Below, piece by piece: positions 1 to 64,000 of a DNA stretch of 64,000 nt. The DNA is from Stappia taiwanensis (GTDB lineage: Bacteria; Pseudomonadota; Alphaproteobacteria; Rhizobiales; Stappiaceae), in assembly GCF_014635285.1 (NCBI RefSeq), contig NZ_BMCR01000001.1, forward strand, positions 310,001 to 374,000, written 5' to 3'. Below the pieces are notes generated by a model. That model did not search any database, was not told where the DNA came from, and saw only the letters and a list, made by a program, of their open reading frames with translations. Position 1 is the first letter of the stretch, and every line of letters begins with the position of its first letter. Position numbers and translations under genes: made by a program.

Positions 1-170
1 ATGCCCTGATGACCAACTTTCACCTGCCGCGATCGACCCTGTTCATGCTGGTCAGCGCCTTTTCCGGGCTTGAGACCATGCATCGGGCCTACGCCCATGC
101 GATCGCTGGCGGCTACCGATTCTATTCCTACGGCGATGCGTCGCTGCTGTTTCCCAAGGATGGTTCATGA
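1..170 (+). CDS. queA: queA, C-terminal fragment (tRNA ribosyltransferase-isomerase)
   Basis: Only the last 55 codons are present; the first complete codon starts at base 3. The translation contains [12 protein letters not shown], then SAFSG and a [12 protein letters not shown] tail, which is the C-terminal signature of QueA. QueA uses S-adenosylmethionine to convert 7-aminomethyl-deazaguanine in tRNA into epoxyqueuosine. Its TGA overlaps the ATG of the next gene, tgt (ATGA), so the two queuosine genes are probably translated together. Confidence 0.93.
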
Positions 171-1312
171 CCGATCGTTTTGCCTTCAGGTTGCTGGCGC
201 GCGACGGCGCGGCCCGGCGCGGCGAAATTCGTACTCCGCACGGGACGGTGCAGACCCCCGCCTTCATGCCGGTCGGCACGCAAGGGACCGTCAAGGCGAT
301 GTATCCCGAACAGGTGCGTGCGCTCGGCTCCGACGTGGTGCTCGGCAACACCTATCACCTGATGCTGCGGCCGACGGCGGAGCGGGTTGCGCGTCTGGGG
401 GGCTTGCACAAGTTCATGAACTGGCCGCACACAATCCTTACCGATTCCGGTGGCTTTCAGGTGATGTCGCTGGCTCAGCTTCGCAAGCTGACCGAAAATG
501 GCGTCACCTTTCAGAGTCATGTGGACGGCAGCCGTCACGAGATGACACCGGAGCGCTCGGTCGAGATCCAGCAATTGCTCGGCTCCGATATCCAGATGCA
601 GCTCGATGAATGCATCGCCCTGCCGGCGGCGCGCGACGATGTGGAACGGGCGATGCGCCTGTCGCTCCGTTGGGCGGAGCGCTCCCGGCGCAAGTTCGAG
701 GAGATGGGCGGCCCGGAGCGGGGGCAGGCGCTCTACGGCATCGTTCAGGGCGGCGATGTGCCCGACCTCAGGGTGATCTCGGCAACCGAACTCGGCGCCA
801 TGCCGTTCGAAGGTTATTCGGTCGGCGGGCTTGCCGTCGGTGAGCCGCAGGACGTGATGTTGCGGATGCTGGAGGAAACCACCCCGGCCATGCCCGAGGA
901 CAAGCCGCGCTACCTGATGGGCGTCGGCACGCCGGAGGATATTCTGGAAAGCGTCGCGCGCGGTATCGACCAGTTCGACTGTGTGATGCCGACCCGCGCC
1001 GGCCGGCATGGTCTGGCCTATACCCGCTTCGGCAAGGTCAACCTGAAGAATGCCCGCCATGCGGAAGACCATCGTCCGCTCGACGAAGAGGCGGAGTGCC
1101 CGGCGGCCCGGGACTACAGCCGCGCCTATCTGCATCACCTTGTGAAGGCGGGGGAGGGGCTGGCGGCGATGCTGCTGACCTGGAACAACCTGGCCTACTA
1201 CCAGAGCCTGATGAAGGGCATTCGCGAGGCGATCGAGGCGGGACGGTTCGAGGATTTCCGCAACGAGACGCGCGAAAACTGGGCGCGCGGCGACATCTCA
1301 AAGCTGGCATAG
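167..1312 (+). CDS. tgt: Queuine/preQ1 tRNA-ribosyltransferase (Tgt) with degenerate zinc site
   Basis: A 381-residue protein of the usual bacterial Tgt length. It exchanges guanine 34 of GUN-anticodon tRNAs for preQ1. The catalytic regions are intact: [17 protein letters not shown] and [13 protein letters not shown] with the nucleophilic Asp. The zinc site is not. Known Tgts use a CxCxxC triad plus a His 26 residues after the last Cys. Here these four positions are Ala309, Cys311, Ala314 and Asn340 ([13 protein letters not shown] and TWNNLAYY), so three of four ligands are gone. Joint loss of three ligands in an otherwise well-conserved protein suggests a zinc-independent form rather than a dead enzyme. 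It overlaps queA by 4 bases. Confidence 0.96.
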
Positions 1313-1484
1313 GCTGGTCGGCGTGCATCAGAGGTGCCGGTTGCCGTGCGTGGCGAATACGAGAATGCACAGTTTGCCGTTTACCGGGCTTGAACGCTCC
1401 GGCGCTACGCTCCAGGGCGATGTAAGCTCCTGTGAAAACAGGTTCTTGCCTGAGGTTGTGGTGGTCGGGGGAGTTTGAAGGTCA

Positions 1485-1805
1485 ATGGCGGCTGACAAAC
1501 CAACAGTGCGAGGCGAGATTCGTTCCGTTCCTCGGGCGGACTGCTCGCTCCCGGCCGTTCTGCATGACAAGGGCATGGAGATTGCCTGCGTCATTGAGAA
1601 CCTCAGCATTTCCGGCTGTCGGGTGCGTTTGCCGCGCCGGGCCTTGCTTAGTGAGAATTTTATCCTGGAGTTCTCAGGTCGCGGTATTCGCGTTGCCGCC
1701 GAACTTGTGTGGCTCAACGGCGAGGAAGCGGGATTGCGCTTCCACCACGAACGGCCGGCTGACGTCCCTTCCGAGACGGCAACCGTTCAGGTCGATGTGC
1801 CGTAG
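1485..1805 (+). CDS. PilZ-domain protein, predicted c-di-GMP receptor
   Basis: A 106-residue single-domain protein. Both halves of the PilZ c-di-GMP site are visible: RxxxR at residues 13-17 (RSVPR) and NxSxxG at 39-44 (NLSISG), followed by the usual LVWLNGEEAGLRF ending. It should therefore bind cyclic di-GMP; its effector target cannot be read from sequence. There is no signal peptide or membrane segment. It stands alone, 172 bases after tgt and convergent with the transglycosylase gene. A GGDEF-EAL gene lies about 1.3 kb downstream on the other strand, so c-di-GMP signalling genes cluster here. Confidence 0.85.
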   Translation: MAADKPTVRGEIRSVPRADCSLPAVLHDKGMEIACVIENLSISGCRVRLPRRALLSENFILEFSGRGIRVAAELVWLNGEEAGLRFHHERPADVPSETATVQVDVP

Positions 1806-1832
1806 ACACGGCCCGCGCGAGACCGGCGGGCG

Positions 1833-3029
1833 TCAAAGGCGGTTCAGCAGGGCAGGTGTCGGCCAGCCATCTGCCGGGATGCCGAGACGGAGTTGCTCGG
1901 CCTGCACGGCGGCGCGGGTTCCGGAGCCGAGAATGCCGTCGATCTTGCCAACGTCATACCCCCGCTTGCGCAGCCGCGTCTGCAAGGCCTTCATCTGCGC
2001 ATCCGAAAGCCCGGTATCGGGGGAGCCGGCCTGGTAGCGCGGCGCACCGGCGAGGCGGGTTGCGAAATAGGCCGCGGTCGTCGTGTAGATGAACGACTGG
2101 TTCCACTCCAGATAGACCCGGTAGTTGGGGTAGGCGAGGAACGCCGGCCCTTTCCGCCCCTGCGGCAGCAGCAGCGCGGCGGGCAGCCGGCCATCGGGCA
2201 ATTGGCCGGAGCGGGCGCGCACGCCCTGTGCCGCCCAGTCGTCGGTGGTCAACTCGAATTGCACGCCGCTTTTTTCCCAGGTGAGAGTGTCGGGAAGGAC
2301 GACCTCCTGCAACCAGGGCTCGCCGGCGCGCCAGCCAAGGCTCTGGATGAAGCGGGCAGCGGTGAGGATGGTGTCGGGCGCGCTTTTCTTCAGGTCCACA
2401 TGTCCGTTGCCGTCGCCATCGACGCCGAAGCGGATGATGTCCTGCGGTAGCATCTGCACCTGGCCGATTTCCCCGGCCCAGGCGCCCGTGGTGCGCGCCG
2501 GGTCGAGATCGCCATGTTCCACCATCCGGATGGCGGCCAGCAACTGTGGGCGAAACAGCTCCGGCCGCCGACAGTCATGGGCAAGGGTCGCCAGGGCATT
2601 GACCGTGTTGAAATCGCCCTGAACCGCGCCGTAGTCGGTCTCCAGCCCCCAGAACGCGGTGATCACCGGCCCCGGCACCCCGTAGTCCCGTTCGGCACGG
2701 GCAAAGACCTTGGCGTATTTCGACAGATTGCCGGCGCCATGCTTCAGCCGGTAGCCGCTGACTGCCCGTTTGGAAAAGGTGAGGAAGGTCTGTTTGAACA
2801 CCCCTTGCGCGCGATCGCGCGCCAGCACCTTGCGATTTATCCGCGCATTGGCCAGCGTCCGCGAGATGGCCGCATCGGACAGCCCCTCGGCGCGCGCGTC
2901 GCGGCGTACGCCATTGAGAAAGGATCCGAAATCGCCGCCGCAGGGGGCGCCGGCCGCATTGGCGGTCGGACTGCCGGCGAGGAGAGCTGCAAGGCAGGCG
3001 GACGCGAGGGGCAAGGTCATGCGGATCAT
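1833..3029 (-). CDS. Lytic murein transglycosylase, MltB-like, with peptidoglycan-binding domain
   Basis: A 398-residue exported enzyme that cleaves the glycan strand of peptidoglycan. Residues 1-25 form a signal peptide (cleavage near ANA-AG). The SLT_2/MltB catalytic domain covers roughly 30-325, with the predicted catalytic Glu130 in FWGLETDYGAVQG. A PG_binding_1 domain closes the protein (about 340-398: MKALQTRLRKRGYDVGKIDG..GTRAAV). I chose the start MIRMTLPLAS because it begins the signal peptide and follows a GGAG at 6-bp spacing; longer in-frame starts would bury the signal peptide. There is no lipobox, so it is probably a soluble periplasmic protein. Confidence 0.92.
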   Translation of the reverse strand: MIRMTLPLASACLAALLAGSPTANAAGAPCGGDFGSFLNGVRRDARAEGLSDAAISRTLANARINRKVLARDRAQGVFKQTFLTFSKRAVSGYRLKHGAGNLSKYAKVFARAERDYGVPGPVITAFWGLETDYGAVQGDFNTVNALATLAHDCRRPELFRPQLLAAIRMVEHGDLDPARTTGAWAGEIGQVQMLPQDIIRFGVDGDGNGHVDLKKSAPDTILTAARFIQSLGWRAGEPWLQEVVLPDTLTWEKSGVQFELTTDDWAAQGVRARSGQLPDGRLPAALLLPQGRKGPAFLAYPNYRVYLEWNQSFIYTTTAAYFATRLAGAPRYQAGSPDTGLSDAQMKALQTRLRKRGYDVGKIDGILGSGTRAAVQAEQLRLGIPADGWPTPALLNRL

Positions 3030-3117
3030 CGGGCGCTCCGGCGATTCGTGTCTGAACGTCATGCATGATCGCGGATCGCGGCGCCGATGAACAGGGCCCG
3101 TTGCCGGCGGAGGGCCT

Positions 3118-5280
3118 TCAAGACGAAGCTTGCCGCGCCGCCTTGTCATCGCGCAGATAGATCTCCGCCGTTGCCCGTGGCATCGGAGCGCCGAAGCGGT
3201 ACCCTTGCCCGAAATGGCAACCGCGCTGACGCATGTAACGCTCCTGAGCCTCGGTCTCGATGCCTTCCGCGACGACGTCGGCGCCGAGGCCGTTGGCGAT
3301 CGACAGAAAGCCTTCGATGATGACCTCGGAGGAGCGGTCCTTGCCGATGCCTGCGACAAACTCGGTGTCGATCTTCATCTCGTGGAAGGTGAACTGCCGC
3401 AGATGCTGGAACGAACCGTAACCGGTGCCGAAGTCATCCATGGAAATGCGAACCCCCATGGCTGCAAGCGTTTCCACGTTCTGCCGGATCATCTCGGCCG
3501 CCCGGGCAATGAAGACGTCCTCGGTGATCTCCAGGGTGATCAAGGGCGCCAGATGCGGCACGCTCTCGATCAGCTGGCACAGATCGTCGAGCCCGCTGTG
3601 GCTGGCAAGGGTCGCTTCCTCGATGTTGATCGCCACGCCGCCAGGATCGAGCCCCTGTTGCAGGAAGCCGCCGAGGTCGGCAAGGACCTGGGTGGTGATG
3701 GCTCCGGTGAAGTCGCCCTGAAGGCCGAAGCGGCTGATTCGGGGAAGGAAATCCTCCGGTGTCAGAACACCCTTGGTTGGGTGGTGCCAGCGGGCCAACG
3801 CCTCGAATCCTGCATGGGTCTTGCTGCGCAGGTCGATCTTTGGCTGGTAGTAGGGCACGAAGGCGCCGCTGCGCAGGGCCTCTTCCAGTTCCTCCCGGTC
3901 ATGCACCCCGACCCGCTCCGGTGTCGTGTTCCGGGTGAAGACCGAAAAGGAGGGGCGCTTGTCCTGCTTGGCCGCGTACATCGCCTGATCCGCCGCCGCC
4001 ATCAGCGCTTCCCCATCTCCGTCGATGTCGCTCAGCCGCACGGCGCCGACACTGGCCCCGACACGCAGGACCTTGCCGTCATGGTCGATCGGGTCGCGGG
4101 TGGCATCGAGAAACCGTGTGGCGATTGAGGCCGCATCGAGCGGTCGGTCATCGGAGGTGATGGCGATGCCGAATTCGTCGCCGCCGATCCGCGCGACCAT
4201 GTCGGTGGGGCGCGCCAGCAGCGAAAAGCGTCGCGCCAACTCCCTCAGCACCGCGTCCCCGGCCTCGTGGCCATAGGTGTCGTTGATCGGCTTGAAACTG
4301 TCCAGGTCGATCAAGAGGCAGATCAGATTGTCCTTTTCCGTGTGCGGGGCACGGATCGCCCCTTCAAGGAACAGGTCGAAGGCCTTGCGATTGGCGAGGT
4401 CGGTCAGGCCGTCATGCAGGGCCAGATACTCCAGTTTTACCCGTTTTTCCTCGCGCTCCTCCTCCAGCTTCCGGTTCTCGATCAACACCCGTTGAAGCTC
4501 TCGAACCGACATTGAAATACTGCCGATCTCGTCCGAGCGCCCGCTGTAGGGCACCTCTCCCTTGAGCTTGCCATGAAGCAGGCGATTGATGGTTTGGACC
4601 AGTTCCCGGATCGGGTGGATGATCGCTCGGGACGCGAGATAGCTGGCAAGGACGGCGAGGGCGCCGGCGAGAAGCGATTGCCAGATGAACTTGCGCGCCA
4701 TTTCCCGCGCGTCGCGGCTGGCGCCGTTGGCCCTTTGTTGAAAATGCTGAGACGCATTGGCCGCAGCCTGATGTGCCAGCGATTCCACCCGGCTGAAGAT
4801 GGCATCTCCGCCGCGCGCGGCAACGGCACCGAGCGTGGCGTTGCGCAAGATGAGCAGCATCACCTGTGAGGTGTTGTCCCTGTAGGCGTTGAAGGCATCT
4901 CGCAATCGGCTTGTTCCAGCGACACCGGCGGATTCGAGCATCTGGATGCCGCCATCGGCCTGCCTGAGCTCTTCGTTGATGGATTTCAGGGTTCGTTCCA
5001 GCTCCGCACCCTTGACGCCAATCTGGCTCCAGACCGAGAGCCGGTAAAGGTGGGCATCGATCCGTGCGAGGGACTGCGGTATTTCATAGGCATGGGCCAG
5101 GACGGGAGCGAACTCCTCGTAGCCGGCGGTGAGCACCGCGCGCTGGGTCTTGAGCGTCTGCCAGCCGTGGACGGAAAGGAGCGCGAGGAAGCCGAGCGTC
5201 GCCAGCGGGGCGGCCATCACCTTCAGGAGAATGGGCCAATTGGCCAGTCTGATGCGTTGGATCAAGGCGTCAGTAATCAT
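3118..5280 (-). CDS. Membrane GGDEF-EAL protein (c-di-GMP cyclase/phosphodiesterase)
   Basis: A 720-residue inner-membrane signalling protein: TM1 about 15-40, periplasmic region 41-198, TM2 199-221, HAMP 221-273, GGDEF domain 283-448, EAL domain 465-715. GGDEF is intact at 366-370, with an inhibitory RxxD site five residues upstream (357-360). The EAL side also looks active: EAL at 493-495, a conserved Glu in LEITEDVF, DDFGTGYGS, KID and AEGIETE. Synthesis and hydrolysis are both possible. The start MITDALIQRI overlaps the end of the upstream Cache-like gene by 11 bases, which implies coupled translation and suggests that protein is its sensor partner. Confidence 0.93.
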   Translation of the reverse strand: MITDALIQRIRLANWPILLKVMAAPLATLGFLALLSVHGWQTLKTQRAVLTAGYEEFAPVLAHAYEIPQSLARIDAHLYRLSVWSQIGVKGAELERTLKSINEELRQADGGIQMLESAGVAGTSRLRDAFNAYRDNTSQVMLLILRNATLGAVAARGGDAIFSRVESLAHQAAANASQHFQQRANGASRDAREMARKFIWQSLLAGALAVLASYLASRAIIHPIRELVQTINRLLHGKLKGEVPYSGRSDEIGSISMSVRELQRVLIENRKLEEEREEKRVKLEYLALHDGLTDLANRKAFDLFLEGAIRAPHTEKDNLICLLIDLDSFKPINDTYGHEAGDAVLRELARRFSLLARPTDMVARIGGDEFGIAITSDDRPLDAASIATRFLDATRDPIDHDGKVLRVGASVGAVRLSDIDGDGEALMAAADQAMYAAKQDKRPSFSVFTRNTTPERVGVHDREELEEALRSGAFVPYYQPKIDLRSKTHAGFEALARWHHPTKGVLTPEDFLPRISRFGLQGDFTGAITTQVLADLGGFLQQGLDPGGVAINIEEATLASHSGLDDLCQLIESVPHLAPLITLEITEDVFIARAAEMIRQNVETLAAMGVRISMDDFGTGYGSFQHLRQFTFHEMKIDTEFVAGIGKDRSSEVIIEGFLSIANGLGADVVAEGIETEAQERYMRQRGCHFGQGYRFGAPMPRATAEIYLRDDKAARQASS

Positions 5281-5785
5281 CTTGGAAGGCGCCAGCGCAC
5301 AGAATGCGCTGCCCGTCTTGAAGGAAGAAGCAGGTATGCAGCCCGCGGGCCGAGCGTCCTGTCCTGGGATGAAGAAACAGCAGCGAAAACACTGCCTCGC
5401 CGGTGCCGTCCGCCGACTGTTTCGCAAGTGAGGCCCAGAAGCGTCCCTCAATGTCGGTTATGTTGTTGACGTTGGCTCCGACCAGATCGGGATGTCCGGC
5501 GTCGAACCAGCTGAGGCCATCAGTGGTCACCCCCCAAAGGTGCAGACCGTTGGCATCTCGTTTCCAGGGCGCTGCACCAAAGTCTGCCAACGCGGCTTCC
5601 AGACCGACGGCCTGAACATGGCGACGGGCCAGGGCGGCAAGGTCCGTCACGTCTCGCTGGAGTGCCTCAAGGTCGGATCCGGCCGCGCGCGCATGCAAGC
5701 TCGTCACATTCTCGTCCAGACTCTGACTCTGGGCGGGCAGTGGAGAAAGTGCTGCTGCAACCAAAGATAGAATCACTACCTTCAT
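5270..5785 (-). CDS. Periplasmic single-Cache-like protein paired with the GGDEF-EAL gene
   Basis: A 171-residue protein with a signal peptide at 1-21 (cleavage near AQS-QS) and no later membrane segment. The rest (ARRHVQAVGLEAALADFG..., LHLWGVTTDGLSWFDAGHPDLVGANVNNITDIEGRFW, then a second sheet-rich part) has the repeat pattern of single Cache small-molecule sensor domains. A GGAG lies 6 bases before the ATG. Its stop lies inside the start of the GGDEF-EAL gene. Such stand-alone periplasmic Cache proteins can act as ligand-binding subunits of membrane signalling proteins; that pairing is inferred from gene overlap only, and the ligand is unknown. Confidence 0.72.
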   Translation of the reverse strand: MKVVILSLVAAALSPLPAQSQSLDENVTSLHARAAGSDLEALQRDVTDLAALARRHVQAVGLEAALADFGAAPWKRDANGLHLWGVTTDGLSWFDAGHPDLVGANVNNITDIEGRFWASLAKQSADGTGEAVFSLLFLHPRTGRSARGLHTCFFLQDGQRILCAGAFQDDY

Positions 5786-6063
5786 TAAACGCTCCAGTAT
5801 TTAATAATATTCTGATATTATTCTGTGAAGGAAGATTTAAGAAGCGTGCGCTCAGGGAAATGTACAGGTTTGTTCTCTTCGGTATTTTCTAAAAGTTTAA
5901 TCATGAAGTGGAGGTGATTTCTTTGGTTTGTGCAGGTGCGAGATGTCGCTGAAGTGCGGCGCCCGGGCTCTCGGGGCGACGGGCGCTCACAGTCGGTGGC
6001 TGGTGCTTTTCTGTCGATGCAGCATCGACTAGGGTCCTGCCACCCCTGAAACGGATATCTTGC
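5786..6063. other. Divergent intergenic region with two hairpins
   Basis: This 278-base gap separates the divergent Cache-like and desaturase genes and should hold both promoters. The left part is AT-rich compared with its surroundings. Two inverted repeats lie on the desaturase side: 7-bp arms at 5959-5965 and 5980-5986, and a 17-base element at 6013-6029 (GTCGATG-CAG-CATCGAC). They could be operator or leader structures. I see no convincing gene here. Confidence 0.5.
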
Positions 6064-7164
6064 ATGGCTGATCACTTGGAACTGAATGCGGAGAGTGCTG
6101 CATCCCCCCGCCGGGATGGGATATCGCCGCAATCCCGGCGCCACCTGCAGATGCGCAAGGAAGCTCTGGCTGCTCATCCGCAGCTGCGGGCGCTGGCCGG
6201 CCCGGACTGGCGGACCGTTCTTGCTCTGCCCGTGCTGCTTGGCTTGCATTGGTCGGTCGCCGCAGCCGTTTCGCAAAGCAATCTTCTGGTTGTTTTTCTT
6301 GCTGCCTTTCTTGTCGGTCAGTTCGTGATCCATGCGGCCGGGGCCCTGGTGCATGAGACGGCGCACCGGCTGATTTTTCGCGGGGAGAGGGCGAAGCTTG
6401 CCTTCGATCTCGGATTGGAGACGATTCTCGGCTCCTTTGCCAAGCAACTGACCTATCAGCACGAACATCTGTCGAGCCACCATCCGTATATCGGCGATTA
6501 TGAGCGGGACTATGAGCATGAGGATCTTTGCGCCTTCAAGGCGCGGGAGATGCTGATTGAGGGCCGTCCCCGATTGCAGCGCGTGCTGACCATCGCCACG
6601 CTGGTCGTTCACCTCTTGCCGTTCGGCTTCATCATCAGCGACGAGATCTTTCCCCGGCTGTATCAGCGCCTGACCGGGCGGGTGGCGAAGGATTGGCAGC
6701 GGCACATTCAGGCAACCTCGGCGCCGGTCTGGCAGACGCGCCTGTTCATTGGCTGGTCGCTGGCGGTGAACGCGCTGCTGTTCTGGCTGTTCGGCTTCTA
6801 TGGCTGGCTCTACCACAACTGGGCGCTGTCGATCTTCCTCGGCAAATGCGGAATCAGCAATTTGGGGCAGTCGTTGAGTGAGCATCCCGGCGACAATGAT
6901 CAGGTGCCGACCCGGTCCACCTATGGCTGGATCAACCGGTTTCTGTTCAACACCGGCTATCACAACGAGCATCATACCTTCCCCAACGTGGCCTGGACGC
7001 GGCTGCCGCGTCTGACCGCCGGGGCGCCGGAGGTGTTCAACAGCCGGGCGGAACGCTCCTATCTTGGTTATTGGTGGGCGCATGTTCGCGGCGACTTTCT
7101 CACCTCCCGCCGCAACCCTCTGCAGCAACAGGACCAGAGCGTGCGTTGCCCGCGCGCAAGTTGA
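6064..7164 (+). CDS. Sphingolipid delta-4-type membrane fatty acid desaturase
   Basis: A 366-residue membrane di-iron desaturase with all three histidine boxes: HETAH (97-101), HEHLSSHH (133-140) and HNEHH (300-304). Several features resemble the DES1/DEGS sphingolipid desaturase family rather than DesA-type acyl-lipid desaturases: the N-terminal RRHLQMRKEALAAHPQLRALAGPD stretch, and the last box in TGYHNEHHTFPNVAWTRLPRL. Hydrophobic segments flank the boxes (about 52-95 and 195-275). The likely reaction is introduction of a trans double bond into a long-chain base or a related lipid; the substrate is not proven. It is monocistronic, with palindromes upstream and downstream. Confidence 0.82.
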   Translation: MADHLELNAESAASPRRDGISPQSRRHLQMRKEALAAHPQLRALAGPDWRTVLALPVLLGLHWSVAAAVSQSNLLVVFLAAFLVGQFVIHAAGALVHETAHRLIFRGERAKLAFDLGLETILGSFAKQLTYQHEHLSSHHPYIGDYERDYEHEDLCAFKAREMLIEGRPRLQRVLTIATLVVHLLPFGFIISDEIFPRLYQRLTGRVAKDWQRHIQATSAPVWQTRLFIGWSLAVNALLFWLFGFYGWLYHNWALSIFLGKCGISNLGQSLSEHPGDNDQVPTRSTYGWINRFLFNTGYHNEHHTFPNVAWTRLPRLTAGAPEVFNSRAERSYLGYWWAHVRGDFLTSRRNPLQQQDQSVRCPRAS

Positions 7165-7333
7165 CCGTCGCCATGCCCGCGAGGAGGCGGACAGCCGGCG
7201 CGCGCCATTGGTCGCCTGCGCCTTGCCGGCCAGCGCTTTTCCGGAACGCTGCCGAAAGCCGGGGTCACCATGGGGTAGCCGCGTGGCGGGGCTTGTGTTT
7301 TGAGGGCTGATGCGCTTTGACTGCCGAAGCCTG

Positions 7334-7355
7334 AGATTCCCCGCGCGGGGAATCT
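7334..7355. repeat. 22-bp perfect palindrome between desaturase and proS
   Basis: The arms AGATTCCCCGC and GCGGGGAATCT abut with no spacer. It lies 58 bases upstream of the proS ATG and 169 bases after the desaturase stop, with no T-run after it. This fits a dimeric-regulator operator or a weak hairpin better than a terminator. Its role is unknown. Confidence 0.6.
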
Positions 7356-7412
7356 GCGCCGACCAAGACCCCGCCGCTTTCTCCCGCGCGCGACAACCGA
7401 GTGACGCACCCT

Positions 7413-8741
7413 ATGCATCTGTCCCGCTACTTCCTCCCCATTCTCAAGGAAACGCCGAAAGAGGCGGAGATCGTGTCGCACCGGCTGATGCTGCGCGCCG
7501 GCATGATCCGTCAGGAGACGGCGGGTATCTATGCCTGGTTGCCGATGGGGCTCAGGGTCTTGCGCAAGATCGAGCAGATCGTGCGAGAGGAGCAGAACCG
7601 GGCCGGGGCGCAGGAACTGTTGATGCCGACCGTGCAGCCCGCCGATCTGTGGCGCGAGAGCGGGCGCTACGATGCCTATGGCAAGGAAATGCTGCGCATC
7701 ACCGACCGCCACGAGCGCGAGATGCTGTTTGGCCCGACCAACGAGGAGATGGTGACCGACATCTTCCGCGCGTCGGTGAAGAGCTACCGCGATCTGCCGC
7801 TCAACCTCTATCACATTCAGTGGAAGTTCCGCGACGAGGTGCGTCCGCGCTTCGGCGTGATGCGCGGCCGCGAGTTCCTGATGAAGGATGCCTATTCCTT
7901 CGATCTGGACAAGGAAAGCGCGCGCCACGCCTACAACCGTATGTTCGTCGCCTATCTTCGCACCTTCGCCCGCATGGGGCTGAAGGCGATTCCGATGCGC
8001 GCGGATACGGGCCCGATCGGCGGCGACATGAGCCACGAGTTCATCATTCTCGCCTCCACCGGCGAGAGCGAGGTGTTCTGCGACAAGGCGATCCTCGATC
8101 TGCCGATTCCCGGCGAGGACACGGATTTCACCGCCGATCTGAGCCCGGTCATCACCGACTGGACAACCCCTTACGCTGCCACCGACGAGATGCACGATAC
8201 GGCCGCCTTCGAGGCGGTTCCGGAAGCGGAGCGCATGTCCGCGCGCGGCATCGAGGTTGGCCATATCTTCTATTTCGGCACCAAGTATTCCGAACCGATG
8301 AATGCCAAGGTGACCGGCCCGGATGGCGCCGAAGTGCCGGTGCACATGGGCTCCTATGGTGTCGGCGTGTCCCGCCTGCTCGGTGCGATCATCGAGGCGC
8401 ATCACGATGACGATGGCATCGTCTGGCCGGCATCGGTCGCGCCGTTCCATGTGGGCATCATCAATCTGAAGCCGGGCGATGCGGCCACGGATGCCGCCTG
8501 CGCCGATCTCGAAGCTCAACTGGCAAAAGCCGGTCTCGACGTGCTTGTCGACGATGTCGACAGCCGGGCCGGCGCGAAGTTCGCGACCATGGATCTGATC
8601 GGCCTGCCGTATCAGCTGATCGTCGGCCCGCGCGGGCTGAAGGACGGTGTGGTCGAGGTGAAGGCACGGGCAAGCGGGGAACGCGCCACGCTTTCGCCGC
8701 AAGAAGCGGTCAATCGCTTGATTGGCGAGCTGTCCTCCTGA
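7413..8741 (+). CDS. proS: Prolyl-tRNA synthetase (ProS, short alphaproteobacterial type)
   Basis: A 442-residue class II synthetase that charges tRNA-Pro. The start [20 protein letters not shown] matches the usual N-terminus of the alphaproteobacterial type; an in-frame GTG 12 bases upstream (7401) is an alternative. Class II motifs are visible ([60 protein letters not shown]), followed by the anticodon-binding domain (about 345-442). The long bacterial editing insertion is absent, as is normal for this shorter type. It heads the proS-lolC-lolD group. Confidence 0.96.
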
Positions 8742-8778
8742 GACGGGCCGTTCGCCCCATGCAAGGCAAGAGACAGGT

Positions 8779-10068
8779 ATGAAAATAGGCGTCAAGGCTT
8801 CCCGACCATCCGGCGATACGCGCATGTTCGCCGGGTTCGAATGGATGCTTGCCGGGCGCTACCTGCGCTCGCGCCGGCGGGAGACCTTCATTTCGGTGAT
8901 CGCGGGTTTCTCCTTCCTCGGCATCATGCTGGGGGTGGCGACCCTGATCATCGTCATGGCGGTAATGAACGGCTTTCGCGGCGAGTTGTTGTCCAAGATC
9001 CTCGGCATCAACGGTCATCTGCTGGTGCAGCCGATCGGCAGCGAGCTTGACGACTATGACGCGGTGGCCGCGCGTCTGGAGAATCTCGACGGCATCACCT
9101 TCACCTTGCCGTTCGTGGAGGGGCAGACCCTGGTCTCCGGTCCTTCGGGCGCGTTTGGCGCTCTGGTGCGCGGCGTGCGCGAGGGTGACCTGATGCGTCA
9201 GCCTCTGGTCGCCAATACCGTCATGACCGGGACGCTCGATAAGTTCGACGAAGGCACCGGTATCGCCATCGGCACCCGGATGGCCCAGCAGCTCGGCGTC
9301 AGTGTCGGCGATACGGTGACCTTGGTCAGTCCGCGCGGCAATGTCACGCCGATGGGGGTCACGCCACGGGTGAAGGGCTATCCGGTGGTTGCCGTGTTTG
9401 AAATCGGCATGTCCGAATATGACGGCACCATTGCCTTCATGCCGCTGGCCGAGGCGCAGCGCTACTTCAACCAGGAGGGCATCGTCACCGGCATTGAGGT
9501 GTTCACCGAAGACCCCGACGAGGTCGGCCGGCTGAAGCCGCTGGTGGAGGAGGGGGCCGGGCGTCCGACCTATGTCACCGACTGGCGCACGCGCAATGTC
9601 ACGTTTTTCTCCGCCCTGGAGGTGGAGCGTAACGTGATGTTCCTGATCCTGATGCTGATCGTCATCGTCGCCGCGCTCAATATCATTTCCGGCATGACCA
9701 TGCTGGTGAAGGACAAGGGGCGGGATATCGCCATCCTGCGTACCATGGGGGCAACCCGAGGCGCGGTGCTGCGGGTCTTCGTCATCACCGGGGCCAGCAT
9801 CGGCGTGGTCGGAACGCTGGCCGGGTTCATCCTCGGCTTTGTCGTCTGCCTCAATATCGAGCCGATCCGTCAGGGCATCTCCTGGCTGACGCGGACCGAA
9901 CTGTTCTCGCCGGAGCTTTATTTCCTGAGCCGTCTGCCGGCGGATATGGACAGTGGCGAAACCGCTGCCGTGGTCATCATGGCCATGGTCCTGTCGCTTC
10001 TGGCGACGCTCTATCCGGCCTGGCGCGCGGCCCGGCTCGATCCGGTCGAGGCGCTGCGGTACGAATGA
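8779..10068 (+). CDS. lolC: Lipoprotein-releasing ABC transporter permease (LolC/LolE)
   Basis: A 429-residue inner-membrane subunit of the LolCDE machine, which extracts mature lipoproteins for transfer to LolA. It has one N-terminal TM (about 37-60: [26 protein letters not shown]), a large periplasmic MacB-like domain (61-285) and three C-terminal FtsX-type TMs, ending in [19 protein letters not shown], typical of the family. Only one permease gene is present here, as in many alphaproteobacteria that appear to use a homodimer. The start was chosen at the ATG after AGACAGG. The stop overlaps lolD (ATGA). Confidence 0.94.
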
Positions 10069-10784
10069 CGATGATGGACGACGCAACCACCATGGCCGGA
10101 GAGACCGCACCGCTACCCTTGATGCTGGCAGGGATCAGCCGGGGCTTTCGCGAGGGGGCCGGACGGCTCGATATCCTCAACAACGCCAATCTCGCGCTTC
10201 ACCCGGGCGAGTTGGTGGCGCTTGTGGCGCCATCGGGGGCTGGCAAGTCGACGCTGTTGCATATCGCCGGTTTGCTGGAGCGCCCGGACGAGGGCGAGAT
10301 CTATATCGACGGCGTGCCCTGTGGCAGCATGGACGATGCCGAGCGCACGCGGATGCGCCGCACCCGGCTCGGCTTCGTCTACCAGTTTCATCATCTCCTG
10401 CCGGAGTTCACCGCGCTGGAAAACCTGATGATGCCGCAGCTCATTCGCGGTCTCGACAAGGACGAGGCGCGGGCGCGGGCGCGGCAGCTTCTCGACTACA
10501 TGCGGCTCGGGCCGCGCGCCGACCACCGCCCTTCGGAACTGTCCGGCGGTGAACAGCAGCGGGTGGCCATCGCCCGCGCGGTGGCCAATGCGCCGCGCAT
10601 CCTTTTGGCTGACGAGCCGACGGGGAACCTCGATCCGGTTACCTCCGCCTATGTGTTCGATGCCCTGGTGGCGCTGGTGCGCGCCTCGGGTCTGGCCGCG
10701 CTGATTGCCACGCACAATCTCGACCTGGCCTCGCAGATGGACCGTCGGATCACCTTGAGGGACCGGCAGGTCGTGGAGATCTGA
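10065..10784 (+). CDS. lolD: Lipoprotein-releasing ABC transporter ATPase (LolD)
   Basis: A 239-residue cytoplasmic ATPase that powers LolC. Walker A is [12 protein letters not shown], the signature is [14 protein letters not shown], Walker B is [13 protein letters not shown] and the H-loop is IATHNLDLA. It starts 4 bases inside lolC, so both subunits are made from one message. The length is normal for the MacB/LolD subfamily. Confidence 0.96.
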
Positions 10785-10860
10785 TCGTCCCGAGGCGCCG
10801 ACCCCACGAGGCACTCTTCACCCTTCGCTAACCTTGATGGCTCTCCCCGCAAGGGTGGGG

Positions 10861-10889
10861 TTGCGTAAAGAACAAAACGGGAACATGAT
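10861..10889 (+). promoter_or_regulatory. Promoter with embedded LexA (SOS) box
   Basis: GAAC-AAAACGG-GAAC at 10870-10884 is the reverse complement of GTTC-CCGTTTT-GTTC, an exact match to the alphaproteobacterial LexA consensus GTTC-N7-GTTC. It lies between a possible -35 (TTGCGT, 10861-10866) and -10 (CATGAT, 10884-10889) 17 bases apart, where a bound repressor would block RNA polymerase. The ATG of the 38-residue membrane protein follows 38 bases after the box. The box in front of lexA has the same orientation-corrected sequence at 12 of 15 positions. Confidence 0.8.
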
Positions 10890-10922
10890 AGATCCATCAG
10901 GCTCGATCAACGGGGGAATGTC

Positions 10923-11039
10923 ATGTTTCATCTGGTGCGCGAAACGGTTAGGGATCTGGTGGCGCTCGGCTCGCTGTCGCTGTTCGGCATGACGATGCTG
11001 CTGTGGAGCGATGCAATCGCCGAGGTCTTGCGCCCCTGA
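10923..11039 (+). CDS. Small SOS-controlled membrane protein, SidA-like
   Basis: A 38-codon gene, with a GGGGGA ribosome site 5 bases before its ATG. The product has a short basic-acidic start (MFHLVRETVRD) and one membrane helix (about 12-31, LVALGSLSLFGMTMLLWSDA), ending EVLRP. It lies directly behind a consensus LexA box and upstream of dnaE. Caulobacter SidA is a 29-residue single-pass inner-membrane protein that is induced by DNA damage and blocks division; from memory its gene also lies close to dnaE. Size, topology, control and position agree, but sequence homology was not tested. A 7-bp hairpin (11053-11069) follows the stop. The remaining sequence from 10785 to 11219 holds no other gene I can support. 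Confidence 0.65.
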   Translation: MFHLVRETVRDLVALGSLSLFGMTMLLWSDAIAEVLRP

Positions 11040-11219
11040 GGATCGGTGGATGGGCAGCGGGTCGCTGCCGACACGGATGGATGGGTGGGGGATAAACCAG
11101 GTTTGTCTGGGGACCGTGCGCCGTGGGTTGCTCGACAGCAGGGGGGGCGACGTCGGAAACTTGGCCGAAGGGCGGTTTGACCGTGTAGGGTCGCCGCTTC
11201 AACGACAAGAGACGGTTCA

Positions 11220-14660
<3,441 letters not shown>

Positions 14661-14749
14661 CAGCACCTCCTGTTGGAGAGGCGGCAGCCGATCCGGGCCG
14701 GATCATCGACAAAAAAGCGTCAAAAGCGCGGGTGAAGGGCAGGGCGGGC

Positions 14750-14778
14750 TTGAATTGCCGGGGCGCGGCGACTATAAC
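14750..14778 (+). promoter_or_regulatory. Predicted sigma-70-type promoter of rpsB-tsf
   Basis: TTGAAT (14750-14755) and TATAAC (14773-14778) are separated by exactly 17 bases, a strong match to the housekeeping consensus. The site lies 119 bases upstream of the rpsB ATG within the 237-base dnaE-rpsB gap, leaving a leader of about 110 bases. No start-site data are available. Confidence 0.62.
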
Positions 14779-14897
14779 GCGCGCATTCCACACGCAGGGT
14801 TGGTTTTCGTCGAGAAACGGGGTCCATCCGGTGCCGGCATGTGAGTGTCGCCACGCCCTGCGGAGGTTTAACCGGAAAATCAAGGAGTTGCACGGCC

Positions 14898-15704
14898 ATG
14901 GCCCTGCCCGATTTCACGATGCGTCAGTTGTTGGAGGCCGGTGTTCACTTCGGTCACCAGAAGCACCGCTGGAACCCGAAGATGGGTTCGTACATCTTTG
15001 GTGTGCGCAACAACATCCACATCATCGACCTTGCCCAGACCGTTCCGCTGATGCATCAGGCGCTGAAGGCCGTGTCCGACACGGTTGCCGCTGGCGGTCG
15101 CGTGCTGCTGGTCGGCACCAAGCGTCAGGCTCAGGAGCCGGTCGCCGAGGGCGCGCGCCGTTCGGCCCAGTACCACGTCAATGCCCGCTGGCTCGGTGGC
15201 ATGCTGACCAACTGGAAGACCATTTCCCAGTCGATCCAGCGCCTGCGCAAGCTTGAGGCCACCCTGTCCAACGAAGGTGGCGGGCTGACCAAGAAAGAGC
15301 GTCTGTTCATGGACCGCGAGCGCGAGAAGCTTGAGCGGAACCTGGGCGGCATCAAGGACATGGGCGGTCTGCCGGACCTGCTGTTCGTGATCGATACCAA
15401 CCGCGAGGCCATTGCGATCCAGGAAGCCAAGCGTCTTGGTATTCCGGTTGCGGCCATTGTCGACAGCAACTGCGATCCGGACGGTATCGATTTCCCGGTT
15501 CCGGGCAACGACGATGCGGGCCGGGCGATCACCCTTTACTGTGATCTCATTGCGCGTGCCGCGATCGACGGCATCTCCCGTGCCCAGGGCGGTATGGGGC
15601 TTGATATCGGCGCGGCTGAAGAAGCGCCGATCGAGCCTGCTCTGGATGCCGAGCCGGCGGCGGAAGTTGCTGCGGATGAGGCCTCGCAGGTTCAGGCCGG
15701 CTGA
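14898..15704 (+). CDS. rpsB: 30S ribosomal protein S2
   Basis: A 268-residue S2. It starts [21 protein letters not shown], with AAGGAG 10 bases before the ATG. Family motifs follow: [47 protein letters not shown] and PGNDDA. The acidic Ala-rich tail (about 240-268) is an extension often seen in alphaproteobacteria. An imperfect hairpin with 7-bp arms (15720-15748) follows and may tune read-through into tsf. Confidence 0.97.
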
Positions 15705-15839
15705 TCATCGAGACTACATGCCGGCGGGGTCCTTCGGGTTTCGCCGGCTGCCGTCCTGAAAAGGGCGGTGCCTGTCATTAATCTTATGTAGGGCCTCGGC
15801 TAAGCTCGCCGGGGTGCACACCCGTCAACGAGGCGATCT

Positions 15840-16763
15840 ATGAGCATTACCGCAGCGATGGTGAAAGAGCTCCGGGAAAAGACCGGTGCTGGCATGATGG
15901 ACTGCAAGGGAGCCCTGAAGGAAAACGACGGGGACATGGAAGCTGCCGTGGACTGGCTGCGGACCAAGGGCCTGGCCAAGGCCGCCAAGAAGGCTGGCCG
16001 CGTCGCGGCTGAGGGTCTGGTTGGCGTGGCCTCGAACGGCGCCAGCGCAGCAGTTGTCGAGCTGAACTCCGAAACCGATTTCGTCGCCCGCAACGAGGCC
16101 TTCCAGGCACTGATCGCGGGTGTGTCGAAGGCGGCGCTTGAGGTGAACGGCGACGTCGAGGCGCTTGCCGCCGCTCCGTTCCCGGGCAGCGACAAGACCG
16201 TCGAGGGCGAGATCAAGGAAGCGATCGCGACCATCGGCGAGAATATGTCTCTGCGCCGCATCGCGACCGTGGCCGTTTCCAAGGGGGCCGTTGCCTCCTA
16301 CGTTCACGGCGCGATTGCCGAGAACATGGGCAAGATCGGCGTGCTGGTCGGCCTTGAGTCCGAGGGCGATGCCGAGGCTGTTGCCGCATTCGGTCGCAAG
16401 ATCGCGATGCACATCGCCGCGACCAACCCGCTTGCGCTCAATGTCGATGAACTGGATGCGGATGTCGTCGAGCGCGAGCGTCAGATCTTCGCCGAGCAGG
16501 CCCGCGAGTCGGGTAAGCCGGAAAACATCGTCGAGAAGATGGTCGAGGGTCGTCTGCGCAAGTTCTACGAGGAAGTCACCCTCGTGAAGCAGGCTTTTGT
16601 TGTCGATCCGGACAAGACGGTCGAGGAAGCGGTCGAGGCCTTCGCCAAGGAACTCGGTAGCCCGGTCAAGCTTGTTGGTTTTGTGCGCTATGCCCTCGGT
16701 GAGGGGATCGAGAAAGAAGAAGCCGATTTCGCTGCGGAAGTCGCGGCGGCGGTCGGTAGCTAA
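15840..16763 (+). CDS. tsf: Elongation factor Ts
   Basis: A 307-residue nucleotide exchange factor for EF-Tu. The N-terminal UBA-like domain ([19 protein letters not shown], 9-27) and the [10 protein letters not shown] signature (about 80-89) are present, followed by the two dimerisation subdomains. The gene follows rpsB in the classical rpsB-tsf order and is closed by a strong terminator. Confidence 0.97.
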
Positions 16764-16771
16764 GTTCAGTA

Positions 16772-16800
16772 GGGCGCCGGATGATCCCGGCGCCCTTCTT
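16772..16800 (+). terminator. Rho-independent terminator after tsf
   Basis: The arms GGGCGCCGG (16772-16780) and CCGGCGCCC (16787-16795) enclose a 6-base loop and are followed by TTCTT. The stem starts 8 bases after the tsf stop and separates rpsB-tsf from pyrH. Confidence 0.8.
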
Positions 16801-16830
16801 CTATCCGGCGCTCATTGGAAGATGTACCAT

Positions 16831-16941
16831 GCCGAGCGGGCCTTTCCTTTGGGGAAAGGACGCGCGGCATTTTTCTGCGAGCCAGCAGGTGTCGTGGTAC
16901 AAGATGCGGGTGAGCGCCATCTGAAGCCGGGCAGACCCGGC
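16831..16941 (+). other. Structured leader upstream of pyrH
   Basis: Two hairpins lie between the tsf terminator and pyrH. The first (16831-16868) has a perfect 7-bp core, CCTTTCC/GGAAAGG, extended by imperfect GC pairing. The second (16926-16941) is GCCGGG-CAGA-CCCGGC and ends 17 bases before the pyrH ATG. This may be an RNA leader that affects translation or a protein-binding site; no known riboswitch motif was recognised. Confidence 0.4.
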
Positions 16942-16958
16942 GGAAACTGAAACATCCA

Positions 16959-17693
16959 ATGGCGGGACGGATGATGACGAGAAAACTTCGCTGGCGGCGC
17001 GTGCTTGTGAAACTGTCGGGCGAAGCATTGATGGGCTCCCAGGACTTTGGCATCGACCCGGAGACGGTCGGCCGGGTGGCCAAGGAAGTCGCCGAGGCAG
17101 TCAGCCTCGGGGCGCAGGTTGGTGTGGTCGTCGGTGGCGGCAATATCTTTCGCGGCGTCGCGGTTGCAGCCAAGGGTGGAAACCGGGTGACCGGTGACCA
17201 CATGGGCATGCTGGCGACGGTGATGAATTCGCTGACACTTGCCGATGCCTTGCGGCGTTTGGGCGTGCCGGCCCGCGTGCTTTCGGCGGTTCCTGTTCCC
17301 TCGATTTGCGAAACCTTCACCCAACGTGGCGCAGAACGCTACATGGAAGACGGTGATGTGATCGTCTTCGCGGGCGGCACGGGCAACCCGTTCTTCACCA
17401 CCGACAGCGGCGCGGCCCTGCGCGCGGCCGAAATGCGTTGCGACGCCTTTCTGAAGGGCACCAGCGTCGATGGTGTCTATTCCGACGATCCCAAGAAGGT
17501 GCCGGACGCGGAGCGTTACGAGACACTGACCCCGGGCGAGATGCTCGGCCGGGATCTGAAGGTCATGGATGCGACCGCGGTTGCGCTTGCGCGCGATAAC
17601 GCGATCCCCGTGATCGTCTTTTCCATTCGCACGCCCGGCGCCCTGGTCGACGTGATGAATGGTGTCGGCAAGTACACCGTCATTTCCGATTGA
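16959..17693 (+). CDS. pyrH: UMP kinase (uridylate kinase)
   Basis: A 244-residue bacterial UMP kinase of the amino acid kinase fold, making UDP from UMP. Visible motifs: VLVKLSGEAL (ATP loop), VVVGGGNIFRG, DHMGMLATVMNSL, FAGGTGNPFFTTDSGAALRA and LKGTSVDGVYSDDPKK. In-frame ATGs at 16971 and 16974 are alternative starts, and the ribosome site does not settle the choice. It is followed by a strong terminator before frr. Confidence 0.95.
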   Translation: MAGRMMTRKLRWRRVLVKLSGEALMGSQDFGIDPETVGRVAKEVAEAVSLGAQVGVVVGGGNIFRGVAVAAKGGNRVTGDHMGMLATVMNSLTLADALRRLGVPARVLSAVPVPSICETFTQRGAERYMEDGDVIVFAGGTGNPFFTTDSGAALRAAEMRCDAFLKGTSVDGVYSDDPKKVPDAERYETLTPGEMLGRDLKVMDATAVALARDNAIPVIVFSIRTPGALVDVMNGVGKYTVISD

Positions 17694-17707
17694 TGATTGT
17701 GTGAGAC

Positions 17708-17755
17708 GCGGAGCCGGCGCAGTGGCATGTTCCGCCGCGCCGGTTCCGCGTTTTT
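17708..17755 (+). terminator. Rho-independent terminator after pyrH
   Basis: The 13-base arms at 17708-17720 and 17737-17749 pair fully (one G-U), with a 16-base loop, and are followed by GTTTTT. The stem begins 15 bases after the pyrH stop. Confidence 0.85.
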
Positions 17756-17911
17756 CGGAATTTCCCGTGAATTCCGGTTGTTTGCCGTCGCTCTGGGCCT
17801 GCAGCGGCGCGGAAGCGCTTGCCTTTCGCCCCCCGCTCATGGAAATAAGACGCAGTTGTTTTATGGGGTTGGTCCTGTGCATGTGGGCCGACCGGAAAAG
17901 GAGAGGTCACT

Positions 17912-18475
17912 ATGGCGGATCAGGATGTCGACTACGCGGATCTGGAGCGCCGCATGAACGGGGCGATCAGCGTGTTGAAGACGGATCTGGCCGGTCTGCG
18001 GACCGGGCGCGCCTCGTCCAACATGCTGGATGCGGTTTCGGTAGATGCATACGGCTCACCGATGCCGATCAACCAGGTGGCGACGGTCAGCGTTCCCGAG
18101 CCACGGATGATCTCCGTGCAGGTCTGGGACAAATCGATGGTCTCCGCGGTAGAAAAGGCCATTCGCGAATCCAATCTCGGCCTCAATCCGGTGGTGGACG
18201 GCACTACCTTGCGGCTGCCGATTCCCGAGTTGAACGCCGAGCGGCGTAAGGATCTCATCAAGCTGGCGCATAAATATGCGGAACAGTCGAAGGTTGCCGT
18301 GCGCCATGTCCGCCGCGATGGCATGGACACCTTGAAGAAGCTGGAGAAGGACGGGGACATCAGCGAAGATGACAGCCGGGTCTCCGCCGAGCGCGTCCAG
18401 AAGATGACCGACGAGATGATCGTTGAGATTGACGCCATGCTGGCGAAGAAAGAGCAGGAAATTTCCCAAGTCTAG
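17912..18475 (+). CDS. frr: Ribosome recycling factor
   Basis: A 187-residue RRF that splits post-termination ribosomes together with EF-G. Family blocks are clear: [25 protein letters not shown], the domain II strand [27 protein letters not shown] and [17 protein letters not shown] lies just before the ATG. The 5-prime region (17756-17911) carries no gene. Confidence 0.97.
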
Positions 18476-18515
18476 CCGCATGCAGCGGCCTGGTCGGCGG
18501 ATGAGGGAGCAAGGA

Positions 18516-19280
18516 ATGACGGTGACGGCAGACCTGAATGTCTCCGCGCGGGACAAGGCGCCGGGGGATGTCCCCCGGCACGTCGCCGTGATCATGGACG
18601 GCAACGGCCGGTGGGCTGTGCAGCGGGGGTTGCCACGCACGGAGGGGCATCGGGCCGGCGTGGCCGCGTTGCGCCGGATTGTCCGTCATAGCGCCGCGCG
18701 CGGCGTCGAGTTCCTCACCCTGTTCAGCTTCTCCTCGGAAAACTGGAGCCGCCCGGCCGCTGAAGTCGGCTTTCTGATGAGCTTGCTTCATCGGTTCGTG
18801 CGTCGTGACCTGGCGGAGGTCCACCGTCAGGGCGTGCGCGTCACGATGATCGGCGAGCGCGAGGGGCTGGAACCGTCGATTCTCGGGCTGATTCTGGAGG
18901 CGGAGGAGTTGACGCGGAACAACACCGGCATGACGCTGGTGGTCGCTTTCAATTACGGGTCCCGTAACGAGATCCTGCGGGCGACGCGCAAGCTCGCCGT
19001 GAGAGTCGCCGCTGGCGAGCTGTCCCCCGGGGAGATTGATGAAGCGACGATTTCCGCGAACCTCGACACTGCCGATCTGCCGGATCCGGACCTGATCATC
19101 CGCACCAGCGGTGAGCAGCGCCTGTCGAATTTCCTGCTGTGGCAGGCGGCCTATGCGGAATTCTATTTCCCGGACCTTCACTGGCCCGATTTCGATGAGC
19201 ATGCGCTCGATGAGGCCTTCGCGGCCTATGCGGAACGGGATCGCAGATTTGGCGGGCTTTCCGCGAAAGTGGCAAGATGA
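18516..19280 (+). CDS. uppS: Undecaprenyl diphosphate synthase (isoprenyl transferase)
   Basis: A 254-residue cis-prenyltransferase that makes the C55 carrier for peptidoglycan and O-antigen. Motifs: VAVIMDGNGRWA with the catalytic Asp, GHRAGV, TLFSFSSENWSRP, FNYGSRNEI, and DLIIRTSGEQRLSNFLLWQAAYAEFYF with the C-terminal Arg/Ser substrate site. The chosen ATG follows GGGAGCAAGGA; a longer in-frame extension lacks family sequence. It overlaps cdsA by 4 bases. Confidence 0.96.
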   Translation: MTVTADLNVSARDKAPGDVPRHVAVIMDGNGRWAVQRGLPRTEGHRAGVAALRRIVRHSAARGVEFLTLFSFSSENWSRPAAEVGFLMSLLHRFVRRDLAEVHRQGVRVTMIGEREGLEPSILGLILEAEELTRNNTGMTLVVAFNYGSRNEILRATRKLAVRVAAGELSPGEIDEATISANLDTADLPDPDLIIRTSGEQRLSNFLLWQAAYAEFYFPDLHWPDFDEHALDEAFAAYAERDRRFGGLSAKVAR

Positions 19281-20152
19281 CGGATCCTGATCCGCGGCCG
19301 CAACCCGGCGGTCGAAAGCGTTCGGAGCTCACCCTTCGGATCCTGTCCGCCGCTGTGCTCGCTCCACTGGCGCTGGCCGGGACCTATGTCGGCGGCTGGG
19401 CCTTTGCCCTTGGCGTCGGTGCCTGCGCCCTGTGGCTCGTGTGGGAATGGGCGGCGATGGTTGGAGCTCTCAGCCAAGGGCGCGGCATGGCGCTGGCGAC
19501 GCTCGCCGGGGTGCTGCCGGCGCTGGTTCTGGCGGTTGCGACCGGGCAGGCGGCGCTTGCGACCCCGGTGTTGGCGATCACCGCCGGCGGTGTCGCGCTC
19601 GCCGGTGTGATGACGGGCCGGACGCTGTGGACATGGCTTGCCGCGGGGATGCTCTATGGTGGGCTGCTTGGTGTCGTCCTGATCGATCTGCGCGCCGGCT
19701 CGCATGGGCTGGCGATGGTTCTCTTTCTCTTCGCGGTGGTCTGGGCAACCGATATCGCGGCATATTTCGCCGGGCGGTCCATCGGCGGACCGAAGCTGTG
19801 GCCAAGGGTGTCACCGAAGAAGACCTGGAGCGGCGCGCTCGGTGGCTTGGCGGCCGCGATTGCGGTCGGGGTGGCTGCCTCCGCGCTCGACCATGTGGTG
19901 TCGCCCTTGTTCTGGATCCCGGCGGCGGCAATCCTTTCGGTCTTCTCGCAAGCCGGCGATTTGTTCGAATCCTCTCTCAAGCGCCACTTCGGGGTGAAGG
20001 ATTCCGGACACCTCATTCCCGGTCATGGCGGCATCATGGATCGGCTTGATGGGCTCGCCGGGGCCGGAATTCTCGGCTATCTGGTCGCGGTGACGGCAAG
20101 CGGAAGCCTTGTTGATCCGGTCTACCGGTTGATGGCCGCCCAGGGATACTGA
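19277..20152 (+). CDS. cdsA: Phosphatidate cytidylyltransferase (CDP-diglyceride synthase)
   Basis: A 291-residue, multi-spanning inner-membrane enzyme that makes CDP-diacylglycerol. The PROSITE-like CdsA signature is complete near the C-terminus: SSLKRHFGVKDSGHLIPGHGGIMDRLDG. SPKKTWSGALGG and VWATDIAAYFAGR precede it. The N-terminal 20 residues are charged, followed by six to eight hydrophobic segments. It lies between uppS (4-base overlap) and dxr. Confidence 0.96.
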   Translation: MTDPDPRPQPGGRKRSELTLRILSAAVLAPLALAGTYVGGWAFALGVGACALWLVWEWAAMVGALSQGRGMALATLAGVLPALVLAVATGQAALATPVLAITAGGVALAGVMTGRTLWTWLAAGMLYGGLLGVVLIDLRAGSHGLAMVLFLFAVVWATDIAAYFAGRSIGGPKLWPRVSPKKTWSGALGGLAAAIAVGVAASALDHVVSPLFWIPAAAILSVFSQAGDLFESSLKRHFGVKDSGHLIPGHGGIMDRLDGLAGAGILGYLVAVTASGSLVDPVYRLMAAQGY

Positions 20153-20161
20153 CCAGGAACA

Positions 20162-21391
20162 GTGACAGTGAGCGAAATGATGCAAGGTCCGGGCGGTGCG
20201 GATCACGACGAGGCCGCCGGGGCGCCGATGCGCTTGACGGTGCTGGGGGCGAGTGGCTCGATCGGCCGCAGCACCCTGGATCTGGTCGAGCGCTATCCGG
20301 AGCGCTTCGAGGTTCAAGCGCTGACGGCAAACACCAGCGCCGAGGCGCTGGCTGATGCCGCTGTCCGGGTCGGGGCCCGCTTGGCGGTGGTGGCGGACCC
20401 GGCGGCGTATGGCGCCCTCAAGGCTGCCTTGGCCGGCTCCGGGATCGAGGCGGCGGCGGGCGCGGAAGCGGTTGTCGCGGCGGCTGAGAGGCCGGCGGAT
20501 ATGCTGGTGGCGGCGATTGTCGGAGCGGCCGGACTGGCGCCGACCCTGGCGGCGGTGCGGGCGGGCACGACCATCGCGCTTGCCAACAAGGAATGCCTTG
20601 TTTGCGGCGGCGATCTGTTCATGCAGGCGGCACGCTCCGCCGGCACGACCATCCTGCCGGTGGATTCGGAACACAATGCCCTGTTCCAGGTGTTCGAGGC
20701 GGGCAATGTGGGGCAGGTCGAGCGGTTGACCTTGACCGCCTCTGGCGGGCCATTCCGAAGCTTGTCGCTTGAGGAGATGCGTCACGTCACGCCGGAAGCG
20801 GCGCTGCGCCATCCAAACTGGAGCATGGGCGCACGGATTTCGATCGACAGCGCGACGATGATGAACAAGGGGTTCGAGGTCATCGAGGCGCGGCACCTGT
20901 TCCCGGTCCGCCCCGATCAACTTGACGTGCTGGTGCATCCACAGTCCGTGGTGCATGGTATGGTACAATACCGCGACGGGTCGGTGCTGGCGCAGCTTGG
21001 TTCGCCGGACATGCGGACGCCGATTTCCCATTGCCTCGCCTGGCCCCGCCGCATGCGGACGCCGGCACAGCGCCTTGATCTCGCCGCATTGGGAACGCTC
21101 ACCTTCGAGGCTCCGGATCCGATCCGCTTCCCGGCTCTGCGTCTCGCGCGTGAGGCAATGGCAACCGGCACGGCCGCCACGGCCGCGCTGAATGCGGCGG
21201 ATGAGGTTCTGGTCGAGGCCTTTCTGAACCGTCGCATCGGTTTTCTGCAGATCGCCGAGACGGTGGAGGCGGTGCTGGAGACCATGGCGCGCAATGGCGA
21301 GTTGACCGCACCCGGCTCGGTCGATGAGGTGCTTCAGGTGGACGCGTTGGCCCGCGAGGCCGCGCGGGACCTTGCCGGCTTGACCGGCTGA
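20162..21391 (+). CDS. dxr: 1-deoxy-D-xylulose 5-phosphate reductoisomerase
   Basis: A 409-residue MEP-pathway enzyme that makes 2-C-methyl-erythritol 4-phosphate with NADPH. The NADPH loop is LTVLGASGSIGRST, ALANKECLVCGG precedes the metal and substrate motif PVDSEHNALFQ, and TASGGPFR, HPNWSMGARISIDSATMMNKG and PQSVVHGMV follow. The start is GTG at 20162 after CAGGAACA; ATGs at 20177 and 20180 are possible alternatives, and the first 22 residues are not conserved family sequence. It supplies the isoprenoid precursors used by uppS upstream. Confidence 0.95.
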   Translation: MTVSEMMQGPGGADHDEAAGAPMRLTVLGASGSIGRSTLDLVERYPERFEVQALTANTSAEALADAAVRVGARLAVVADPAAYGALKAALAGSGIEAAAGAEAVVAAAERPADMLVAAIVGAAGLAPTLAAVRAGTTIALANKECLVCGGDLFMQAARSAGTTILPVDSEHNALFQVFEAGNVGQVERLTLTASGGPFRSLSLEEMRHVTPEAALRHPNWSMGARISIDSATMMNKGFEVIEARHLFPVRPDQLDVLVHPQSVVHGMVQYRDGSVLAQLGSPDMRTPISHCLAWPRRMRTPAQRLDLAALGTLTFEAPDPIRFPALRLAREAMATGTAATAALNAADEVLVEAFLNRRIGFLQIAETVEAVLETMARNGELTAPGSVDEVLQVDALAREAARDLAGLTG

Positions 21392-21453
21392 CGATGCAAA
21401 CAGCTTCTTAACTCGCCGGGGGCAGAATGCTGGCCCAGGCGGAGGGGATACGA

Positions 21454-22590
21454 ATGGAACTGATCGGATCTGTGTTCGGGTCTGCGGCGGGATATCTCCT
21501 GCCGTTCCTCTTTGTTCTGACAGTCGTCGTGTTCTTTCACGAGCTGGGTCATTTCCTGGTTGCGCGCTGGTGCGGTGTCAGGGTTCTGGCGTTTTCCGTC
21601 GGCTTCGGGCCGGAGCTTTTCGGCCGCAACGACCGGAAGGGGACGCGCTGGAAGGTCTGCGCCATTCCGCTTGGCGGGTATGTCAAATTCGCAGGCGATG
21701 AGAACGAGGCGAGCGCCCCCGACACTGCCGCGCTGGCCCGGATGAGCGAGGAAGAGCGCGCCGGCGCCTTCCAGACCAAGAGCGTCGGCCGCCGGGCGGC
21801 CATTGTCGCCGCCGGACCAATTGCCAACTTCATCCTGTCGATTGTCATCTTCGCTCTGCTGTTTTCCGTGCTGGGCCGCTCGGAGATTTCTCCGCGCGTC
21901 GATCAGGTGCAGGCGGAAAGCGCCGCGCAGGAAGCTGGCATTCTTCCCGGAGACCTGATCGTTGCTATCGGCGGTGAGCCGATCGAGACATTTTCGGAGC
22001 TGCAGCGGGCGGTCAGCGTCAGCGCCGATATTCCGCTTCAGTTGGCGATTGACCGGTCCGGGCAGCTGATCGACGTCACCGTCACGCCGAAGCGGCGGGA
22101 GATCACCGACCGTTTCGGCAATGTCCAGAAGGTGGGTCTGCTGGGCATCAGCCGCAGTGCCAAGCCGGAGGATATCGTCAAGCGCCAGTTCGGCCCGGTC
22201 GAGGCGGTGGAAGAGGCTGTCAAGGAAACCTGGTTCGTGGTCGCGCGCACCGGCGGCTACGTGGCTGGCATCTTTGCCGGGCGTGAATCGGTCGATCAGC
22301 TCGGCGGCCCCATTCGGGTTGCCCAGATCTCGGGGCAGGTGGCGACCCTCGGCTTTGCCGCGCTGCTCAACCTGACGGCGATTCTCTCCATTAGCATCGG
22401 TCTGCTCAATCTGCTGCCGATTCCCATGCTGGATGGCGGGCATCTGCTGTTCTACGCAGCCGAGGCGGTGCGTGGAAAACCCTTGAGCGAGCGGGCCCAG
22501 GAATACGGATTCCGATTGGGGATAGCCATCGTGCTGTTCCTGATGGTATTCGCGACATGGAACGATGTGCTGCACCTTTCCGCCTTGTGA
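21454..22590 (+). CDS. rseP: RIP site-2 zinc metalloprotease RseP
   Basis: A 378-residue inner-membrane intramembrane protease. HELGH (about 31-35) in the first TM supplies two zinc ligands, and NLLPIPMLDGGHLLF in the third supplies the Asp. One clear PDZ domain lies between them (about 140-225, EAGILPGDLIVAIGGEPIE). It cuts anti-sigma factors after envelope stress and clears signal-peptide remnants. I prefer the ATG at 21454, six bases after GGAGGGG, over the upstream ATG at 21427. Its position before bamA is the classical order. Confidence 0.94.
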   Translation: MELIGSVFGSAAGYLLPFLFVLTVVVFFHELGHFLVARWCGVRVLAFSVGFGPELFGRNDRKGTRWKVCAIPLGGYVKFAGDENEASAPDTAALARMSEEERAGAFQTKSVGRRAAIVAAGPIANFILSIVIFALLFSVLGRSEISPRVDQVQAESAAQEAGILPGDLIVAIGGEPIETFSELQRAVSVSADIPLQLAIDRSGQLIDVTVTPKRREITDRFGNVQKVGLLGISRSAKPEDIVKRQFGPVEAVEEAVKETWFVVARTGGYVAGIFAGRESVDQLGGPIRVAQISGQVATLGFAALLNLTAILSISIGLLNLLPIPMLDGGHLLFYAAEAVRGKPLSERAQEYGFRLGIAIVLFLMVFATWNDVLHLSAL

Positions 22591-22773
22591 GGCGGAAAGC
22601 GTGTCGCTGCTGCAACGCTTGCGCTTGAATCGCCTAAGGGCCGGTTTGAGCGGTTGCGTCCGTGGCAAAAGACTGTAAAACGACTGACGTATATGAAGAA
22701 TCTCGGCCGCTCATCCGACCTGTAGTCAGCAGGTACCTGAGGTGGCGGAACCAGAAAAAGGCACAGTGTCTTT

Positions 22774-25143
22774 ATGCAGCGTCTGCAGAACACGACCAGA
22801 ACGATCCTGGTAGCCGCAATGATGTGCGGGGTCGCGCCGATCCTGCCGCATTCCGTACCGGTCATCGGAACCTCTGAGGCCGAAGCCGCCGTGATCAGCC
22901 GGGTGGTCGTGCGTGGCAATACGCGCATCGAGCCTGCGACAGTCGAGAGCTACCTGACGATCCGTCCCGGTCGGCCCTATGGTGCGGCCGATATCGACGA
23001 ATCGCTCAAGGCTCTGTTTGCCACGGGGCTGTTCGAGGATGTCTCGATCAATCGCCAGGGCAATGCCCTTGTGGTGTCCGTGGTCGAGAACCCGATGGTC
23101 AGCCGCGTGTCCTTCGAGGGCAACAAGCGGATTTCGGACGAGACCCTGAAGGGCGCGGTGCGGACCCAGGAGCGGTCGATGCTGACCCGCGCCAAGGTGC
23201 AGTCCGACGTTCAGAATATTCTTGAGGCGTATCGTCGCTCCGGTCGCTATCGCGCGACCGTCGAGCCGAAGATCATCAGCCGTGACAGCAATCGCGTCGA
23301 TCTGGTGTTCGAGATCAACGAAGGCGAGCGCACCGGCGTCGAGCGCATTACCTTCATCGGTAACACCAAGTTCAGTGACGGTCGTCTGAAGGATGTGATC
23401 CGTACCCGTCAGAGCGGGCTGCTCAGCTTCCTGCGCACGACCGACAGCTTCGATCCGGATCGTCTCGATGCCGACCAGGAGCTGATTCGTCAGTTCTACT
23501 ACCGGCATGGCTATGCGGATTTCCGTATCATTTCGGCCGTGGCCGATCTCGACCGTGAAGAGAACGTGTTCTACGTCACCTTCACGATTGAAGAGGGTGA
23601 GCAGTACACCTACGGCGATGTCGATGTGCAGACGTCGCTTGCCAGCGTCGATCCGGAAGAGTTGCGCCGCAAGCTGCGCACTGATCCGGGGGATACCTAT
23701 TCCTCGCTTGAGGTCGAGAAGTCGCTTGAGGCGTTGACGCTCGATGCCTCGCGGCAGGGCTATGCCTTCGCCCAGGTTCGTCCGCGCGCCACGCGCGATT
23801 ACGAGAACCGGACGATCTCGCTGACCTATTTCATCGAGGAAGGTCCTCGGGTCTATGTCGAGCGGATCAACATTCGCGGCAACGACCGGACCCGCGAATA
23901 CGTCATTCGTCGTGAGTTCGATCTGGCCGAGGGCGACGCCTTCAACCGAGTGCTGATCGACAAGGCCGAACGTCGCCTCAAGGATCTGCAGTTCTTCAAG
24001 AACGTGCGGATTACCACCGCTCGCGGCAGCGCGCCGGACCGCATCATCATTAATGTCGATGTGGAGGAGCAGCCCACCGGTGAAGTTGGCTTCGGTGTTG
24101 GTTACTCGACCTCCGACGGTGTGATTGGTGATGTCACCATCAGTGAGCGCAACTTCCTCGGTCGCGGTCAGTTCGTTCGCGCCAAGCTTGGTGTCGGCAG
24201 CTCGACCCAGTCTTATGAATTCGCGTTCACCGAGCCGTATTTCCTCGGTCGCCGGGTTGCGCTTTCGCTGGATGTCTACCGCCGTGTCTATGGCGAGACG
24301 GACTTCCGCGATTACGAGCTGGACACTACCGGCGGCTCGATCGGTCTGGGTCTTCCGCTGCGCGATGACGAGCTGCGCCTGAATCTCGTCTACCGGATCT
24401 TCGATCAGGAGGTGAGCCGCAAGAATACGAACACGCTGTCGAATGCGCTGACGTCTTCGTACGGTCGGAACATCACCTCGTCGATCGGTTACACGCTGGT
24501 CTATGACACTCGCGACAGCCGGCTGGATCCGCGCGACGGCTTCTATGCGACCTTCGGTCAGGAGCTGGCTGGTCTCGGCGGCGATTCCCGCTACCTGTCG
24601 ACCACGGTCGATGCCCGCGCCTACAAGGAGCTCCTGCCTGAGTGGGGCGTGGTGGGCGTGCTGCGCGCCGGCGGTGGTAACATCTTCGGTCTCGGCAAGG
24701 ATCTGCGGGTGACCGACCAGTTCCAGCACCGCGACTCGTGGCTGCGTGGTTTCGAGCCGCAGGGCATCGGTCCGCGTGACGCCACCACGGGCGACTCGCT
24801 CGGTGGTCGCTGGTATGTGCATGCCAATGCGGAAGCAGAGTTCCCGATCTTCGGTCTGCCGCGTGAGCTTGGCCTGTTCGGTGCCGTGTTCACTGACTTC
24901 GGTGCTGTCTGGGATGCCGATCCGGCGCTTATCAATTGCGTCGAGACGGGTGGGGGTTGCGGTGGCAATCAGCCGGCCGGCTCGGTTCTGTCGAACGGTT
25001 TCTCGCCGCGCGTCTCCGCGGGCTTCGGTGTCAAGTGGGTGTCGCCCTTCGGGCCGATCCGTGCCGACTTCGCCTGGCCGTTGGTCAAGGAAACCGGCGA
25101 CCGTACGCAGTTCTTCCGCATCGGCGGTGGCACGCGCTTCTGA
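22774..25143 (+). CDS. bamA: Outer membrane protein assembly factor BamA
   Basis: A 789-residue protein with a signal peptide (1-39, ending EAEA-AV), five POTRA domains (about 40-440; repeated VERITFIGNTKFSDGRL-like units) and a C-terminal 16-strand barrel (about 460-789) ending in the outer-membrane signature phenylalanine (GGTRF). It inserts beta-barrel proteins. The conserved VRGF-type barrel motif appears as SWLRGFEPQGIGPRD. The 183 bases upstream hold no gene and may contain a promoter. lpxD follows after 71 bases. Confidence 0.97.
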   Translation: MQRLQNTTRTILVAAMMCGVAPILPHSVPVIGTSEAEAAVISRVVVRGNTRIEPATVESYLTIRPGRPYGAADIDESLKALFATGLFEDVSINRQGNALVVSVVENPMVSRVSFEGNKRISDETLKGAVRTQERSMLTRAKVQSDVQNILEAYRRSGRYRATVEPKIISRDSNRVDLVFEINEGERTGVERITFIGNTKFSDGRLKDVIRTRQSGLLSFLRTTDSFDPDRLDADQELIRQFYYRHGYADFRIISAVADLDREENVFYVTFTIEEGEQYTYGDVDVQTSLASVDPEELRRKLRTDPGDTYSSLEVEKSLEALTLDASRQGYAFAQVRPRATRDYENRTISLTYFIEEGPRVYVERINIRGNDRTREYVIRREFDLAEGDAFNRVLIDKAERRLKDLQFFKNVRITTARGSAPDRIIINVDVEEQPTGEVGFGVGYSTSDGVIGDVTISERNFLGRGQFVRAKLGVGSSTQSYEFAFTEPYFLGRRVALSLDVYRRVYGETDFRDYELDTTGGSIGLGLPLRDDELRLNLVYRIFDQEVSRKNTNTLSNALTSSYGRNITSSIGYTLVYDTRDSRLDPRDGFYATFGQELAGLGGDSRYLSTTVDARAYKELLPEWGVVGVLRAGGGNIFGLGKDLRVTDQFQHRDSWLRGFEPQGIGPRDATTGDSLGGRWYVHANAEAEFPIFGLPRELGLFGAVFTDFGAVWDADPALINCVETGGGCGGNQPAGSVLSNGFSPRVSAGFGVKWVSPFGPIRADFAWPLVKETGDRTQFFRIGGGTRF

Positions 25144-25214
25144 TCGGTTTGAACACTGCTGCAATTTGAACCGGCTGCCGCTCGTTCGGCGGCCGGTTTG
25201 CTCGTGAGGAAACC

Positions 25215-26267
25215 ATGACAGATCCGGTCTTTTTCGACGCTTTCGCACCGGTCACCATCGCCGATCTCGCGGCTTGGGTAGAGGGCGAGCTGCCCTCCGG
25301 CGGCGGCGAACGGGTGATCGACAGCGTCGGTCCGCTGGAAGATGCGGTGGCCGGGCAACTGGTGTTCTTCGACAATACCAAATATCTCCCCATGCTGGCC
25401 GAAACCGTCGCGACTGCTTGCCTCGTGTCCCAGCGTCACGCGGCCAAGGTGCCGGAGAGTGTCACGCCCATCGTGGTGCGCGAGCCGTACCGGGCCTGGG
25501 GCATCATTCTCGGCCGCCTTTATCCGGCCGCGCTCACACCGATGACCATGGACGGCACCCTCGGCGGGATCTCGCCCGCTGCCCGCATCGATCCGAGCGC
25601 GCGGCTGGAAGATGGCGTGGTGGTCGAGGGCGGCGCGGTGATCGGGCCGGAAGCCGAGATCGGCCGGGGCACGCGCATCCAGGCAAATGCGGTGATTGGC
25701 GCGCGGGTGCGCATCGGCCGCGATTGTGCGATTGGCGCCAATGCGGTGGTGCAGAGCACGTTGATCGGCAATCGGGTGATCCTGCATCCGGGCGTGTGCG
25801 TCGGGCAGGATGGTTTTGGCTTTGCCATGGGCGCGCAAGGACACCTGAAGGTGCCGCAGATCGGCCGGGTCATCATTCAGGACGATGTGGAGATTGGGGC
25901 CAACACCACGGTGGATCGTGGGGCCAATCGCGATACGGTGATCGGCGAGGGCACCAAGATCGACAACCAGGTGCAGATCGGCCACAACGTTGTCATTGGT
26001 CGTCATTGCGTGATTGTTTCGCAGGTCGGCATCTCCGGCAGCGCCACCTTGCAGGATTACGTCGCCATCGGCGGGCAAAGCGGTGTTCGCGGCCACGTTA
26101 CCATCGGCATGGGCGCCCAGATCGCCGCCGTCAGCGTGGTGGAGGCGGACGTGCCCCCGGGCGAGCGCTATGGCGGCGTGCCGGCCAAGCCGGTGAAGGT
26201 CTGGTTCCGTGAGGTGAAGACCCTCGCCAAACTGGCCGAACGCGGATTGAAGAAGCCGACCGACTAA
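25215..26267 (+). CDS. lpxD: UDP-3-O-(3-hydroxyacyl)glucosamine N-acyltransferase
   Basis: A 350-residue trimeric acyltransferase for the third step of lipid A synthesis. An N-terminal substrate-binding domain (1-100) is followed by a left-handed beta helix of hexapeptide repeats (about 105-310) with [21 protein letters not shown], the usual site of the catalytic His and acyl-chain pocket. The C-terminus ends in an alpha-helical tail ([13 protein letters not shown]). First of the lpxD-fabZ-lpxA-lpxI-lpxB set. Confidence 0.96.
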
Positions 26268-26384
26268 CGGCCTGCCTTGTCATCTCATCGGGAAATGGGA
26301 GAAGGTCGGTCGAGGTTCCCGGACGAAGGGGCCGGATTTTCGCGACGCAGGAAATAAAAACACATCAGGTTGAGGACTGAGGGC

Positions 26385-26858
26385 ATGAGCGAGGGTGAAA
26401 ACAAGACGTTGGGAAGTGCCGATATCCTTCGGGTACTGGAACTTCTCCCGCATCGGTATCCCTTCCTGATGGTCGACCGGATCGTCGACATGGATGGGGA
26501 TCAGTCCGCCATCGGTATCAAGAATGTCACGGCGAATGAGCCTCATTTCATGGGCCATTTCCCGGGCCAGCCGGTGATGCCGGGCGTGTTGCTGATCGAG
26601 GGCATGGCCCAGACCGCCGGTGCGCTCTGCGTCCATTCGCGCGGCAATGCCGACACGCCGAAGCTGGTCTATTTCATGACCATCGACCGTGCGAAATTCC
26701 GCCGGCCGGTCGTTCCCGGGGACCGGGTCGAGTACCATATGAAGAAGATCCGCAACCGCTCCAACATCTGGAAGTTCGACGGCGTCGCGCTGGTCGACGG
26801 GGTGAAGGTGGCGGAAGCCGAGATCAGCGCCATGCTGGTCGACAACAACGACGATTGA
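26385..26858 (+). CDS. fabZ: 3-hydroxyacyl-[ACP] dehydratase FabZ
   Basis: A 157-residue hot-dog-fold dehydratase. Family hallmarks: [14 protein letters not shown], then [23 protein letters not shown] with the catalytic His and Glu. The ATG at 26385 follows GAGGACTGAGGGC; an upstream in-frame TTG is less likely. Its place between lpxD and lpxA is general in proteobacteria, where FabZ balances 3-hydroxyacyl-ACP between fatty acids and lipid A. Confidence 0.96.
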
Positions 26859-26866
26859 GGACTTTA

Positions 26867-27664
26867 ATGGCAAGAATTCACCCGTCCGCGGTGGTGGAAG
26901 ATGGCGCGCGGCTTGGCGCGGATGTCGCCATCGGCCCGTTTTGCCATGTGGGGCCGGAGGTCGAGCTTGGCGATGGCGTCGAGCTGAAATCTCACGCGGT
27001 CGTGGCGGGCAACACGCAGGTTGGCGCCCGCACGGTGATCTTTCCCTTCGCTTCCGTCGGACATCAGGCCCAGGACCTGAAGTTCAAGGGCGAGGACGCG
27101 CGCCTGATGATTGGCGCCGACTGCATCATTCGCGAAGGTGTGACGATCAATCCGGGCACCGCCGGTGGCGGTCATGAAACGGTGATCGGCAATCGCTGTG
27201 CGTTCCTTGCCAATTCCCATGTGGGGCACGATTCGCGCCTCGGCGACAACATCATCCTGTCGAACAATGTGATGATTGCCGGCCACGTGACGGTCGGAAA
27301 TCACGTCATTTTCGGCGGCGGCGCCGCCGTGATCCAGTTCACTCGCATTGGCGACAACGCCTTTGTCGGCGGACTGGCGGGCCTGGAAAACGACCTCATC
27401 CCCTTCGGCATGGTGATGGGCAACCGGGCGCGGCTCAATGGGCTTAACCTGGTCGGCCTGAAGCGCCATGGCTACGCCCGTGAAGATATTCATGCCCTGC
27501 GCAGCGCCTACAAGGAGCTATTCGAGGTCGAGGAGGGCACCTTGCGCCAGCGCGCGGAAAAGGTGGCCGCGGCCTATGCGGATCGGGCTCTGGTGCTCAA
27601 GGTCACGGATTTCATTCTGGAAAAGACCGACCGCCGGTTCTGCACGCCTGCATTCGAAGGGTGA
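26867..27664 (+). CDS. lpxA: UDP-N-acetylglucosamine O-acyltransferase (LpxA)
   Basis: A 265-residue trimeric beta-helix acyltransferase, first step of lipid A synthesis. Hexapeptide repeats fill residues 1-190. NSHVGHDSRLGDNIILSNNVMIAGHV contains the catalytic-His region, and QDLKFKG and GLKRHGYAREDIHALRSAYK are further LpxA signatures. The start MARIHPSAVV has GAGGA six bases upstream and lies 8 bases past the fabZ stop. Confidence 0.96.
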   Translation: MARIHPSAVVEDGARLGADVAIGPFCHVGPEVELGDGVELKSHAVVAGNTQVGARTVIFPFASVGHQAQDLKFKGEDARLMIGADCIIREGVTINPGTAGGGHETVIGNRCAFLANSHVGHDSRLGDNIILSNNVMIAGHVTVGNHVIFGGGAAVIQFTRIGDNAFVGGLAGLENDLIPFGMVMGNRARLNGLNLVGLKRHGYAREDIHALRSAYKELFEVEEGTLRQRAEKVAAAYADRALVLKVTDFILEKTDRRFCTPAFEG

Positions 27665-27670
27665 CGACCG

Positions 27671-28561
27671 GTGAGCCCCGGCGATAATCCCACGCCTGTT
27701 GCGGTGATTTGCGGCAGCGGGCGGCTGCCGGTGGAAGTGGTCGCGGCGGCGCGCGCCAGCGGGCGCAAGGTGGTCGCCATCGCCATCAAGGGCGAGGCCG
27801 ATCCCGCCATTGCCGAGTATGATCCGACTTATCTCGGCTGGGGCCAGATCGGCAAACTCGCCGACCTGCTCAAGCGCGAATCCTGCCGCGATGTGGTGAT
27901 GATCGGCGGGGTGACGCGCCGCCCGGAAGTCCGTGAAATCGTTGGCGATCTCGGCACGATGCGGCGCCTGCCGCGCATCGTTGCGGCGCTGGTTGGCGGC
28001 GATGACTCCCTGCTGACCCGTATCATTCGCCTGTTCGAGGACGAAGGCTTTCGGATCATCGGCGCCCATGAGATTGCACCGGAGCTGTTGGCGGGTGAGG
28101 GGGCTATTGCCGGCCCGCGCCCTTCATCCGATGCGATGGCGGATCTGGAGCTCGCCCGCCGGGCGGTGATCGAGCTGGGGCGCCTCGATATCGGTCAGGG
28201 GGCGGTTGCCATTGCCGGGCGGATCGTCGCCGTCGAAGGGGCGGAAGGCACCGATGCCATGCTGCGCCGCTGCGCGGAGTTGCGGCAGATCGGACGGGTG
28301 AAGGGCAAGGGCGGGGTTCTCGTCAAATGCGCCAAGCCGGGACAGGATTTGCGCATCGACCTGCCGGCCATTGGCCCGGCAACGGTGGAGCTGGCCGGGG
28401 CAGCAGGCCTTGCCGGGGTCGCAGTGGAAGCGGGGCGGGTGCTGATCGCCGAACGGGCGCGAACGCTGCAACTGGCCGGCACCTCGAAAGTGTTCCTCTG
28501 GGGAATGCCGACCCTGCCGCCCGCGCCGAAGCTTTCCCCCAGCCAACCAGGTGACACATGA
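27671..28561 (+). CDS. lpxI: UDP-2,3-diacylglucosamine pyrophosphatase LpxI
   Basis: A 296-residue protein of the DUF1009/LpxI family, the alphaproteobacterial replacement for LpxH. It hydrolyses UDP-2,3-diacylglucosamine to lipid X. Family blocks: VICGSGRLPVEVVAAAR, YLGWGQIGKLADLLK, GDDSLLTRIIRLFEDEGF, GIAGRIVAVEGAEGTDAMLRRC-like and VLVKCAKPGQDLRIDLPAIGP. The start is GTG, 6 bases after lpxA, and the gene overlaps lpxB by 4 bases. Its position between lpxA and lpxB supports the role. Confidence 0.94.
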   Translation: MSPGDNPTPVAVICGSGRLPVEVVAAARASGRKVVAIAIKGEADPAIAEYDPTYLGWGQIGKLADLLKRESCRDVVMIGGVTRRPEVREIVGDLGTMRRLPRIVAALVGGDDSLLTRIIRLFEDEGFRIIGAHEIAPELLAGEGAIAGPRPSSDAMADLELARRAVIELGRLDIGQGAVAIAGRIVAVEGAEGTDAMLRRCAELRQIGRVKGKGGVLVKCAKPGQDLRIDLPAIGPATVELAGAAGLAGVAVEAGRVLIAERARTLQLAGTSKVFLWGMPTLPPAPKLSPSQPGDT

Positions 28562-29787
28562 CCGCCGATCAGAGCCAGGCGCGGCCCGAGCGCCCACGCA
28601 AGCCGCTGAATGTCTATCTGATCGTTGGCGAGGAATCCGGCGATCAGCTTGGCGCCCGGCTGATGCGCTCGCTGAAGGGTGAGCTTGGGGAGGGGGTGCG
28701 CTTTCGCGGGGTCGGCGGCGAGCGGATGGCCGGCGAGGGGCTGACATCGCTCTTCCCGATTTCCGATATCGCGGTAATGGGCCTGACGGCGGTGCTGCCG
28801 CGCCTGCCGACCATCGTCCGCCGGGTCTATCAGGCGGTGGACGATGCGATTGCCGCCAACCCGGATGTGTTGGTGATCATCGACAGCCCCGATTTTACTC
28901 ATAATGTCGCCAAGCGGGTGCGCAAGCGCGCGCCGCATATTCCCATTGTCGACTACGTCTCGCCCTCGGTCTGGGCCTGGCGCTCGGGGCGGGCGCGCAA
29001 GATGGCGGCCTATGTGGACCATTTGCTGGCGATCCTGCCGTTTGAGCCGGCCGCCCATCGGCGCCTGGGCGGTCCGCCGACCAGCTACGTCGGCCACCCG
29101 CTGATCGAGCGCATTGACGAGCTGCGACCCGCCGATGGGGAGCGGACTCGGCTGGAGGCGCCAGAGGCCGAGCGTGTGCTGCTGCTGCTGCCGGGAAGCC
29201 GGCGCAGTGAGGTGTCGCGCTTGCTCACGGATTTCGGTCAGGCGGTCGAGCGGGTCCATGCTGAGTACCCGAATTTGCGAGTGTTGCTGCCAGCCGTGCC
29301 GCATCTGGCGGATGATATTCGCGCGCAGGTGGCCGGCTGGAAGACCGCGCCGGAAATCGTTCTGGGGGAAGAGGCGAAATTCGCTGCCTTCCGCAGCGCG
29401 CACGCGGCCTTGGCCGCATCCGGTACAGTATCGCTTGAACTGGCGATCGCAGGCGTTCCGATGATTATCGCCTATCGGCTCGACTGGGTGTACCGGCGGA
29501 TCAAGGACCTCAACAAGGTTCTGAAATTCGCGGGCGTCACCTCGATGGTGCTGCCGAATATCATCCTGGAGGAAAACGCCGTTCCGGAATTCCTCGACGA
29601 TGATGCATCGCCGGAGACCCTTGCCGCCGCGCTGGTTCCGCTGTTGGCGGACACGCCGGAACGCGCCCGTCAGACCCGCGTCTTTTCCCGGCTGGACGAT
29701 GCCATGCAGCTCGACAATGGCGAGACGCCGTCAGGCCGTGCGGCACGGATCGTCATCGCCGTCGCGCGTGGCGAAAAGCCGGACTAG
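28558..29787 (+). CDS. lpxB: Lipid A disaccharide synthase
   Basis: A 409-residue GT19 glycosyltransferase that condenses lipid X with UDP-diacylglucosamine. Motifs: LIVGEESGDQLGA, RGVGGERM, VIIDSPDFTHNVAKRVRKRAP, YVSPSVWAWRSGRARKM, YVGHPL, LLLPGSRRSEV and ASGTVSLELAIAGVPMIIAYR. It is the last gene of the conserved lipid A block; downstream of it begins the accessory segment. Confidence 0.96.
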   Translation: MTADQSQARPERPRKPLNVYLIVGEESGDQLGARLMRSLKGELGEGVRFRGVGGERMAGEGLTSLFPISDIAVMGLTAVLPRLPTIVRRVYQAVDDAIAANPDVLVIIDSPDFTHNVAKRVRKRAPHIPIVDYVSPSVWAWRSGRARKMAAYVDHLLAILPFEPAAHRRLGGPPTSYVGHPLIERIDELRPADGERTRLEAPEAERVLLLLPGSRRSEVSRLLTDFGQAVERVHAEYPNLRVLLPAVPHLADDIRAQVAGWKTAPEIVLGEEAKFAAFRSAHAALAASGTVSLELAIAGVPMIIAYRLDWVYRRIKDLNKVLKFAGVTSMVLPNIILEENAVPEFLDDDASPETLAAALVPLLADTPERARQTRVFSRLDDAMQLDNGETPSGRAARIVIAVARGEKPD

Positions 29788-29805
29788 GCCGAATATCGCT
29801 TCAGC

Positions 29806-29830
29806 CTAGGGTCCAAGGTCTGGACCCTAG
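29806..29830. terminator. Inverted repeat between convergent lpxB and araC-type gene
   Basis: Perfect 10-bp arms, CTAGGGTCCA (29806-29815) and TGGACCCTAG (29821-29830), enclose a 5-base loop. The right arm contains the stop codon of the AraC-type gene. There is no T-run, so it may act as a weak bidirectional terminator or a processing stem. It sits at the left edge of the accessory segment. Confidence 0.5.
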
Positions 29831-30858
29831 AGTCGGCGGTAGCGCTGCGGGCTCATGCCCGTCCAGTTGCGGAAGGCGCGGGTGAAGGCGGACTGCTCCG
29901 AATAGCCGAGGTTGTAGGCGATTTCCGTCAGCGACATGTCCGGATCGTCCATGTAGTGCAGCGCAAGCTCATGCCGGGCGGCCTTGAGGATGTCCGGGAA
30001 GGCAAGCCCGTGTCGCCTGAGCTGCTTCTGGAAGCTGGAGCAGGACAGCCCCAGCACCGAGGCGATCTCCGGCAGGGTCGGCAGGCGGGAGCCCAAGTTG
30101 AGCTTGACCTGATTGCGCACCAGCGTGGCGAAGTCCGTCGGGTCCTCCAGTGAGGCGTTTCGGCTCTCCAGGAAGGCCTTCACCACGGAAAACAGATACG
30201 GGTCCTGATCCGGCATCTTGGCATCGAGATCCTTGCGCCGGAAAGCGATGGCATTGGTCCGCCGTCCGAACCGTACCGGCGCGTTGAACAGCCGCTCATG
30301 CTCGCTGCCGTCGTCGGGTGCGGAATGCTCGAAACGCACTTCTAGTGGCGCCCAGTCTTCGCCGAGCGCGGCGCGGAACACGTTGCAAAACATGCCCAGC
30401 GACAGTTCCGCATCCTGCCGACGGTTGATTACCCTGGGGTCGACGATCTGGTAGCTCAGCCACAGAACGCCATCATCCGGCAGGAGTCCGAAGGTGGTCT
30501 GTCCCTGATGCGCGGGGAAGTAGGTCTCCATGTGGCGCAGGCCAGCGGCCAGTGTCGGCGAGCTGATCGCCGCATAGCCAAGCATGCCAAGTTGTTTTGG
30601 CTGGAAATTCTTGCCGAAATGCAACCCGATGTTGTGATTTCCGGTTTGCTGCGCTGCAACCTCGAACATTTCGCAATACTGGGAGAGATTTACTTCGGAA
30701 ACCGGGTTTTCGAAGTCCTCATGCCGGATCCCTGTCTGTCCGAGGATCCGGTCGATGTCTCCCCCGCACGCGCGAAACAATTGTTCCGCTCCATTTGCCG
30801 CTGCCGACAAAACTTTAGACGGCGCCGTGAATTCGCACGAATTTACTGGCTGTTGCAC
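29827..30858 (-). CDS. AraC-family regulator, likely controller of the BMC operon
   Basis: A 343-residue regulator. The N-terminal 220 residues match the AraC-type ligand-binding arm (Arabinose_bd/OruR-like; LGMLGYAAISSPTLAAGLRHMETYFPAHQ). The C-terminus carries two helix-turn-helices: LPEIASVLGLSCSSFQKQLRRHG and the AraC signature MSLTEIAYNLGYSEQSAFTRAFRNWTGMSPQRYRR. The start is GTG with no clear ribosome site, so the exact N-terminus is uncertain. It diverges from the transporter/BMC operon across a 207-base gap, the usual layout for a dedicated activator. The inducer is unknown, possibly an amino alcohol or aminoacetone. Confidence 0.88.
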   Translation of the reverse strand: MQQPVNSCEFTAPSKVLSAAANGAEQLFRACGGDIDRILGQTGIRHEDFENPVSEVNLSQYCEMFEVAAQQTGNHNIGLHFGKNFQPKQLGMLGYAAISSPTLAAGLRHMETYFPAHQGQTTFGLLPDDGVLWLSYQIVDPRVINRRQDAELSLGMFCNVFRAALGEDWAPLEVRFEHSAPDDGSEHERLFNAPVRFGRRTNAIAFRRKDLDAKMPDQDPYLFSVVKAFLESRNASLEDPTDFATLVRNQVKLNLGSRLPTLPEIASVLGLSCSSFQKQLRRHGLAFPDILKAARHELALHYMDDPDMSLTEIAYNLGYSEQSAFTRAFRNWTGMSPQRYRRL

Positions 30859-30920
30859 GGATTTTTCGATTCATGTGTTGCCGGCACGGGCTTTATGCCT
30901 CGTAGCCATCCCTCTGGAAA

Positions 30921-30990
30921 CTGACCTCGTTGACGGGTCAGGTTGAGAAGTAGTGTTAAATTTGAACTGTCGCTTGTCAAGTCGTGCGGA
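30921..30990 (+). promoter_or_regulatory. Candidate operator region for the BMC operon
   Basis: In the gap between the regulator and the first transporter gene there is an inverted repeat, CTGACC (30921-30926) / GGTCAG (30936-30941), and 24 bases later the element AACTG-N5-TGTCAAGTC (30965-30983) followed by GCGGAGGAAA. The second element recurs almost unchanged at 36938-36957, before the aminotransferase gene. Both are candidate binding sites; no footprint data are available. Confidence 0.4.
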
Positions 30991-31065
30991 GGAAACCGGT
31001 ATTAGGCTGGAAGGATAAAATAAGGAACGAAATGCCTAACCAGAGCCTGACCGGAGGGGAATCCA

Positions 31066-32202
31066 ATGACTGTTACACGCAGACGATTTCTGGCGGGAAC
31101 CGCCGCCACGGCAGCGGGTCTGATGGTTGCCGGCCGCATGTCGCCGGCCCGTGCCGCGCGCAATGACCAGATGAACATTCTTTGCTGGGAAGGCTACAAC
31201 TCCGATGGGGTGCTCGGGCCATTCCGCGCCGCCAATTCCGGGGTCACCGTGCGCGCCGAAAGCGGCACTTCCGACCCGGACATGATCAACAAGCTGCGCG
31301 CCGGCGAGACCAGCGTCTGGGACCTGATCAACGTCAATCAGCCCTGGGCCCGCGACCAGCTTTACCCCGAAGGGCTGATCAAGCCGCTCAGCAAGGAGCG
31401 GTTCCTGCCGTATTTCGACAAGATGCTGCCGGAGTTCGCCGCGCCCTATCCGCTGGCCTTCGCCGACGATGGCAATCTCCTAGGCATGCCCCAGCGCTAC
31501 GGTCCGTTCAGCTTCGTCGTCAACACCGACAAGATCAGCCGGGAGACGGCGGAGGATCAGGGCTGGAACCTGTTCCTCGATCCGGCGATGAAGGGCCGCT
31601 ACGGCGTTCTGACCTATGACAACTGGAACGTCATTCACATGTGCCTGACCGCCGGGCTCAATCCCTTTGCCGCCATCGAGGGCGAGGGGCTGTCGAAGTT
31701 CCGCGACACGGCAATGGCGATCTTCGGCGGCGCCAAGCTGCTCACCGACGATCTGGTCGCCATGAACACGGCGCTGATCAACGGCGAGATCGATGCCTAT
31801 TTCACCGGCGGCACCTATACCGCGTCGCCGGCCCGCTATGATGGGGCAACCAATGTGCGGGCGATCACCCCGAACTCTGGTCCGGTGGACGGCAAGGGCG
31901 GCTGTGTCTGGGTCGAGTTGACCTCGGCGGTGAACAATCCCGACCCCAGCTCCGTCGCCGAGGACTTCCTGGAGTTCGTGCAGACGCCGGAGATCGCCAA
32001 GGCGGTGGCCTTCACCGAAGGCACCTACAACCCGGTCAGCCAGATGGGCAATCCGGACGTGTTGGCGCAGTTCGACAGCGAGGAGCTGGACGCGATTCAG
32101 ATGGACAGCCTGGCGGAGGAGATGGCCCGGTCGCTCGATTACGATGTGGTGACGTCCTACGACGCGCTGATCGACATCTACACCGAAGCCCGTCGCACCT
32201 GA
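31066..32202 (+). CDS. ABC transporter substrate-binding protein, PotD/PotF type, Tat-exported
   Basis: A 378-residue periplasmic binding protein. The leader RRRFLAGTAATAAGLMVAGR followed by ARA-AR is a twin-arginine signal. The mature part follows the SBP_bac_8/PotD fold (NILCWEGYNSDGVLGPF, PEGLIKPLS, PQRYGPFSFVVNTDKIS, AEDFLEFVQTPE). GGAGGGG precedes the ATG. It is the first gene of a run of 13 co-directional genes ending with BMC shell proteins. Polyamine-type binding proteins take small cationic amines, which would suit aminoacetone or an amino alcohol; the actual ligand is not determined. Confidence 0.9.
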   Translation: MTVTRRRFLAGTAATAAGLMVAGRMSPARAARNDQMNILCWEGYNSDGVLGPFRAANSGVTVRAESGTSDPDMINKLRAGETSVWDLINVNQPWARDQLYPEGLIKPLSKERFLPYFDKMLPEFAAPYPLAFADDGNLLGMPQRYGPFSFVVNTDKISRETAEDQGWNLFLDPAMKGRYGVLTYDNWNVIHMCLTAGLNPFAAIEGEGLSKFRDTAMAIFGGAKLLTDDLVAMNTALINGEIDAYFTGGTYTASPARYDGATNVRAITPNSGPVDGKGGCVWVELTSAVNNPDPSSVAEDFLEFVQTPEIAKAVAFTEGTYNPVSQMGNPDVLAQFDSEELDAIQMDSLAEEMARSLDYDVVTSYDALIDIYTEARRT

Positions 32203-32228
32203 CCGAAGCCAAGCGCTGGAAGCCATTC

Positions 32229-33314
32229 ATGACATCGCAACCCATCTTGCGGCTTCGGAATGTCGTCAAGACCTTCGGGAGCTTTACCGCGCTGCCCGGT
32301 GTGAACCTCGATATCGAGGAAGGTGAATTCTTCACCATCGTCGGTCCCTCGGGCAGTGGGAAATCGACGTTGATCCGTCTTCTCGTCGGCATGGACGAGG
32401 TGACTGAGGGGGAAATCTGGCTGCGCGACCGGCGCATCGACCAGACCCCGGCCAACCAGCGTCCCACCTGCATGGTGTTCCAGTCGCTTGCGCTGTTCCC
32501 GCATATGAGCGTGGGGCAGAACGTGGAATTCCCGCTGAAACTGCGCAAGGTCCCGGCCGAGAAGCGCCGGGACCGGGCGTTGGAGCTCCTGGATCTTCTG
32601 CGTCTGCCCCAGAGCTACTACAGCAAGCGGATTTCGCAATGTTCCGGTGGTGAACGGCAGCGGGTGGCGCTGGCCCGCGCGCTCGCCTTCGATCCGGAGA
32701 TCCTGTTCTTCGACGAACCGCTTTCCGCGCTCGATTACCGGCTTCGCAAGACGCTGGAAAAAGAGCTGAAGGATCTGCACTCCCGCACCGGCAAGACCTT
32801 CGTCTACATCACCCATTCGCTGGAGGAGGCAATGGTGATGTCCGACCGGATCGCCATCATGAACAAGGGGCATTTCGAGCAGATCGCCGTGGCCGACGAG
32901 ATCTACGGCCGGCCGGTCAACCGGTTCGTCGCCGAGTTCATGGGCGAGGTCAATCTGTTCGATGTCACCGGCACAGACGGGGGCGGGCTCTCCGGTGCGG
33001 GGCTGGAAAGTCATATGAACGGCCATGCCGAGACCTGCGGCGTGGCGATGGCGCCTGGTGCCACTGGCACCTTGATGGTGCGGCCGGAATACGTGCGCTT
33101 CCTTGCCAGTTCCGACACCGCCGACTTCACCCTGCGCGGCATTTTGCACGGCGAATACGCCCTTGGCTCGCGCATTCAATACGAGGTGGAGACGCTAGGC
33201 GGGCAGGTGATCACCGTGGAGAAGCTGCGCGAGGACCGGGTCGACCGTCAGCCGGGCGCCGAGGTGGTACTGGGGTTCGATGGCGACCATGTTCACCTGA
33301 TCCGGGGGCAGTGA
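32229..33314 (+). CDS. ABC transporter ATPase, PotA/PotG type
   Basis: A 361-residue ATPase. Walker A is GPSGSGKSTLIRLL, the signature is CSGGERQRVALARALAF, Walker B is EILFFDEPLSALD and the H-loop is ITHSLEEA. A C-terminal TOBE-like domain covers about 260-361, as in polyamine and iron(III) importers. It starts 26 bases after the binding-protein gene, and its stop overlaps the next ATG (TGATG). Confidence 0.93.
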   Translation: MTSQPILRLRNVVKTFGSFTALPGVNLDIEEGEFFTIVGPSGSGKSTLIRLLVGMDEVTEGEIWLRDRRIDQTPANQRPTCMVFQSLALFPHMSVGQNVEFPLKLRKVPAEKRRDRALELLDLLRLPQSYYSKRISQCSGGERQRVALARALAFDPEILFFDEPLSALDYRLRKTLEKELKDLHSRTGKTFVYITHSLEEAMVMSDRIAIMNKGHFEQIAVADEIYGRPVNRFVAEFMGEVNLFDVTGTDGGGLSGAGLESHMNGHAETCGVAMAPGATGTLMVRPEYVRFLASSDTADFTLRGILHGEYALGSRIQYEVETLGGQVITVEKLREDRVDRQPGAEVVLGFDGDHVHLIRGQ

Positions 33315-34168
33315 TGGAGCGTCACGACCGCAAACTGGGTCTTCTGTCGGCGATGCCCCTGGGGCTGATCCTCGTGCTCAGCTTCCTGGCGCCGCTTGTG
33401 GTGGTCGCCGTCTTTTCCGTGATGCCGGCGAAGGTGTTCACCCTGGCACATATGCCGGACTTCTCCGCCTACAGCGTCTTCTTCGAGCGCGGCTATTACA
33501 AATCGCTGCTGTGGTCGCTCGCCATGGCACTCATTGCCACCCTGGCGTTGTTCCTGGTCTGCTGGCCGCTGGCCTTCGGCATGGCCAAGGTGTTTGGCCG
33601 GTTTACCCTGGTCCTCACCGTTGCCGTGGTGATGAGCCTGTTCGTGTCGGAAAACATCCGCCTGTTCGGTTGGGTGCTGACCCTGATGAAGGGCGGTCTG
33701 TTCGAGGGCTACTTCCGCTCTCTGACCGGCATCGGCTTTGACAGCCCGCTCTACAACACCGGCATCATCATCTTCGGGCTGGTCTACGTCTATCTGCCCT
33801 TCATGCTGTTTCCGCTGGCCCAGGGCATTTCCATGGTTCCGGACGATACACGCCAGGCGGCGGCCGATCTCGGTGCCTCGCGCTGGCAGATCCTGTGTCA
33901 GGTCGAGCTGCCACTGGCCGCGCCCGGCATCATGGTCGGCTCCCTCCTGACCTTCGTGCTGGCGGCCGGGGCACTGGCGGAATCCAAGATCCTCGGCGGT
34001 CAGGCGGTGATCGTCATCGCCGATGATATCGAAACCGCCTTCACCTTCGGCCAGAACTGGCCGCTCGGCGCGGCGCTCTCCATGGTGCTGATCGTCATCA
34101 TCGGCGGGCTTGCGCTGTTCGGTGTCAGCCGGATCGACCTCGACGCGATCATGGGGAGGAAGCGCTGA
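33314..34168 (+). CDS. ABC transporter permease, PotB/PotH type
   Basis: A 284-residue inner-membrane permease with about six hydrophobic segments and the cytoplasmic EAA loop (DDTRQAAADLGASRWQILCQVELPLAAPGI). A GTG three bases upstream (33311) is an alternative start; either way it overlaps the ATPase gene. Its stop overlaps the second permease by one base. Confidence 0.92.
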   Translation: MERHDRKLGLLSAMPLGLILVLSFLAPLVVVAVFSVMPAKVFTLAHMPDFSAYSVFFERGYYKSLLWSLAMALIATLALFLVCWPLAFGMAKVFGRFTLVLTVAVVMSLFVSENIRLFGWVLTLMKGGLFEGYFRSLTGIGFDSPLYNTGIIIFGLVYVYLPFMLFPLAQGISMVPDDTRQAAADLGASRWQILCQVELPLAAPGIMVGSLLTFVLAAGALAESKILGGQAVIVIADDIETAFTFGQNWPLGAALSMVLIVIIGGLALFGVSRIDLDAIMGRKR

Positions 34169-34974
34169 TGAAAACGAGCCAGACAACCCGGATCGCGCTC
34201 TATGTCTATGGCGTGGCGATCATCGTCTTTCTCTACCTGCCGCTGGTGTCGGTCGGCTTTGCCTCGATTTCCAAGGCGCGCTACCTGAGCTTCCCGATCC
34301 GGCACTACTCGACCAAATGGTACGCCGAGGCGCTGCGCAGCGATACGGTGAGCGATCTGCTCTTCACCTCGCTGAAGGTGGCGGTGATCGTCACGCTGGT
34401 ATCGATGGTGGTGGCCTTTTTCGGCGCGCTGGCCTTTGCCCGCTACCAGTGGCGCTTCTGCAGCCTGTTTCAGAAGCTGATCCTGCTGCCGATCTTCTTT
34501 CCGCAGACCGTGCTCGGGCTGGCGCTCTTGATGTGGTTCAACTCGGTTGGGGTGATCCCGTCCTGGAAGACCGCAGTTGTCGCCCATCTGGTTTGGATCG
34601 CGCCAATCGCCACCCTGATCGTTGCCATTCGCGCCTATAGTTTCGACCCGGCGCTGGAGGAGGCGGCGCGCGACATGGGGGCATCGACCGTGACGATCCT
34701 GCGTGAGGTGACTCTGCCGCTGCTGATGCCGGGTCTCGTCTCCGCCGGTCTGTTCGCCTTTCTGCTCAGCTGGGGCAATTTCCCGCTGTCGCTGTTCACC
34801 ACCGGCGCGGATTCGACCCTGCCGGAATGGCTCTACGCAAAGATGGTCTCCGGCTATTCGCCGCTGGTGCCGACACTGGGAGTGATGTCGGTCGTCGGCT
34901 CCTTTGCCCTGATCCTTCTGGCCATGTCCATCGGCTGGCTGGTCAGGTCCGTGCGGGAGGCGCGGGCCGGATAA
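34168..34974 (+). CDS. ABC transporter permease, PotC/PotI type
   Basis: A 268-residue second permease. It has six predicted membrane segments and an EAA loop at LEEAARDMGASTVTILREVTLPLLMPGL. With the three preceding genes it completes a PotFGHI-type importer. The SDR gene follows after 48 bases, so transport and catabolism are probably on one transcript. Confidence 0.92.
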   Translation: MKTSQTTRIALYVYGVAIIVFLYLPLVSVGFASISKARYLSFPIRHYSTKWYAEALRSDTVSDLLFTSLKVAVIVTLVSMVVAFFGALAFARYQWRFCSLFQKLILLPIFFPQTVLGLALLMWFNSVGVIPSWKTAVVAHLVWIAPIATLIVAIRAYSFDPALEEAARDMGASTVTILREVTLPLLMPGLVSAGLFAFLLSWGNFPLSLFTTGADSTLPEWLYAKMVSGYSPLVPTLGVMSVVGSFALILLAMSIGWLVRSVREARAG

Positions 34975-35022
34975 GAGCGGCAGGGCAGGAACACACGTAC
35001 TTGGAGCAACTCGGGAGGAAAC

Positions 35023-35793
35023 ATGCTCACATCCATCAAGGGAAAAAGCGTCATTGTCACCGGCGGGTCGAAGGGGATCGGCCGAGGCATCGCCTCCGTC
35101 TTCGCCCGGCAGGGCGCCAGGGTGACCCTGGCGGCGCGCGGCGAGGAGGCGCTGAAGAATGCCGCCGCCGAGATCGGCGGGGAGGTGCGCTACGAGGTCT
35201 GCGACGTCGCCGACTGGGACAGCATGCGTGCCATGGTCGACAGCACGGCCCGGGCGCAAGGCGGGATCGACATCCTGTGCGCCAATGCCGGCGTCTTTCC
35301 CCAGACCAAGATGGTCGACATGGATCCGGCCGAATGGGACCGGGTGATGGCGACCAACCTTCGCTCCTCCTTCCTGTCGGTGAAGGCCTGCATTCCCCAT
35401 TTCGAGAAGGCGGGCAAGGGCAGGGTGGTGCTGACCTCCTCGATCACCGGCCCGGTGACCGGTTTTCCCGGCTGGTCCCATTACGGCGCTTCCAAGGCCG
35501 GGCAGCTCGGCTTCCTGAAGACCGCCGCGATGGAGCTGGCCCGCTACAACACCACCATCAACGCGGTCATGCCGGGCAACATCTACACCGAGGGCCTTCA
35601 GGACCTTGGCCAGGACTATCTCGACACCATGGCCGCCTCGATCCCCTTGAAGCGTCTCGGCGCGGTGGAGGATATCGGCAACGCCGCCCTGTTCTTCGCC
35701 TCCGATGAGGCCGGCTACATCACAGGTCAGCAGATCGTGGTCGATGGCGGGCAGATCCTCCCCGAATCGCTTGAGGCGATCGCGGAGATCTAG
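35023..35793 (+). CDS. SDR-family NAD(P)-dependent amino-alcohol dehydrogenase (predicted)
   Basis: A 256-residue classical short-chain dehydrogenase: TGGSKGIG (13-20), NAG (88-90), Ser near 139-140 and YxxxK (Tyr154, Lys158), ending in a VDGGQILPES substrate-side tail. GGGAGGAAAC precedes the ATG. In RMM-type microcompartments an SDR interconverts aminoacetone and 1-amino-2-propanol. By position this is the same enzyme; direction and substrate are inferred. In reducing aminoacetone it would regenerate the NAD+ that the aldehyde dehydrogenase needs. Confidence 0.8.
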   Translation: MLTSIKGKSVIVTGGSKGIGRGIASVFARQGARVTLAARGEEALKNAAAEIGGEVRYEVCDVADWDSMRAMVDSTARAQGGIDILCANAGVFPQTKMVDMDPAEWDRVMATNLRSSFLSVKACIPHFEKAGKGRVVLTSSITGPVTGFPGWSHYGASKAGQLGFLKTAAMELARYNTTINAVMPGNIYTEGLQDLGQDYLDTMAASIPLKRLGAVEDIGNAALFFASDEAGYITGQQIVVDGGQILPESLEAIAEI

Positions 35794-35798
35794 GTCGG

Positions 35799-35905
35799 CC
35801 TTCGCGGCGTCCGGCTAGGGCACCGCGACCGGAAAGCCCGATCGAATTCCAGCAGTCAGGGCCCCCGCGCCTCGCCAGGCGGCGGGGCGGCCCGGACGCC
35901 GAAGG
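35799..35905 (+). other. Long-range stem between SDR and kinase genes
   Basis: The strand at 35799-35814 pairs with 35892-35905 over 14 bp, with a two-base bulge. It encloses a GC-rich interior with further self-complementarity (GCCCC...GGGGC). It fills the 124-base gap between two operon genes and ends just before the kinase ribosome site. It could be an mRNA processing or stability element. Confidence 0.4.
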
Positions 35906-35917
35906 TTAGGAAACAGC

Positions 35918-36979
35918 ATGTCTAAATGCGATATGCCGCTCGAGGAGCTCCTCGAGCGATTGGAGACGCTTGCCAATCGCTCACTCATCCTGTGGGACGT
36001 CCCGGACGGGGCAACGGCTCGGCTGATCAATGTCTCGGAGAACGCGACTTATCTGGTCGAGGCGGGGGACTTTCGCTCCGTGCTGCGGGTCCACCGGGAG
36101 AATTATCACTCCGAACGGGCGATCGAATGCGAGCTGGCCTGGTCCGACGCGCTGAATGCGGAGGCCGGCATCACCACCCCCGGGGTCTATGTCGGGCGCA
36201 ATGGCAAGCGCATCCAGCAAGGCAGCGTGCCGGGACTGCCGGCGCCGCGTTACATGGTGATGTTCCATTTCGTCGAGGGCGCGCAGCCAGACGAAAGCCA
36301 GGACCTGGTCGGCCATTTCGAGAAGCTCGGCGAGATTGCCGCCCGCACCCACAACCATTCCGTCAGCTGGCAACGCCCGGTGAATTTTGAACGGCTGGTG
36401 TGGGAGGAGGAGGCGGTCTTCGGGCGGAACCCGACCTGGGGCGACTGGCGCGATGGCCCGGAGGTGGATGGTCCGACCCGCGAAGTGCTGGAGGAGGTCG
36501 AGGCGCTGGTTCGCCAGCGGCTGGCCGCCTTCGGCAAGGGGCCGGACCGCTTCGGCCTGATCCACGCGGACATGCGCCTTGCCAACCTGCTGCTCAGCCC
36601 CGAGGGGCCGCGCCTGATCGACTTCGATGACTGCGGCATGGGCTGGTTCCTCTACGATTTTGCTTCCGCCATCAGCTTCATGGAAGACCACCCGGCTGTG
36701 CCGGACCTCAAGACCGCCTGGGTGCGCGGCTACCGCCGGCATCGGCCTCTCAGTGCGGCGGAAGAGCGGGAAATCGACACCTTCATCATGCTCCGCCGGA
36801 TGGCGCTGCTGGCCTGGATCGGCAGCCATATCGAGGCGCCCGAGCCACAGGCGTTGGCGCCCGGGTTCGCCCGTGTGACGGCGGAGCTGGGCGCGGACTA
36901 CCTGCGCCGGGTGGGTGAGGGCCAGCCTGTCAATTCAAACTGCGGACCTGTCAAGTCAGTCCTGCGGAAATCGCTCTAA
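35918..36979 (+). CDS. APH-fold amino-alcohol kinase (predicted 1-amino-2-propanol kinase)
   Basis: A 353-residue aminoglycoside-phosphotransferase-fold kinase. The Brenner motif HxDxxxxN is at 216-223 (HADMRLAN), and the metal-binding DFD is at 235-237. The nucleotide-loop region (INVSENATYLVEAG) is also visible. In the RMM pathway such a kinase phosphorylates (S)-1-amino-2-propanol with ATP, making the leaving group for the next enzyme. The last 15 residues look unlike family sequence and overlap a DNA motif that also occurs in the operon promoter region (36938-36957). Ethanolamine or choline as substrate cannot be excluded. Confidence 0.82.
   Translation: MSKCDMPLEELLERLETLANRSLILWDVPDGATARLINVSENATYLVEAGDFRSVLRVHRENYHSERAIECELAWSDALNAEAGITTPGVYVGRNGKRIQQGSVPGLPAPRYMVMFHFVEGAQPDESQDLVGHFEKLGEIAARTHNHSVSWQRPVNFERLVWEEEAVFGRNPTWGDWRDGPEVDGPTREVLEEVEALVRQRLAAFGKGPDRFGLIHADMRLANLLLSPEGPRLIDFDDCGMGWFLYDFASAISFMEDHPAVPDLKTAWVRGYRRHRPLSAAEEREIDTFIMLRRMALLAWIGSHIEAPEPQALAPGFARVTAELGADYLRRVGEGQPVNSNCGPVKSVLRKSL
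36938..36957 (+). promoter_or_regulatory. Second copy of the AACTG..TGTCAAGTC element
   Basis: AACTG-N6-TGTCAAGTC inside the 3-prime end of the kinase gene, with GCGGAAA after it, mirrors the element at 30965-30983. It lies 50 bases before the ATG of the PLP enzyme gene and could be an internal operator or promoter element. Chance cannot be excluded. Confidence 0.35.
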
Positions 36980-37007
36980 GTAGCGGTAACTGTTGAAAGG
37001 AAGCCCG

Positions 37008-38279
37008 ATGTCCCAGGCGAAGACAGAGTTTCTGGAACGGTCCAAGACCTTCTGGAATCCAGGGAAGACGCAGGACTGGATCGACATGGGAGTCGATCTG
37101 GTGATCGACCGGCGTGAAGGCTATCACCTTTACGATATGGACGGCCGTCGCCTGATCGACCTGCATCTGAATGGCGGTACCTACAACCTCGGGCACCGCC
37201 ATCCGGAACTGGTGGAAGTGTTGAAGGCCGGCACCGAGCGCTTCGACATGGGCAACCACCATTTCCCGGCGCTGGCCCGCACCGCGCTGGCCGAGGCGCT
37301 GCAGGCGGTCGCTCCCGGTCCCAACTTCAAGTACACCGCCTACGGGTCCGGTGGCGGCGAGGCCATCGACATTGCCCTGAAGACCGCCCGTCACGCCGCG
37401 CAGAAGAAGAAGATCGTCTCGATCGTCAAGGCCTACCACGGCCACACCGGTCTGGCGGTGAAGACCGGCGACGACCGCTTTTCCAAACTGTTTCTCTCCG
37501 AGGATGCGCAAGGGGAATTCGTTCAGGTTCCCTTCAACGACCTCAATGCGATGGAAGACGCCCTGCGCGGCCGGGATGTCGCCGCCGTGATCATGGAAAC
37601 GATCCCGGCGACCTATGGCTTCCCCATGCCCGAGGTCGGCTATCTGCCGGCGGTGAAGAAGCTCTGCGAGAAATACGATGCCTTCTACATCGCCGACGAG
37701 GTGCAGACCGGCCTCATGCGCACCGGTGAGATGTGGGGCTGCACCAAATACGGCGTCGAGCCGGACATCATGGTCACCGGCAAGGGCATTTCCGGCGGCA
37801 TGTACCCCATTGCCTGTGTGCTGATTTCCGAGCGTTGCGGCGGCTGGCTGTCGGAGGATGGCTTCGGCCACATCTCCACCATGGGCGGCGCGGAGCTTGG
37901 CTGCATCGTCGCCATGAAGACGCTGGAGATCATCCAGCGCCCGGAGGTGCGCACCATGGTGCAGTACATCGGCGATTATCTGCGGGCAGGTCTCGACGAC
38001 ATCATGGCCCAGTTCCCCGACTTCTTCATCGGCATCCGCCAGCACGGCGTGATCATGGGGCTGGAGTTCAATCACGAACAGGGCGCCAAGCCGGTGATGA
38101 AGCACCTTTATGAAAACGGGGTCTGGGCGATCTTTTCCACGCTCGATCCCCGGGTGCTGCAGTTCAAGCCGGGCCTTCTGCTCAGCCAGGCCGATGCCGA
38201 GGACGTGCTTCGGCGCGTCGCCATCGCCGTCGAGCTGGCGCGGGATGAGGTCATGGGCAGCCGCCGGAGGACGTACTGA
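37008..38279 (+). CDS. Class III aminotransferase-fold phospho-lyase (predicted amino-alcohol phosphate lyase)
   Basis: A 423-residue PLP enzyme of the class III aminotransferase family. The PLP-lysine is Lys259 (VTGKGISGGMYP), Asp230 (ADEVQTG) contacts the ring nitrogen, and the phosphate-site GSGGGEA is at 113-119. In this family amino-alcohol-phosphate phospho-lyases eliminate phosphate and ammonia to give an aldehyde. Placed after a kinase and before an aldehyde dehydrogenase, that role (propionaldehyde from aminopropanol phosphate) is more likely than transamination. The ATG follows AAAGGAAG; an upstream in-frame TTG is rejected. The stop overlaps the next gene. Confidence 0.85.
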   Translation: MSQAKTEFLERSKTFWNPGKTQDWIDMGVDLVIDRREGYHLYDMDGRRLIDLHLNGGTYNLGHRHPELVEVLKAGTERFDMGNHHFPALARTALAEALQAVAPGPNFKYTAYGSGGGEAIDIALKTARHAAQKKKIVSIVKAYHGHTGLAVKTGDDRFSKLFLSEDAQGEFVQVPFNDLNAMEDALRGRDVAAVIMETIPATYGFPMPEVGYLPAVKKLCEKYDAFYIADEVQTGLMRTGEMWGCTKYGVEPDIMVTGKGISGGMYPIACVLISERCGGWLSEDGFGHISTMGGAELGCIVAMKTLEIIQRPEVRTMVQYIGDYLRAGLDDIMAQFPDFFIGIRQHGVIMGLEFNHEQGAKPVMKHLYENGVWAIFSTLDPRVLQFKPGLLLSQADAEDVLRRVAIAVELARDEVMGSRRRTY

Positions 38280-39874
38280 TGGATCAGGCGCTTTACAATT
38301 CGCTTGTCGATATTTCGGACAGCCCCGCCGCGCGCGCCGGCAAGGCGGATCTGATGCTGGACCGTGCCCGCTGGGCCGCCACCGTCTTCGACCGCTACGA
38401 TCGGGCCGCGACCATGGCGATTGTCGATGCGGTCGCCGAGGCGGCCCATGCGATGGCCGGGGAGATGGCGACCAAGGCGGTGGAGGAAACCGGCTTCGGC
38501 GTTGCCGAGCACAAGAAGCTGAAGAACGAGCTGACCGCGCGTCCACTGGTGGAGCACTACCGCGATCAGGATTTCGTCAACTCGCGCATTGATGACGCGC
38601 GCAAGATCGTCGAAATCCCCCGGCCGGCCGGGGTGATCTTCGCGCTGACCCCCTCGACCAATCCGGTGGCGACCCTCAACTACAAGATCCTGTTGGCGAT
38701 GATGACCCGCAACGCCATCGTTATCTCGCCCCATCCGGCGGCGCGCGCGGTCTCCATCGAGGCGGCAACGGCGCTGGCCCGGGCGGCGGAGTCCGCCGGT
38801 GCGCCGAGCGGTGCCATCCAGATCCTGGAGACGCCGTCGATCCCGCTGGTCGAGGCTTTCATGACCTCGCCGAAGACCAACGTGATCCTGGCGACCGGTG
38901 GCACGCCGATGGTGCGCGCGGCCTATTCCTCTTCCAATCCGGCGATTGGCGTGGGGCCGGGCAACGCCCCGGTGTTCGTCGATACCTCGGCGGATATCGG
39001 CGCCGCCGCCCAGGCCATCGTTGCCTCAAAATCCTTCGACAACTCGATCCTGTGCACCAACGAAAGCGTGCTGATCACGGTTCCGGAGGTCGAGAACCAG
39101 TTGCGGATGGCGCTGAAGTCCGCCGGCGCCTACCTGTGCACGGAGGAGGAGACGGCGGCCTTGCGCCGGTTCCTGTTCCATCCGCGCGGCTTCAACGTGG
39201 AAGCCATTGGCCGGGACGCCACCTGGATTGCCCAGGAATGCAACATTCGCGTTCCCGCCAACACCCGGATCCTGGTGACGCCCATCACGCAGATCGGCGT
39301 GGAAGAGCGGCTGTCCAAGGAAAAGCTGTGCCCGGTTCTGGCTCTTCATGTTGCAAAGACCCGAACGCAGGCCCTCTCCCAGGCCCGCGCGGTCCTGCGG
39401 TTGACCGGAGCCGGGCACTCGGCGGCAATCCATGCCCGCGATGAGGCGGTGATCATGGACTATGCCGCGCTGGTGGAGGCCTACCGCGTGGTGGTGAATG
39501 CGCCCTGCTCGCAAGGGGCGGCGGGTTTCGCCACCAATCTGGCGCCCACCTTCACCATCGGCACCGGTTTCTTCGGCCGCTCGTCCATCGGCGAAAACGT
39601 CGGCCCCCAGCACCTCGTTCACTGGACCCGCATTGCCTACAACGCCGACCGGAAGGTGCCCTTCGGCAACTTTCAAGGCGTGACCCGCGCCTTCCGGGGA
39701 CAGCTTCCCACCGCGCCCGCCGATGGTGTGCCGGGCACCGCACCGCCGCGCTACGCCGCCCCGTCGGCTGCCCTGTCCCCCGCACCGTCGGCGGCGTCCT
39801 CGCTGGACGCTGCGACCAAGGACGAGCTGCGCCGCCTGATTGCGGCCGAGCTTCGCGATCTCCTGAGGAAATAA
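38279..39874 (+). CDS. CoA-acylating aldehyde dehydrogenase with C-terminal encapsulation helix
   Basis: A 531-residue protein of the PduP/EutE/AdhE aldehyde dehydrogenase group, which makes acyl-CoA from an aldehyde with NAD+ and CoA. The catalytic Cys is about 259 in SKSFDNSILCTNES; GVGPGNAPVFVD and EERLSKEKLCPVLALH are typical of the acylating type. After residue about 475 comes a Pro/Ala/Ser-rich linker and then an amphipathic helix over the last 20 or so residues (KDELRRLIAAELRDLLRK), the layout of BMC encapsulation peptides. This should be the signature enzyme of the compartment, probably acting on propionaldehyde. Confidence 0.9.
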   Translation: MDQALYNSLVDISDSPAARAGKADLMLDRARWAATVFDRYDRAATMAIVDAVAEAAHAMAGEMATKAVEETGFGVAEHKKLKNELTARPLVEHYRDQDFVNSRIDDARKIVEIPRPAGVIFALTPSTNPVATLNYKILLAMMTRNAIVISPHPAARAVSIEAATALARAAESAGAPSGAIQILETPSIPLVEAFMTSPKTNVILATGGTPMVRAAYSSSNPAIGVGPGNAPVFVDTSADIGAAAQAIVASKSFDNSILCTNESVLITVPEVENQLRMALKSAGAYLCTEEETAALRRFLFHPRGFNVEAIGRDATWIAQECNIRVPANTRILVTPITQIGVEERLSKEKLCPVLALHVAKTRTQALSQARAVLRLTGAGHSAAIHARDEAVIMDYAALVEAYRVVVNAPCSQGAAGFATNLAPTFTIGTGFFGRSSIGENVGPQHLVHWTRIAYNADRKVPFGNFQGVTRAFRGQLPTAPADGVPGTAPPRYAAPSAALSPAPSAASSLDAATKDELRRLIAAELRDLLRK

Positions 39875-39878
39875 CCCC

Positions 39879-40490
39879 ATGGCAGACCTTCGCTCCTTCA
39901 TTTTCATCGACCAGTTGCAGCCGCAGACGCTGGCCTATGTGGCGACCTGGATGCGCGGCAGCCTGCCACGCTCGCGCATGGCCGCGCAGATTATCGAGAT
40001 CGCCCCCGGGCTCGACATCGAGGCCCTGACCGACGTGGCGCTGAAAAGCGCCGACGTAAAGGCCGGCCTTCTGGTGGTCGAGCGCCAGTTCGGCACGCTG
40101 GAGTTCCATTCCCGCTCCACCGCCGAGGTGCAGGCCGGTGCCGACGCGGTGCTTCACGCGCTTGGCGCGCGGCGCGAGGATGCGGCGCCGCCGAAGATCC
40201 TCGCTTCGAAGATCGTCACGCGGGTGGATCACCAGCACGCCTTCCTGATGAACCGCAACCGCATGGGCTCGATGATCCTCGGCGGCGACAGCCTCTACCT
40301 CCTGGAATGCCAGTCGGCCTCCTACGCCATGCTGGCCTGCAACGAGGCGGAGAAGGAAGCGAACATCAAGCTGATCGACTACCGCATGATCGGCCCGAAC
40401 GGGCGGCTTTATCTCGCCGGTGACGAGGCGGAGGTGCGCAATGCGCGCAACGCAGCGGAAGCCGCACTGCGGTCGGCGGGAGCGGTCTAG
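39879..40490 (+). CDS. BMC tandem-domain (trimeric) shell protein 1
   Basis: A 203-residue protein with two BMC-fold repeats (about 1-100 and 105-203), ending GRLYLAGDEAEVRNARNAAEAAL like a BMC C-terminal helix. It shares its N-terminal pattern (LQPQxxAYxAT), length and the block ERQFGxLExHS with the second tandem protein at 41533, so the two are paralogues. BMC-T trimers form shell tiles, often with large gated pores. The stop overlaps the start of the next gene. Confidence 0.85.
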   Translation: MADLRSFIFIDQLQPQTLAYVATWMRGSLPRSRMAAQIIEIAPGLDIEALTDVALKSADVKAGLLVVERQFGTLEFHSRSTAEVQAGADAVLHALGARREDAAPPKILASKIVTRVDHQHAFLMNRNRMGSMILGGDSLYLLECQSASYAMLACNEAEKEANIKLIDYRMIGPNGRLYLAGDEAEVRNARNAAEAALRSAGAV

Positions 40491-40939
40491 TGGACGACCT
40501 TCGCCAAGTCCTTCGCGAGCTGTTGCGCGAGGAACTGGGCCGGGTGCGGGCGGATCTGGCGCCCGCCGCCGCGCCGCAGGTCACGCAGGAAGCGGTGGCG
40601 ATCCGCTCCAGCGCCGATCTCAACGCCTTCGCCCTCAGGGTGCTGGAGATGGCCCAGGACGGCGCGCGCCGGGCCGACATTCTCGCCGGGCGCCACCGTT
40701 TCCGCCTTGCCGAGGACGGCGCGCCGGTGCGGATCGAGGCGCATCAGCCGGCGGCCCCGCCGCCACAGGCCGCGCCCCGTCAGGTGCGGTTCGAGCGGGG
40801 GATGATCTCGGAACGGGACATCGCCGGCCTGCCGGACGGGACCACATCGGTTCTTGCGGATAAATCCGTGCGGCTCACCCCTCTGGCCCGCGACGAGTTG
40901 CGGCGTCGGGGCATCCGACTTGAAAGGACAGCGTCATGA
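40490..40939 (+). CDS. Unrecognised BMC-associated protein with N-terminal encapsulation-like helix
   Basis: 149 residues; the GTG start overlaps the previous stop (TAGTG) and the end overlaps the pentamer gene (ATGA), so it belongs to the shell gene set. Residues 1-21 (MDDLRQVLRELLREELGRVR) form an amphipathic helix very like the C-terminal helix of the aldehyde dehydrogenase. A Pro/Ala linker, a middle segment (DLNAFALRVLEMAQDGARRADILAGRHRF), a second Pro-rich linker (about 84-95) and a C-terminal block (VRLTPLARDELRRRGIRLER) follow. No catalytic motif is visible and it is not PduL-like. It could be a lumen scaffold or adaptor. Confidence 0.7.
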   Translation: MDDLRQVLRELLREELGRVRADLAPAAAPQVTQEAVAIRSSADLNAFALRVLEMAQDGARRADILAGRHRFRLAEDGAPVRIEAHQPAAPPPQAAPRQVRFERGMISERDIAGLPDGTTSVLADKSVRLTPLARDELRRRGIRLERTAS

Positions 40940-41172
40940 TCCGTGGAAAAGTGACAGGCCGGGTCTGGGCCACCAAACGCATCGACACCCTGCCGGTCGG
41001 CTCCCTGCTGGAGGTCGATGTCGCCGGCACCACCATCATCGCCTTCGACCCGCTCGGCTGCGCCGAGGGTGAGGACGTGCTGATCACCCAGGGCTCTGTT
41101 GCCGCTGGATATTTCACCAAGATCAAGGCTCCGGTCGATGCGCTGATCATCGGCTCGATCGACGAGAACTGA
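40936..41172 (+). CDS. BMC pentameric vertex protein (EutN/CcmL family)
   Basis: A 78-residue EutN/CcmL protein (MIRGKVTGRVWATKRIDTLP, EGEDVLITQGSVA, VDALIIGSID). Five copies cap each vertex of the polyhedral shell. The preceding gene overlaps its ATG by 4 bases. It is the only vertex protein gene in the window. Confidence 0.94.
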   Translation: MIRGKVTGRVWATKRIDTLPVGSLLEVDVAGTTIIAFDPLGCAEGEDVLITQGSVAAGYFTKIKAPVDALIIGSIDEN

Positions 41173-41220
41173 CGGGCGGCCCCGCCCGTTCTGGACAAGA
41201 CCTGAAAGAGGAGAAGCATC

Positions 41221-41505
41221 ATGGCTAGTCAGGCAATTGGAATGATCGAGACCCGTGGCTATGTGCCGGCGCTGACCGCTGCCGACGCGATGGTCAAGGC
41301 GGCCAATGTGGAGATCGTCGCCCGCAACGAGGTCGGCGGCGGGCTTGTCTCGGTGGTCGTCAAGGGCGACGTCGGTGCGGTCAAGGCCGCGACCGAGGCC
41401 GGCGCGGAAGCCGCCAACCAGATCGGCGAAGTGGTGTCGGTGCATGTGATCCCGCGTCCGCATCCCGATCTCGGCAAGCACTTCGAAGCCGCGAACGTCA
41501 AGTAA
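41221..41505 (+). CDS. BMC hexameric shell protein (PduA/CcmK family)
   Basis: A 94-residue single-domain shell protein ([55 protein letters not shown]). The pore loop, which is K-I-G-S-G-L in PduA-like proteins, reads E-V-G-G-G-L here (37-42), so the central pore lacks the usual serine and may be slightly wider and less polar. It is the only BMC-H gene seen. Confidence 0.95.
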
Positions 41506-41532
41506 GGCATCGATCAGGAGAAGGCCGGAACC

Positions 41533-42162
41533 ATGACAGAACTCAGGGTCTATCTGCCGATCCAGGATCTGCAGCCACAGTTTGCGGCCTATCTTGCAAC
41601 GCCGCTGCGGGCGCGGGGCTATCCGCCCTTCGAGGGTCAGAACAGCCTGATCATCGAGGTGGCCCCCGCGCTTGCCATTCACCGGATCGCCGATCTGGCC
41701 TTGAAGGAATCGCCGGACATGGAGCCCGGCATTCTCTTCACCGAGCGCCAGTTCGGCCTCCTGGAGCTGCATTCCGACGATCCGGAGGAATTGCAGAAGG
41801 CCGGACAGGCGATCCTGAAGGGGATCGGCGCCAAGGACAGCGACCAATTGGCGCCGAAGATCCTGTTTCAGGACATCATCGACGACCTGTCGGACCAGCA
41901 CGCGATCATCCTCAACCGGTCACGCGATGCGTCGATCCTGGTGCCCGGCGTGTCCTTGCTGATCTACGAGATGGCGCCGGCGCTGTTTGCCTGTGTCGCC
42001 GCCAACGAGGCGGAGCGGGCCGCGCCCGAAGCCACCCTCAACGATGTGCAGATGATGGGCGCCACCGGCCGCATCTTCATGTCGGGCTCGCGGGCGGACA
42101 TGGAAAAGGCCCGCGATGCCATCACCCGGACACTGGAACAAGTGCAGGGGCGGGCGGGGTAG
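41533..42162 (+). CDS. BMC tandem-domain (trimeric) shell protein 2
   Basis: A 209-residue paralogue of the first tandem shell protein (LQPQFAAYLATPL, TERQFGLLELHS, QHAIILNRSRDASI, GATGRIFMSGSRADMEKARDAI). It ends the operon: a long hairpin terminator lies 37 bases downstream. With one hexamer, one pentamer and two tandem proteins the shell set is small but complete. Confidence 0.87.
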   Translation: MTELRVYLPIQDLQPQFAAYLATPLRARGYPPFEGQNSLIIEVAPALAIHRIADLALKESPDMEPGILFTERQFGLLELHSDDPEELQKAGQAILKGIGAKDSDQLAPKILFQDIIDDLSDQHAIILNRSRDASILVPGVSLLIYEMAPALFACVAANEAERAAPEATLNDVQMMGATGRIFMSGSRADMEKARDAITRTLEQVQGRAG

Positions 42163-42198
42163 CCGCCCGCCGCGCCGCAAAGTCACGGCGAAAACCGG

Positions 42199-42234
42199 AA
42201 ACCGGCCGGATCCGTTCAAGGATCCGGCCGGTTT
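42199..42234. terminator. Strong bidirectional terminator at the end of the BMC operon
   Basis: Perfect 15-bp arms (42199-42213 and 42220-42234) with a 6-base loop. A T-rich tail is available in both directions (GGTTTCGCTT on +, GGTTTTCGCC on -). It lies between the convergent shell gene and the M19-like gene. Confidence 0.85.
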
Positions 42235-42264
42235 CGCTTGGGAGCTGCCCTGGGAGGAAGGCGC

Positions 42265-43284
42265 TCAGACCGCTTTCGCCAGTTCGCCGGCAAGGGCCTT
42301 TGCCGGAACGAAGTTGGTCTCGTAAAAACGCAGCCAGTTCTCGCCGAGAATGCCGTCGGTCTCGGCCTCCGAGAAACCGACCGCCAGCAAACCGTCGCGC
42401 AAGTTTCCGAAGTCCCGGTTGTCCCGGTACCACTCCGGCATCGGCGGGAAGCCCGGATTGTCCGCCGAGCCCTCGCCATAGTCGATCGACTTCGACCAGC
42501 GGCCGACCCGCATCCATTCCACCACGCTGTCCGGCTGGTCCTGGCACAGGTCCGAGCCGATGCCGATGGCGGCTGGCCCCATGATCTCCGCCGTGCGCGC
42601 CGCCATCTCGCAGAAGCTGGCCAGCGTGCAGTCGGACTTGTCCTTCAGGTGATGGGGGTAGAGCGAGAACCCGAGCATGCCGCCCGACTGGGCCAGCGCC
42701 CGCAGGATGTCATCGCTCTTGTTGCGCAGGGCAGGGGCCCAGGCCTTCGGATTGGCGTGGGTGATGGCGATCGGCCGGGTGGAAATCTCCATCGCTTCGA
42801 AGGTGGAGCGGTCCGCCGAATGGCTCATGTCGATGACGAGCCCGACACGGTTCATTTCGCGGATCACCTCTTTGCCCATGCGGGTGATGCCGGGGTCTTC
42901 CGCCTCGTAGCAGCCGGTGGCGAGCAGCGACTGGTTGTTGTAGCTGAGCTGCATGAAGCGGGCGCCGAGGTCATGAAGCACCTCGACGAGGCCGATATCA
43001 TCCTCGATGGGCGAGGGGTTCTGGAAGCCGAAGAAGATCGCCGTACGGCCGGTCTCGCGTGCCCGGCGCACGTCGCTGGCCCAGCGCCCGGGCATGATCA
43101 GGTCGCCGTGCTGCTCGAACCAGCGATTCCACTTCTCGATATTGGCGACGGTTTCGCGGAAGGTCTCGTGATAGGCGATGGTCACATGCACCGCGTCGAG
43201 CCCGCCGGCGCGCATCTGTTCAAAGATCTTACGCGACCAGTTGGCGTATTGCAGATTGTCGATGCGAAAGGCCGGGCTTGCCAT
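42265..43284 (-). CDS. M19 (renal dipeptidase) family protein lacking the HxD motif
   Basis: A 339-residue protein of the membrane-dipeptidase fold: VIDMSHSADRS, PIAITHANPKAW, GGMLGFSLYPHHL, IGIGSDLCQDQP. In typical M19 enzymes the N-terminus carries a HxD metal pair (DGHND-type) and a bridging Glu in an EGG-like motif. Here the equivalents read RIDNLQYANWSR and FQNPSPIEDD, so the binuclear zinc site looks altered. A related M19 group occurs beside methylated-glycine catabolism genes in pseudomonads, as I recall. Peptidase activity should not be assumed. Convergent with the BMC operon, divergent from the LysR gene. Confidence 0.78.
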   Translation of the reverse strand: MASPAFRIDNLQYANWSRKIFEQMRAGGLDAVHVTIAYHETFRETVANIEKWNRWFEQHGDLIMPGRWASDVRRARETGRTAIFFGFQNPSPIEDDIGLVEVLHDLGARFMQLSYNNQSLLATGCYEAEDPGITRMGKEVIREMNRVGLVIDMSHSADRSTFEAMEISTRPIAITHANPKAWAPALRNKSDDILRALAQSGGMLGFSLYPHHLKDKSDCTLASFCEMAARTAEIMGPAAIGIGSDLCQDQPDSVVEWMRVGRWSKSIDYGEGSADNPGFPPMPEWYRDNRDFGNLRDGLLAVGFSEAETDGILGENWLRFYETNFVPAKALAGELAKAV

Positions 43285-43365
43285 GGGCGGGGTCGTGCTC
43301 CTCGAAAAGAAAGCGCCGCCCGAAACGGCGGTGCGACTGTTGCCGCACTCTCGACCCGGAGACAG

Positions 43366-43414
43366 ATTTCAGTCAAAATCAAATATCTGAAACGAACTTG
43401 AGAAAACCTGAAAT
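43366..43414 (+). promoter_or_regulatory. TTTCAG/CTGAAA inverted repeats upstream of the LysR gene
   Basis: ATTTCAG at 43366-43372, CTGAAA at 43387-43392 and CTGAAAT at 43408-43414 lie in the 128-base divergent region between the M19-like gene and the LysR gene; the last touches the LysR ATG. A related repeat occurs after the LysR gene (44277-44299). This fits auto-regulation by the LysR protein but is untested. Confidence 0.4.
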
Positions 43415-44294
43415 GGCAATCAAGCTGGAGATGTTGCGCTGCTTCGCGGCGGTGGCGCAGCGGGGCAATCTGTCCGAGGCTGCGGACCATCTTGGCCGCA
43501 CCCCCTCGGCGGTGTCGATGATGCTCAAGCAGTTCGAGGAGCACCTTGGCGCGCCCTTGTTCGAGACTGAGCGCAAGAGCAAGCTGACCGGCCTCGGCCA
43601 GCATATCTTCGAACAGGCGTTGCAGACGGTGAACCATTTCGACGGCACGGTCGATGAGATGCTGAGCTATGCCCGCTCCGAATCCGGCTCCGTTCGGATC
43701 GCCGCCGTGCCCTCGGTCGCGGCCAGCATCCTGCCGGAGGTGATCAAGACCTTCGCCCGCGCCCGACCTCGGGTCTTCATCGACCTGCGGGACATGGATT
43801 CGCTTGCGGTGACCCGTGAGTTGACCCGCGGCCGCGTCGATATCGGCCTGGCGAGCTTTGCCAACGATAGCGGCGAGCTGCTTGTTGAGCCGTTCCTGTC
43901 AGATCCATTCGGGCTGGTTTGTCCGCCGGATCATCCGCTGGCCGAACGGGGAGCGCCCGTCGACTGGAGCGATCTGCAAGGGCTCGACTTCCTCGCCAAC
44001 GGCACCTGCTTCCAGATCACGGTTCCGGAGTTCAAGCCGATCCTCGACGGCTCCCGCATGATGGTGCGCAACAACACCTCGCTGTTCTCGCTGGTCCGGG
44101 CGGGGGTTGGTGTGACGCTCCTGCCGGAACTGACCATGCGCGGTGTGTCCGACCTGCGGTTCCTGCCGCTGGCTGATGAAAACGCGCGGCGGCGGGTCGG
44201 GATCCTGCGTGCGGCCCGCGCGGTTCCAAGCCCGGCAGTTCTGGCGTTCCTGGAGGAGTTGCGCGATCTCAGGTTGAAACTTCAGGAAAGCTGA
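43413..44294 (+). CDS. LysR-family transcriptional regulator
   Basis: A 293-residue LTTR. The N-terminal winged HTH is clear (IKLEMLRCFAAVAQRGNLSEAADHLGRTPSAVSMMLKQFEEHLGAPLFE), followed by a LysR substrate domain (about 92-285, SVRIAAVPSVAASILPEVIKTFARARP). I chose the ATG that starts directly before the HTH; a longer reading adds unrelated sequence. It likely controls the divergent M19-like gene and/or the TAXI transporter genes downstream. Confidence 0.92.
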   Translation: MAIKLEMLRCFAAVAQRGNLSEAADHLGRTPSAVSMMLKQFEEHLGAPLFETERKSKLTGLGQHIFEQALQTVNHFDGTVDEMLSYARSESGSVRIAAVPSVAASILPEVIKTFARARPRVFIDLRDMDSLAVTRELTRGRVDIGLASFANDSGELLVEPFLSDPFGLVCPPDHPLAERGAPVDWSDLQGLDFLANGTCFQITVPEFKPILDGSRMMVRNNTSLFSLVRAGVGVTLLPELTMRGVSDLRFLPLADENARRRVGILRAARAVPSPAVLAFLEELRDLRLKLQES

Positions 44295-44299
44295 AGTTT
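44277..44299 (+). promoter_or_regulatory. 9-bp inverted repeat ahead of the TAXI transporter operon
   Basis: AAACTTCAG-GAAAG-CTGAAGTTT straddles the LysR stop codon, 110 bases before the TAXI binding-protein gene. Its core TCAG-N5-CTGA has the T-N11-A spacing of LysR boxes and echoes the CTGAAA motifs before the LysR gene. It could instead be a weak terminator. Confidence 0.4.
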
Positions 44300-44408
44300 G
44301 CATCAGAAATTTAAGCTTGATGGAAAGGCGGCCACGCGTCACCCGTAGAGCATCGGACCAATACGACGCAGCGTCGCTTGCGCGATCCGTTGCCTTCAGG
44401 GAGGAACC

Positions 44409-45443
44409 ATGATGGTTGAAGCACTGAACAGACGCACATTCCTCAAGTACACCGGCGTCGGCGCTCTTGCCGCCGCGCTGCCGCTGTCCGGCGGCCGGGC
44501 GCTTGCCGCCGCTCCGGACTTCCTGGCGATTGGCGCTGGCCCCTCGGGCGGCGTGTTCAACATCGTCGCCACCGGCATTGCCGACATCCTGCGCGGTGTC
44601 TACCCGGACACGATCATCGACGTGCAGCCGGGCGGCTCCGGGCCGAACCTTCTGCGTGTCCAGTCCGGCCAGGCGGATCTCGGCCTGACCTCCGCCAGCA
44701 ACGCCTGGGATGCGTGGAACGGCAAGGACCCGGCGACGCCGGAAGCGCCGGTGCGCAAGACCCGTGGCCTCATGTCGCTGATGCAGAGCGGCATTCAGAT
44801 CTGGGTCGACGCCACCTCCGACATTCACTCGCTCGCCGATCTTCGCGGCAAGCAGGTCAGCGCCGGTCAGCCGGGCCAGACCTCCTGGAACGCCTTCAAG
44901 ACCCTGCTTGAGGCCGCCGGCATGTCCATGGCCGATATCGAGGCCGATGGCGGCGCGATCCGCGAGTTGAGCTGGGCAGAGTCCCACAATGCCCTGCGCA
45001 ACGGCCAGCTCGATGCGGTGATGTGGCTGTCGCTCTTCCCGCATCCGAGCGTACGCGAGACCGAGACCGCGCGGCCGATCCGCACCCTGTCCCTCGACGC
45101 GGCTACCATCGACCGCTTCCTGGAACTGACTGGCGGCGGCTATGAGAAGCTGACCCTGCCGAAGGGGCTTTATGGCGGTCAGGCCGAGGAGGCCCACACC
45201 GTCGGCACCTCGACCTTCCTGTTCGCCTCCGAGGACATGCCCGACGATCTGGCGCGCGCCGTGGTCGAGGCGATCTGGGCCCGCCGCGAGGACTTCAAGA
45301 GCATTCACGCTCTGCTGGCCGGCGTCTCCGAAGAGAGTGTCGGGCGTGGCATGGGTGTGCCGATCCATCCGGGCGCGCTGGCCTTCTACAAGGAACAGGG
45401 CATCCCGGTTTCCCCCTCCACGCTTGTGCAAGACAAGGGTTGA
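44409..45443 (+). CDS. TAXI-family TRAP transporter solute-binding protein
   Basis: A 344-residue periplasmic receptor. NRRTFLKYTGVGALAAALPL is a Tat-type leader with cleavage near ALA-AAP. The mature part begins FLAIGAGPSGGVFNIVATGIADIL, the typical TAXI start, with the LRVQSGQADLGLTSASNAWDAW block. A second ATG lies three bases further on. The gene overlaps the permease region, so receptor and permease form one unit. The ligand is unknown. Confidence 0.9.
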   Translation: MMVEALNRRTFLKYTGVGALAAALPLSGGRALAAAPDFLAIGAGPSGGVFNIVATGIADILRGVYPDTIIDVQPGGSGPNLLRVQSGQADLGLTSASNAWDAWNGKDPATPEAPVRKTRGLMSLMQSGIQIWVDATSDIHSLADLRGKQVSAGQPGQTSWNAFKTLLEAAGMSMADIEADGGAIRELSWAESHNALRNGQLDAVMWLSLFPHPSVRETETARPIRTLSLDAATIDRFLELTGGGYEKLTLPKGLYGGQAEEAHTVGTSTFLFASEDMPDDLARAVVEAIWARREDFKSIHALLAGVSEESVGRGMGVPIHPGALAFYKEQGIPVSPSTLVQDKG

Positions 45444-45457
45444 CGCCCGTGTGGCCC

Positions 45458-47356
45458 ATGAATGACCGGCGTGTGGTCATCATCTCCGTGCTTGCGGTGA
45501 TGATGACCCTCTTTCACCTCGCCGCCGCATCGCCGTTCTGGATCGCGCCGAACCTGGTGCTTCGGGGCGTCCATCTGTTGTTCGCGGTAATCATCGGCAT
45601 CCTGATGTTCCCCGCGCGCACGCGCTTCTTCCCCCGCTGGGTGGATGGCGCGCTGATGGCGCTCGGTATCCTGTGTATCGGCTATGCGGTGGTTGAGCAT
45701 CAGGCCATCTCGGTTCGCCCGCCCTGGACGCTTGAGGCCTCGCCCTTCGAGCTGTTCGTGGCGCTGGGTGCGATCGTCGTCGTTCTTGAGGTCACACGGC
45801 GCAGCCTTGGCATGACCATTACCGGTCTGTGCCTGGCCTTCATCGCCTATGCGTTTGTCGGCCCCTATCTGCGCTTCGTCGACTGGCTCCGGCCGCTCGC
45901 CCATCGCGGCGTCGGCATCAACGAGTTCGTCGACCAGATGTACTTCAGCTTCGAAGGCATCTTCGGCACCGCGCTTGGCGTTTCGGCGGAATACATCTTC
46001 CTGTTCGTTATGTTCGGCGCGGTGTTGCAGGTGGCCGGCGGCGGTGACTTCTTCATCAATCTGACCCGTGCGGCCACCGGCGCGAGCCGGGGCGGACCGG
46101 CCAAGATGGCGGTCATCGCCAGCGGCCTGATGGGCATGATGTCCGGCAGCTCGGTCGCCAATGTGGCAACCACCGGCTCGCTGACCATCCCGATGATGAA
46201 GAAGCTCGGCTATCCGGCGCGTTTCGCCGGTGCGGTGGAAGCCATTGCCTCCACCGGCGGGCAGATCACCCCGCCGATCATGGGCGCTGCGGCCTTCCTG
46301 ATGGCGGCGATCCTCGGTCGAGACTATCTGGAAATCGCCTCGGCGGCGCTCATTCCGGCGCTGCTGTTCTTCGCCGCGCTGCTGATTGCGGTGCACTTCA
46401 CAGCGCTGAAGAGCGATCTTGCACCGCTTGAGGAAGGCGAGCGCGGCTCCACCTGGAACACCTTCAAGGCCGGCTGGACTTTCATCATTCCGGTGGCCGT
46501 CATCATTGGCATGATGCTGAAGGGCTACACCGCCAGCTTCAGCGCCTTCTTCGGCGTGCTGGCGACGCTTGCGGTGCCGTTCCTGCGCCGCTCCACCTTC
46601 ATCACCTTTCCCCGTCTTGTCACCGGCATAAAGCTCGGTGTGCAGGGGGCGGTGATCGTTGCCGCCGCCTGTGCCTCCGCCGGCATCATCGTCGGCATCG
46701 TGCAGATTTCCGGCCTCGGGTTCCGCTTCAGCGCGCTGGTGACCGATATCGCCGGCAACAACCTCGATGCGGCGCTGTTCCTGGCGATGATCGCTTCCTT
46801 CATCTTCGGCATGGGCATGCCGACGACGCCGGCCTACATCGTCCAGGCAACCCTGGTCGCGCCGGTGCTGATCAAGCTGGGCGCCGATCCGCTGGCGGCG
46901 CATTTCTTCGTCTTCTACTACGCCGTGCTGGGACAGGTGACGCCGCCGCTCGCCGTCGCCGCCTATGCGGCCGCGCCGATCGCCAAGGAAACCCCGTCCC
47001 GGGTTGGCTGGAGCGCCTTTGCCCTCGGCATTCCGGTCTACATCATTCCGTTCCTGTTCGTCGCCAACACCGAGTTGCTGGCGCCGCAGATGACGCCGGA
47101 ATTCCTCGCCACGGTGCTGCGCAGTCTCGTCGCCATCGGCGCGCTGTCGATCATGATCGTCGGCTGGATTGGCGGCACCCGCCTGCCGGTTGTCGGCCGG
47201 GTTCTGCTTCTCGCGGTGGCGGCGTTGATGATCCATCCGGATCTGACGACGACGCTCGCCGGGCTGGCGCTGGCCGCCGCGATCTACGTGGTGCAGCGTT
47301 GGCGGGCGAAGGGCGAGGCGCGAACGCGCGGCGATGCGCTCAAGGAAGGAGTGTGA
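45458..47356 (+). CDS. TRAP transporter fused permease (DctQ-DctM type, TAXI system)
   Basis: A 632-residue inner-membrane protein with a short DctQ-like N-terminal part (about 1-140) and a large DctM-like part with about 12 helices (GLMGMMSGSSVANVATTGSLTIPMMKKLGY; TGGQITPPIMGAAAFLMA; FGMGMPTTPAYIVQATLVAP). Fused permeases of this kind pair with TAXI receptors and use ion gradients for uptake. GTG at 45449 or TTG at 45440 are alternative starts; the latter overlaps the receptor stop. Confidence 0.92.
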   Translation: MNDRRVVIISVLAVMMTLFHLAAASPFWIAPNLVLRGVHLLFAVIIGILMFPARTRFFPRWVDGALMALGILCIGYAVVEHQAISVRPPWTLEASPFELFVALGAIVVVLEVTRRSLGMTITGLCLAFIAYAFVGPYLRFVDWLRPLAHRGVGINEFVDQMYFSFEGIFGTALGVSAEYIFLFVMFGAVLQVAGGGDFFINLTRAATGASRGGPAKMAVIASGLMGMMSGSSVANVATTGSLTIPMMKKLGYPARFAGAVEAIASTGGQITPPIMGAAAFLMAAILGRDYLEIASAALIPALLFFAALLIAVHFTALKSDLAPLEEGERGSTWNTFKAGWTFIIPVAVIIGMMLKGYTASFSAFFGVLATLAVPFLRRSTFITFPRLVTGIKLGVQGAVIVAAACASAGIIVGIVQISGLGFRFSALVTDIAGNNLDAALFLAMIASFIFGMGMPTTPAYIVQATLVAPVLIKLGADPLAAHFFVFYYAVLGQVTPPLAVAAYAAAPIAKETPSRVGWSAFALGIPVYIIPFLFVANTELLAPQMTPEFLATVLRSLVAIGALSIMIVGWIGGTRLPVVGRVLLLAVAALMIHPDLTTTLAGLALAAAIYVVQRWRAKGEARTRGDALKEGV

Positions 47357-47358
47357 TC

Positions 47359-47790
47359 ATGGCCCTTGGCGAAGCATTCGAGACCGTCTTCGACTACATT
47401 CCCTCCGCCACCGATGGCCGGATCCTGTGTCTTGCCGGCCAGATCCCCAAGACGGGGCCGGAGACCATCCACATCGCCGGCCGCGTCGGCAGTGAGGTCT
47501 CGCTGGACGATGCGCGCGAAAGCGCCCGGATCGCAGCCCGGCAGGCACTGGCGTGGCTGGAGCGGGAAACCGGATCTCTGGAGCGGATCGATCGGATCCT
47601 GCGGATCAGCGTCTATGTGGCGGTTGCCGACGGGTTCGGTGAGATTTCGCAGGTCGCGGATGCGGCCTCCGGGATCTTCGCGGAGGTGCTCGGCGAGCGC
47701 GGCCGTCACCCGCGCTCCGTTATCGGCGTGTCCTGCCTGCCGCGCAATGCGCCGGTGCTGCTTGAGGTCACCGCAAGTCTGCGGGCCTGA
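47359..47790 (+). CDS. RidA/YjgF-family protein 1
   Basis: A 143-residue protein of the YjgF-like hydrolase group with the longer N-terminus of the YjgF/YER057c/UK114 subfamilies (DGRILCLAGQIPKTG; RILRISVYVA; HPRSVIGVSCLPRNAPVLLEVTASL). The catalytic Arg of canonical RidA, expected in an xVRVEV-like strand, appears as HPRSVIGVSCL, so it may not be an active enamine deaminase. AAGGAAGGAG precedes it, and it starts 2 bases after the TRAP permease stop. Confidence 0.85.
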   Translation: MALGEAFETVFDYIPSATDGRILCLAGQIPKTGPETIHIAGRVGSEVSLDDARESARIAARQALAWLERETGSLERIDRILRISVYVAVADGFGEISQVADAASGIFAEVLGERGRHPRSVIGVSCLPRNAPVLLEVTASLRA

Positions 47791-47928
47791 TCGCTTCCGG
47801 ATACGCCACGGCGGCGAGCTCCATTTCACCCATTCTCTCTTCACCCGGACGGTCCCGGCCAGCCTCCCTGGTCGGGGCCGCCGTTTCCTGCCGCATGTGC
47901 GGCCCTTCCTCCATCCAGGGATTTCGAC

Positions 47929-48288
47929 ATGACTTCAACCGTCAAGCGCTTCGGCGCGCAGACCCGCTTTTCCAGCATCGTCGTCCATGGCAACACGGTG
48001 TATCTCGCCGGCCAGGTGTCGCAGCTCGTCGATGGCGACATCACCGCCCAGAGCGAGGATGTGTTCGCCAAGATCGACGCGATGCTGGCCGAGGCCGGTT
48101 GCAGCCGCGACAGCCTGCTGTCGGCGCAGATCTGGCTCCGCGACATGAGTGACTACGATGGCATGAACGCTGCGTGGGATCGCTGGCTGGAAGGACGCGC
48201 CAAGCCGGTGCGCGTCTGCGTCGAGGCGCCGATGGCGAAGCCCCATTACCTGATCGAGGTTCTGGCGGTCGCTGCTCTCGACGGCTGA
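47929..48288 (+). CDS. RidA-family enamine/imine deaminase 2
   Basis: A 119-residue RidA-type protein. The conserved Arg is present in KPVRVCVEAPMAKPHYLIEVLAVA, as are the VYLAGQVSQLVDGDITAQ and IDAMLAEAGCSRDSLL blocks. RidA proteins hydrolyse reactive enamines and imines released by PLP enzymes. It follows the first RidA gene after 138 bases and is closed by a terminator. It probably protects against or processes an imine from catabolism of the imported compound. Confidence 0.88.
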   Translation: MTSTVKRFGAQTRFSSIVVHGNTVYLAGQVSQLVDGDITAQSEDVFAKIDAMLAEAGCSRDSLLSAQIWLRDMSDYDGMNAAWDRWLEGRAKPVRVCVEAPMAKPHYLIEVLAVAALDG

Positions 48289-48359
48289 TCATTGCTGCCC
48301 CGGGGGCGGGATCGGCCCCGGGGCTTCTGGGCGGATAGTCCCGCCTCGAAAACGAACTC

Positions 48360-48397
48360 CGGCGCGCGCCCTTTCCCAGGTGCGCGCCGTTTTTTTG
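48360..48397 (+). terminator. Rho-independent terminator after the RidA genes
   Basis: Arms of 8 bp (CGGCGCGC at 48360-48367, GCGCGCCG at 48382-48389) are followed by seven T residues. A second GC-rich inverted repeat without a T-run lies just upstream (about 48296-48326). Confidence 0.85.
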
Positions 48398-48400
48398 GCG

Positions 48401-49255
48401 TTAGCTGAAAACCACGGTCTTGTGTCCGTTCAGCATCACCCGTCCTTCCAGATGCATCTTGACCGCGGCGGCCAGCACCCGGCTTTCGATGTCGCGGCCC
48501 GTGGCAACCAGGTCCTCCGGACCCATCGCATGGGTCACGCGGCCGGTTTCCTGCTCGATGATCGGCCCCTCGTCGAGGTCCGGCGTCACGTAATGGGCCG
48601 TGGCGCCGATCAGCTTGATGCCCCGCTCATGCGCCTGATGATAGGGGCGGGCACCCTTGAAGCTCGGCAAGAACGAATGGTGGATGTTGATCACCTTGCC
48701 GTAAAGCCGCTTTGACAGGGTGTCGGACAGCACCTGCATGTAGCGGGCGAGCACCACCAGATCGGTTCCGGTCTCCTTCACCAGCGCCAGCAACTTCTCT
48801 TCCTGTTCGGCCTTGTTCGCCTTGGTCACCGGCCAGTGATGGAACGGGATGCCTTCGATCTCGGCGGTGCGGCGGCTGCCCTCGTGGTTGGAGACGATGG
48901 CGACCACTTCCGCGTTCAGCCAGCCGACCCGGATCTGATAGAGCAGATGCAGCATGGCATGATCGAACCGCGACACCATGATGATGATCTTGGGGCGGTA
49001 GTCGCCGTCAAGGATGTTGATGCGCATGTCGAAGCGGTCGACCGCCGGTTTCAGGCTGCGCTCGACCGTCTCCCGGCTGACGTCCTCGCCGGCGGTAAAG
49101 GCAATGCGCATGAAAAAGCGGCCGGTCTGGCGATCCCAGAACTGGTTGCTCTCGGCGATGTTGGCGCCAAGGCTGGCCAGTTCCGTCGTCACCGCGGCAA
49201 CGATGCCGGGCTTGTCATCACAGGACAGGGTGAGGACGAACGAGCGGGTCGACAT
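48401..49255 (-). CDS. purU: Formyltetrahydrofolate deformylase (PurU)
   Basis: A 284-residue enzyme that hydrolyses 10-formyl-THF to formate and THF. An N-terminal ACT domain (1-80, VLTLSCDDKPGIVAAVTTELASLGANI) is followed by a formyltransferase-like domain with the Asn-His-Asp active site: INIHHSFLPSFKGARPYHQAHERG and YVTPDLDEGPII. The start MSTRSFVL was chosen because the ACT domain begins there. Beyond housekeeping, PurU often accompanies demethylation pathways that load THF with C1 units. Confidence 0.95.
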   Translation of the reverse strand: MSTRSFVLTLSCDDKPGIVAAVTTELASLGANIAESNQFWDRQTGRFFMRIAFTAGEDVSRETVERSLKPAVDRFDMRINILDGDYRPKIIIMVSRFDHAMLHLLYQIRVGWLNAEVVAIVSNHEGSRRTAEIEGIPFHHWPVTKANKAEQEEKLLALVKETGTDLVVLARYMQVLSDTLSKRLYGKVINIHHSFLPSFKGARPYHQAHERGIKLIGATAHYVTPDLDEGPIIEQETGRVTHAMGPEDLVATGRDIESRVLAAAVKMHLEGRVMLNGHKTVVFS

Positions 49256-49506
49256 GAAACAGCATCTCCATGGAAGGCGGAAGCAGGAGTGAGTGAAATT
49301 TCCTGCGGGGCGCGCAGGGGAACTGATGGGTGCTCCGTCGCGAGAAGGGCGGGGTGCCCAGGTCACACGGAGCGACGCCGCGTCAGTGTAACGTCATCGC
49401 TGCAAATTCAGCAGCCATTCGTTCTGGTGGGACTGCATCGAGCGCGGTTTCAACAGCTTTTCTGTCGCATCGGTGGGCTTGCGAGACAAATGATCGCAAG
49501 ACACCT
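49256..49506. other. Non-coding stretch between purU and gltA
   Basis: Together with the gltA terminator this forms a 313-base gap. It should hold the purU promoter. I see no supported gene, RNA or repeat in it. It marks the right edge of the accessory segment. Confidence 0.5.
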
Positions 49507-49542
49507 GCAAAACGCAAGAAGGGCGCCCCGAGGGGCGCCCTT
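49507..49542 (-). terminator. Rho-independent terminator after gltA
   Basis: Inverted repeat AAGGGCGCCCC / GGGGCGCCCTT (49519-49529, 49532-49542). Read on the minus strand it is followed by CTTGCGTTTTGC. It starts 27 bases after the gltA stop. Confidence 0.75.
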
Positions 49543-49568
49543 CAAATGTGGCCGAATGGCTCCAGACG

Positions 49569-50861
49569 TCAGCGACGCTGGTTGATCGGCATGTAGTCAC
49601 GCGGCCCGGCGCCCGTGTAGAGCTGACGCGGCCGGCCGATCTTCTGCGACGGATCCTCGACCATTTCCTTCCACTGGGCGATCCAGCCCACGGTCCGCGC
49701 CAGGGCGAACAGCACGGTGAACATGGTGGTCGGGAAGCCGAGCGCACGCAGCGTGATGCCCGAGTAGAAGTCGATGTTCGGGTAGAGCTTCTTCTCGACG
49801 AAATACTCGTCGCTGAGCGCGATGCGCTCCAGCTCCATTGCCACTTCCAGCAGCGGGTCGTCGCGATGGCCCAGCTCGGCGAGCACCTCGTGGGTGGTCT
49901 TCTGCATGATCCGCGCACGCGGGTCATAGTTCTTGTAGACCCGGTGACCGAAGCCCATCAGACGGAACGGATCGTTCTTGTCCTTGGCCCGGGCGATGTA
50001 CTCGGGGATGTTGTCGACGGAGCCGATCTCGGCCAGCATGTTGAGCGCGGCTTCGTTGGCGCCGCCATGGGCCGGACCCCAGAGGCAGGCGATGCCGGCG
50101 GCGATGCAGGCGAACGGGTTGGCACCCGAGGAGCCGGCAAGACGCACGGTCGAGGTCGACGCGTTCTGCTCGTGGTCCGCATGCAGGATGAAGATGCGGT
50201 CCATCGCCCGCGCCAGCACCGGATTGACCTTGTACTCCTCGCAAGGCACGGCAAAGCACATGTGCAGGAAGTTCGACGCATAGTCGAGGTCGTTGCGCGG
50301 GTACACGAACGGCTGACCCACATGGTACTTGTAGGCCATGGCCGCCAGCGTCGGCATCTTGGCGATCATGCGCAGCGAGGCAACCATGCGCTGATGCGGA
50401 TCGGAGATGTCGGTGGAGTCATGGTAGAAGGCGGACAGCGCGCCGACCGTGCCGACCATGATGGCCATCGGGTGGGCATCCCGGCGGAAGCCGGTGAAGA
50501 AGCGGCTCATCTGCTCGTGGATCATCGTGTGATAGGTCACACGATTCACGAAATCGTCCTTCTGGGCCTTCGTCGGCAGTTCGCCGTAGAGCAGCAGGTA
50601 GCAGCTCTCCAGGAAATCGCCATGCTCGGCCAGCTGTTCGATCGGATAGCCGCGATACAGCAGCGTTCCGGCATTGCCGTCAATGTAGGTGATCTGGGAT
50701 TCACACGAAGCCGTGGATGTGAACCCTGGGTCGTAGGTGAAGCAACCGGTCTGTCCGTAAAGGGACGCGATATCGATGACGTCCGGTCCAACGGATCCGG
50801 AACGGACCCCGAGATCCCAGGACTGGTCACCGATCGTCAACTTGGCAGTCTTGTCGCTCAT
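49569..50861 (-). CDS. gltA: Citrate synthase
   Basis: A 430-residue type II citrate synthase, condensing acetyl-CoA and oxaloacetate at the entry to the TCA cycle. Active-site blocks: [13 protein letters not shown] (His), [14 protein letters not shown] (His) and [13 protein letters not shown] (Asp). The N-terminal beta-sheet region of the hexameric bacterial type ([18 protein letters not shown]) is present. Propionyl-CoA or acetyl-CoA from the BMC pathway would feed nearby central metabolism, though the adjacency is probably coincidental. 239 bases separate it from gltX. Confidence 0.97.
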
Positions 50862-51100
50862 TCAGGCTACCCCCATTTGAGTAAGGCGCGGTTGCACAGC
50901 CGGAAGTGGCCCCGTTTGCGGGGGACCGGACCGGTGGCACGGCGGGAGGAATGGTGCCCGTTGCCTATCCCATTTGCCGCCCCCCCGCAAGCGCGCGCCC
51001 ATGACGCTTTCGTCACAGGGGGGGCGAAAAGGAGTGAAAACGCCAGATCTTCCCGAGGGGAATCCGGGATTCTCACTCCTTGTTTCAGACTCTCTTGAAT

Positions 51101-52531
51101 TCAGCCCTGGGCCTGATCGAGCAGGCGGGCGAGTGATTCCTCACGGCCGAGAACCGCCAGAACGTCGAAAATACCGGGCGAGGTGCCCCGGCCGGTCAGC
51201 GCCGCGCGCAGGGGCTGCGCCGCCTTGCCGAGCTTCAATTCGACCTCTTCGGCATAGGCGCGCACCGCCGCTTCGGTGCTCTCCGCACTCCACTCAGGCA
51301 GTGCCGCCAGCCGCGCGTGCAGGGCGGCGATGATGTCGCGTGCCCCCTCGGCGCCGAGCAGCTTGGCCGCCTTCTCGTCGATGTCGAGCGGGCGGGTGGC
51401 CCAGAGATATCCTGCGCTATCAACGAGTTCGACAAGGGTCTTCGCGCGATCCTTGAGGCCAGGAAGGGCCATGCGTAGCATCGCCTCGTGAGCCGGATCG
51501 GCGAGCCAGTCCAGAATCGGCTGACCATTTTCCACATGCGGCAGGAAGGCCATCAGGTCGGCCATTAGCGAATCCGTATCCGCCGCGCGCATGTAGTGGC
51601 CGTTGAGGTTCTGCAGCTTCTGGAAGTCGAACCGCGAGGGCGATTTGCCGATGGCGTCGAGATCGAACCAGCCGATCATCTCCTCGGTGGAGAAGATCTC
51701 GTCGTCGCCGTGGCTCCAGCCGAGCCGCGCCAGATAGTTGCGCATGGCGGCGGGCAGGTAGCCCATCGCCCGGTAGGCCTCCGCGCCGAGGGCCCCGTGG
51801 CGCTTGGACAGCTTGGCGCCGTCAGGCCCGTGGATCAGCGGAATATGCGCCATCACCGGCACGTCCCAGTCCACCGCCTGATAGATCAGGGTCTGGCGGG
51901 CGGCATTGGTCAGGTGATCGTCGCCGCGCACGATATGCGTGATACCCATGTCGTGATCATCGACCACCACCGCCAGCATGTAGGTCGGCGTGCCATCCGA
52001 GCGCAGCAGCACCAGATCATCGAGATCCTTGTTGGGGAAGCTCACCCGCCCCTGCACCTGGTCATCGACGATGGTCTCGCCCTCGGTCGGTGCCTTCAGC
52101 CGCACCACCGGCTTCACGCCCTCCGGGGCTTCCGAAGGGTCGCGGTCGCGCCAGCGGCCGTCGTAGCGCGGCGGCCGGCCCTCGGCCCGGGCCTTCTCGC
52201 GCATTTCCGTCAGCTCTTCCTGGCTGGCATAGCAGTAGTAGGCGCGGCCCGCGGCAATGAGCTGCTCTGCCACTTCCCGGTGTCGCTCCGCCCGGGCGAA
52301 CTGCGAGATCGGCTCGCCTTCCCAGTCAAGCCCCAGCCAGGTCAGCCCGTCGAGGATCGCCGCAACCGCCGGCTCGGTGCTGCGCTCCCGGTCCGTGTCT
52401 TCGATCCGCAGCAGCATCTTGCCGCCATGGCGCTTGGCATAGAGCCAGTTGAACAGCGCCGTCCGGGCTCCGCCGATATGCAGGAAGCCGGTTGGGGAGG
52501 GGGCGAAACGTGTGATGACGGCTGCGCTCAT
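51101..52531 (-). CDS. gltX: Glutamyl-tRNA synthetase
   Basis: A 476-residue class I synthetase. The HIGH motif is [21 protein letters not shown] and the KMSKS equivalent is AKLSKRHGA, with the zinc-less insertion region typical of alphaproteobacterial GluRS. The start [15 protein letters not shown] was chosen because the catalytic fold begins there; a longer in-frame extension is not family sequence. Many alphaproteobacteria carry two gltX copies, so this one may be discriminating or non-discriminating. Confidence 0.96.
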
Positions 52532-52570
52532 GAACGATGGGCCTTGTGATCGGGTGTGAATTTCAAATCG

Positions 52571-52602
52571 CGACAGACGACAGGCGGCAGGCGACAGACG
52601 AC
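52571..52602. repeat. Short direct repeat upstream of comEC
   Basis: CGACAGACGAC occurs at 52571-52581 and again at 52592-52602 (period 21), with CAGGCGGCAGG-like sequence between. It lies in the 230-base gap between divergent gltX and comEC. Two copies only, so not a CRISPR; possibly a small tandem duplication. Confidence 0.5.
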
Positions 52603-52761
52603 TGGCAGCGGGCAAACTGGGAACTCCCTCATGCCGCGTACCGCGTGCCGGCTGCACGTTTGGGCGTGGCGCGAGGTCGGCGCCCGTGTAGCATAGGCGC
52701 CGGTGTGGCCATAGCCACAAATATGCGGTGCTGGCAAGGCCGGCGCCGGGAGGGGGACAAG

Positions 52762-55254
52762 GTGTCGGGGCGTTCCGGGGGGCCACCTGCCATCGGAGAG
52801 GATGCGGAGGACGCCGCGCCGGAGGCGGTGGCTGCGGCCGCGCGCCTTGGCGAGCGGAGGGGCGTGGGGCTTGCGCGGTTCCGGGCAGCCCGCTCGCGCC
52901 CGCGCCCATCGCCCGCCCGCTGGAGCCGCGCCGCAGTATCCCACCGTTTTTCTCAGGCCGTATCGGAGGCGCTCGACCGGGGGCAGGGGCTGGTCTGGGC
53001 GGTGCTGCCGTTCGGGCTCGGCATCGCCCTTTACTTCCATCTGCCGGCCGAACCTTCGGTGGTCGTTCTCGGCCTGCTTGCTGGGCTGCTCACCGGGTTT
53101 TCTCTCTGGCTGCGCCGGGCCGGGCAGGCGCCGGCCGGGTTGATCGTCGCCGCGCTGCTGCTCGCCGGCATGACGGCGGCCGGTGTGCGCACCCGCGCAG
53201 TGGAGGCGCCGCGGCTTGACCGGCCGCGCACCGTCGAGCTGGCCGGCTTCGTTGAACACGTCGACAGGACCGCGCGCGGGCATCGCCTGGTGCTTCGTGT
53301 CGTCTCCGCCGGCCGTCTCGACGCGGCGGCGCGTCCCGCCCGCGTCCGGGTCTCGTTGCGCGGGGAGGCGAAGGCGCCAGTCGTGGGCGCAGCGGTGCGG
53401 ATGCGGGCGCGGCTGATGCCGCCGCCCCGGGCCACCATGCCCGGCGGCTATGATTTCTCCTTCCGCGCCTTTTTCGACGGCATCGGCGCGACCGGATTTG
53501 TCTTTGGTGCCGCCCGCCCCGCAGATCTTGGCGCGGTTCCGACGGATCTGCGCCTGCGTAGCGCCATTGCCAGCCTGCGCGCTGCGGTGACCCAGCGGAT
53601 TGTCGAGGCTCTTGGGCCGGGGACCGCCAGCGGTCTGGCGGCGGCGCTGATCGTCGGCGACCGCTCCGGCATTCCCGAGCCGGTCACCGATGCCCTGCGC
53701 ACCGCAGGTCTTGCCCATATCCTCGCCATCTCCGGTCTGCACATGGCGCTGTTCGCCGGCTCGGTGTTCTTCGTCATTCGCGCGGGGCTGGCGCTGTCCA
53801 TGCGCCTGTCGCAGTCGCGCCCCATCGACATCTGGTCCGCGTGGGGGGCGCTCTTCGCCGCCAGCTTCTATCTGGTGCTGTCCGGCGCCTCGGTCGCTAC
53901 ACAGCGCGCCTATGTGATGATCGTTCTGGTGCTGGCCGGACGCCTGCTCGGGCGCCGCTCGCTGACCCTGCGCAGCGTTGCCATCGCTGCCTTCGCGATC
54001 CTGCTGATGACGCCGGAGGCGCTGCTGGAGCCCGGTTTCCAGATGTCCTTCGCCGCCGTGGTCGCGCTGATCACCGCCTATGAGGAGCTCACCCGCCGCC
54101 GGCTCGCCCGGCAGCGCGAGCGTCACGAGGAACCGCAAGGGAGCGGCATTCGGCAGGCGCTTGTCTGGGCAGTGAAATGGCTCGGGGCGATCTTCCTGAC
54201 ATCGCTGATCGCCGGCATCGCCACCGGCGCCATTGGCGTGCATCATTTTCACCGGATCGCGCCGCTCGGGCCGTTGATCAACCTGTTGGCCATGCCGATC
54301 GTCACGGCACTGGTGATGCCGATGGCGGTGCTGGCGCTGGCGCTGCTGCCGCTCGGGCTGGAGGTGGTGCCGCTCACCATCATGGGCGCGGCCATCGATC
54401 AGGTGGTGGCCCTTGCCCTTTGGGCGCAAGAGAACACGCCGGGCGAAGGCACCGTCGGCGCGCCCTCCGCAGCGGCCACGCTGTTGATCGTGCTCGCTGG
54501 ATTGGTGGCCTGTCTCGCGCCGAAGGGCTACCGGCGCGCGTGCCTTCTTCCACTCGCCGGCGCGCTCGTTCTACACCTGCAGCACCAACCGCCCGATCTC
54601 TTGATTTCCGACGATGGAAAGTCGCTGGCCCTGCGGGATCGCAGCGGTGATCTGTATGTCACCATGCGGCCCACCGGCTTTCTCGGCGAGGTCTGGCTGC
54701 GGGCGGAGGGAATACCGGAGGCGGAGCGACGACGGCGCCGCGTGCCGAAGTCGGCCATGTCCTGCGATCCGCAAAGCTGCATCCTGCTGGCGTACGGTCC
54801 AGATGGGGAAGGGGTAGAGGTAGGGGCAAGAGCAAGAGCGGGACAGGCCGCACCTGCCGCGCCGCCAGACGCGCTGCCGGGGACCCCGCGAACGGCCGCG
54901 TCGCGAGATCGGATGGCGCATGGACCACCGGCGCCCGAACCTCAGCCAGGCGACGCGCGGACACCGGCCTCTGCCGCACAGAGCCACGCGCCCCCACTCA
55001 TTGTCGCGTTGGTGCGCCGGCCCGACGCCTTTGCCGACGACTGCCAGCGCGCCGATATCATCGTCACTCGGCTGCAGGCGCCTGAGGACTGCGCCGCCCG
55101 GCAGGTGTTCGACGCCGACCGGCTGCGCCCCAGTGGAACCATTGCCATTCGCCTGACGGCGGATGCTGCCGGCGAAACACGCCTGAATCTGACCCCGAGC
55201 TACCGCTGGCAGCGCCCCTGGACCCGGACTACGGAGCCGGGAGAGGCACGCTAG
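52762..55254 (+). CDS. comEC: ComEC/Rec2-family DNA uptake channel protein
   Basis: An 830-residue polytopic membrane protein. A DUF4131-like N-terminal part (about 75-260) precedes the competence domain (about 280-580) with [16 protein letters not shown] and [19 protein letters not shown]. The C-terminal region (600-830) is soluble and lacks a recognisable metallo-beta-lactamase HxHxDH motif, as in many alphaproteobacterial homologues. It contains a low-complexity Ala/Pro/Arg-rich stretch of about 65 residues (roughly 685-750) that looks inserted. I chose GTG at 52762, preceded by GGGAGGGGG; an open frame extends upstream. ComEC carries transforming DNA across the inner membrane; activity here is unproven. 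Confidence 0.85.
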
Positions 55255-55333
55255 TCCCTCCCGGACAGGCTGCGAACACAACTCCAGACATGCGGGCGAA
55301 CCGAAAGGGGCGCGCCTTTGCTCGATAGCGGCG

Positions 55334-56050
55334 TCAGTACCGGCGGAACAGCGACACCAGCCGTCCCTGAATCCGAACCCGGCCGGGACCGAAGATGCGC
55401 GTTTCATAGGCCGGATTGGCGGCCTCCAGTGCGACCGAGGCGCCTTTTTTGCGCAGGCGTTTCAAGGTTGCTTCCTCATCATCGATCAGGGCCACGACGA
55501 TATCGCCGCTGTCGGCGGAATCCGAGCGGCGGATCACCACCGTATCGCCGTCGAGAATGCCCGCTTCGATCATCGAATCGCCGCGCACCTCAAGCGCGAA
55601 ATGCTCACCGCCGCCCAGCAAATCCGCCGGCATGGACACGGTGTGCGAATGGGACTGGATTGCCTCGATCGGCACACCTGCGGCGATCCGGCCCATCACC
55701 GGAATGGCGACGGTATCGGCGGCCGGTGGCGTGTCGTCTCGAGGGCTTTCGACCGGGCGCGCCTTGCCAAGCGATCCCTCGATCACCGCCGGCGAGAACC
55801 CTTGCGCCCGCTGCGTCGCCAGCCCCGGGGCGACCGATTCCGGCAGCTTGATGATCTCCAGCGCCCGCGCCCGATTCGGCAGCCGGCGAATGAACCCGCG
55901 TTCCTCCAGCGCCGTGATCAGCCGATGAATCCCTGACTTTGACCGCAGATCGAGCGCATCCTTCATTTCATCGAAAGACGGCGGAACCCCGGTTTCCTTC
56001 AGTCTTTCGTGAATGAACAGGAGCAACTCGTGCTGCTTGCGGGTCAACAT
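55334..56050 (-). CDS. lexA: LexA repressor (SOS regulator)
   Basis: A 238-residue self-cleaving repressor. The N-terminal winged HTH is [28 protein letters not shown] to about 65. The cleavage site is Ala124-Gly125, and the Ser159 (GDSMIEAG) / Lys197 (ATLKRL) dyad is present. A long linker (about 75-112) is normal for alphaproteobacterial LexA. GAGGAG precedes the start. It has its own LexA box upstream and probably also represses the 38-residue membrane protein gene at 10923. Confidence 0.97.
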
Positions 56051-56106
56051 GGACTGGGCTCCTCGGTATCGATCGATTCACTCTATGTACAAAACATGAA
56101 CACAAT

Positions 56107-56134
56107 CTAACCGTTCCCGACCTGTTCCACAAGT
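56107..56134 (-). promoter_or_regulatory. lexA promoter with LexA box
   Basis: GTTC-CCGACCT-GTTC at 56113-56127 fits GTTC-N7-GTTC exactly. On the minus strand the box lies in the 17-base spacer between TTGTGG and TAGATT, which look like -35 and -10 elements, about 60 bases before the lexA ATG. This is the expected autoregulation site and shares 12 of 15 bases with the box at 10870-10884. Confidence 0.85.
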
Positions 56135-56179
56135 CTTGCCGCGATGTTTGTCGGCCGTAAGCGGCGGCGCATCGCCGGA

Positions 56180-57400
56180 TCAGCCCCGGGAGCGGGGCAG
56201 GCGCAGGATCGGCACCCGGGCGCCTGCGGCCAGTGGTGGGGCGTGCGGCGGGCGAATGACCAGGGCATCGGCCTGCGCCAGCGTCGCCAGCATGGAGCTG
56301 TCCTGGCGCGGGAAGGGGGTCACCTGCTCCACGCCCTCCGCGTCGTGGGTCAGGGCGGCGCGCAGATAATCCTCGCGCTGGTCATTTGCGCCGACACCCA
56401 CCGCCAAAGGCAGGGTTTCGCCGACCCTTGGCGCGGGTGGCCGCCCCAGCAGCGCATCCATCAGCGGGCGCAGGAACAAGAGTGAACAGACGAGGCTGGA
56501 GACCGGGTTGCCCGGCAAACCCAGGACGCGCATGTCGTCGATATGCCCTGCCATCAGCGGCTTGCCCGGGCGCATGGCGATGCGCCAGAAGGCCAGCGCC
56601 ATGCCGGCGCCGCCAAGCGCGTCCTGCACCAGGTCATGGTCGCCGACGGACGCGCCTCCCAGGGTGACGAGCACATCGGCATTGGCCTCGCGCGCCGCCG
56701 CGATCCGCTCGTTCAGCGCCTCCGGCCGGTCCGGCGCGATGCCAAGGTGGATCGGCGTGCCGCCGCAATCTTCAACCAGCGCGGCAACGCCCGCGTGGTT
56801 GGAGGCGATGATCTGATTCGGCCCCGGTTCCGTTCCCGGCGGCACCAGCTCATCGCCGGTGGCGAGAATGGCAACACGTGGCCGCCGGTGCACCGGCAAC
56901 CGGGCATGGTTCATGGCGGCGGCCAGCGCCAACTCGCGAAAGCCGATCCGGGTTCCGGCGCGCAGCAACACCTCGCCTGCGTGAAAATCGAGACCTGCGG
57001 GGCGGACGAACTGGCCCTTGGAAACCGTCTCCAGCGCGGTCACCGTGTCGCCGTCGCGCTGCGCGTTTTCCTGGATCAGGATCGCATCGGTGCCATCGGG
57101 CACCGGCGCGCCGGTGAAGATGCGGACCGCTTCTCCCGTCAAGACCTTGCCGGAATACCCGTGCCCGGCCGGCGCCTCGCCAATGACGGTGAGCGTGGCC
57201 GGCGGATGGGCGAGATCGGCGGCGCGCACCGCATAACCATCCATCGCCGAGGCGGGGAAGGGGGGCTGGGTGCGGGTCGCGGCAAGGTCGCTGGCAAGCA
57301 CCCGGCCGTTGGCCTCGGTCAGGTCGACCCCTTCGGCGGGCAGCGCCACCGTGCCCTGCAACAGCCGTTCAAGTGCCTCGTCGACGGAAATCAACGCCAT
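56180..57400 (-). CDS. moeA: Molybdopterin molybdotransferase (MoeA)
   Basis: A 406-residue enzyme that inserts molybdate into adenylated molybdopterin. Visible blocks: FPASAMDGYAVRAADL, RIFTGAPVPDGTDAILIQE, VRPAGLDFHAGEVLL, the MoaB-like domain VAILATGDELVPPG and TLGGASVGDHDLVQDAL, then GLPGNPVSSLVCSLLFLRP. It follows moaC after 3 bases, making a small molybdenum-cofactor pair. Confidence 0.96.
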   Translation of the reverse strand: MALISVDEALERLLQGTVALPAEGVDLTEANGRVLASDLAATRTQPPFPASAMDGYAVRAADLAHPPATLTVIGEAPAGHGYSGKVLTGEAVRIFTGAPVPDGTDAILIQENAQRDGDTVTALETVSKGQFVRPAGLDFHAGEVLLRAGTRIGFRELALAAAMNHARLPVHRRPRVAILATGDELVPPGTEPGPNQIIASNHAGVAALVEDCGGTPIHLGIAPDRPEALNERIAAAREANADVLVTLGGASVGDHDLVQDALGGAGMALAFWRIAMRPGKPLMAGHIDDMRVLGLPGNPVSSLVCSLLFLRPLMDALLGRPPAPRVGETLPLAVGVGANDQREDYLRAALTHDAEGVEQVTPFPRQDSSMLATLAQADALVIRPPHAPPLAAGARVPILRLPRSRG

Positions 57401-57403
57401 GGG

Positions 57404-57907
57404 TCACTCCGCCGTTTCGCGTGGATCGACCGACCAGTCGCCGGACTTGCCGCCGGATTTCGCCAGAACGCGAATGCCGGAGATGGTCATGCCGCGATCG
57501 GCGGCCTTGGCCATGTCGTAGATCGTCAGGCAGGCGACCGAACAGGCGGTGAGCGCCTCCATCTCGACCCCGGTCTTGCCTGAGAGCTTGGCATAGCTTT
57601 CCACCCGAAGACCGGGCAGCGTCTCATCGATCTCGATATCGACGGCGACCTTCGACAGGACGAGCGGATGGCAGAGCGGAATGAGCTCGTGGGTGCGCTT
57701 GGCGGCCATGATGCCGGCGATCCGCGCGGTCGCCAGAACATCGCCCTTCTTGGCGTTGCCGTCCCGGATCATGGCCAGGGTTTCCGGCTTCATCCGCACG
57801 AACCCTTCCGCCCGCGCCTCGCGGGTGGTGTCGTCCTTGGCCGAGACATCGACCATATTGGCGCTGCCGGAGGCATCGAGATGTGTCAGGCTCTTGGAGG
57901 ACGTCAT
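57404..57907 (-). CDS. moaC: Cyclic pyranopterin monophosphate synthase (MoaC)
   Basis: A 167-residue hexameric enzyme of molybdopterin synthesis. Family sequence throughout: [46 protein letters not shown] with the catalytic-site residues, [21 protein letters not shown], and SGGKSGDW near the end. It sits between trpC and moeA, all on the minus strand, with short gaps. Confidence 0.97.
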
Positions 57908-57943
57908 GGCCTTCTCTGTTGGAATGGACTCCGGGTGTGCAAC

Positions 57944-58759
57944 CTAACCGGCCATTGCCGCTCCGCCTTCGCGGGAGAGCAGCGCCCGGGTGGCGGCGGC
58001 CACGTCCGCCTGCCGCATCAGGCTCTCGCCGATCAGGAAGGTGGTGATGCCAACCGCGCCCATGCGGGCAAGGTCCGCCGGGGTGAAGAGCCCGGATTCG
58101 CCGACGACGATCCGGTCATCCGGAATACGCGGCGCCAGCTCCTCGCTAACCTCAAGTCGGGTCTCGAAGGTCTTCAGATTGCGGTTGTTGATGCCGATCA
58201 GCGGCGAGCGCATCCGCAAGGCCCGATCAAGCTCGGCGCCGTCATGCACCTCGATCAGCACATCCATGCCGAGACTGAAGGCGGTGCGCTCCAGCGCATC
58301 CGCCGTCTCGTCATCGACGGCGGCGAGAATGATCAGGATGCAGTCCGCGCCCCAGGCGCGCGCCTCGAACACCTGGTAGGTGTCGTAGAGGAAATCCTTG
58401 CGCAGCACCGGCAGCGTACAGGCCGCCCGCGCGGTCTTGAGGAAATCCGGGTGCCCCTGAAAGGACGGCGTGTCGGTCAGCACCGACAGGCAGGCGGCGC
58501 CGCCCTCTTCATAGGCTTTGGCCAGAACCGGCGGGTCGAAATCCTCCCGGATCAGCCCCTTCGACGGGCTGGCCTTCTTGATCTCGGCAATCAGGCCATA
58601 GGCGCCGATGGCGTGGCGGTCGGCCAGCGCGTTGAAGAAGCCACGCGGTGCATCGGCGGCCTCGGCGCGTCGCCGGATCTCGTCTTCGCCAACGGTTGCC
58701 TTTGCGGCGACGATCTCCACCCGCTTGTAGGCTTCGATCTTGCTGAGGATATCGCTCAT
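57944..58759 (-). CDS. trpC: Indole-3-glycerol-phosphate synthase
   Basis: A 271-residue TIM-barrel enzyme of tryptophan synthesis. Markers: [60 protein letters not shown], and [15 protein letters not shown] with the phosphate-binding end. The start follows the trpD stop by 5 bases, so trpD-trpC are co-transcribed. Confidence 0.97.
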
Positions 58760-58764
58760 GCGGC

Positions 58765-59778
58765 TTACCCGTTGGAGACGGAAACAAGATGCGTCAGGCG
58801 GGCAAGCGCTGCGCCGCTGTCGATCGACTGGGCCGACAGGGCAACGCCCTCGGCAAGATCCTTCGCCTTTCCGGCAATCACCAGCGTCGCCCCGGCGTTC
58901 ATCAGCACCGTATCGCGATAGGCGTTCTTCTCGCCCTCCAGCACCGCCTTCAGTGCCGCCGCATTGACCGGCGCTTCGCCGCCGCGCAGGTCCTCCGGCT
59001 GCCAGAGCGACAGCCCGACCTCCTGCGGCGTGACTTCGAAGGTGCGGATTCGCTCCTCCTCCAGCGCGGCAACCTTGGTCGGGCCGGTAGTGGTGATTTC
59101 GTCAAGCCCATCGGATCCATGCACGACCCACACTGCCTTCGATCCGAGCGCGGCCAGCACCTCGGCAATCGGCTCGACCCAGCGCTCGGCAAACACGCCG
59201 ACCATCTGCCGCTGAACCCCGGCCGGATTGGACAGGGGGCCAAGCAGGTTGAAGATGGTCCGCGTGCCCAGCTCCACCCGGGCCGGTCCCACATGCTTCA
59301 TTGCCGAATGATGATTCGGAGCGAACATGAATCCGAGACCGACCTCACGGATGCAGCGGCCGATGTGTTCGGCCGGAATGTCGATGTTGACGCCGAGCGC
59401 CATCAGCACGTCCGCCGCGCCGGATTTCGACGACAGCGACCGGTTGCCATGCTTGGCGACCGGCACGCCGCAGCCGGACACGACAAAGGCCGAGCAGGTG
59501 GAGATGTTGTAGCTGCCGGAGGCGTCGCCACCGGTGCCGACCACATCGACCGCATCCTCCGGCGCCTCCACCGGCAGCATCTTTTCCCGCATGGTGCTCA
59601 CCGCGCCAGCGATTTCATCGACGGTTTCGCCGCGCACGCGCAGGGCCATCAGGAAGCCGCCGATCTGGGCCGGGGTGGCGGCGCCGGACATGATGATATC
59701 GAACGCGGTCTGGGCTTCGGGCCGCGTCAGGGCGGTGCCGTCGGCGACTTTCGCGATCAATGCCTTGAGGTTGCTCAC
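58765..59778 (-). CDS. trpD: Anthranilate phosphoribosyltransferase
   Basis: A 337-residue enzyme joining anthranilate and PRPP. Markers: [38 protein letters not shown]-type substrate loop, [31 protein letters not shown] and [17 protein letters not shown]. It lies 65 bases after the PpiD-like gene; the order ppiD-trpD-trpC-moaC-moeA-lexA is a conserved alphaproteobacterial arrangement. Confidence 0.97.
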
Positions 59779-59843
59779 GCTGTCTAACTCCGAAAATGAA
59801 GGACCGCGCGCGCCCCGGACCTCCGGGCGAACGCGCGGTGGGC

Positions 59844-61730
59844 TTATCCACCCTGACCGATCACCCGGCCGATATTGGTCTGATTGACGGTCACCCCGAG
59901 CTTGTCCTGAAGCTCGCCAGCATATTGACCGATTACCGAATCGCGCAATGCCTCGGACAGGCGTTTGTCGAGCGCGGCGATCTCGCCCGCTTCGCGGAAG
60001 AAGGCAGGGCTGTTGACCGCCTCGACCACGAAGACGACGCGAGTGCCGTCCTGGCCGGCGGCCTCACCGGCGGTGCCCGCCGGCCCAGTGAAGGCGCTGG
60101 ACACCGCCTCGGCAGGCAGGGTGTCATGGGCGCTGTTCCGCTTCACGCCGGTTGCCGTCGCAACGGTCAACTCGCTCTCAGCGGCCACCTCGTCCAGCGA
60201 CTTGCCACTCTTGATGGCGGCCAGAGCAGCTTCGGCGCGCGCTTGCAGTTCCTTGGTCCGCTCCGCCTCGGTCCAGGCCGCGACCACGTCGGCACGCACC
60301 TCGTCCAGCTCCCGGTCGCGGGCCGGGGTCACGGCTTTGACCTCGAACCACAGGAAGCCGGTGCGGCCAAGCTGCAGCGGATCGGCTTCCACGCCAACAT
60401 CGCTTTCAAAGGCTTCGCTGATCAGGGGCGCCACATCCGGAAGGTCGGCGGCGGTGCCGTCCTCGGCCTTGCCCGCGCTGTCGAAGGGCTTGGAGGTCTC
60501 AAGCTTCAGGTTGAAGCGCTCGGCAACCTCGGCCAGCAGGGCGCCGCCGGCGCGCGCATCCTCGATCTCGTCGTAAAGATCGAGAATTTCCCGCTCGGCG
60601 GCCTGCTCGGCCAGTTCCTTGCGCAGGGTGTCGGCGACCTCGGTCAGCGGCGTCTTGTGCGCCGGGGCGATCTTGGCGACCTTCAGAAGCACCGGGGCGA
60701 AGCGGCCCTCGACGATATCGGAGGTGGCGCCTTCCTCCAGGGTGAAGGCCACCTCGGCAATTGCCGGGTCGAGCATGTCGCTCTTCGCCAGAGCGCCGAG
60801 TGTCACGTCCTCGATGGTCTTGTCATTGTCCGTGACAATCTCTTCAAAGCTCTTGCCCTCGGCCAGCGCTGCGCGCGCCGCGTCCGCCGCATCCTTGGAG
60901 GCGAAGGTGATCTGCAGGATCTCGCGCCGTTCCGGCTCGCCGAACCGTTCGCCGGCGGCTTCATAGCTCTGCTGGATATCCGCGTCGCTGACCTCCTCGG
61001 GGCGAGCGACGCTCTCCGGGGTCATGGAGATGAAATCGATGGTGCGGTACTCGGGTGCCCGGAAGGCGGCCTTGTTGGCCTCGAAATAGGCGGCAAGCGC
61101 ATCCTCGCTCGGCGCGGCGATTGCCTCGGCCGGTTGGGCCTTCAGAACGATGTAGCGGAGGGTGCGTTCCTCGTTGGCGTGGAGGTTGAACACCTCCAGC
61201 ATCGGCGCCGGGGTGGTCAGCCCGCCGGAGATCGCCGCTGCGATCTGCAGCCGCTCTTCCAGCTTGCGCTGATCGGCAACGAAGTCATCCTCGCTCAGGC
61301 CATTGGCCTGCAGCACCTGGGCGAGCCGGTTGCGATCATAGCCGCCGGACGGCCCCTGAAAGGCCGGGGAGGACTGGATCTGGCGCACGAGCTGCTCGTC
61401 GGAGATGCCCAGGTTGAGGTCGCTGGCCGCCTGGTTCAGCGCTGCTTCGGCGATCATGCCGCCCAGCACCTGGCCGGGCAGTCCGAGCGCCGCGCCCTCG
61501 GTGGTCGACAGCGGACGGCCGATGCGTTGCCCGAGCTGGCGGAGCTGGCGCCGGTAGGCGGCGTCGAAGTCGGCGGTCGCCACCTTCTGCGAGCCGACGG
61601 TCGCGACCTGGTCGCCGCTTGTATTGAGCAAGTCGCCGGAGATCCCCCAGATCGCAAAGCTGATCACGAGCAGACCGATGAGGAGTTTTGAGATCCAGGA
61701 CTTTGCGCCGCTGCGCAGAGTGTCGAGCAT
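59844..61730 (-). CDS. PpiD-like membrane-anchored peptidyl-prolyl isomerase/foldase
   Basis: A 628-residue SurA/PpiD-type protein. One N-terminal membrane helix (about 15-31, [16 protein letters not shown]) anchors a large periplasmic chain: SurA_N-like chaperone part (about 35-235), a parvulin-type rotamase region (about 245-365, [31 protein letters not shown]), and a long C-terminal helical part. It assists folding of exported proteins at the SecYEG exit. The start was placed at [12 protein letters not shown], where the membrane anchor begins; an upstream extension is not conserved. Confidence 0.9.
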
Positions 61731-61921
61731 TGCGGTTTCCGTTGTTCGAACGCACACAACCGGTGCGGAGACGTTCCGACCGGACCAAAGCGAGCGGAGC
61801 ATAGAGACGCGAACTGTCCGGAGCAAGGCGCCGCGAGGGCATTGGTTGTCCTGACCGCTTGATCCCTTCACGATTTCTGTTAGCAGGAACGCGAAACATG
61901 TCCCATCAGCCGGAGGCCCGA

Positions 61922-62698
61922 ATGACCCAGACCGTGAAACCGCTCATTGCCGGAAACTGGAAGATGAACGGATTGAGCGCCTCCCGGGCGGAGCTGGACG
62001 CGCTGGCGCGCGGCGTCGCCGAGGCGACCGCCGGGCGGGTCGACATGGCGGTATGCCCGCCGGCGACCCTGGTGGCGACGGCGGCGGATGCCTTGCGCGG
62101 ATCGGGCATTGCCACCGGCGGCCAGGACTGCCACACGGCGGCCAGCGGCGCGCACACAGGCGATATTTCCGCCGAAATGCTCGCCGATGCCGGCGCGAAC
62201 ATGGTGATCGTCGGCCATTCCGAGCGCCGCGCCGATCATGGTGAGGACGATGCCTGCGTGCGCGCCAAGGCGGAGGCCGCCTGGCGGGCCGGCCTGGTGG
62301 CGATCCTGTGCGTTGGCGAAACCGAGGCGGAGCGCAAGGCGGGCACGGCGCTTGAGGTGGTCGGCAAGCAGCTTGCCGGCTCGGTGCCCGACCGGGCGGA
62401 CGCGGAGCGGCTGATCGTAGCCTATGAGCCGGTCTGGGCCATCGGCACGGGGCTGACGCCCACCGCCGAGGATGTGGCGGAAATGCATGCCTCGCTGCGG
62501 GCCGGTCTGGTGGAGCGCTTCGGCGCGGCCGGTGAGGGGATCCGGCTTCTCTATGGCGGTTCGGTGAAGCCGGGCAATGCCGAGGAGTTGATGTCGGTGG
62601 CCAATGTCAACGGCGCGCTGGTGGGCGGCGCGAGCCTCAAGGCCGCTGACTTCCTTGCGATTGCGGCCGCCACGGCGGCGGTGACGCAAAAGGCCTGA
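61922..62698 (+). CDS. tpiA: Triosephosphate isomerase
   Basis: A 258-residue TIM barrel. Active-site parts: AGNWKMNG (Lys), VIVGHSERR (His), [12 protein letters not shown] (Glu) and [17 protein letters not shown] lies just before the ATG at 61922; an ATG at 61898 is the alternative. It is divergent from the PpiD-like gene across 191 bases. Confidence 0.97.
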
Positions 62699-62874
62699 CG
62701 ACAAGGGTGGAAAGCACCGCCGCATTGGTGTAGAACCCACGCCAAATTCGTAACACCGAGGCAGATTCCGCCCCTTGATGGGGCGTGAATCATGTCTTGG
62801 GAACTCTGACCCCGATCAACGCGCCGGCCTTTGGGCTTTCGGTAGTCCGGCCGGTTGATCCAATCTGGTGTCCG

Positions 62875-63255
62875 ATGGAAACCGTTATCATCGTCATTCA
62901 TCTGATGGTCGTGCTCGCGCTCGTGCTCGTCGTTCTGTTGCAGCGCTCCGAAGGTGGCGCGCTCGGAATGGGTGGCGGCGGTGGCGGCGGCGGTCTGATG
63001 TCCAGCCGGGGCAGCGCCAATGTGCTGACCCGTGCGACCGCCATTCTCGGCGCTGCGTTTTTCGCGACCTCGCTGACCCTTGCCATTCTGGCGCGTACCG
63101 GCGACCGTCCGGCGTCGATTCTCGATGCGGCGCCCGGTACCCAGACGGCACCGCTCGGCCAGACCGAGGGCTCCGGCAACGGCATCCTGGATCAGTTGAA
63201 GCCGCAAGAGCAGCCGGCGGCGCCGTCAGGGCCGCAGGTTCCGGCCGCGCAGTAA
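62875..63255 (+). CDS. secG: Preprotein translocase subunit SecG
   Basis: A 126-residue SecYEG accessory subunit. Two membrane helices (about 3-24 and 54-74) flank a cytoplasmic loop with LLQRSEGGALGMG, a run of eight glycines and LMSSRGSANVLTRATAILG, all typical. The C-terminal 45 residues are Pro/Gln/Ala-rich, as in alphaproteobacterial SecG. The ribosome site is weak. The upstream 176 bases hold no gene. Confidence 0.93.
   Translation: METVIIVIHLMVVLALVLVVLLQRSEGGALGMGGGGGGGGLMSSRGSANVLTRATAILGAAFFATSLTLAILARTGDRPASILDAAPGTQTAPLGQTEGSGNGILDQLKPQEQPAAPSGPQVPAAQ

Positions 63256-64000
<745 letters not shown>

What the first reader, a model, noticed from the sequence alone, without database searches (positions are those of the whole stretch)
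31066..42162. Complete RMM-like microcompartment operon with its own amine importer
Thirteen co-directional genes with short gaps or overlaps encode a PotFGHI-type importer, SDR, APH-type kinase, class III PLP enzyme, CoA-acylating aldehyde dehydrogenase, two tandem shell proteins, one hexamer, one pentamer and an unknown protein. No diol dehydratase, ethanolamine ammonia-lyase or glycyl radical enzyme is present, which excludes PDU, EUT and GRM types. The enzyme set is that of the Rhodococcus/Mycobacterium microcompartment, assigned to aminoacetone/1-amino-2-propanol. Its occurrence in an alphaproteobacterium with a linked ABC importer and AraC regulator looks unusual. No phosphotransacylase (PduL-like) is seen, so CoA recycling must happen otherwise.
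Basis: partly seen in the sequence, partly recalled or inferred. Interest (0 to 1): 0.87.

Follow-up and report, generated by a model that had tools for sequence, protein, structure and literature searches.

The report
Alphaproteobacterial RMM microcompartment with swapped lyase
A marine bacterium carries a gene cluster for a protein-shelled compartment that probably breaks down the small amine 1-amino-2-propanol; the compartment type is known and found in many relatives, but here the key aldehyde-releasing enzyme comes from a different protein lineage than in the Rhodococcus version, which makes it a useful natural swap experiment.

Summary
In detail: 13 co-directional genes (31066-42162) plus a divergent AraC gene in a Stappia genome. 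Tdp1, BMC-H, kinase and SDR match solved mycobacterial RMM proteins, and the order AldDH-Tdp-unknown-P-H-Tdp is that of the Rhodococcus jostii RHA1 RMM locus. The RMM reading holds; 'unusual in an alphaproteobacterium' does not: a Tdp1 scan found 307 related stretches (best 80 examined), the importer's binding protein is in 57 of 75 complete loci, and alphaproteobacterial RMM2 is already catalogued. New is the class III PLP enzyme: it is not of the lineage of RHA1's RMM lyase, has Q for the transaminase arginine (85 of 85 rows), and fills the slot where shell-free kinase operons, RHA1 and one Vibrio locus have the known phospho-lyase family. Most likely, importer, SDR and kinase supply 1-amino-2-propanol phosphate, the PLP enzyme splits it to propionaldehyde, ammonia and phosphate, and the shell-held AldDH makes propionyl-CoA. 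Encapsulation-like helices were found on AldDH and the unknown protein (80 of 80 each), not on lyase, kinase or SDR. No PduL was found in the genome. Substrate, SDR direction and enzyme location are inferred. Verdict: new variant of a known kind.

The parts
29827..30858 (-). AraC-family regulator (Arabinose_bd + HTH), divergent
   Evidence: an AraC homologue of 37% or more is present in 23 of 38 complete loci with the same PLP class, some of the rest being cut by contig ends
31066..32202 (+). PotD/PotF-type solute-binding protein (twin-arginine-like N-terminus, by eye)
   Evidence: ligand unknown
32229..33314 (+). PotA/PotG-type ABC ATPase
33311..34168 (+). ABC permease 1
34168..34974 (+). ABC permease 2
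35023..35793 (+). SDR, likely 1-amino-2-propanol/aminoacetone dehydrogenase
   Evidence: best PDB matches 6ci8 and 6ci9, 305 and 302 bits; NCBIfam names it 3-oxoacyl-ACP reductase FabG (396 bits, cut-off 333), the name that the PDB also gives 6ci8 and 6ci9
35918..36979 (+). APH-type amino-alcohol kinase
   Evidence: 6ef6, 292 bits
37008..38279 (+). class III PLP enzyme (PLP-A), likely amino-alcohol-phosphate phospho-lyase; the ORF listing starts it at 36993 (TTG)
38279..39874 (+). CoA-acylating type aldehyde dehydrogenase with C-terminal encapsulation-like helix
39879..40490 (+). BMC-Tdp1 (MSM0275-like)
   Evidence: 5l39, 270 bits
40490..40939 (+). unknown protein: N-terminal encapsulation-like helix and two small domains; weak PduM-like C-terminus
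40936..41172 (+). BMC-P vertex protein
41221..41505 (+). BMC-H (MSM0272-like)
   Evidence: 5l38, 130 bits
41533..42162 (+). BMC-Tdp2

Best explanation
A working RMM-type metabolosome operon for 1-amino-2-propanol (and, through the SDR, aminoacetone). The PotFGHI-type importer brings the amine in (inferred). The SDR interconverts aminoacetone and 1-amino-2-propanol, and the APH kinase makes the O-phosphate, both probably in the cytosol (inferred). PLP-A, a class III enzyme that lacks the transaminase arginine, eliminates phosphate and ammonia to give propionaldehyde (inferred, well supported by context). The AldDH, held in the shell by its C-terminal helix and perhaps organised by the unknown protein, makes propionyl-CoA, which leaves for the methylmalonyl-CoA route. 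The shell of BMC-H, BMC-P and two BMC-Tdp confines the aldehyde. With no PduL or Pdu-type alcohol dehydrogenase in the operon, CoA and NAD must cross the shell, the large gated Tdp pores being the likely way (inferred; PMC8217296, part read, predicts these pores as conduits for larger metabolites).
For: Best solved matches of Tdp1, of BMC-H (after one designed fusion), kinase and SDR are RMM proteins (that 6ef6, 6ci8 and 6ci9 are the RMM kinase and dehydrogenase is recalled, the paper titles were seen in reference lists). AldDH-Tdp-unknown-P-H-Tdp order equals that of RHA1. In shell-free loci L042, L043 and L065 the same importer, SDR and kinase sit with another PLP enzyme (PLP-B), and that of L065 hits phospholyase 5g4i at 338 bits and human ethanolamine-phosphate phospho-lyase 6tor at 311 bits; RHA1's RMM and the Vibrio locus L151 have PLP-B relatives (45% and 53%). 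PLP-A has Q where PatA has Arg in 85 of 85 rows; PLP-B has K in 14 of 14. 16 of 75 complete loci carry a diol dehydratase relative, Pfam-confirmed in L078, which would make propionaldehyde from 1,2-propanediol. CbiZ, which releases 1-amino-2-propanol from cobinamide (recalled), lies in two shell-free operons, L186 and L042. Methylmalonyl-CoA mutase family: 2 hits in the genome.
Against: No assay. CbiZ was not found in this genome (5 controls rang) nor in the fetched stretches of the 80 named BMC loci. The aminopropanol of cobamides is the R form, while the studied kinase and SDR prefer S (both recalled). PLP, kinase and SDR carry no encapsulation motif of the kind sought, so the place of the lyase is not shown; a hydrophobic-moment measure did not single out AldDH. 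11 of 75 complete loci have no kinase of 50% or more nearby, some of them cut by contig ends. NCBIfam's own name for the SDR is FabG.
Confidence: 0.75

Rival explanations
1. Same chemistry, but ethanolamine is the main substrate: phosphoethanolamine is split to acetaldehyde, and the AldDH makes acetyl-CoA.
For: A PLP-B relative matches ethanolamine-phosphate phospho-lyase; L128 has a choline/ethanolamine-kinase-like gene and an amidase instead of the importer-SDR-kinase module, and L139 has the same genes besides a 36% kinase homologue; the APC permease of RHA1 is annotated ethanolamine permease; best PDB match of the AldDH is an acetylating acetaldehyde dehydrogenase.
Against: Kinase and SDR match the aminopropanol enzymes best (names recalled); ethanolamine needs no SDR; diol dehydratase and CbiZ context point to C3.
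Confidence: 0.15
2. The PLP enzyme is a true transaminase (for example aminoacetone to methylglyoxal, as PMC4207490 suggested).
For: Best PDB matches are putrescine, acetylornithine and ornithine aminotransferases; proposal read in passages.
Against: Arg position is Q in 85 of 85 rows; the kinase would have no role; a phospho-lyase family fills the slot elsewhere.
Confidence: 0.05
3. A polyamine catabolic operon: the importer takes up putrescine and PLP-A is a putrescine aminotransferase.
For: Importer type and PatA as best PDB match.
Against: It gives the kinase no role; the AldDH is of the CoA-acylating EutE/AdhE type; the importer accompanies the kinase and SDR in shell-free loci too. The rest of the genome was not searched for polyamine genes.
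Confidence: 0.05

Closest known systems
RMM/AAUM microcompartment of Rhodococcus jostii RHA1 (pRHL2) and Mycobacterium smegmatis
   Same: To RHA1: Tdp1 67%, Tdp2 63%, BMC-H 77%, BMC-P 47%, AldDH 48%, kinase 40%, order AldDH-Tdp-unknown-P-H-Tdp. To M. smegmatis: PDB matches
   Different: Lyase of another class III lineage (RHA1's is 45% to PLP-B, 26% to PLP-A); ABC importer instead of APC permease; AraC instead of GntR; SDR in the operon, none matched in the 30 kb of RHA1
RMM2 as catalogued in 2021 (includes Paracoccus yeei TT13)
   Same: Alphaproteobacterial host; sister loci with diol dehydratase occur (16 of 75 complete loci)
   Different: No diol dehydratase found in this genome (three positive genomes)
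Shell-free aminopropanol-kinase/phospho-lyase operons (Agrobacterium fabrum C58 L187, A. tumefaciens CG920 L186, L042, L043, L065)
   Same: Same importer, SDR and kinase, 42-61% identity
   Different: No shell; no AldDH of 45% or more to this one in the fetched stretch; lyase is PLP-B; DeoR regulator; isochorismatase-like hydrolase; CbiZ in two

Membership tests
RMM (broad) | RMM-like shell: one BMC-H, one BMC-P, two BMC-Tdp | tested here: met
RMM (broad) | AldDH present, no PduL phosphotransacylase | tested here: met
RMM (broad) | APH phosphotransferase and SDR of the RMM kind | tested here: met
RMM (broad) | class III aminotransferase-fold enzyme | tested here: met
RMM as in R. jostii RHA1 | orthologous lyase | tested here: not met
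RMM1 (Axen 2014 text) | amino acid permease in the locus | tested here: not met
   ABC importer in its place
RMM1 (Axen 2014 text) | GntR regulator in the locus | tested here: not met
   AraC instead; the rest of the genome was not searched for GntR
RMM2 (Axen 2014 text) | diol dehydratase genes | tested here: not met
   (one search had no ringing control)
RMM (function) | aminoacetone/1-amino-2-propanol to propionyl-CoA | not testable with these tools
   needs assays
PDU/EUT/GRM | diol dehydratase, ethanolamine ammonia-lyase or glycyl radical enzyme in the operon | tested here: not met
   gene content of 31066-42162; of the three only diol dehydratase was sought genome-wide

The most novel reading that the evidence does not exclude
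The proteobacterial RMM uses a second, separately derived amino-alcohol-phosphate phospho-lyase lineage (PLP-A). Shell, AldDH, PLP-A and unknown protein form one fixed unit that works in the lumen, while importer, SDR and kinase are a cytosolic unit exchanged between shelled and shell-free pathways; the shell is therefore an optional add-on whose benefit can be measured between close relatives.
Probability: 0.5. Interest if true: 0.62.

Novelty: new variant of a known kind. Interest (0 to 1): 0.45.

Why it matters
RMM poses an open question: which of its enzymes lie inside, and how cofactors are recycled without PduL. The comparison gives a concrete prediction (AldDH and the unknown protein inside, with the lyase; SDR and kinase outside) and a natural with/without-shell contrast on the same kinase and importer. 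It also names a candidate second phospho-lyase lineage to assay.

Tried and rejected
Rejected: that the locus is rare in Proteobacteria. Diol dehydratase: the Pfam search of the own genome had no ringing control, so it was repeated with a protein query in five genomes, three of which rang and the two Stappia genomes did not. The isochorismatase-like hydrolase, present in 43 of 75 complete sister loci, is absent from both Stappia genomes with the locus while three controls rang, so it is not essential.

Led nowhere: a conserved AraC site in 22 intergenic regions (best 18-base word of the window: mean 6.1 mismatches over 20 other regions, against 6.9 for the best word of five shuffles; weak); promoter and terminator scan (0 promoters against 1.5 expected, 8 terminators against 7.2); Rfam, nothing near the operon and no riboswitch in six related loci; fold search of the unknown protein, no match at E 0.001 or better, from a model of mean pLDDT 79 but pTM 0.34; Pfam, only a sub-threshold PduM-like C-terminus in 4 of 11 members. 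In 11 of the 12 congeners without the cluster (G007 was not fetched) none of seven other genes from around the insert (lpxI, araC, sbp, M19, LysR, TAXI, TRAP) was found in the about 15 kb fetched on the downstream side of lpxB, so the block looks gained; the site itself was not shown empty, and these congeners are distant (LpxB 65-70%).

Against my reading: the hydrophobic-moment test of C-termini gave mean z 1.3 for AldDH, 0.8 for PLP and 1.9 for the kinase, so it does not separate AldDH; that script then crashed at the SDR and never reached the unknown protein; one search replaced it with regular expressions written after the AldDH and unknown-protein ends had been seen. PLP-B of the Vibrio BMC locus L151 has no such motif.
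Full report
Check of the observation. The 13 genes and the divergent AraC gene are present as described; families are. The largest gap inside the run is 124 bases (SDR to kinase). Active-site residues are intact and invariant across relatives: 65 of 65 SDR, 65 of 65 kinase, 77 of 77 AldDH, 72 of 72 PLP rows, window included (rows shorter than 75% of the window protein or below the identity limits were dropped). The genome (4.42 Mb) is of a Stappia: Tdp1 is 100% identical to Stappia indica SN13-18, whose cluster is 97-100% identical gene by gene. In 11 of the 12 others nothing from around the cluster was found in the about 15 kb fetched beside lpxB, so the block looks gained.

What it is. Best solved relatives: kinase 6ef6 (292 bits), SDR 6ci8 and 6ci9 (305 and 302 bits), Tdp1 5l39 named RMM shell protein MSM0275 (270 bits), BMC-H 5l38 named RMM shell protein MSM0272 (130 bits; a tandem BMC-H fusion, 6ner, scores higher). 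BMC-P and Tdp2 were not searched in the PDB. The PDB calls 6ef6 an aminoglycoside phosphotransferase and 6ci8 a 3-oxoacyl reductase; that they are the M. smegmatis aminopropanol kinase and dehydrogenase of Mallette and Kimber is recalled. Titles of those papers were seen in the reference lists of PMC8156839 and PMC8007038; the kinase paper and a shell-structure paper were asked for and are not held. The RMM locus of R. jostii RHA1 on pRHL2 gives a direct comparison: AldDH 48%, Tdp1 67%, unknown 24% (33 bits), BMC-P 47%, BMC-H 77%, Tdp2 63%, in the same order; kinase 40%; GntR and an APC permease instead of AraC and ABC.

Distribution. A scan of genome contigs with a 9-row Tdp1 alignment found 307 stretches that encode a relative, of which the best 80 were returned. 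All but two of the 80 (titles Neomarinimicrobiota and Sulfurimonas) name Proteobacteria or fall there. The counts below are on these 80, so they lean to close relatives. 75 have a complete core; in 71 of 75 the order lyase-AldDH-Tdp1-unknown-P-H-Tdp2 is unbroken with gaps under 400 bases. The four others are L093 (lyase hit in two pieces), L098 (a second BMC-H upstream), L124 (AldDH hit in two pieces) and L151 (PLP-B, downstream). A kinase of 50% or more lies upstream in 34, downstream in 25, on the opposite strand in 5 and was not found in 11 of 75. The importer's binding protein is in 57, a diol dehydratase relative in 16 and an isochorismatase-like hydrolase in 43 of 75; the last two were confirmed by Pfam in L078 only. 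In 385 sampled alphaproteobacterial genomes a kinase relative (E 1e-20, some only about 30% identical) was found in 34 and Tdp1 in 11, both in 7, this genome included. So the type is patchy but widespread, and an ABC importer is its usual partner in Proteobacteria.

The lyase. The window PLP enzyme's best PDB hits are putrescine aminotransferases (175 bits), and neither 5g4i nor 6tor is among its 44 hits at 1e-30. Ten sampled shell-free loci with the kinase have a different class III enzyme, PLP-B, 25-28% identical to PLP-A (three more, L071-L073, have PLP-B beside a kinase of 31-34%). That of L065 hits phospholyase 5g4i at 338 bits and human ethanolamine-phosphate phospho-lyase 6tor at 311 bits. 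Of the ten, three (L042, L043, L065) have the same PotFGHI-type importer, six the SDR and four the isochorismatase-like hydrolase. Two Agrobacterium plasmids show importer, SDR, kinase and PLP-B together. RHA1's RMM lyase is 45% identical to PLP-B against 26% to PLP-A, and in Vibrio sp. S9_S30 (L151) an RMM shell and AldDH occur with PLP-B and without PLP-A in the 20.6 kb held. Hence PLP-A and PLP-B seem to fill one slot. The residue aligned with the PatA arginine before the PP motif (its role in 2-oxo acid binding in ornithine and GABA aminotransferases is recalled) is Q in 85 of 85 PLP-A rows and K in 14 of 14 PLP-B rows, the catalytic lysine being kept in all 99 (at least two loci, L034/L077 and L047/L146, are in that set twice). 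PLP-A relatives at 57-58% on Phyllobacterium and Mesorhizobium plasmids lie directly behind a phosphodiesterase gene, and one at 49% on a Pseudomonas plasmid beside an APH kinase, again a setting of phosphorylated substrates. The step PLP-A = phospho-lyase is inferred.

Substrate. For 1-amino-2-propanol speak the kinase and SDR matches, the diol dehydratase relatives beside 16 of 75 cores (a second source of propionaldehyde; PMC8156839 notes growth of the RMM2 strain Paracoccus yeei TT13 on 1,2-propanediol, passage), and CbiZ, adenosylcobinamide amidohydrolase, in two shell-free operons: L186 (115 bits) and L042 (176 bits), with a short CbiZ-like frame in C58. CbiZ releases aminopropanol from cobinamide (recalled). 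CbiZ was not found in this genome, so the source here is unknown. Two methylmalonyl-CoA mutase family hits are present. Against a fixed substrate: sister loci L128, L139, L086 and L151 carry an amidase, a choline/ethanolamine-kinase-like protein and a third protein, with a sugar-type ABC importer (Pfam in L128, by eye in L139 and L151), so the shell unit may be re-used for other amino alcohols.

What is inside. A helix of encapsulation-peptide type is at the C-terminus of AldDH in 80 of 80 and at the N-terminus of the unknown protein in 80 of 80; the AldDH expression finds none in the last 30 or first 30 aligned residues of PLP (0 of 73), kinase (0 of 64) or SDR (0 of 63). The expressions were written after seeing the first two, and an amphipathicity score did not separate AldDH. 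In RHA1 a 1686-base exact duplication starts in the last 97 bases of the AldDH gene and puts the AldDH tail on the PLP-B lyase; this may be a real targeting event or an assembly fault. A kinase tree of 102 rows needs 9 changes of the shell label, at least 6 forced by well-supported branches, and joins a shelled and a shell-free locus, L036 and L037, at 96/86; its bootstrap had not fully settled. The uptake-kinase unit has thus moved between the two settings.

Literature. PMC4207490 (passages) defines RMM1 and RMM2 and proposes a transaminase route. PMC8217296 (passages, and two of seven parts of its main section) mentions RMM2 outliers; 'aminotransferase' and 'kinase' do not occur in its main text. 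PMC8156839 (passages) lists RMM2 in Paracoccus yeei TT13. PMC8007038 was seen in passages. Eight searches listed no paper whose title or abstract start describes a second lyase lineage in RMM; the library lacks most subscription papers and supplements could not be read, so this is weak evidence of novelty. From recall, the 2018 kinase paper already noted that the kinase is widespread in Proteobacteria and often next to a candidate phospho-lyase.

Verdict. A real RMM-type operon, common in its group, with a non-orthologous lyase, an ABC importer and an AraC regulator: a new variant of a known kind.

Noticed in passing
L179:5626-10930 (also L180, L181 by shell pattern): RMM-like shell block with a 44% AldDH, an unknown protein of 287 aa and a TauD-type dioxygenase (204 bits) in front, no kinase or PLP match: possibly another aldehyde source using this shell. 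Genes were called in L179 only.
   Followed up: partly
L128:12386-19288, L139, L086, L151: RMM-type cores beside an amidase, a choline/ethanolamine-kinase-like protein and a 312-aa protein without Pfam hit; may be a route for another, perhaps amide-bound, amino alcohol.
   Followed up: partly
L124, L126, L127: Near-identical DNA (88.7-99.9% in the aligned pieces) of one RMM locus in MAGs labelled Neomarinimicrobiota, Gammaproteobacteria and Sulfurimonas; mis-binning is as likely as the phage transfer that PMC8217296 proposed for such outliers, if these are the same ones.
   Followed up: partly
L184:15897-21475: Exact 1686-base duplication in the R. jostii RHA1 RMM locus gives the lyase the AldDH encapsulation tail; real or assembly fault unknown.
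   Followed up: partly
L186:16188-16865, L042:1513-2244: CbiZ in shell-free aminopropanol-kinase operons: possible link of cobinamide salvage to aminopropanol use.
   Followed up: partly
window 42265-47356: M19 dipeptidase, LysR regulator, TAXI-like binding protein and DctM-type TRAP transporter follow the operon; M19 and LysR are at 97% in S. indica, none was seen beside lpxB in 11 congeners.
   Followed up: no
window 14789-14891: rpsB sRNA match just above the Rfam threshold (40.4 against 40 bits).
   Followed up: no
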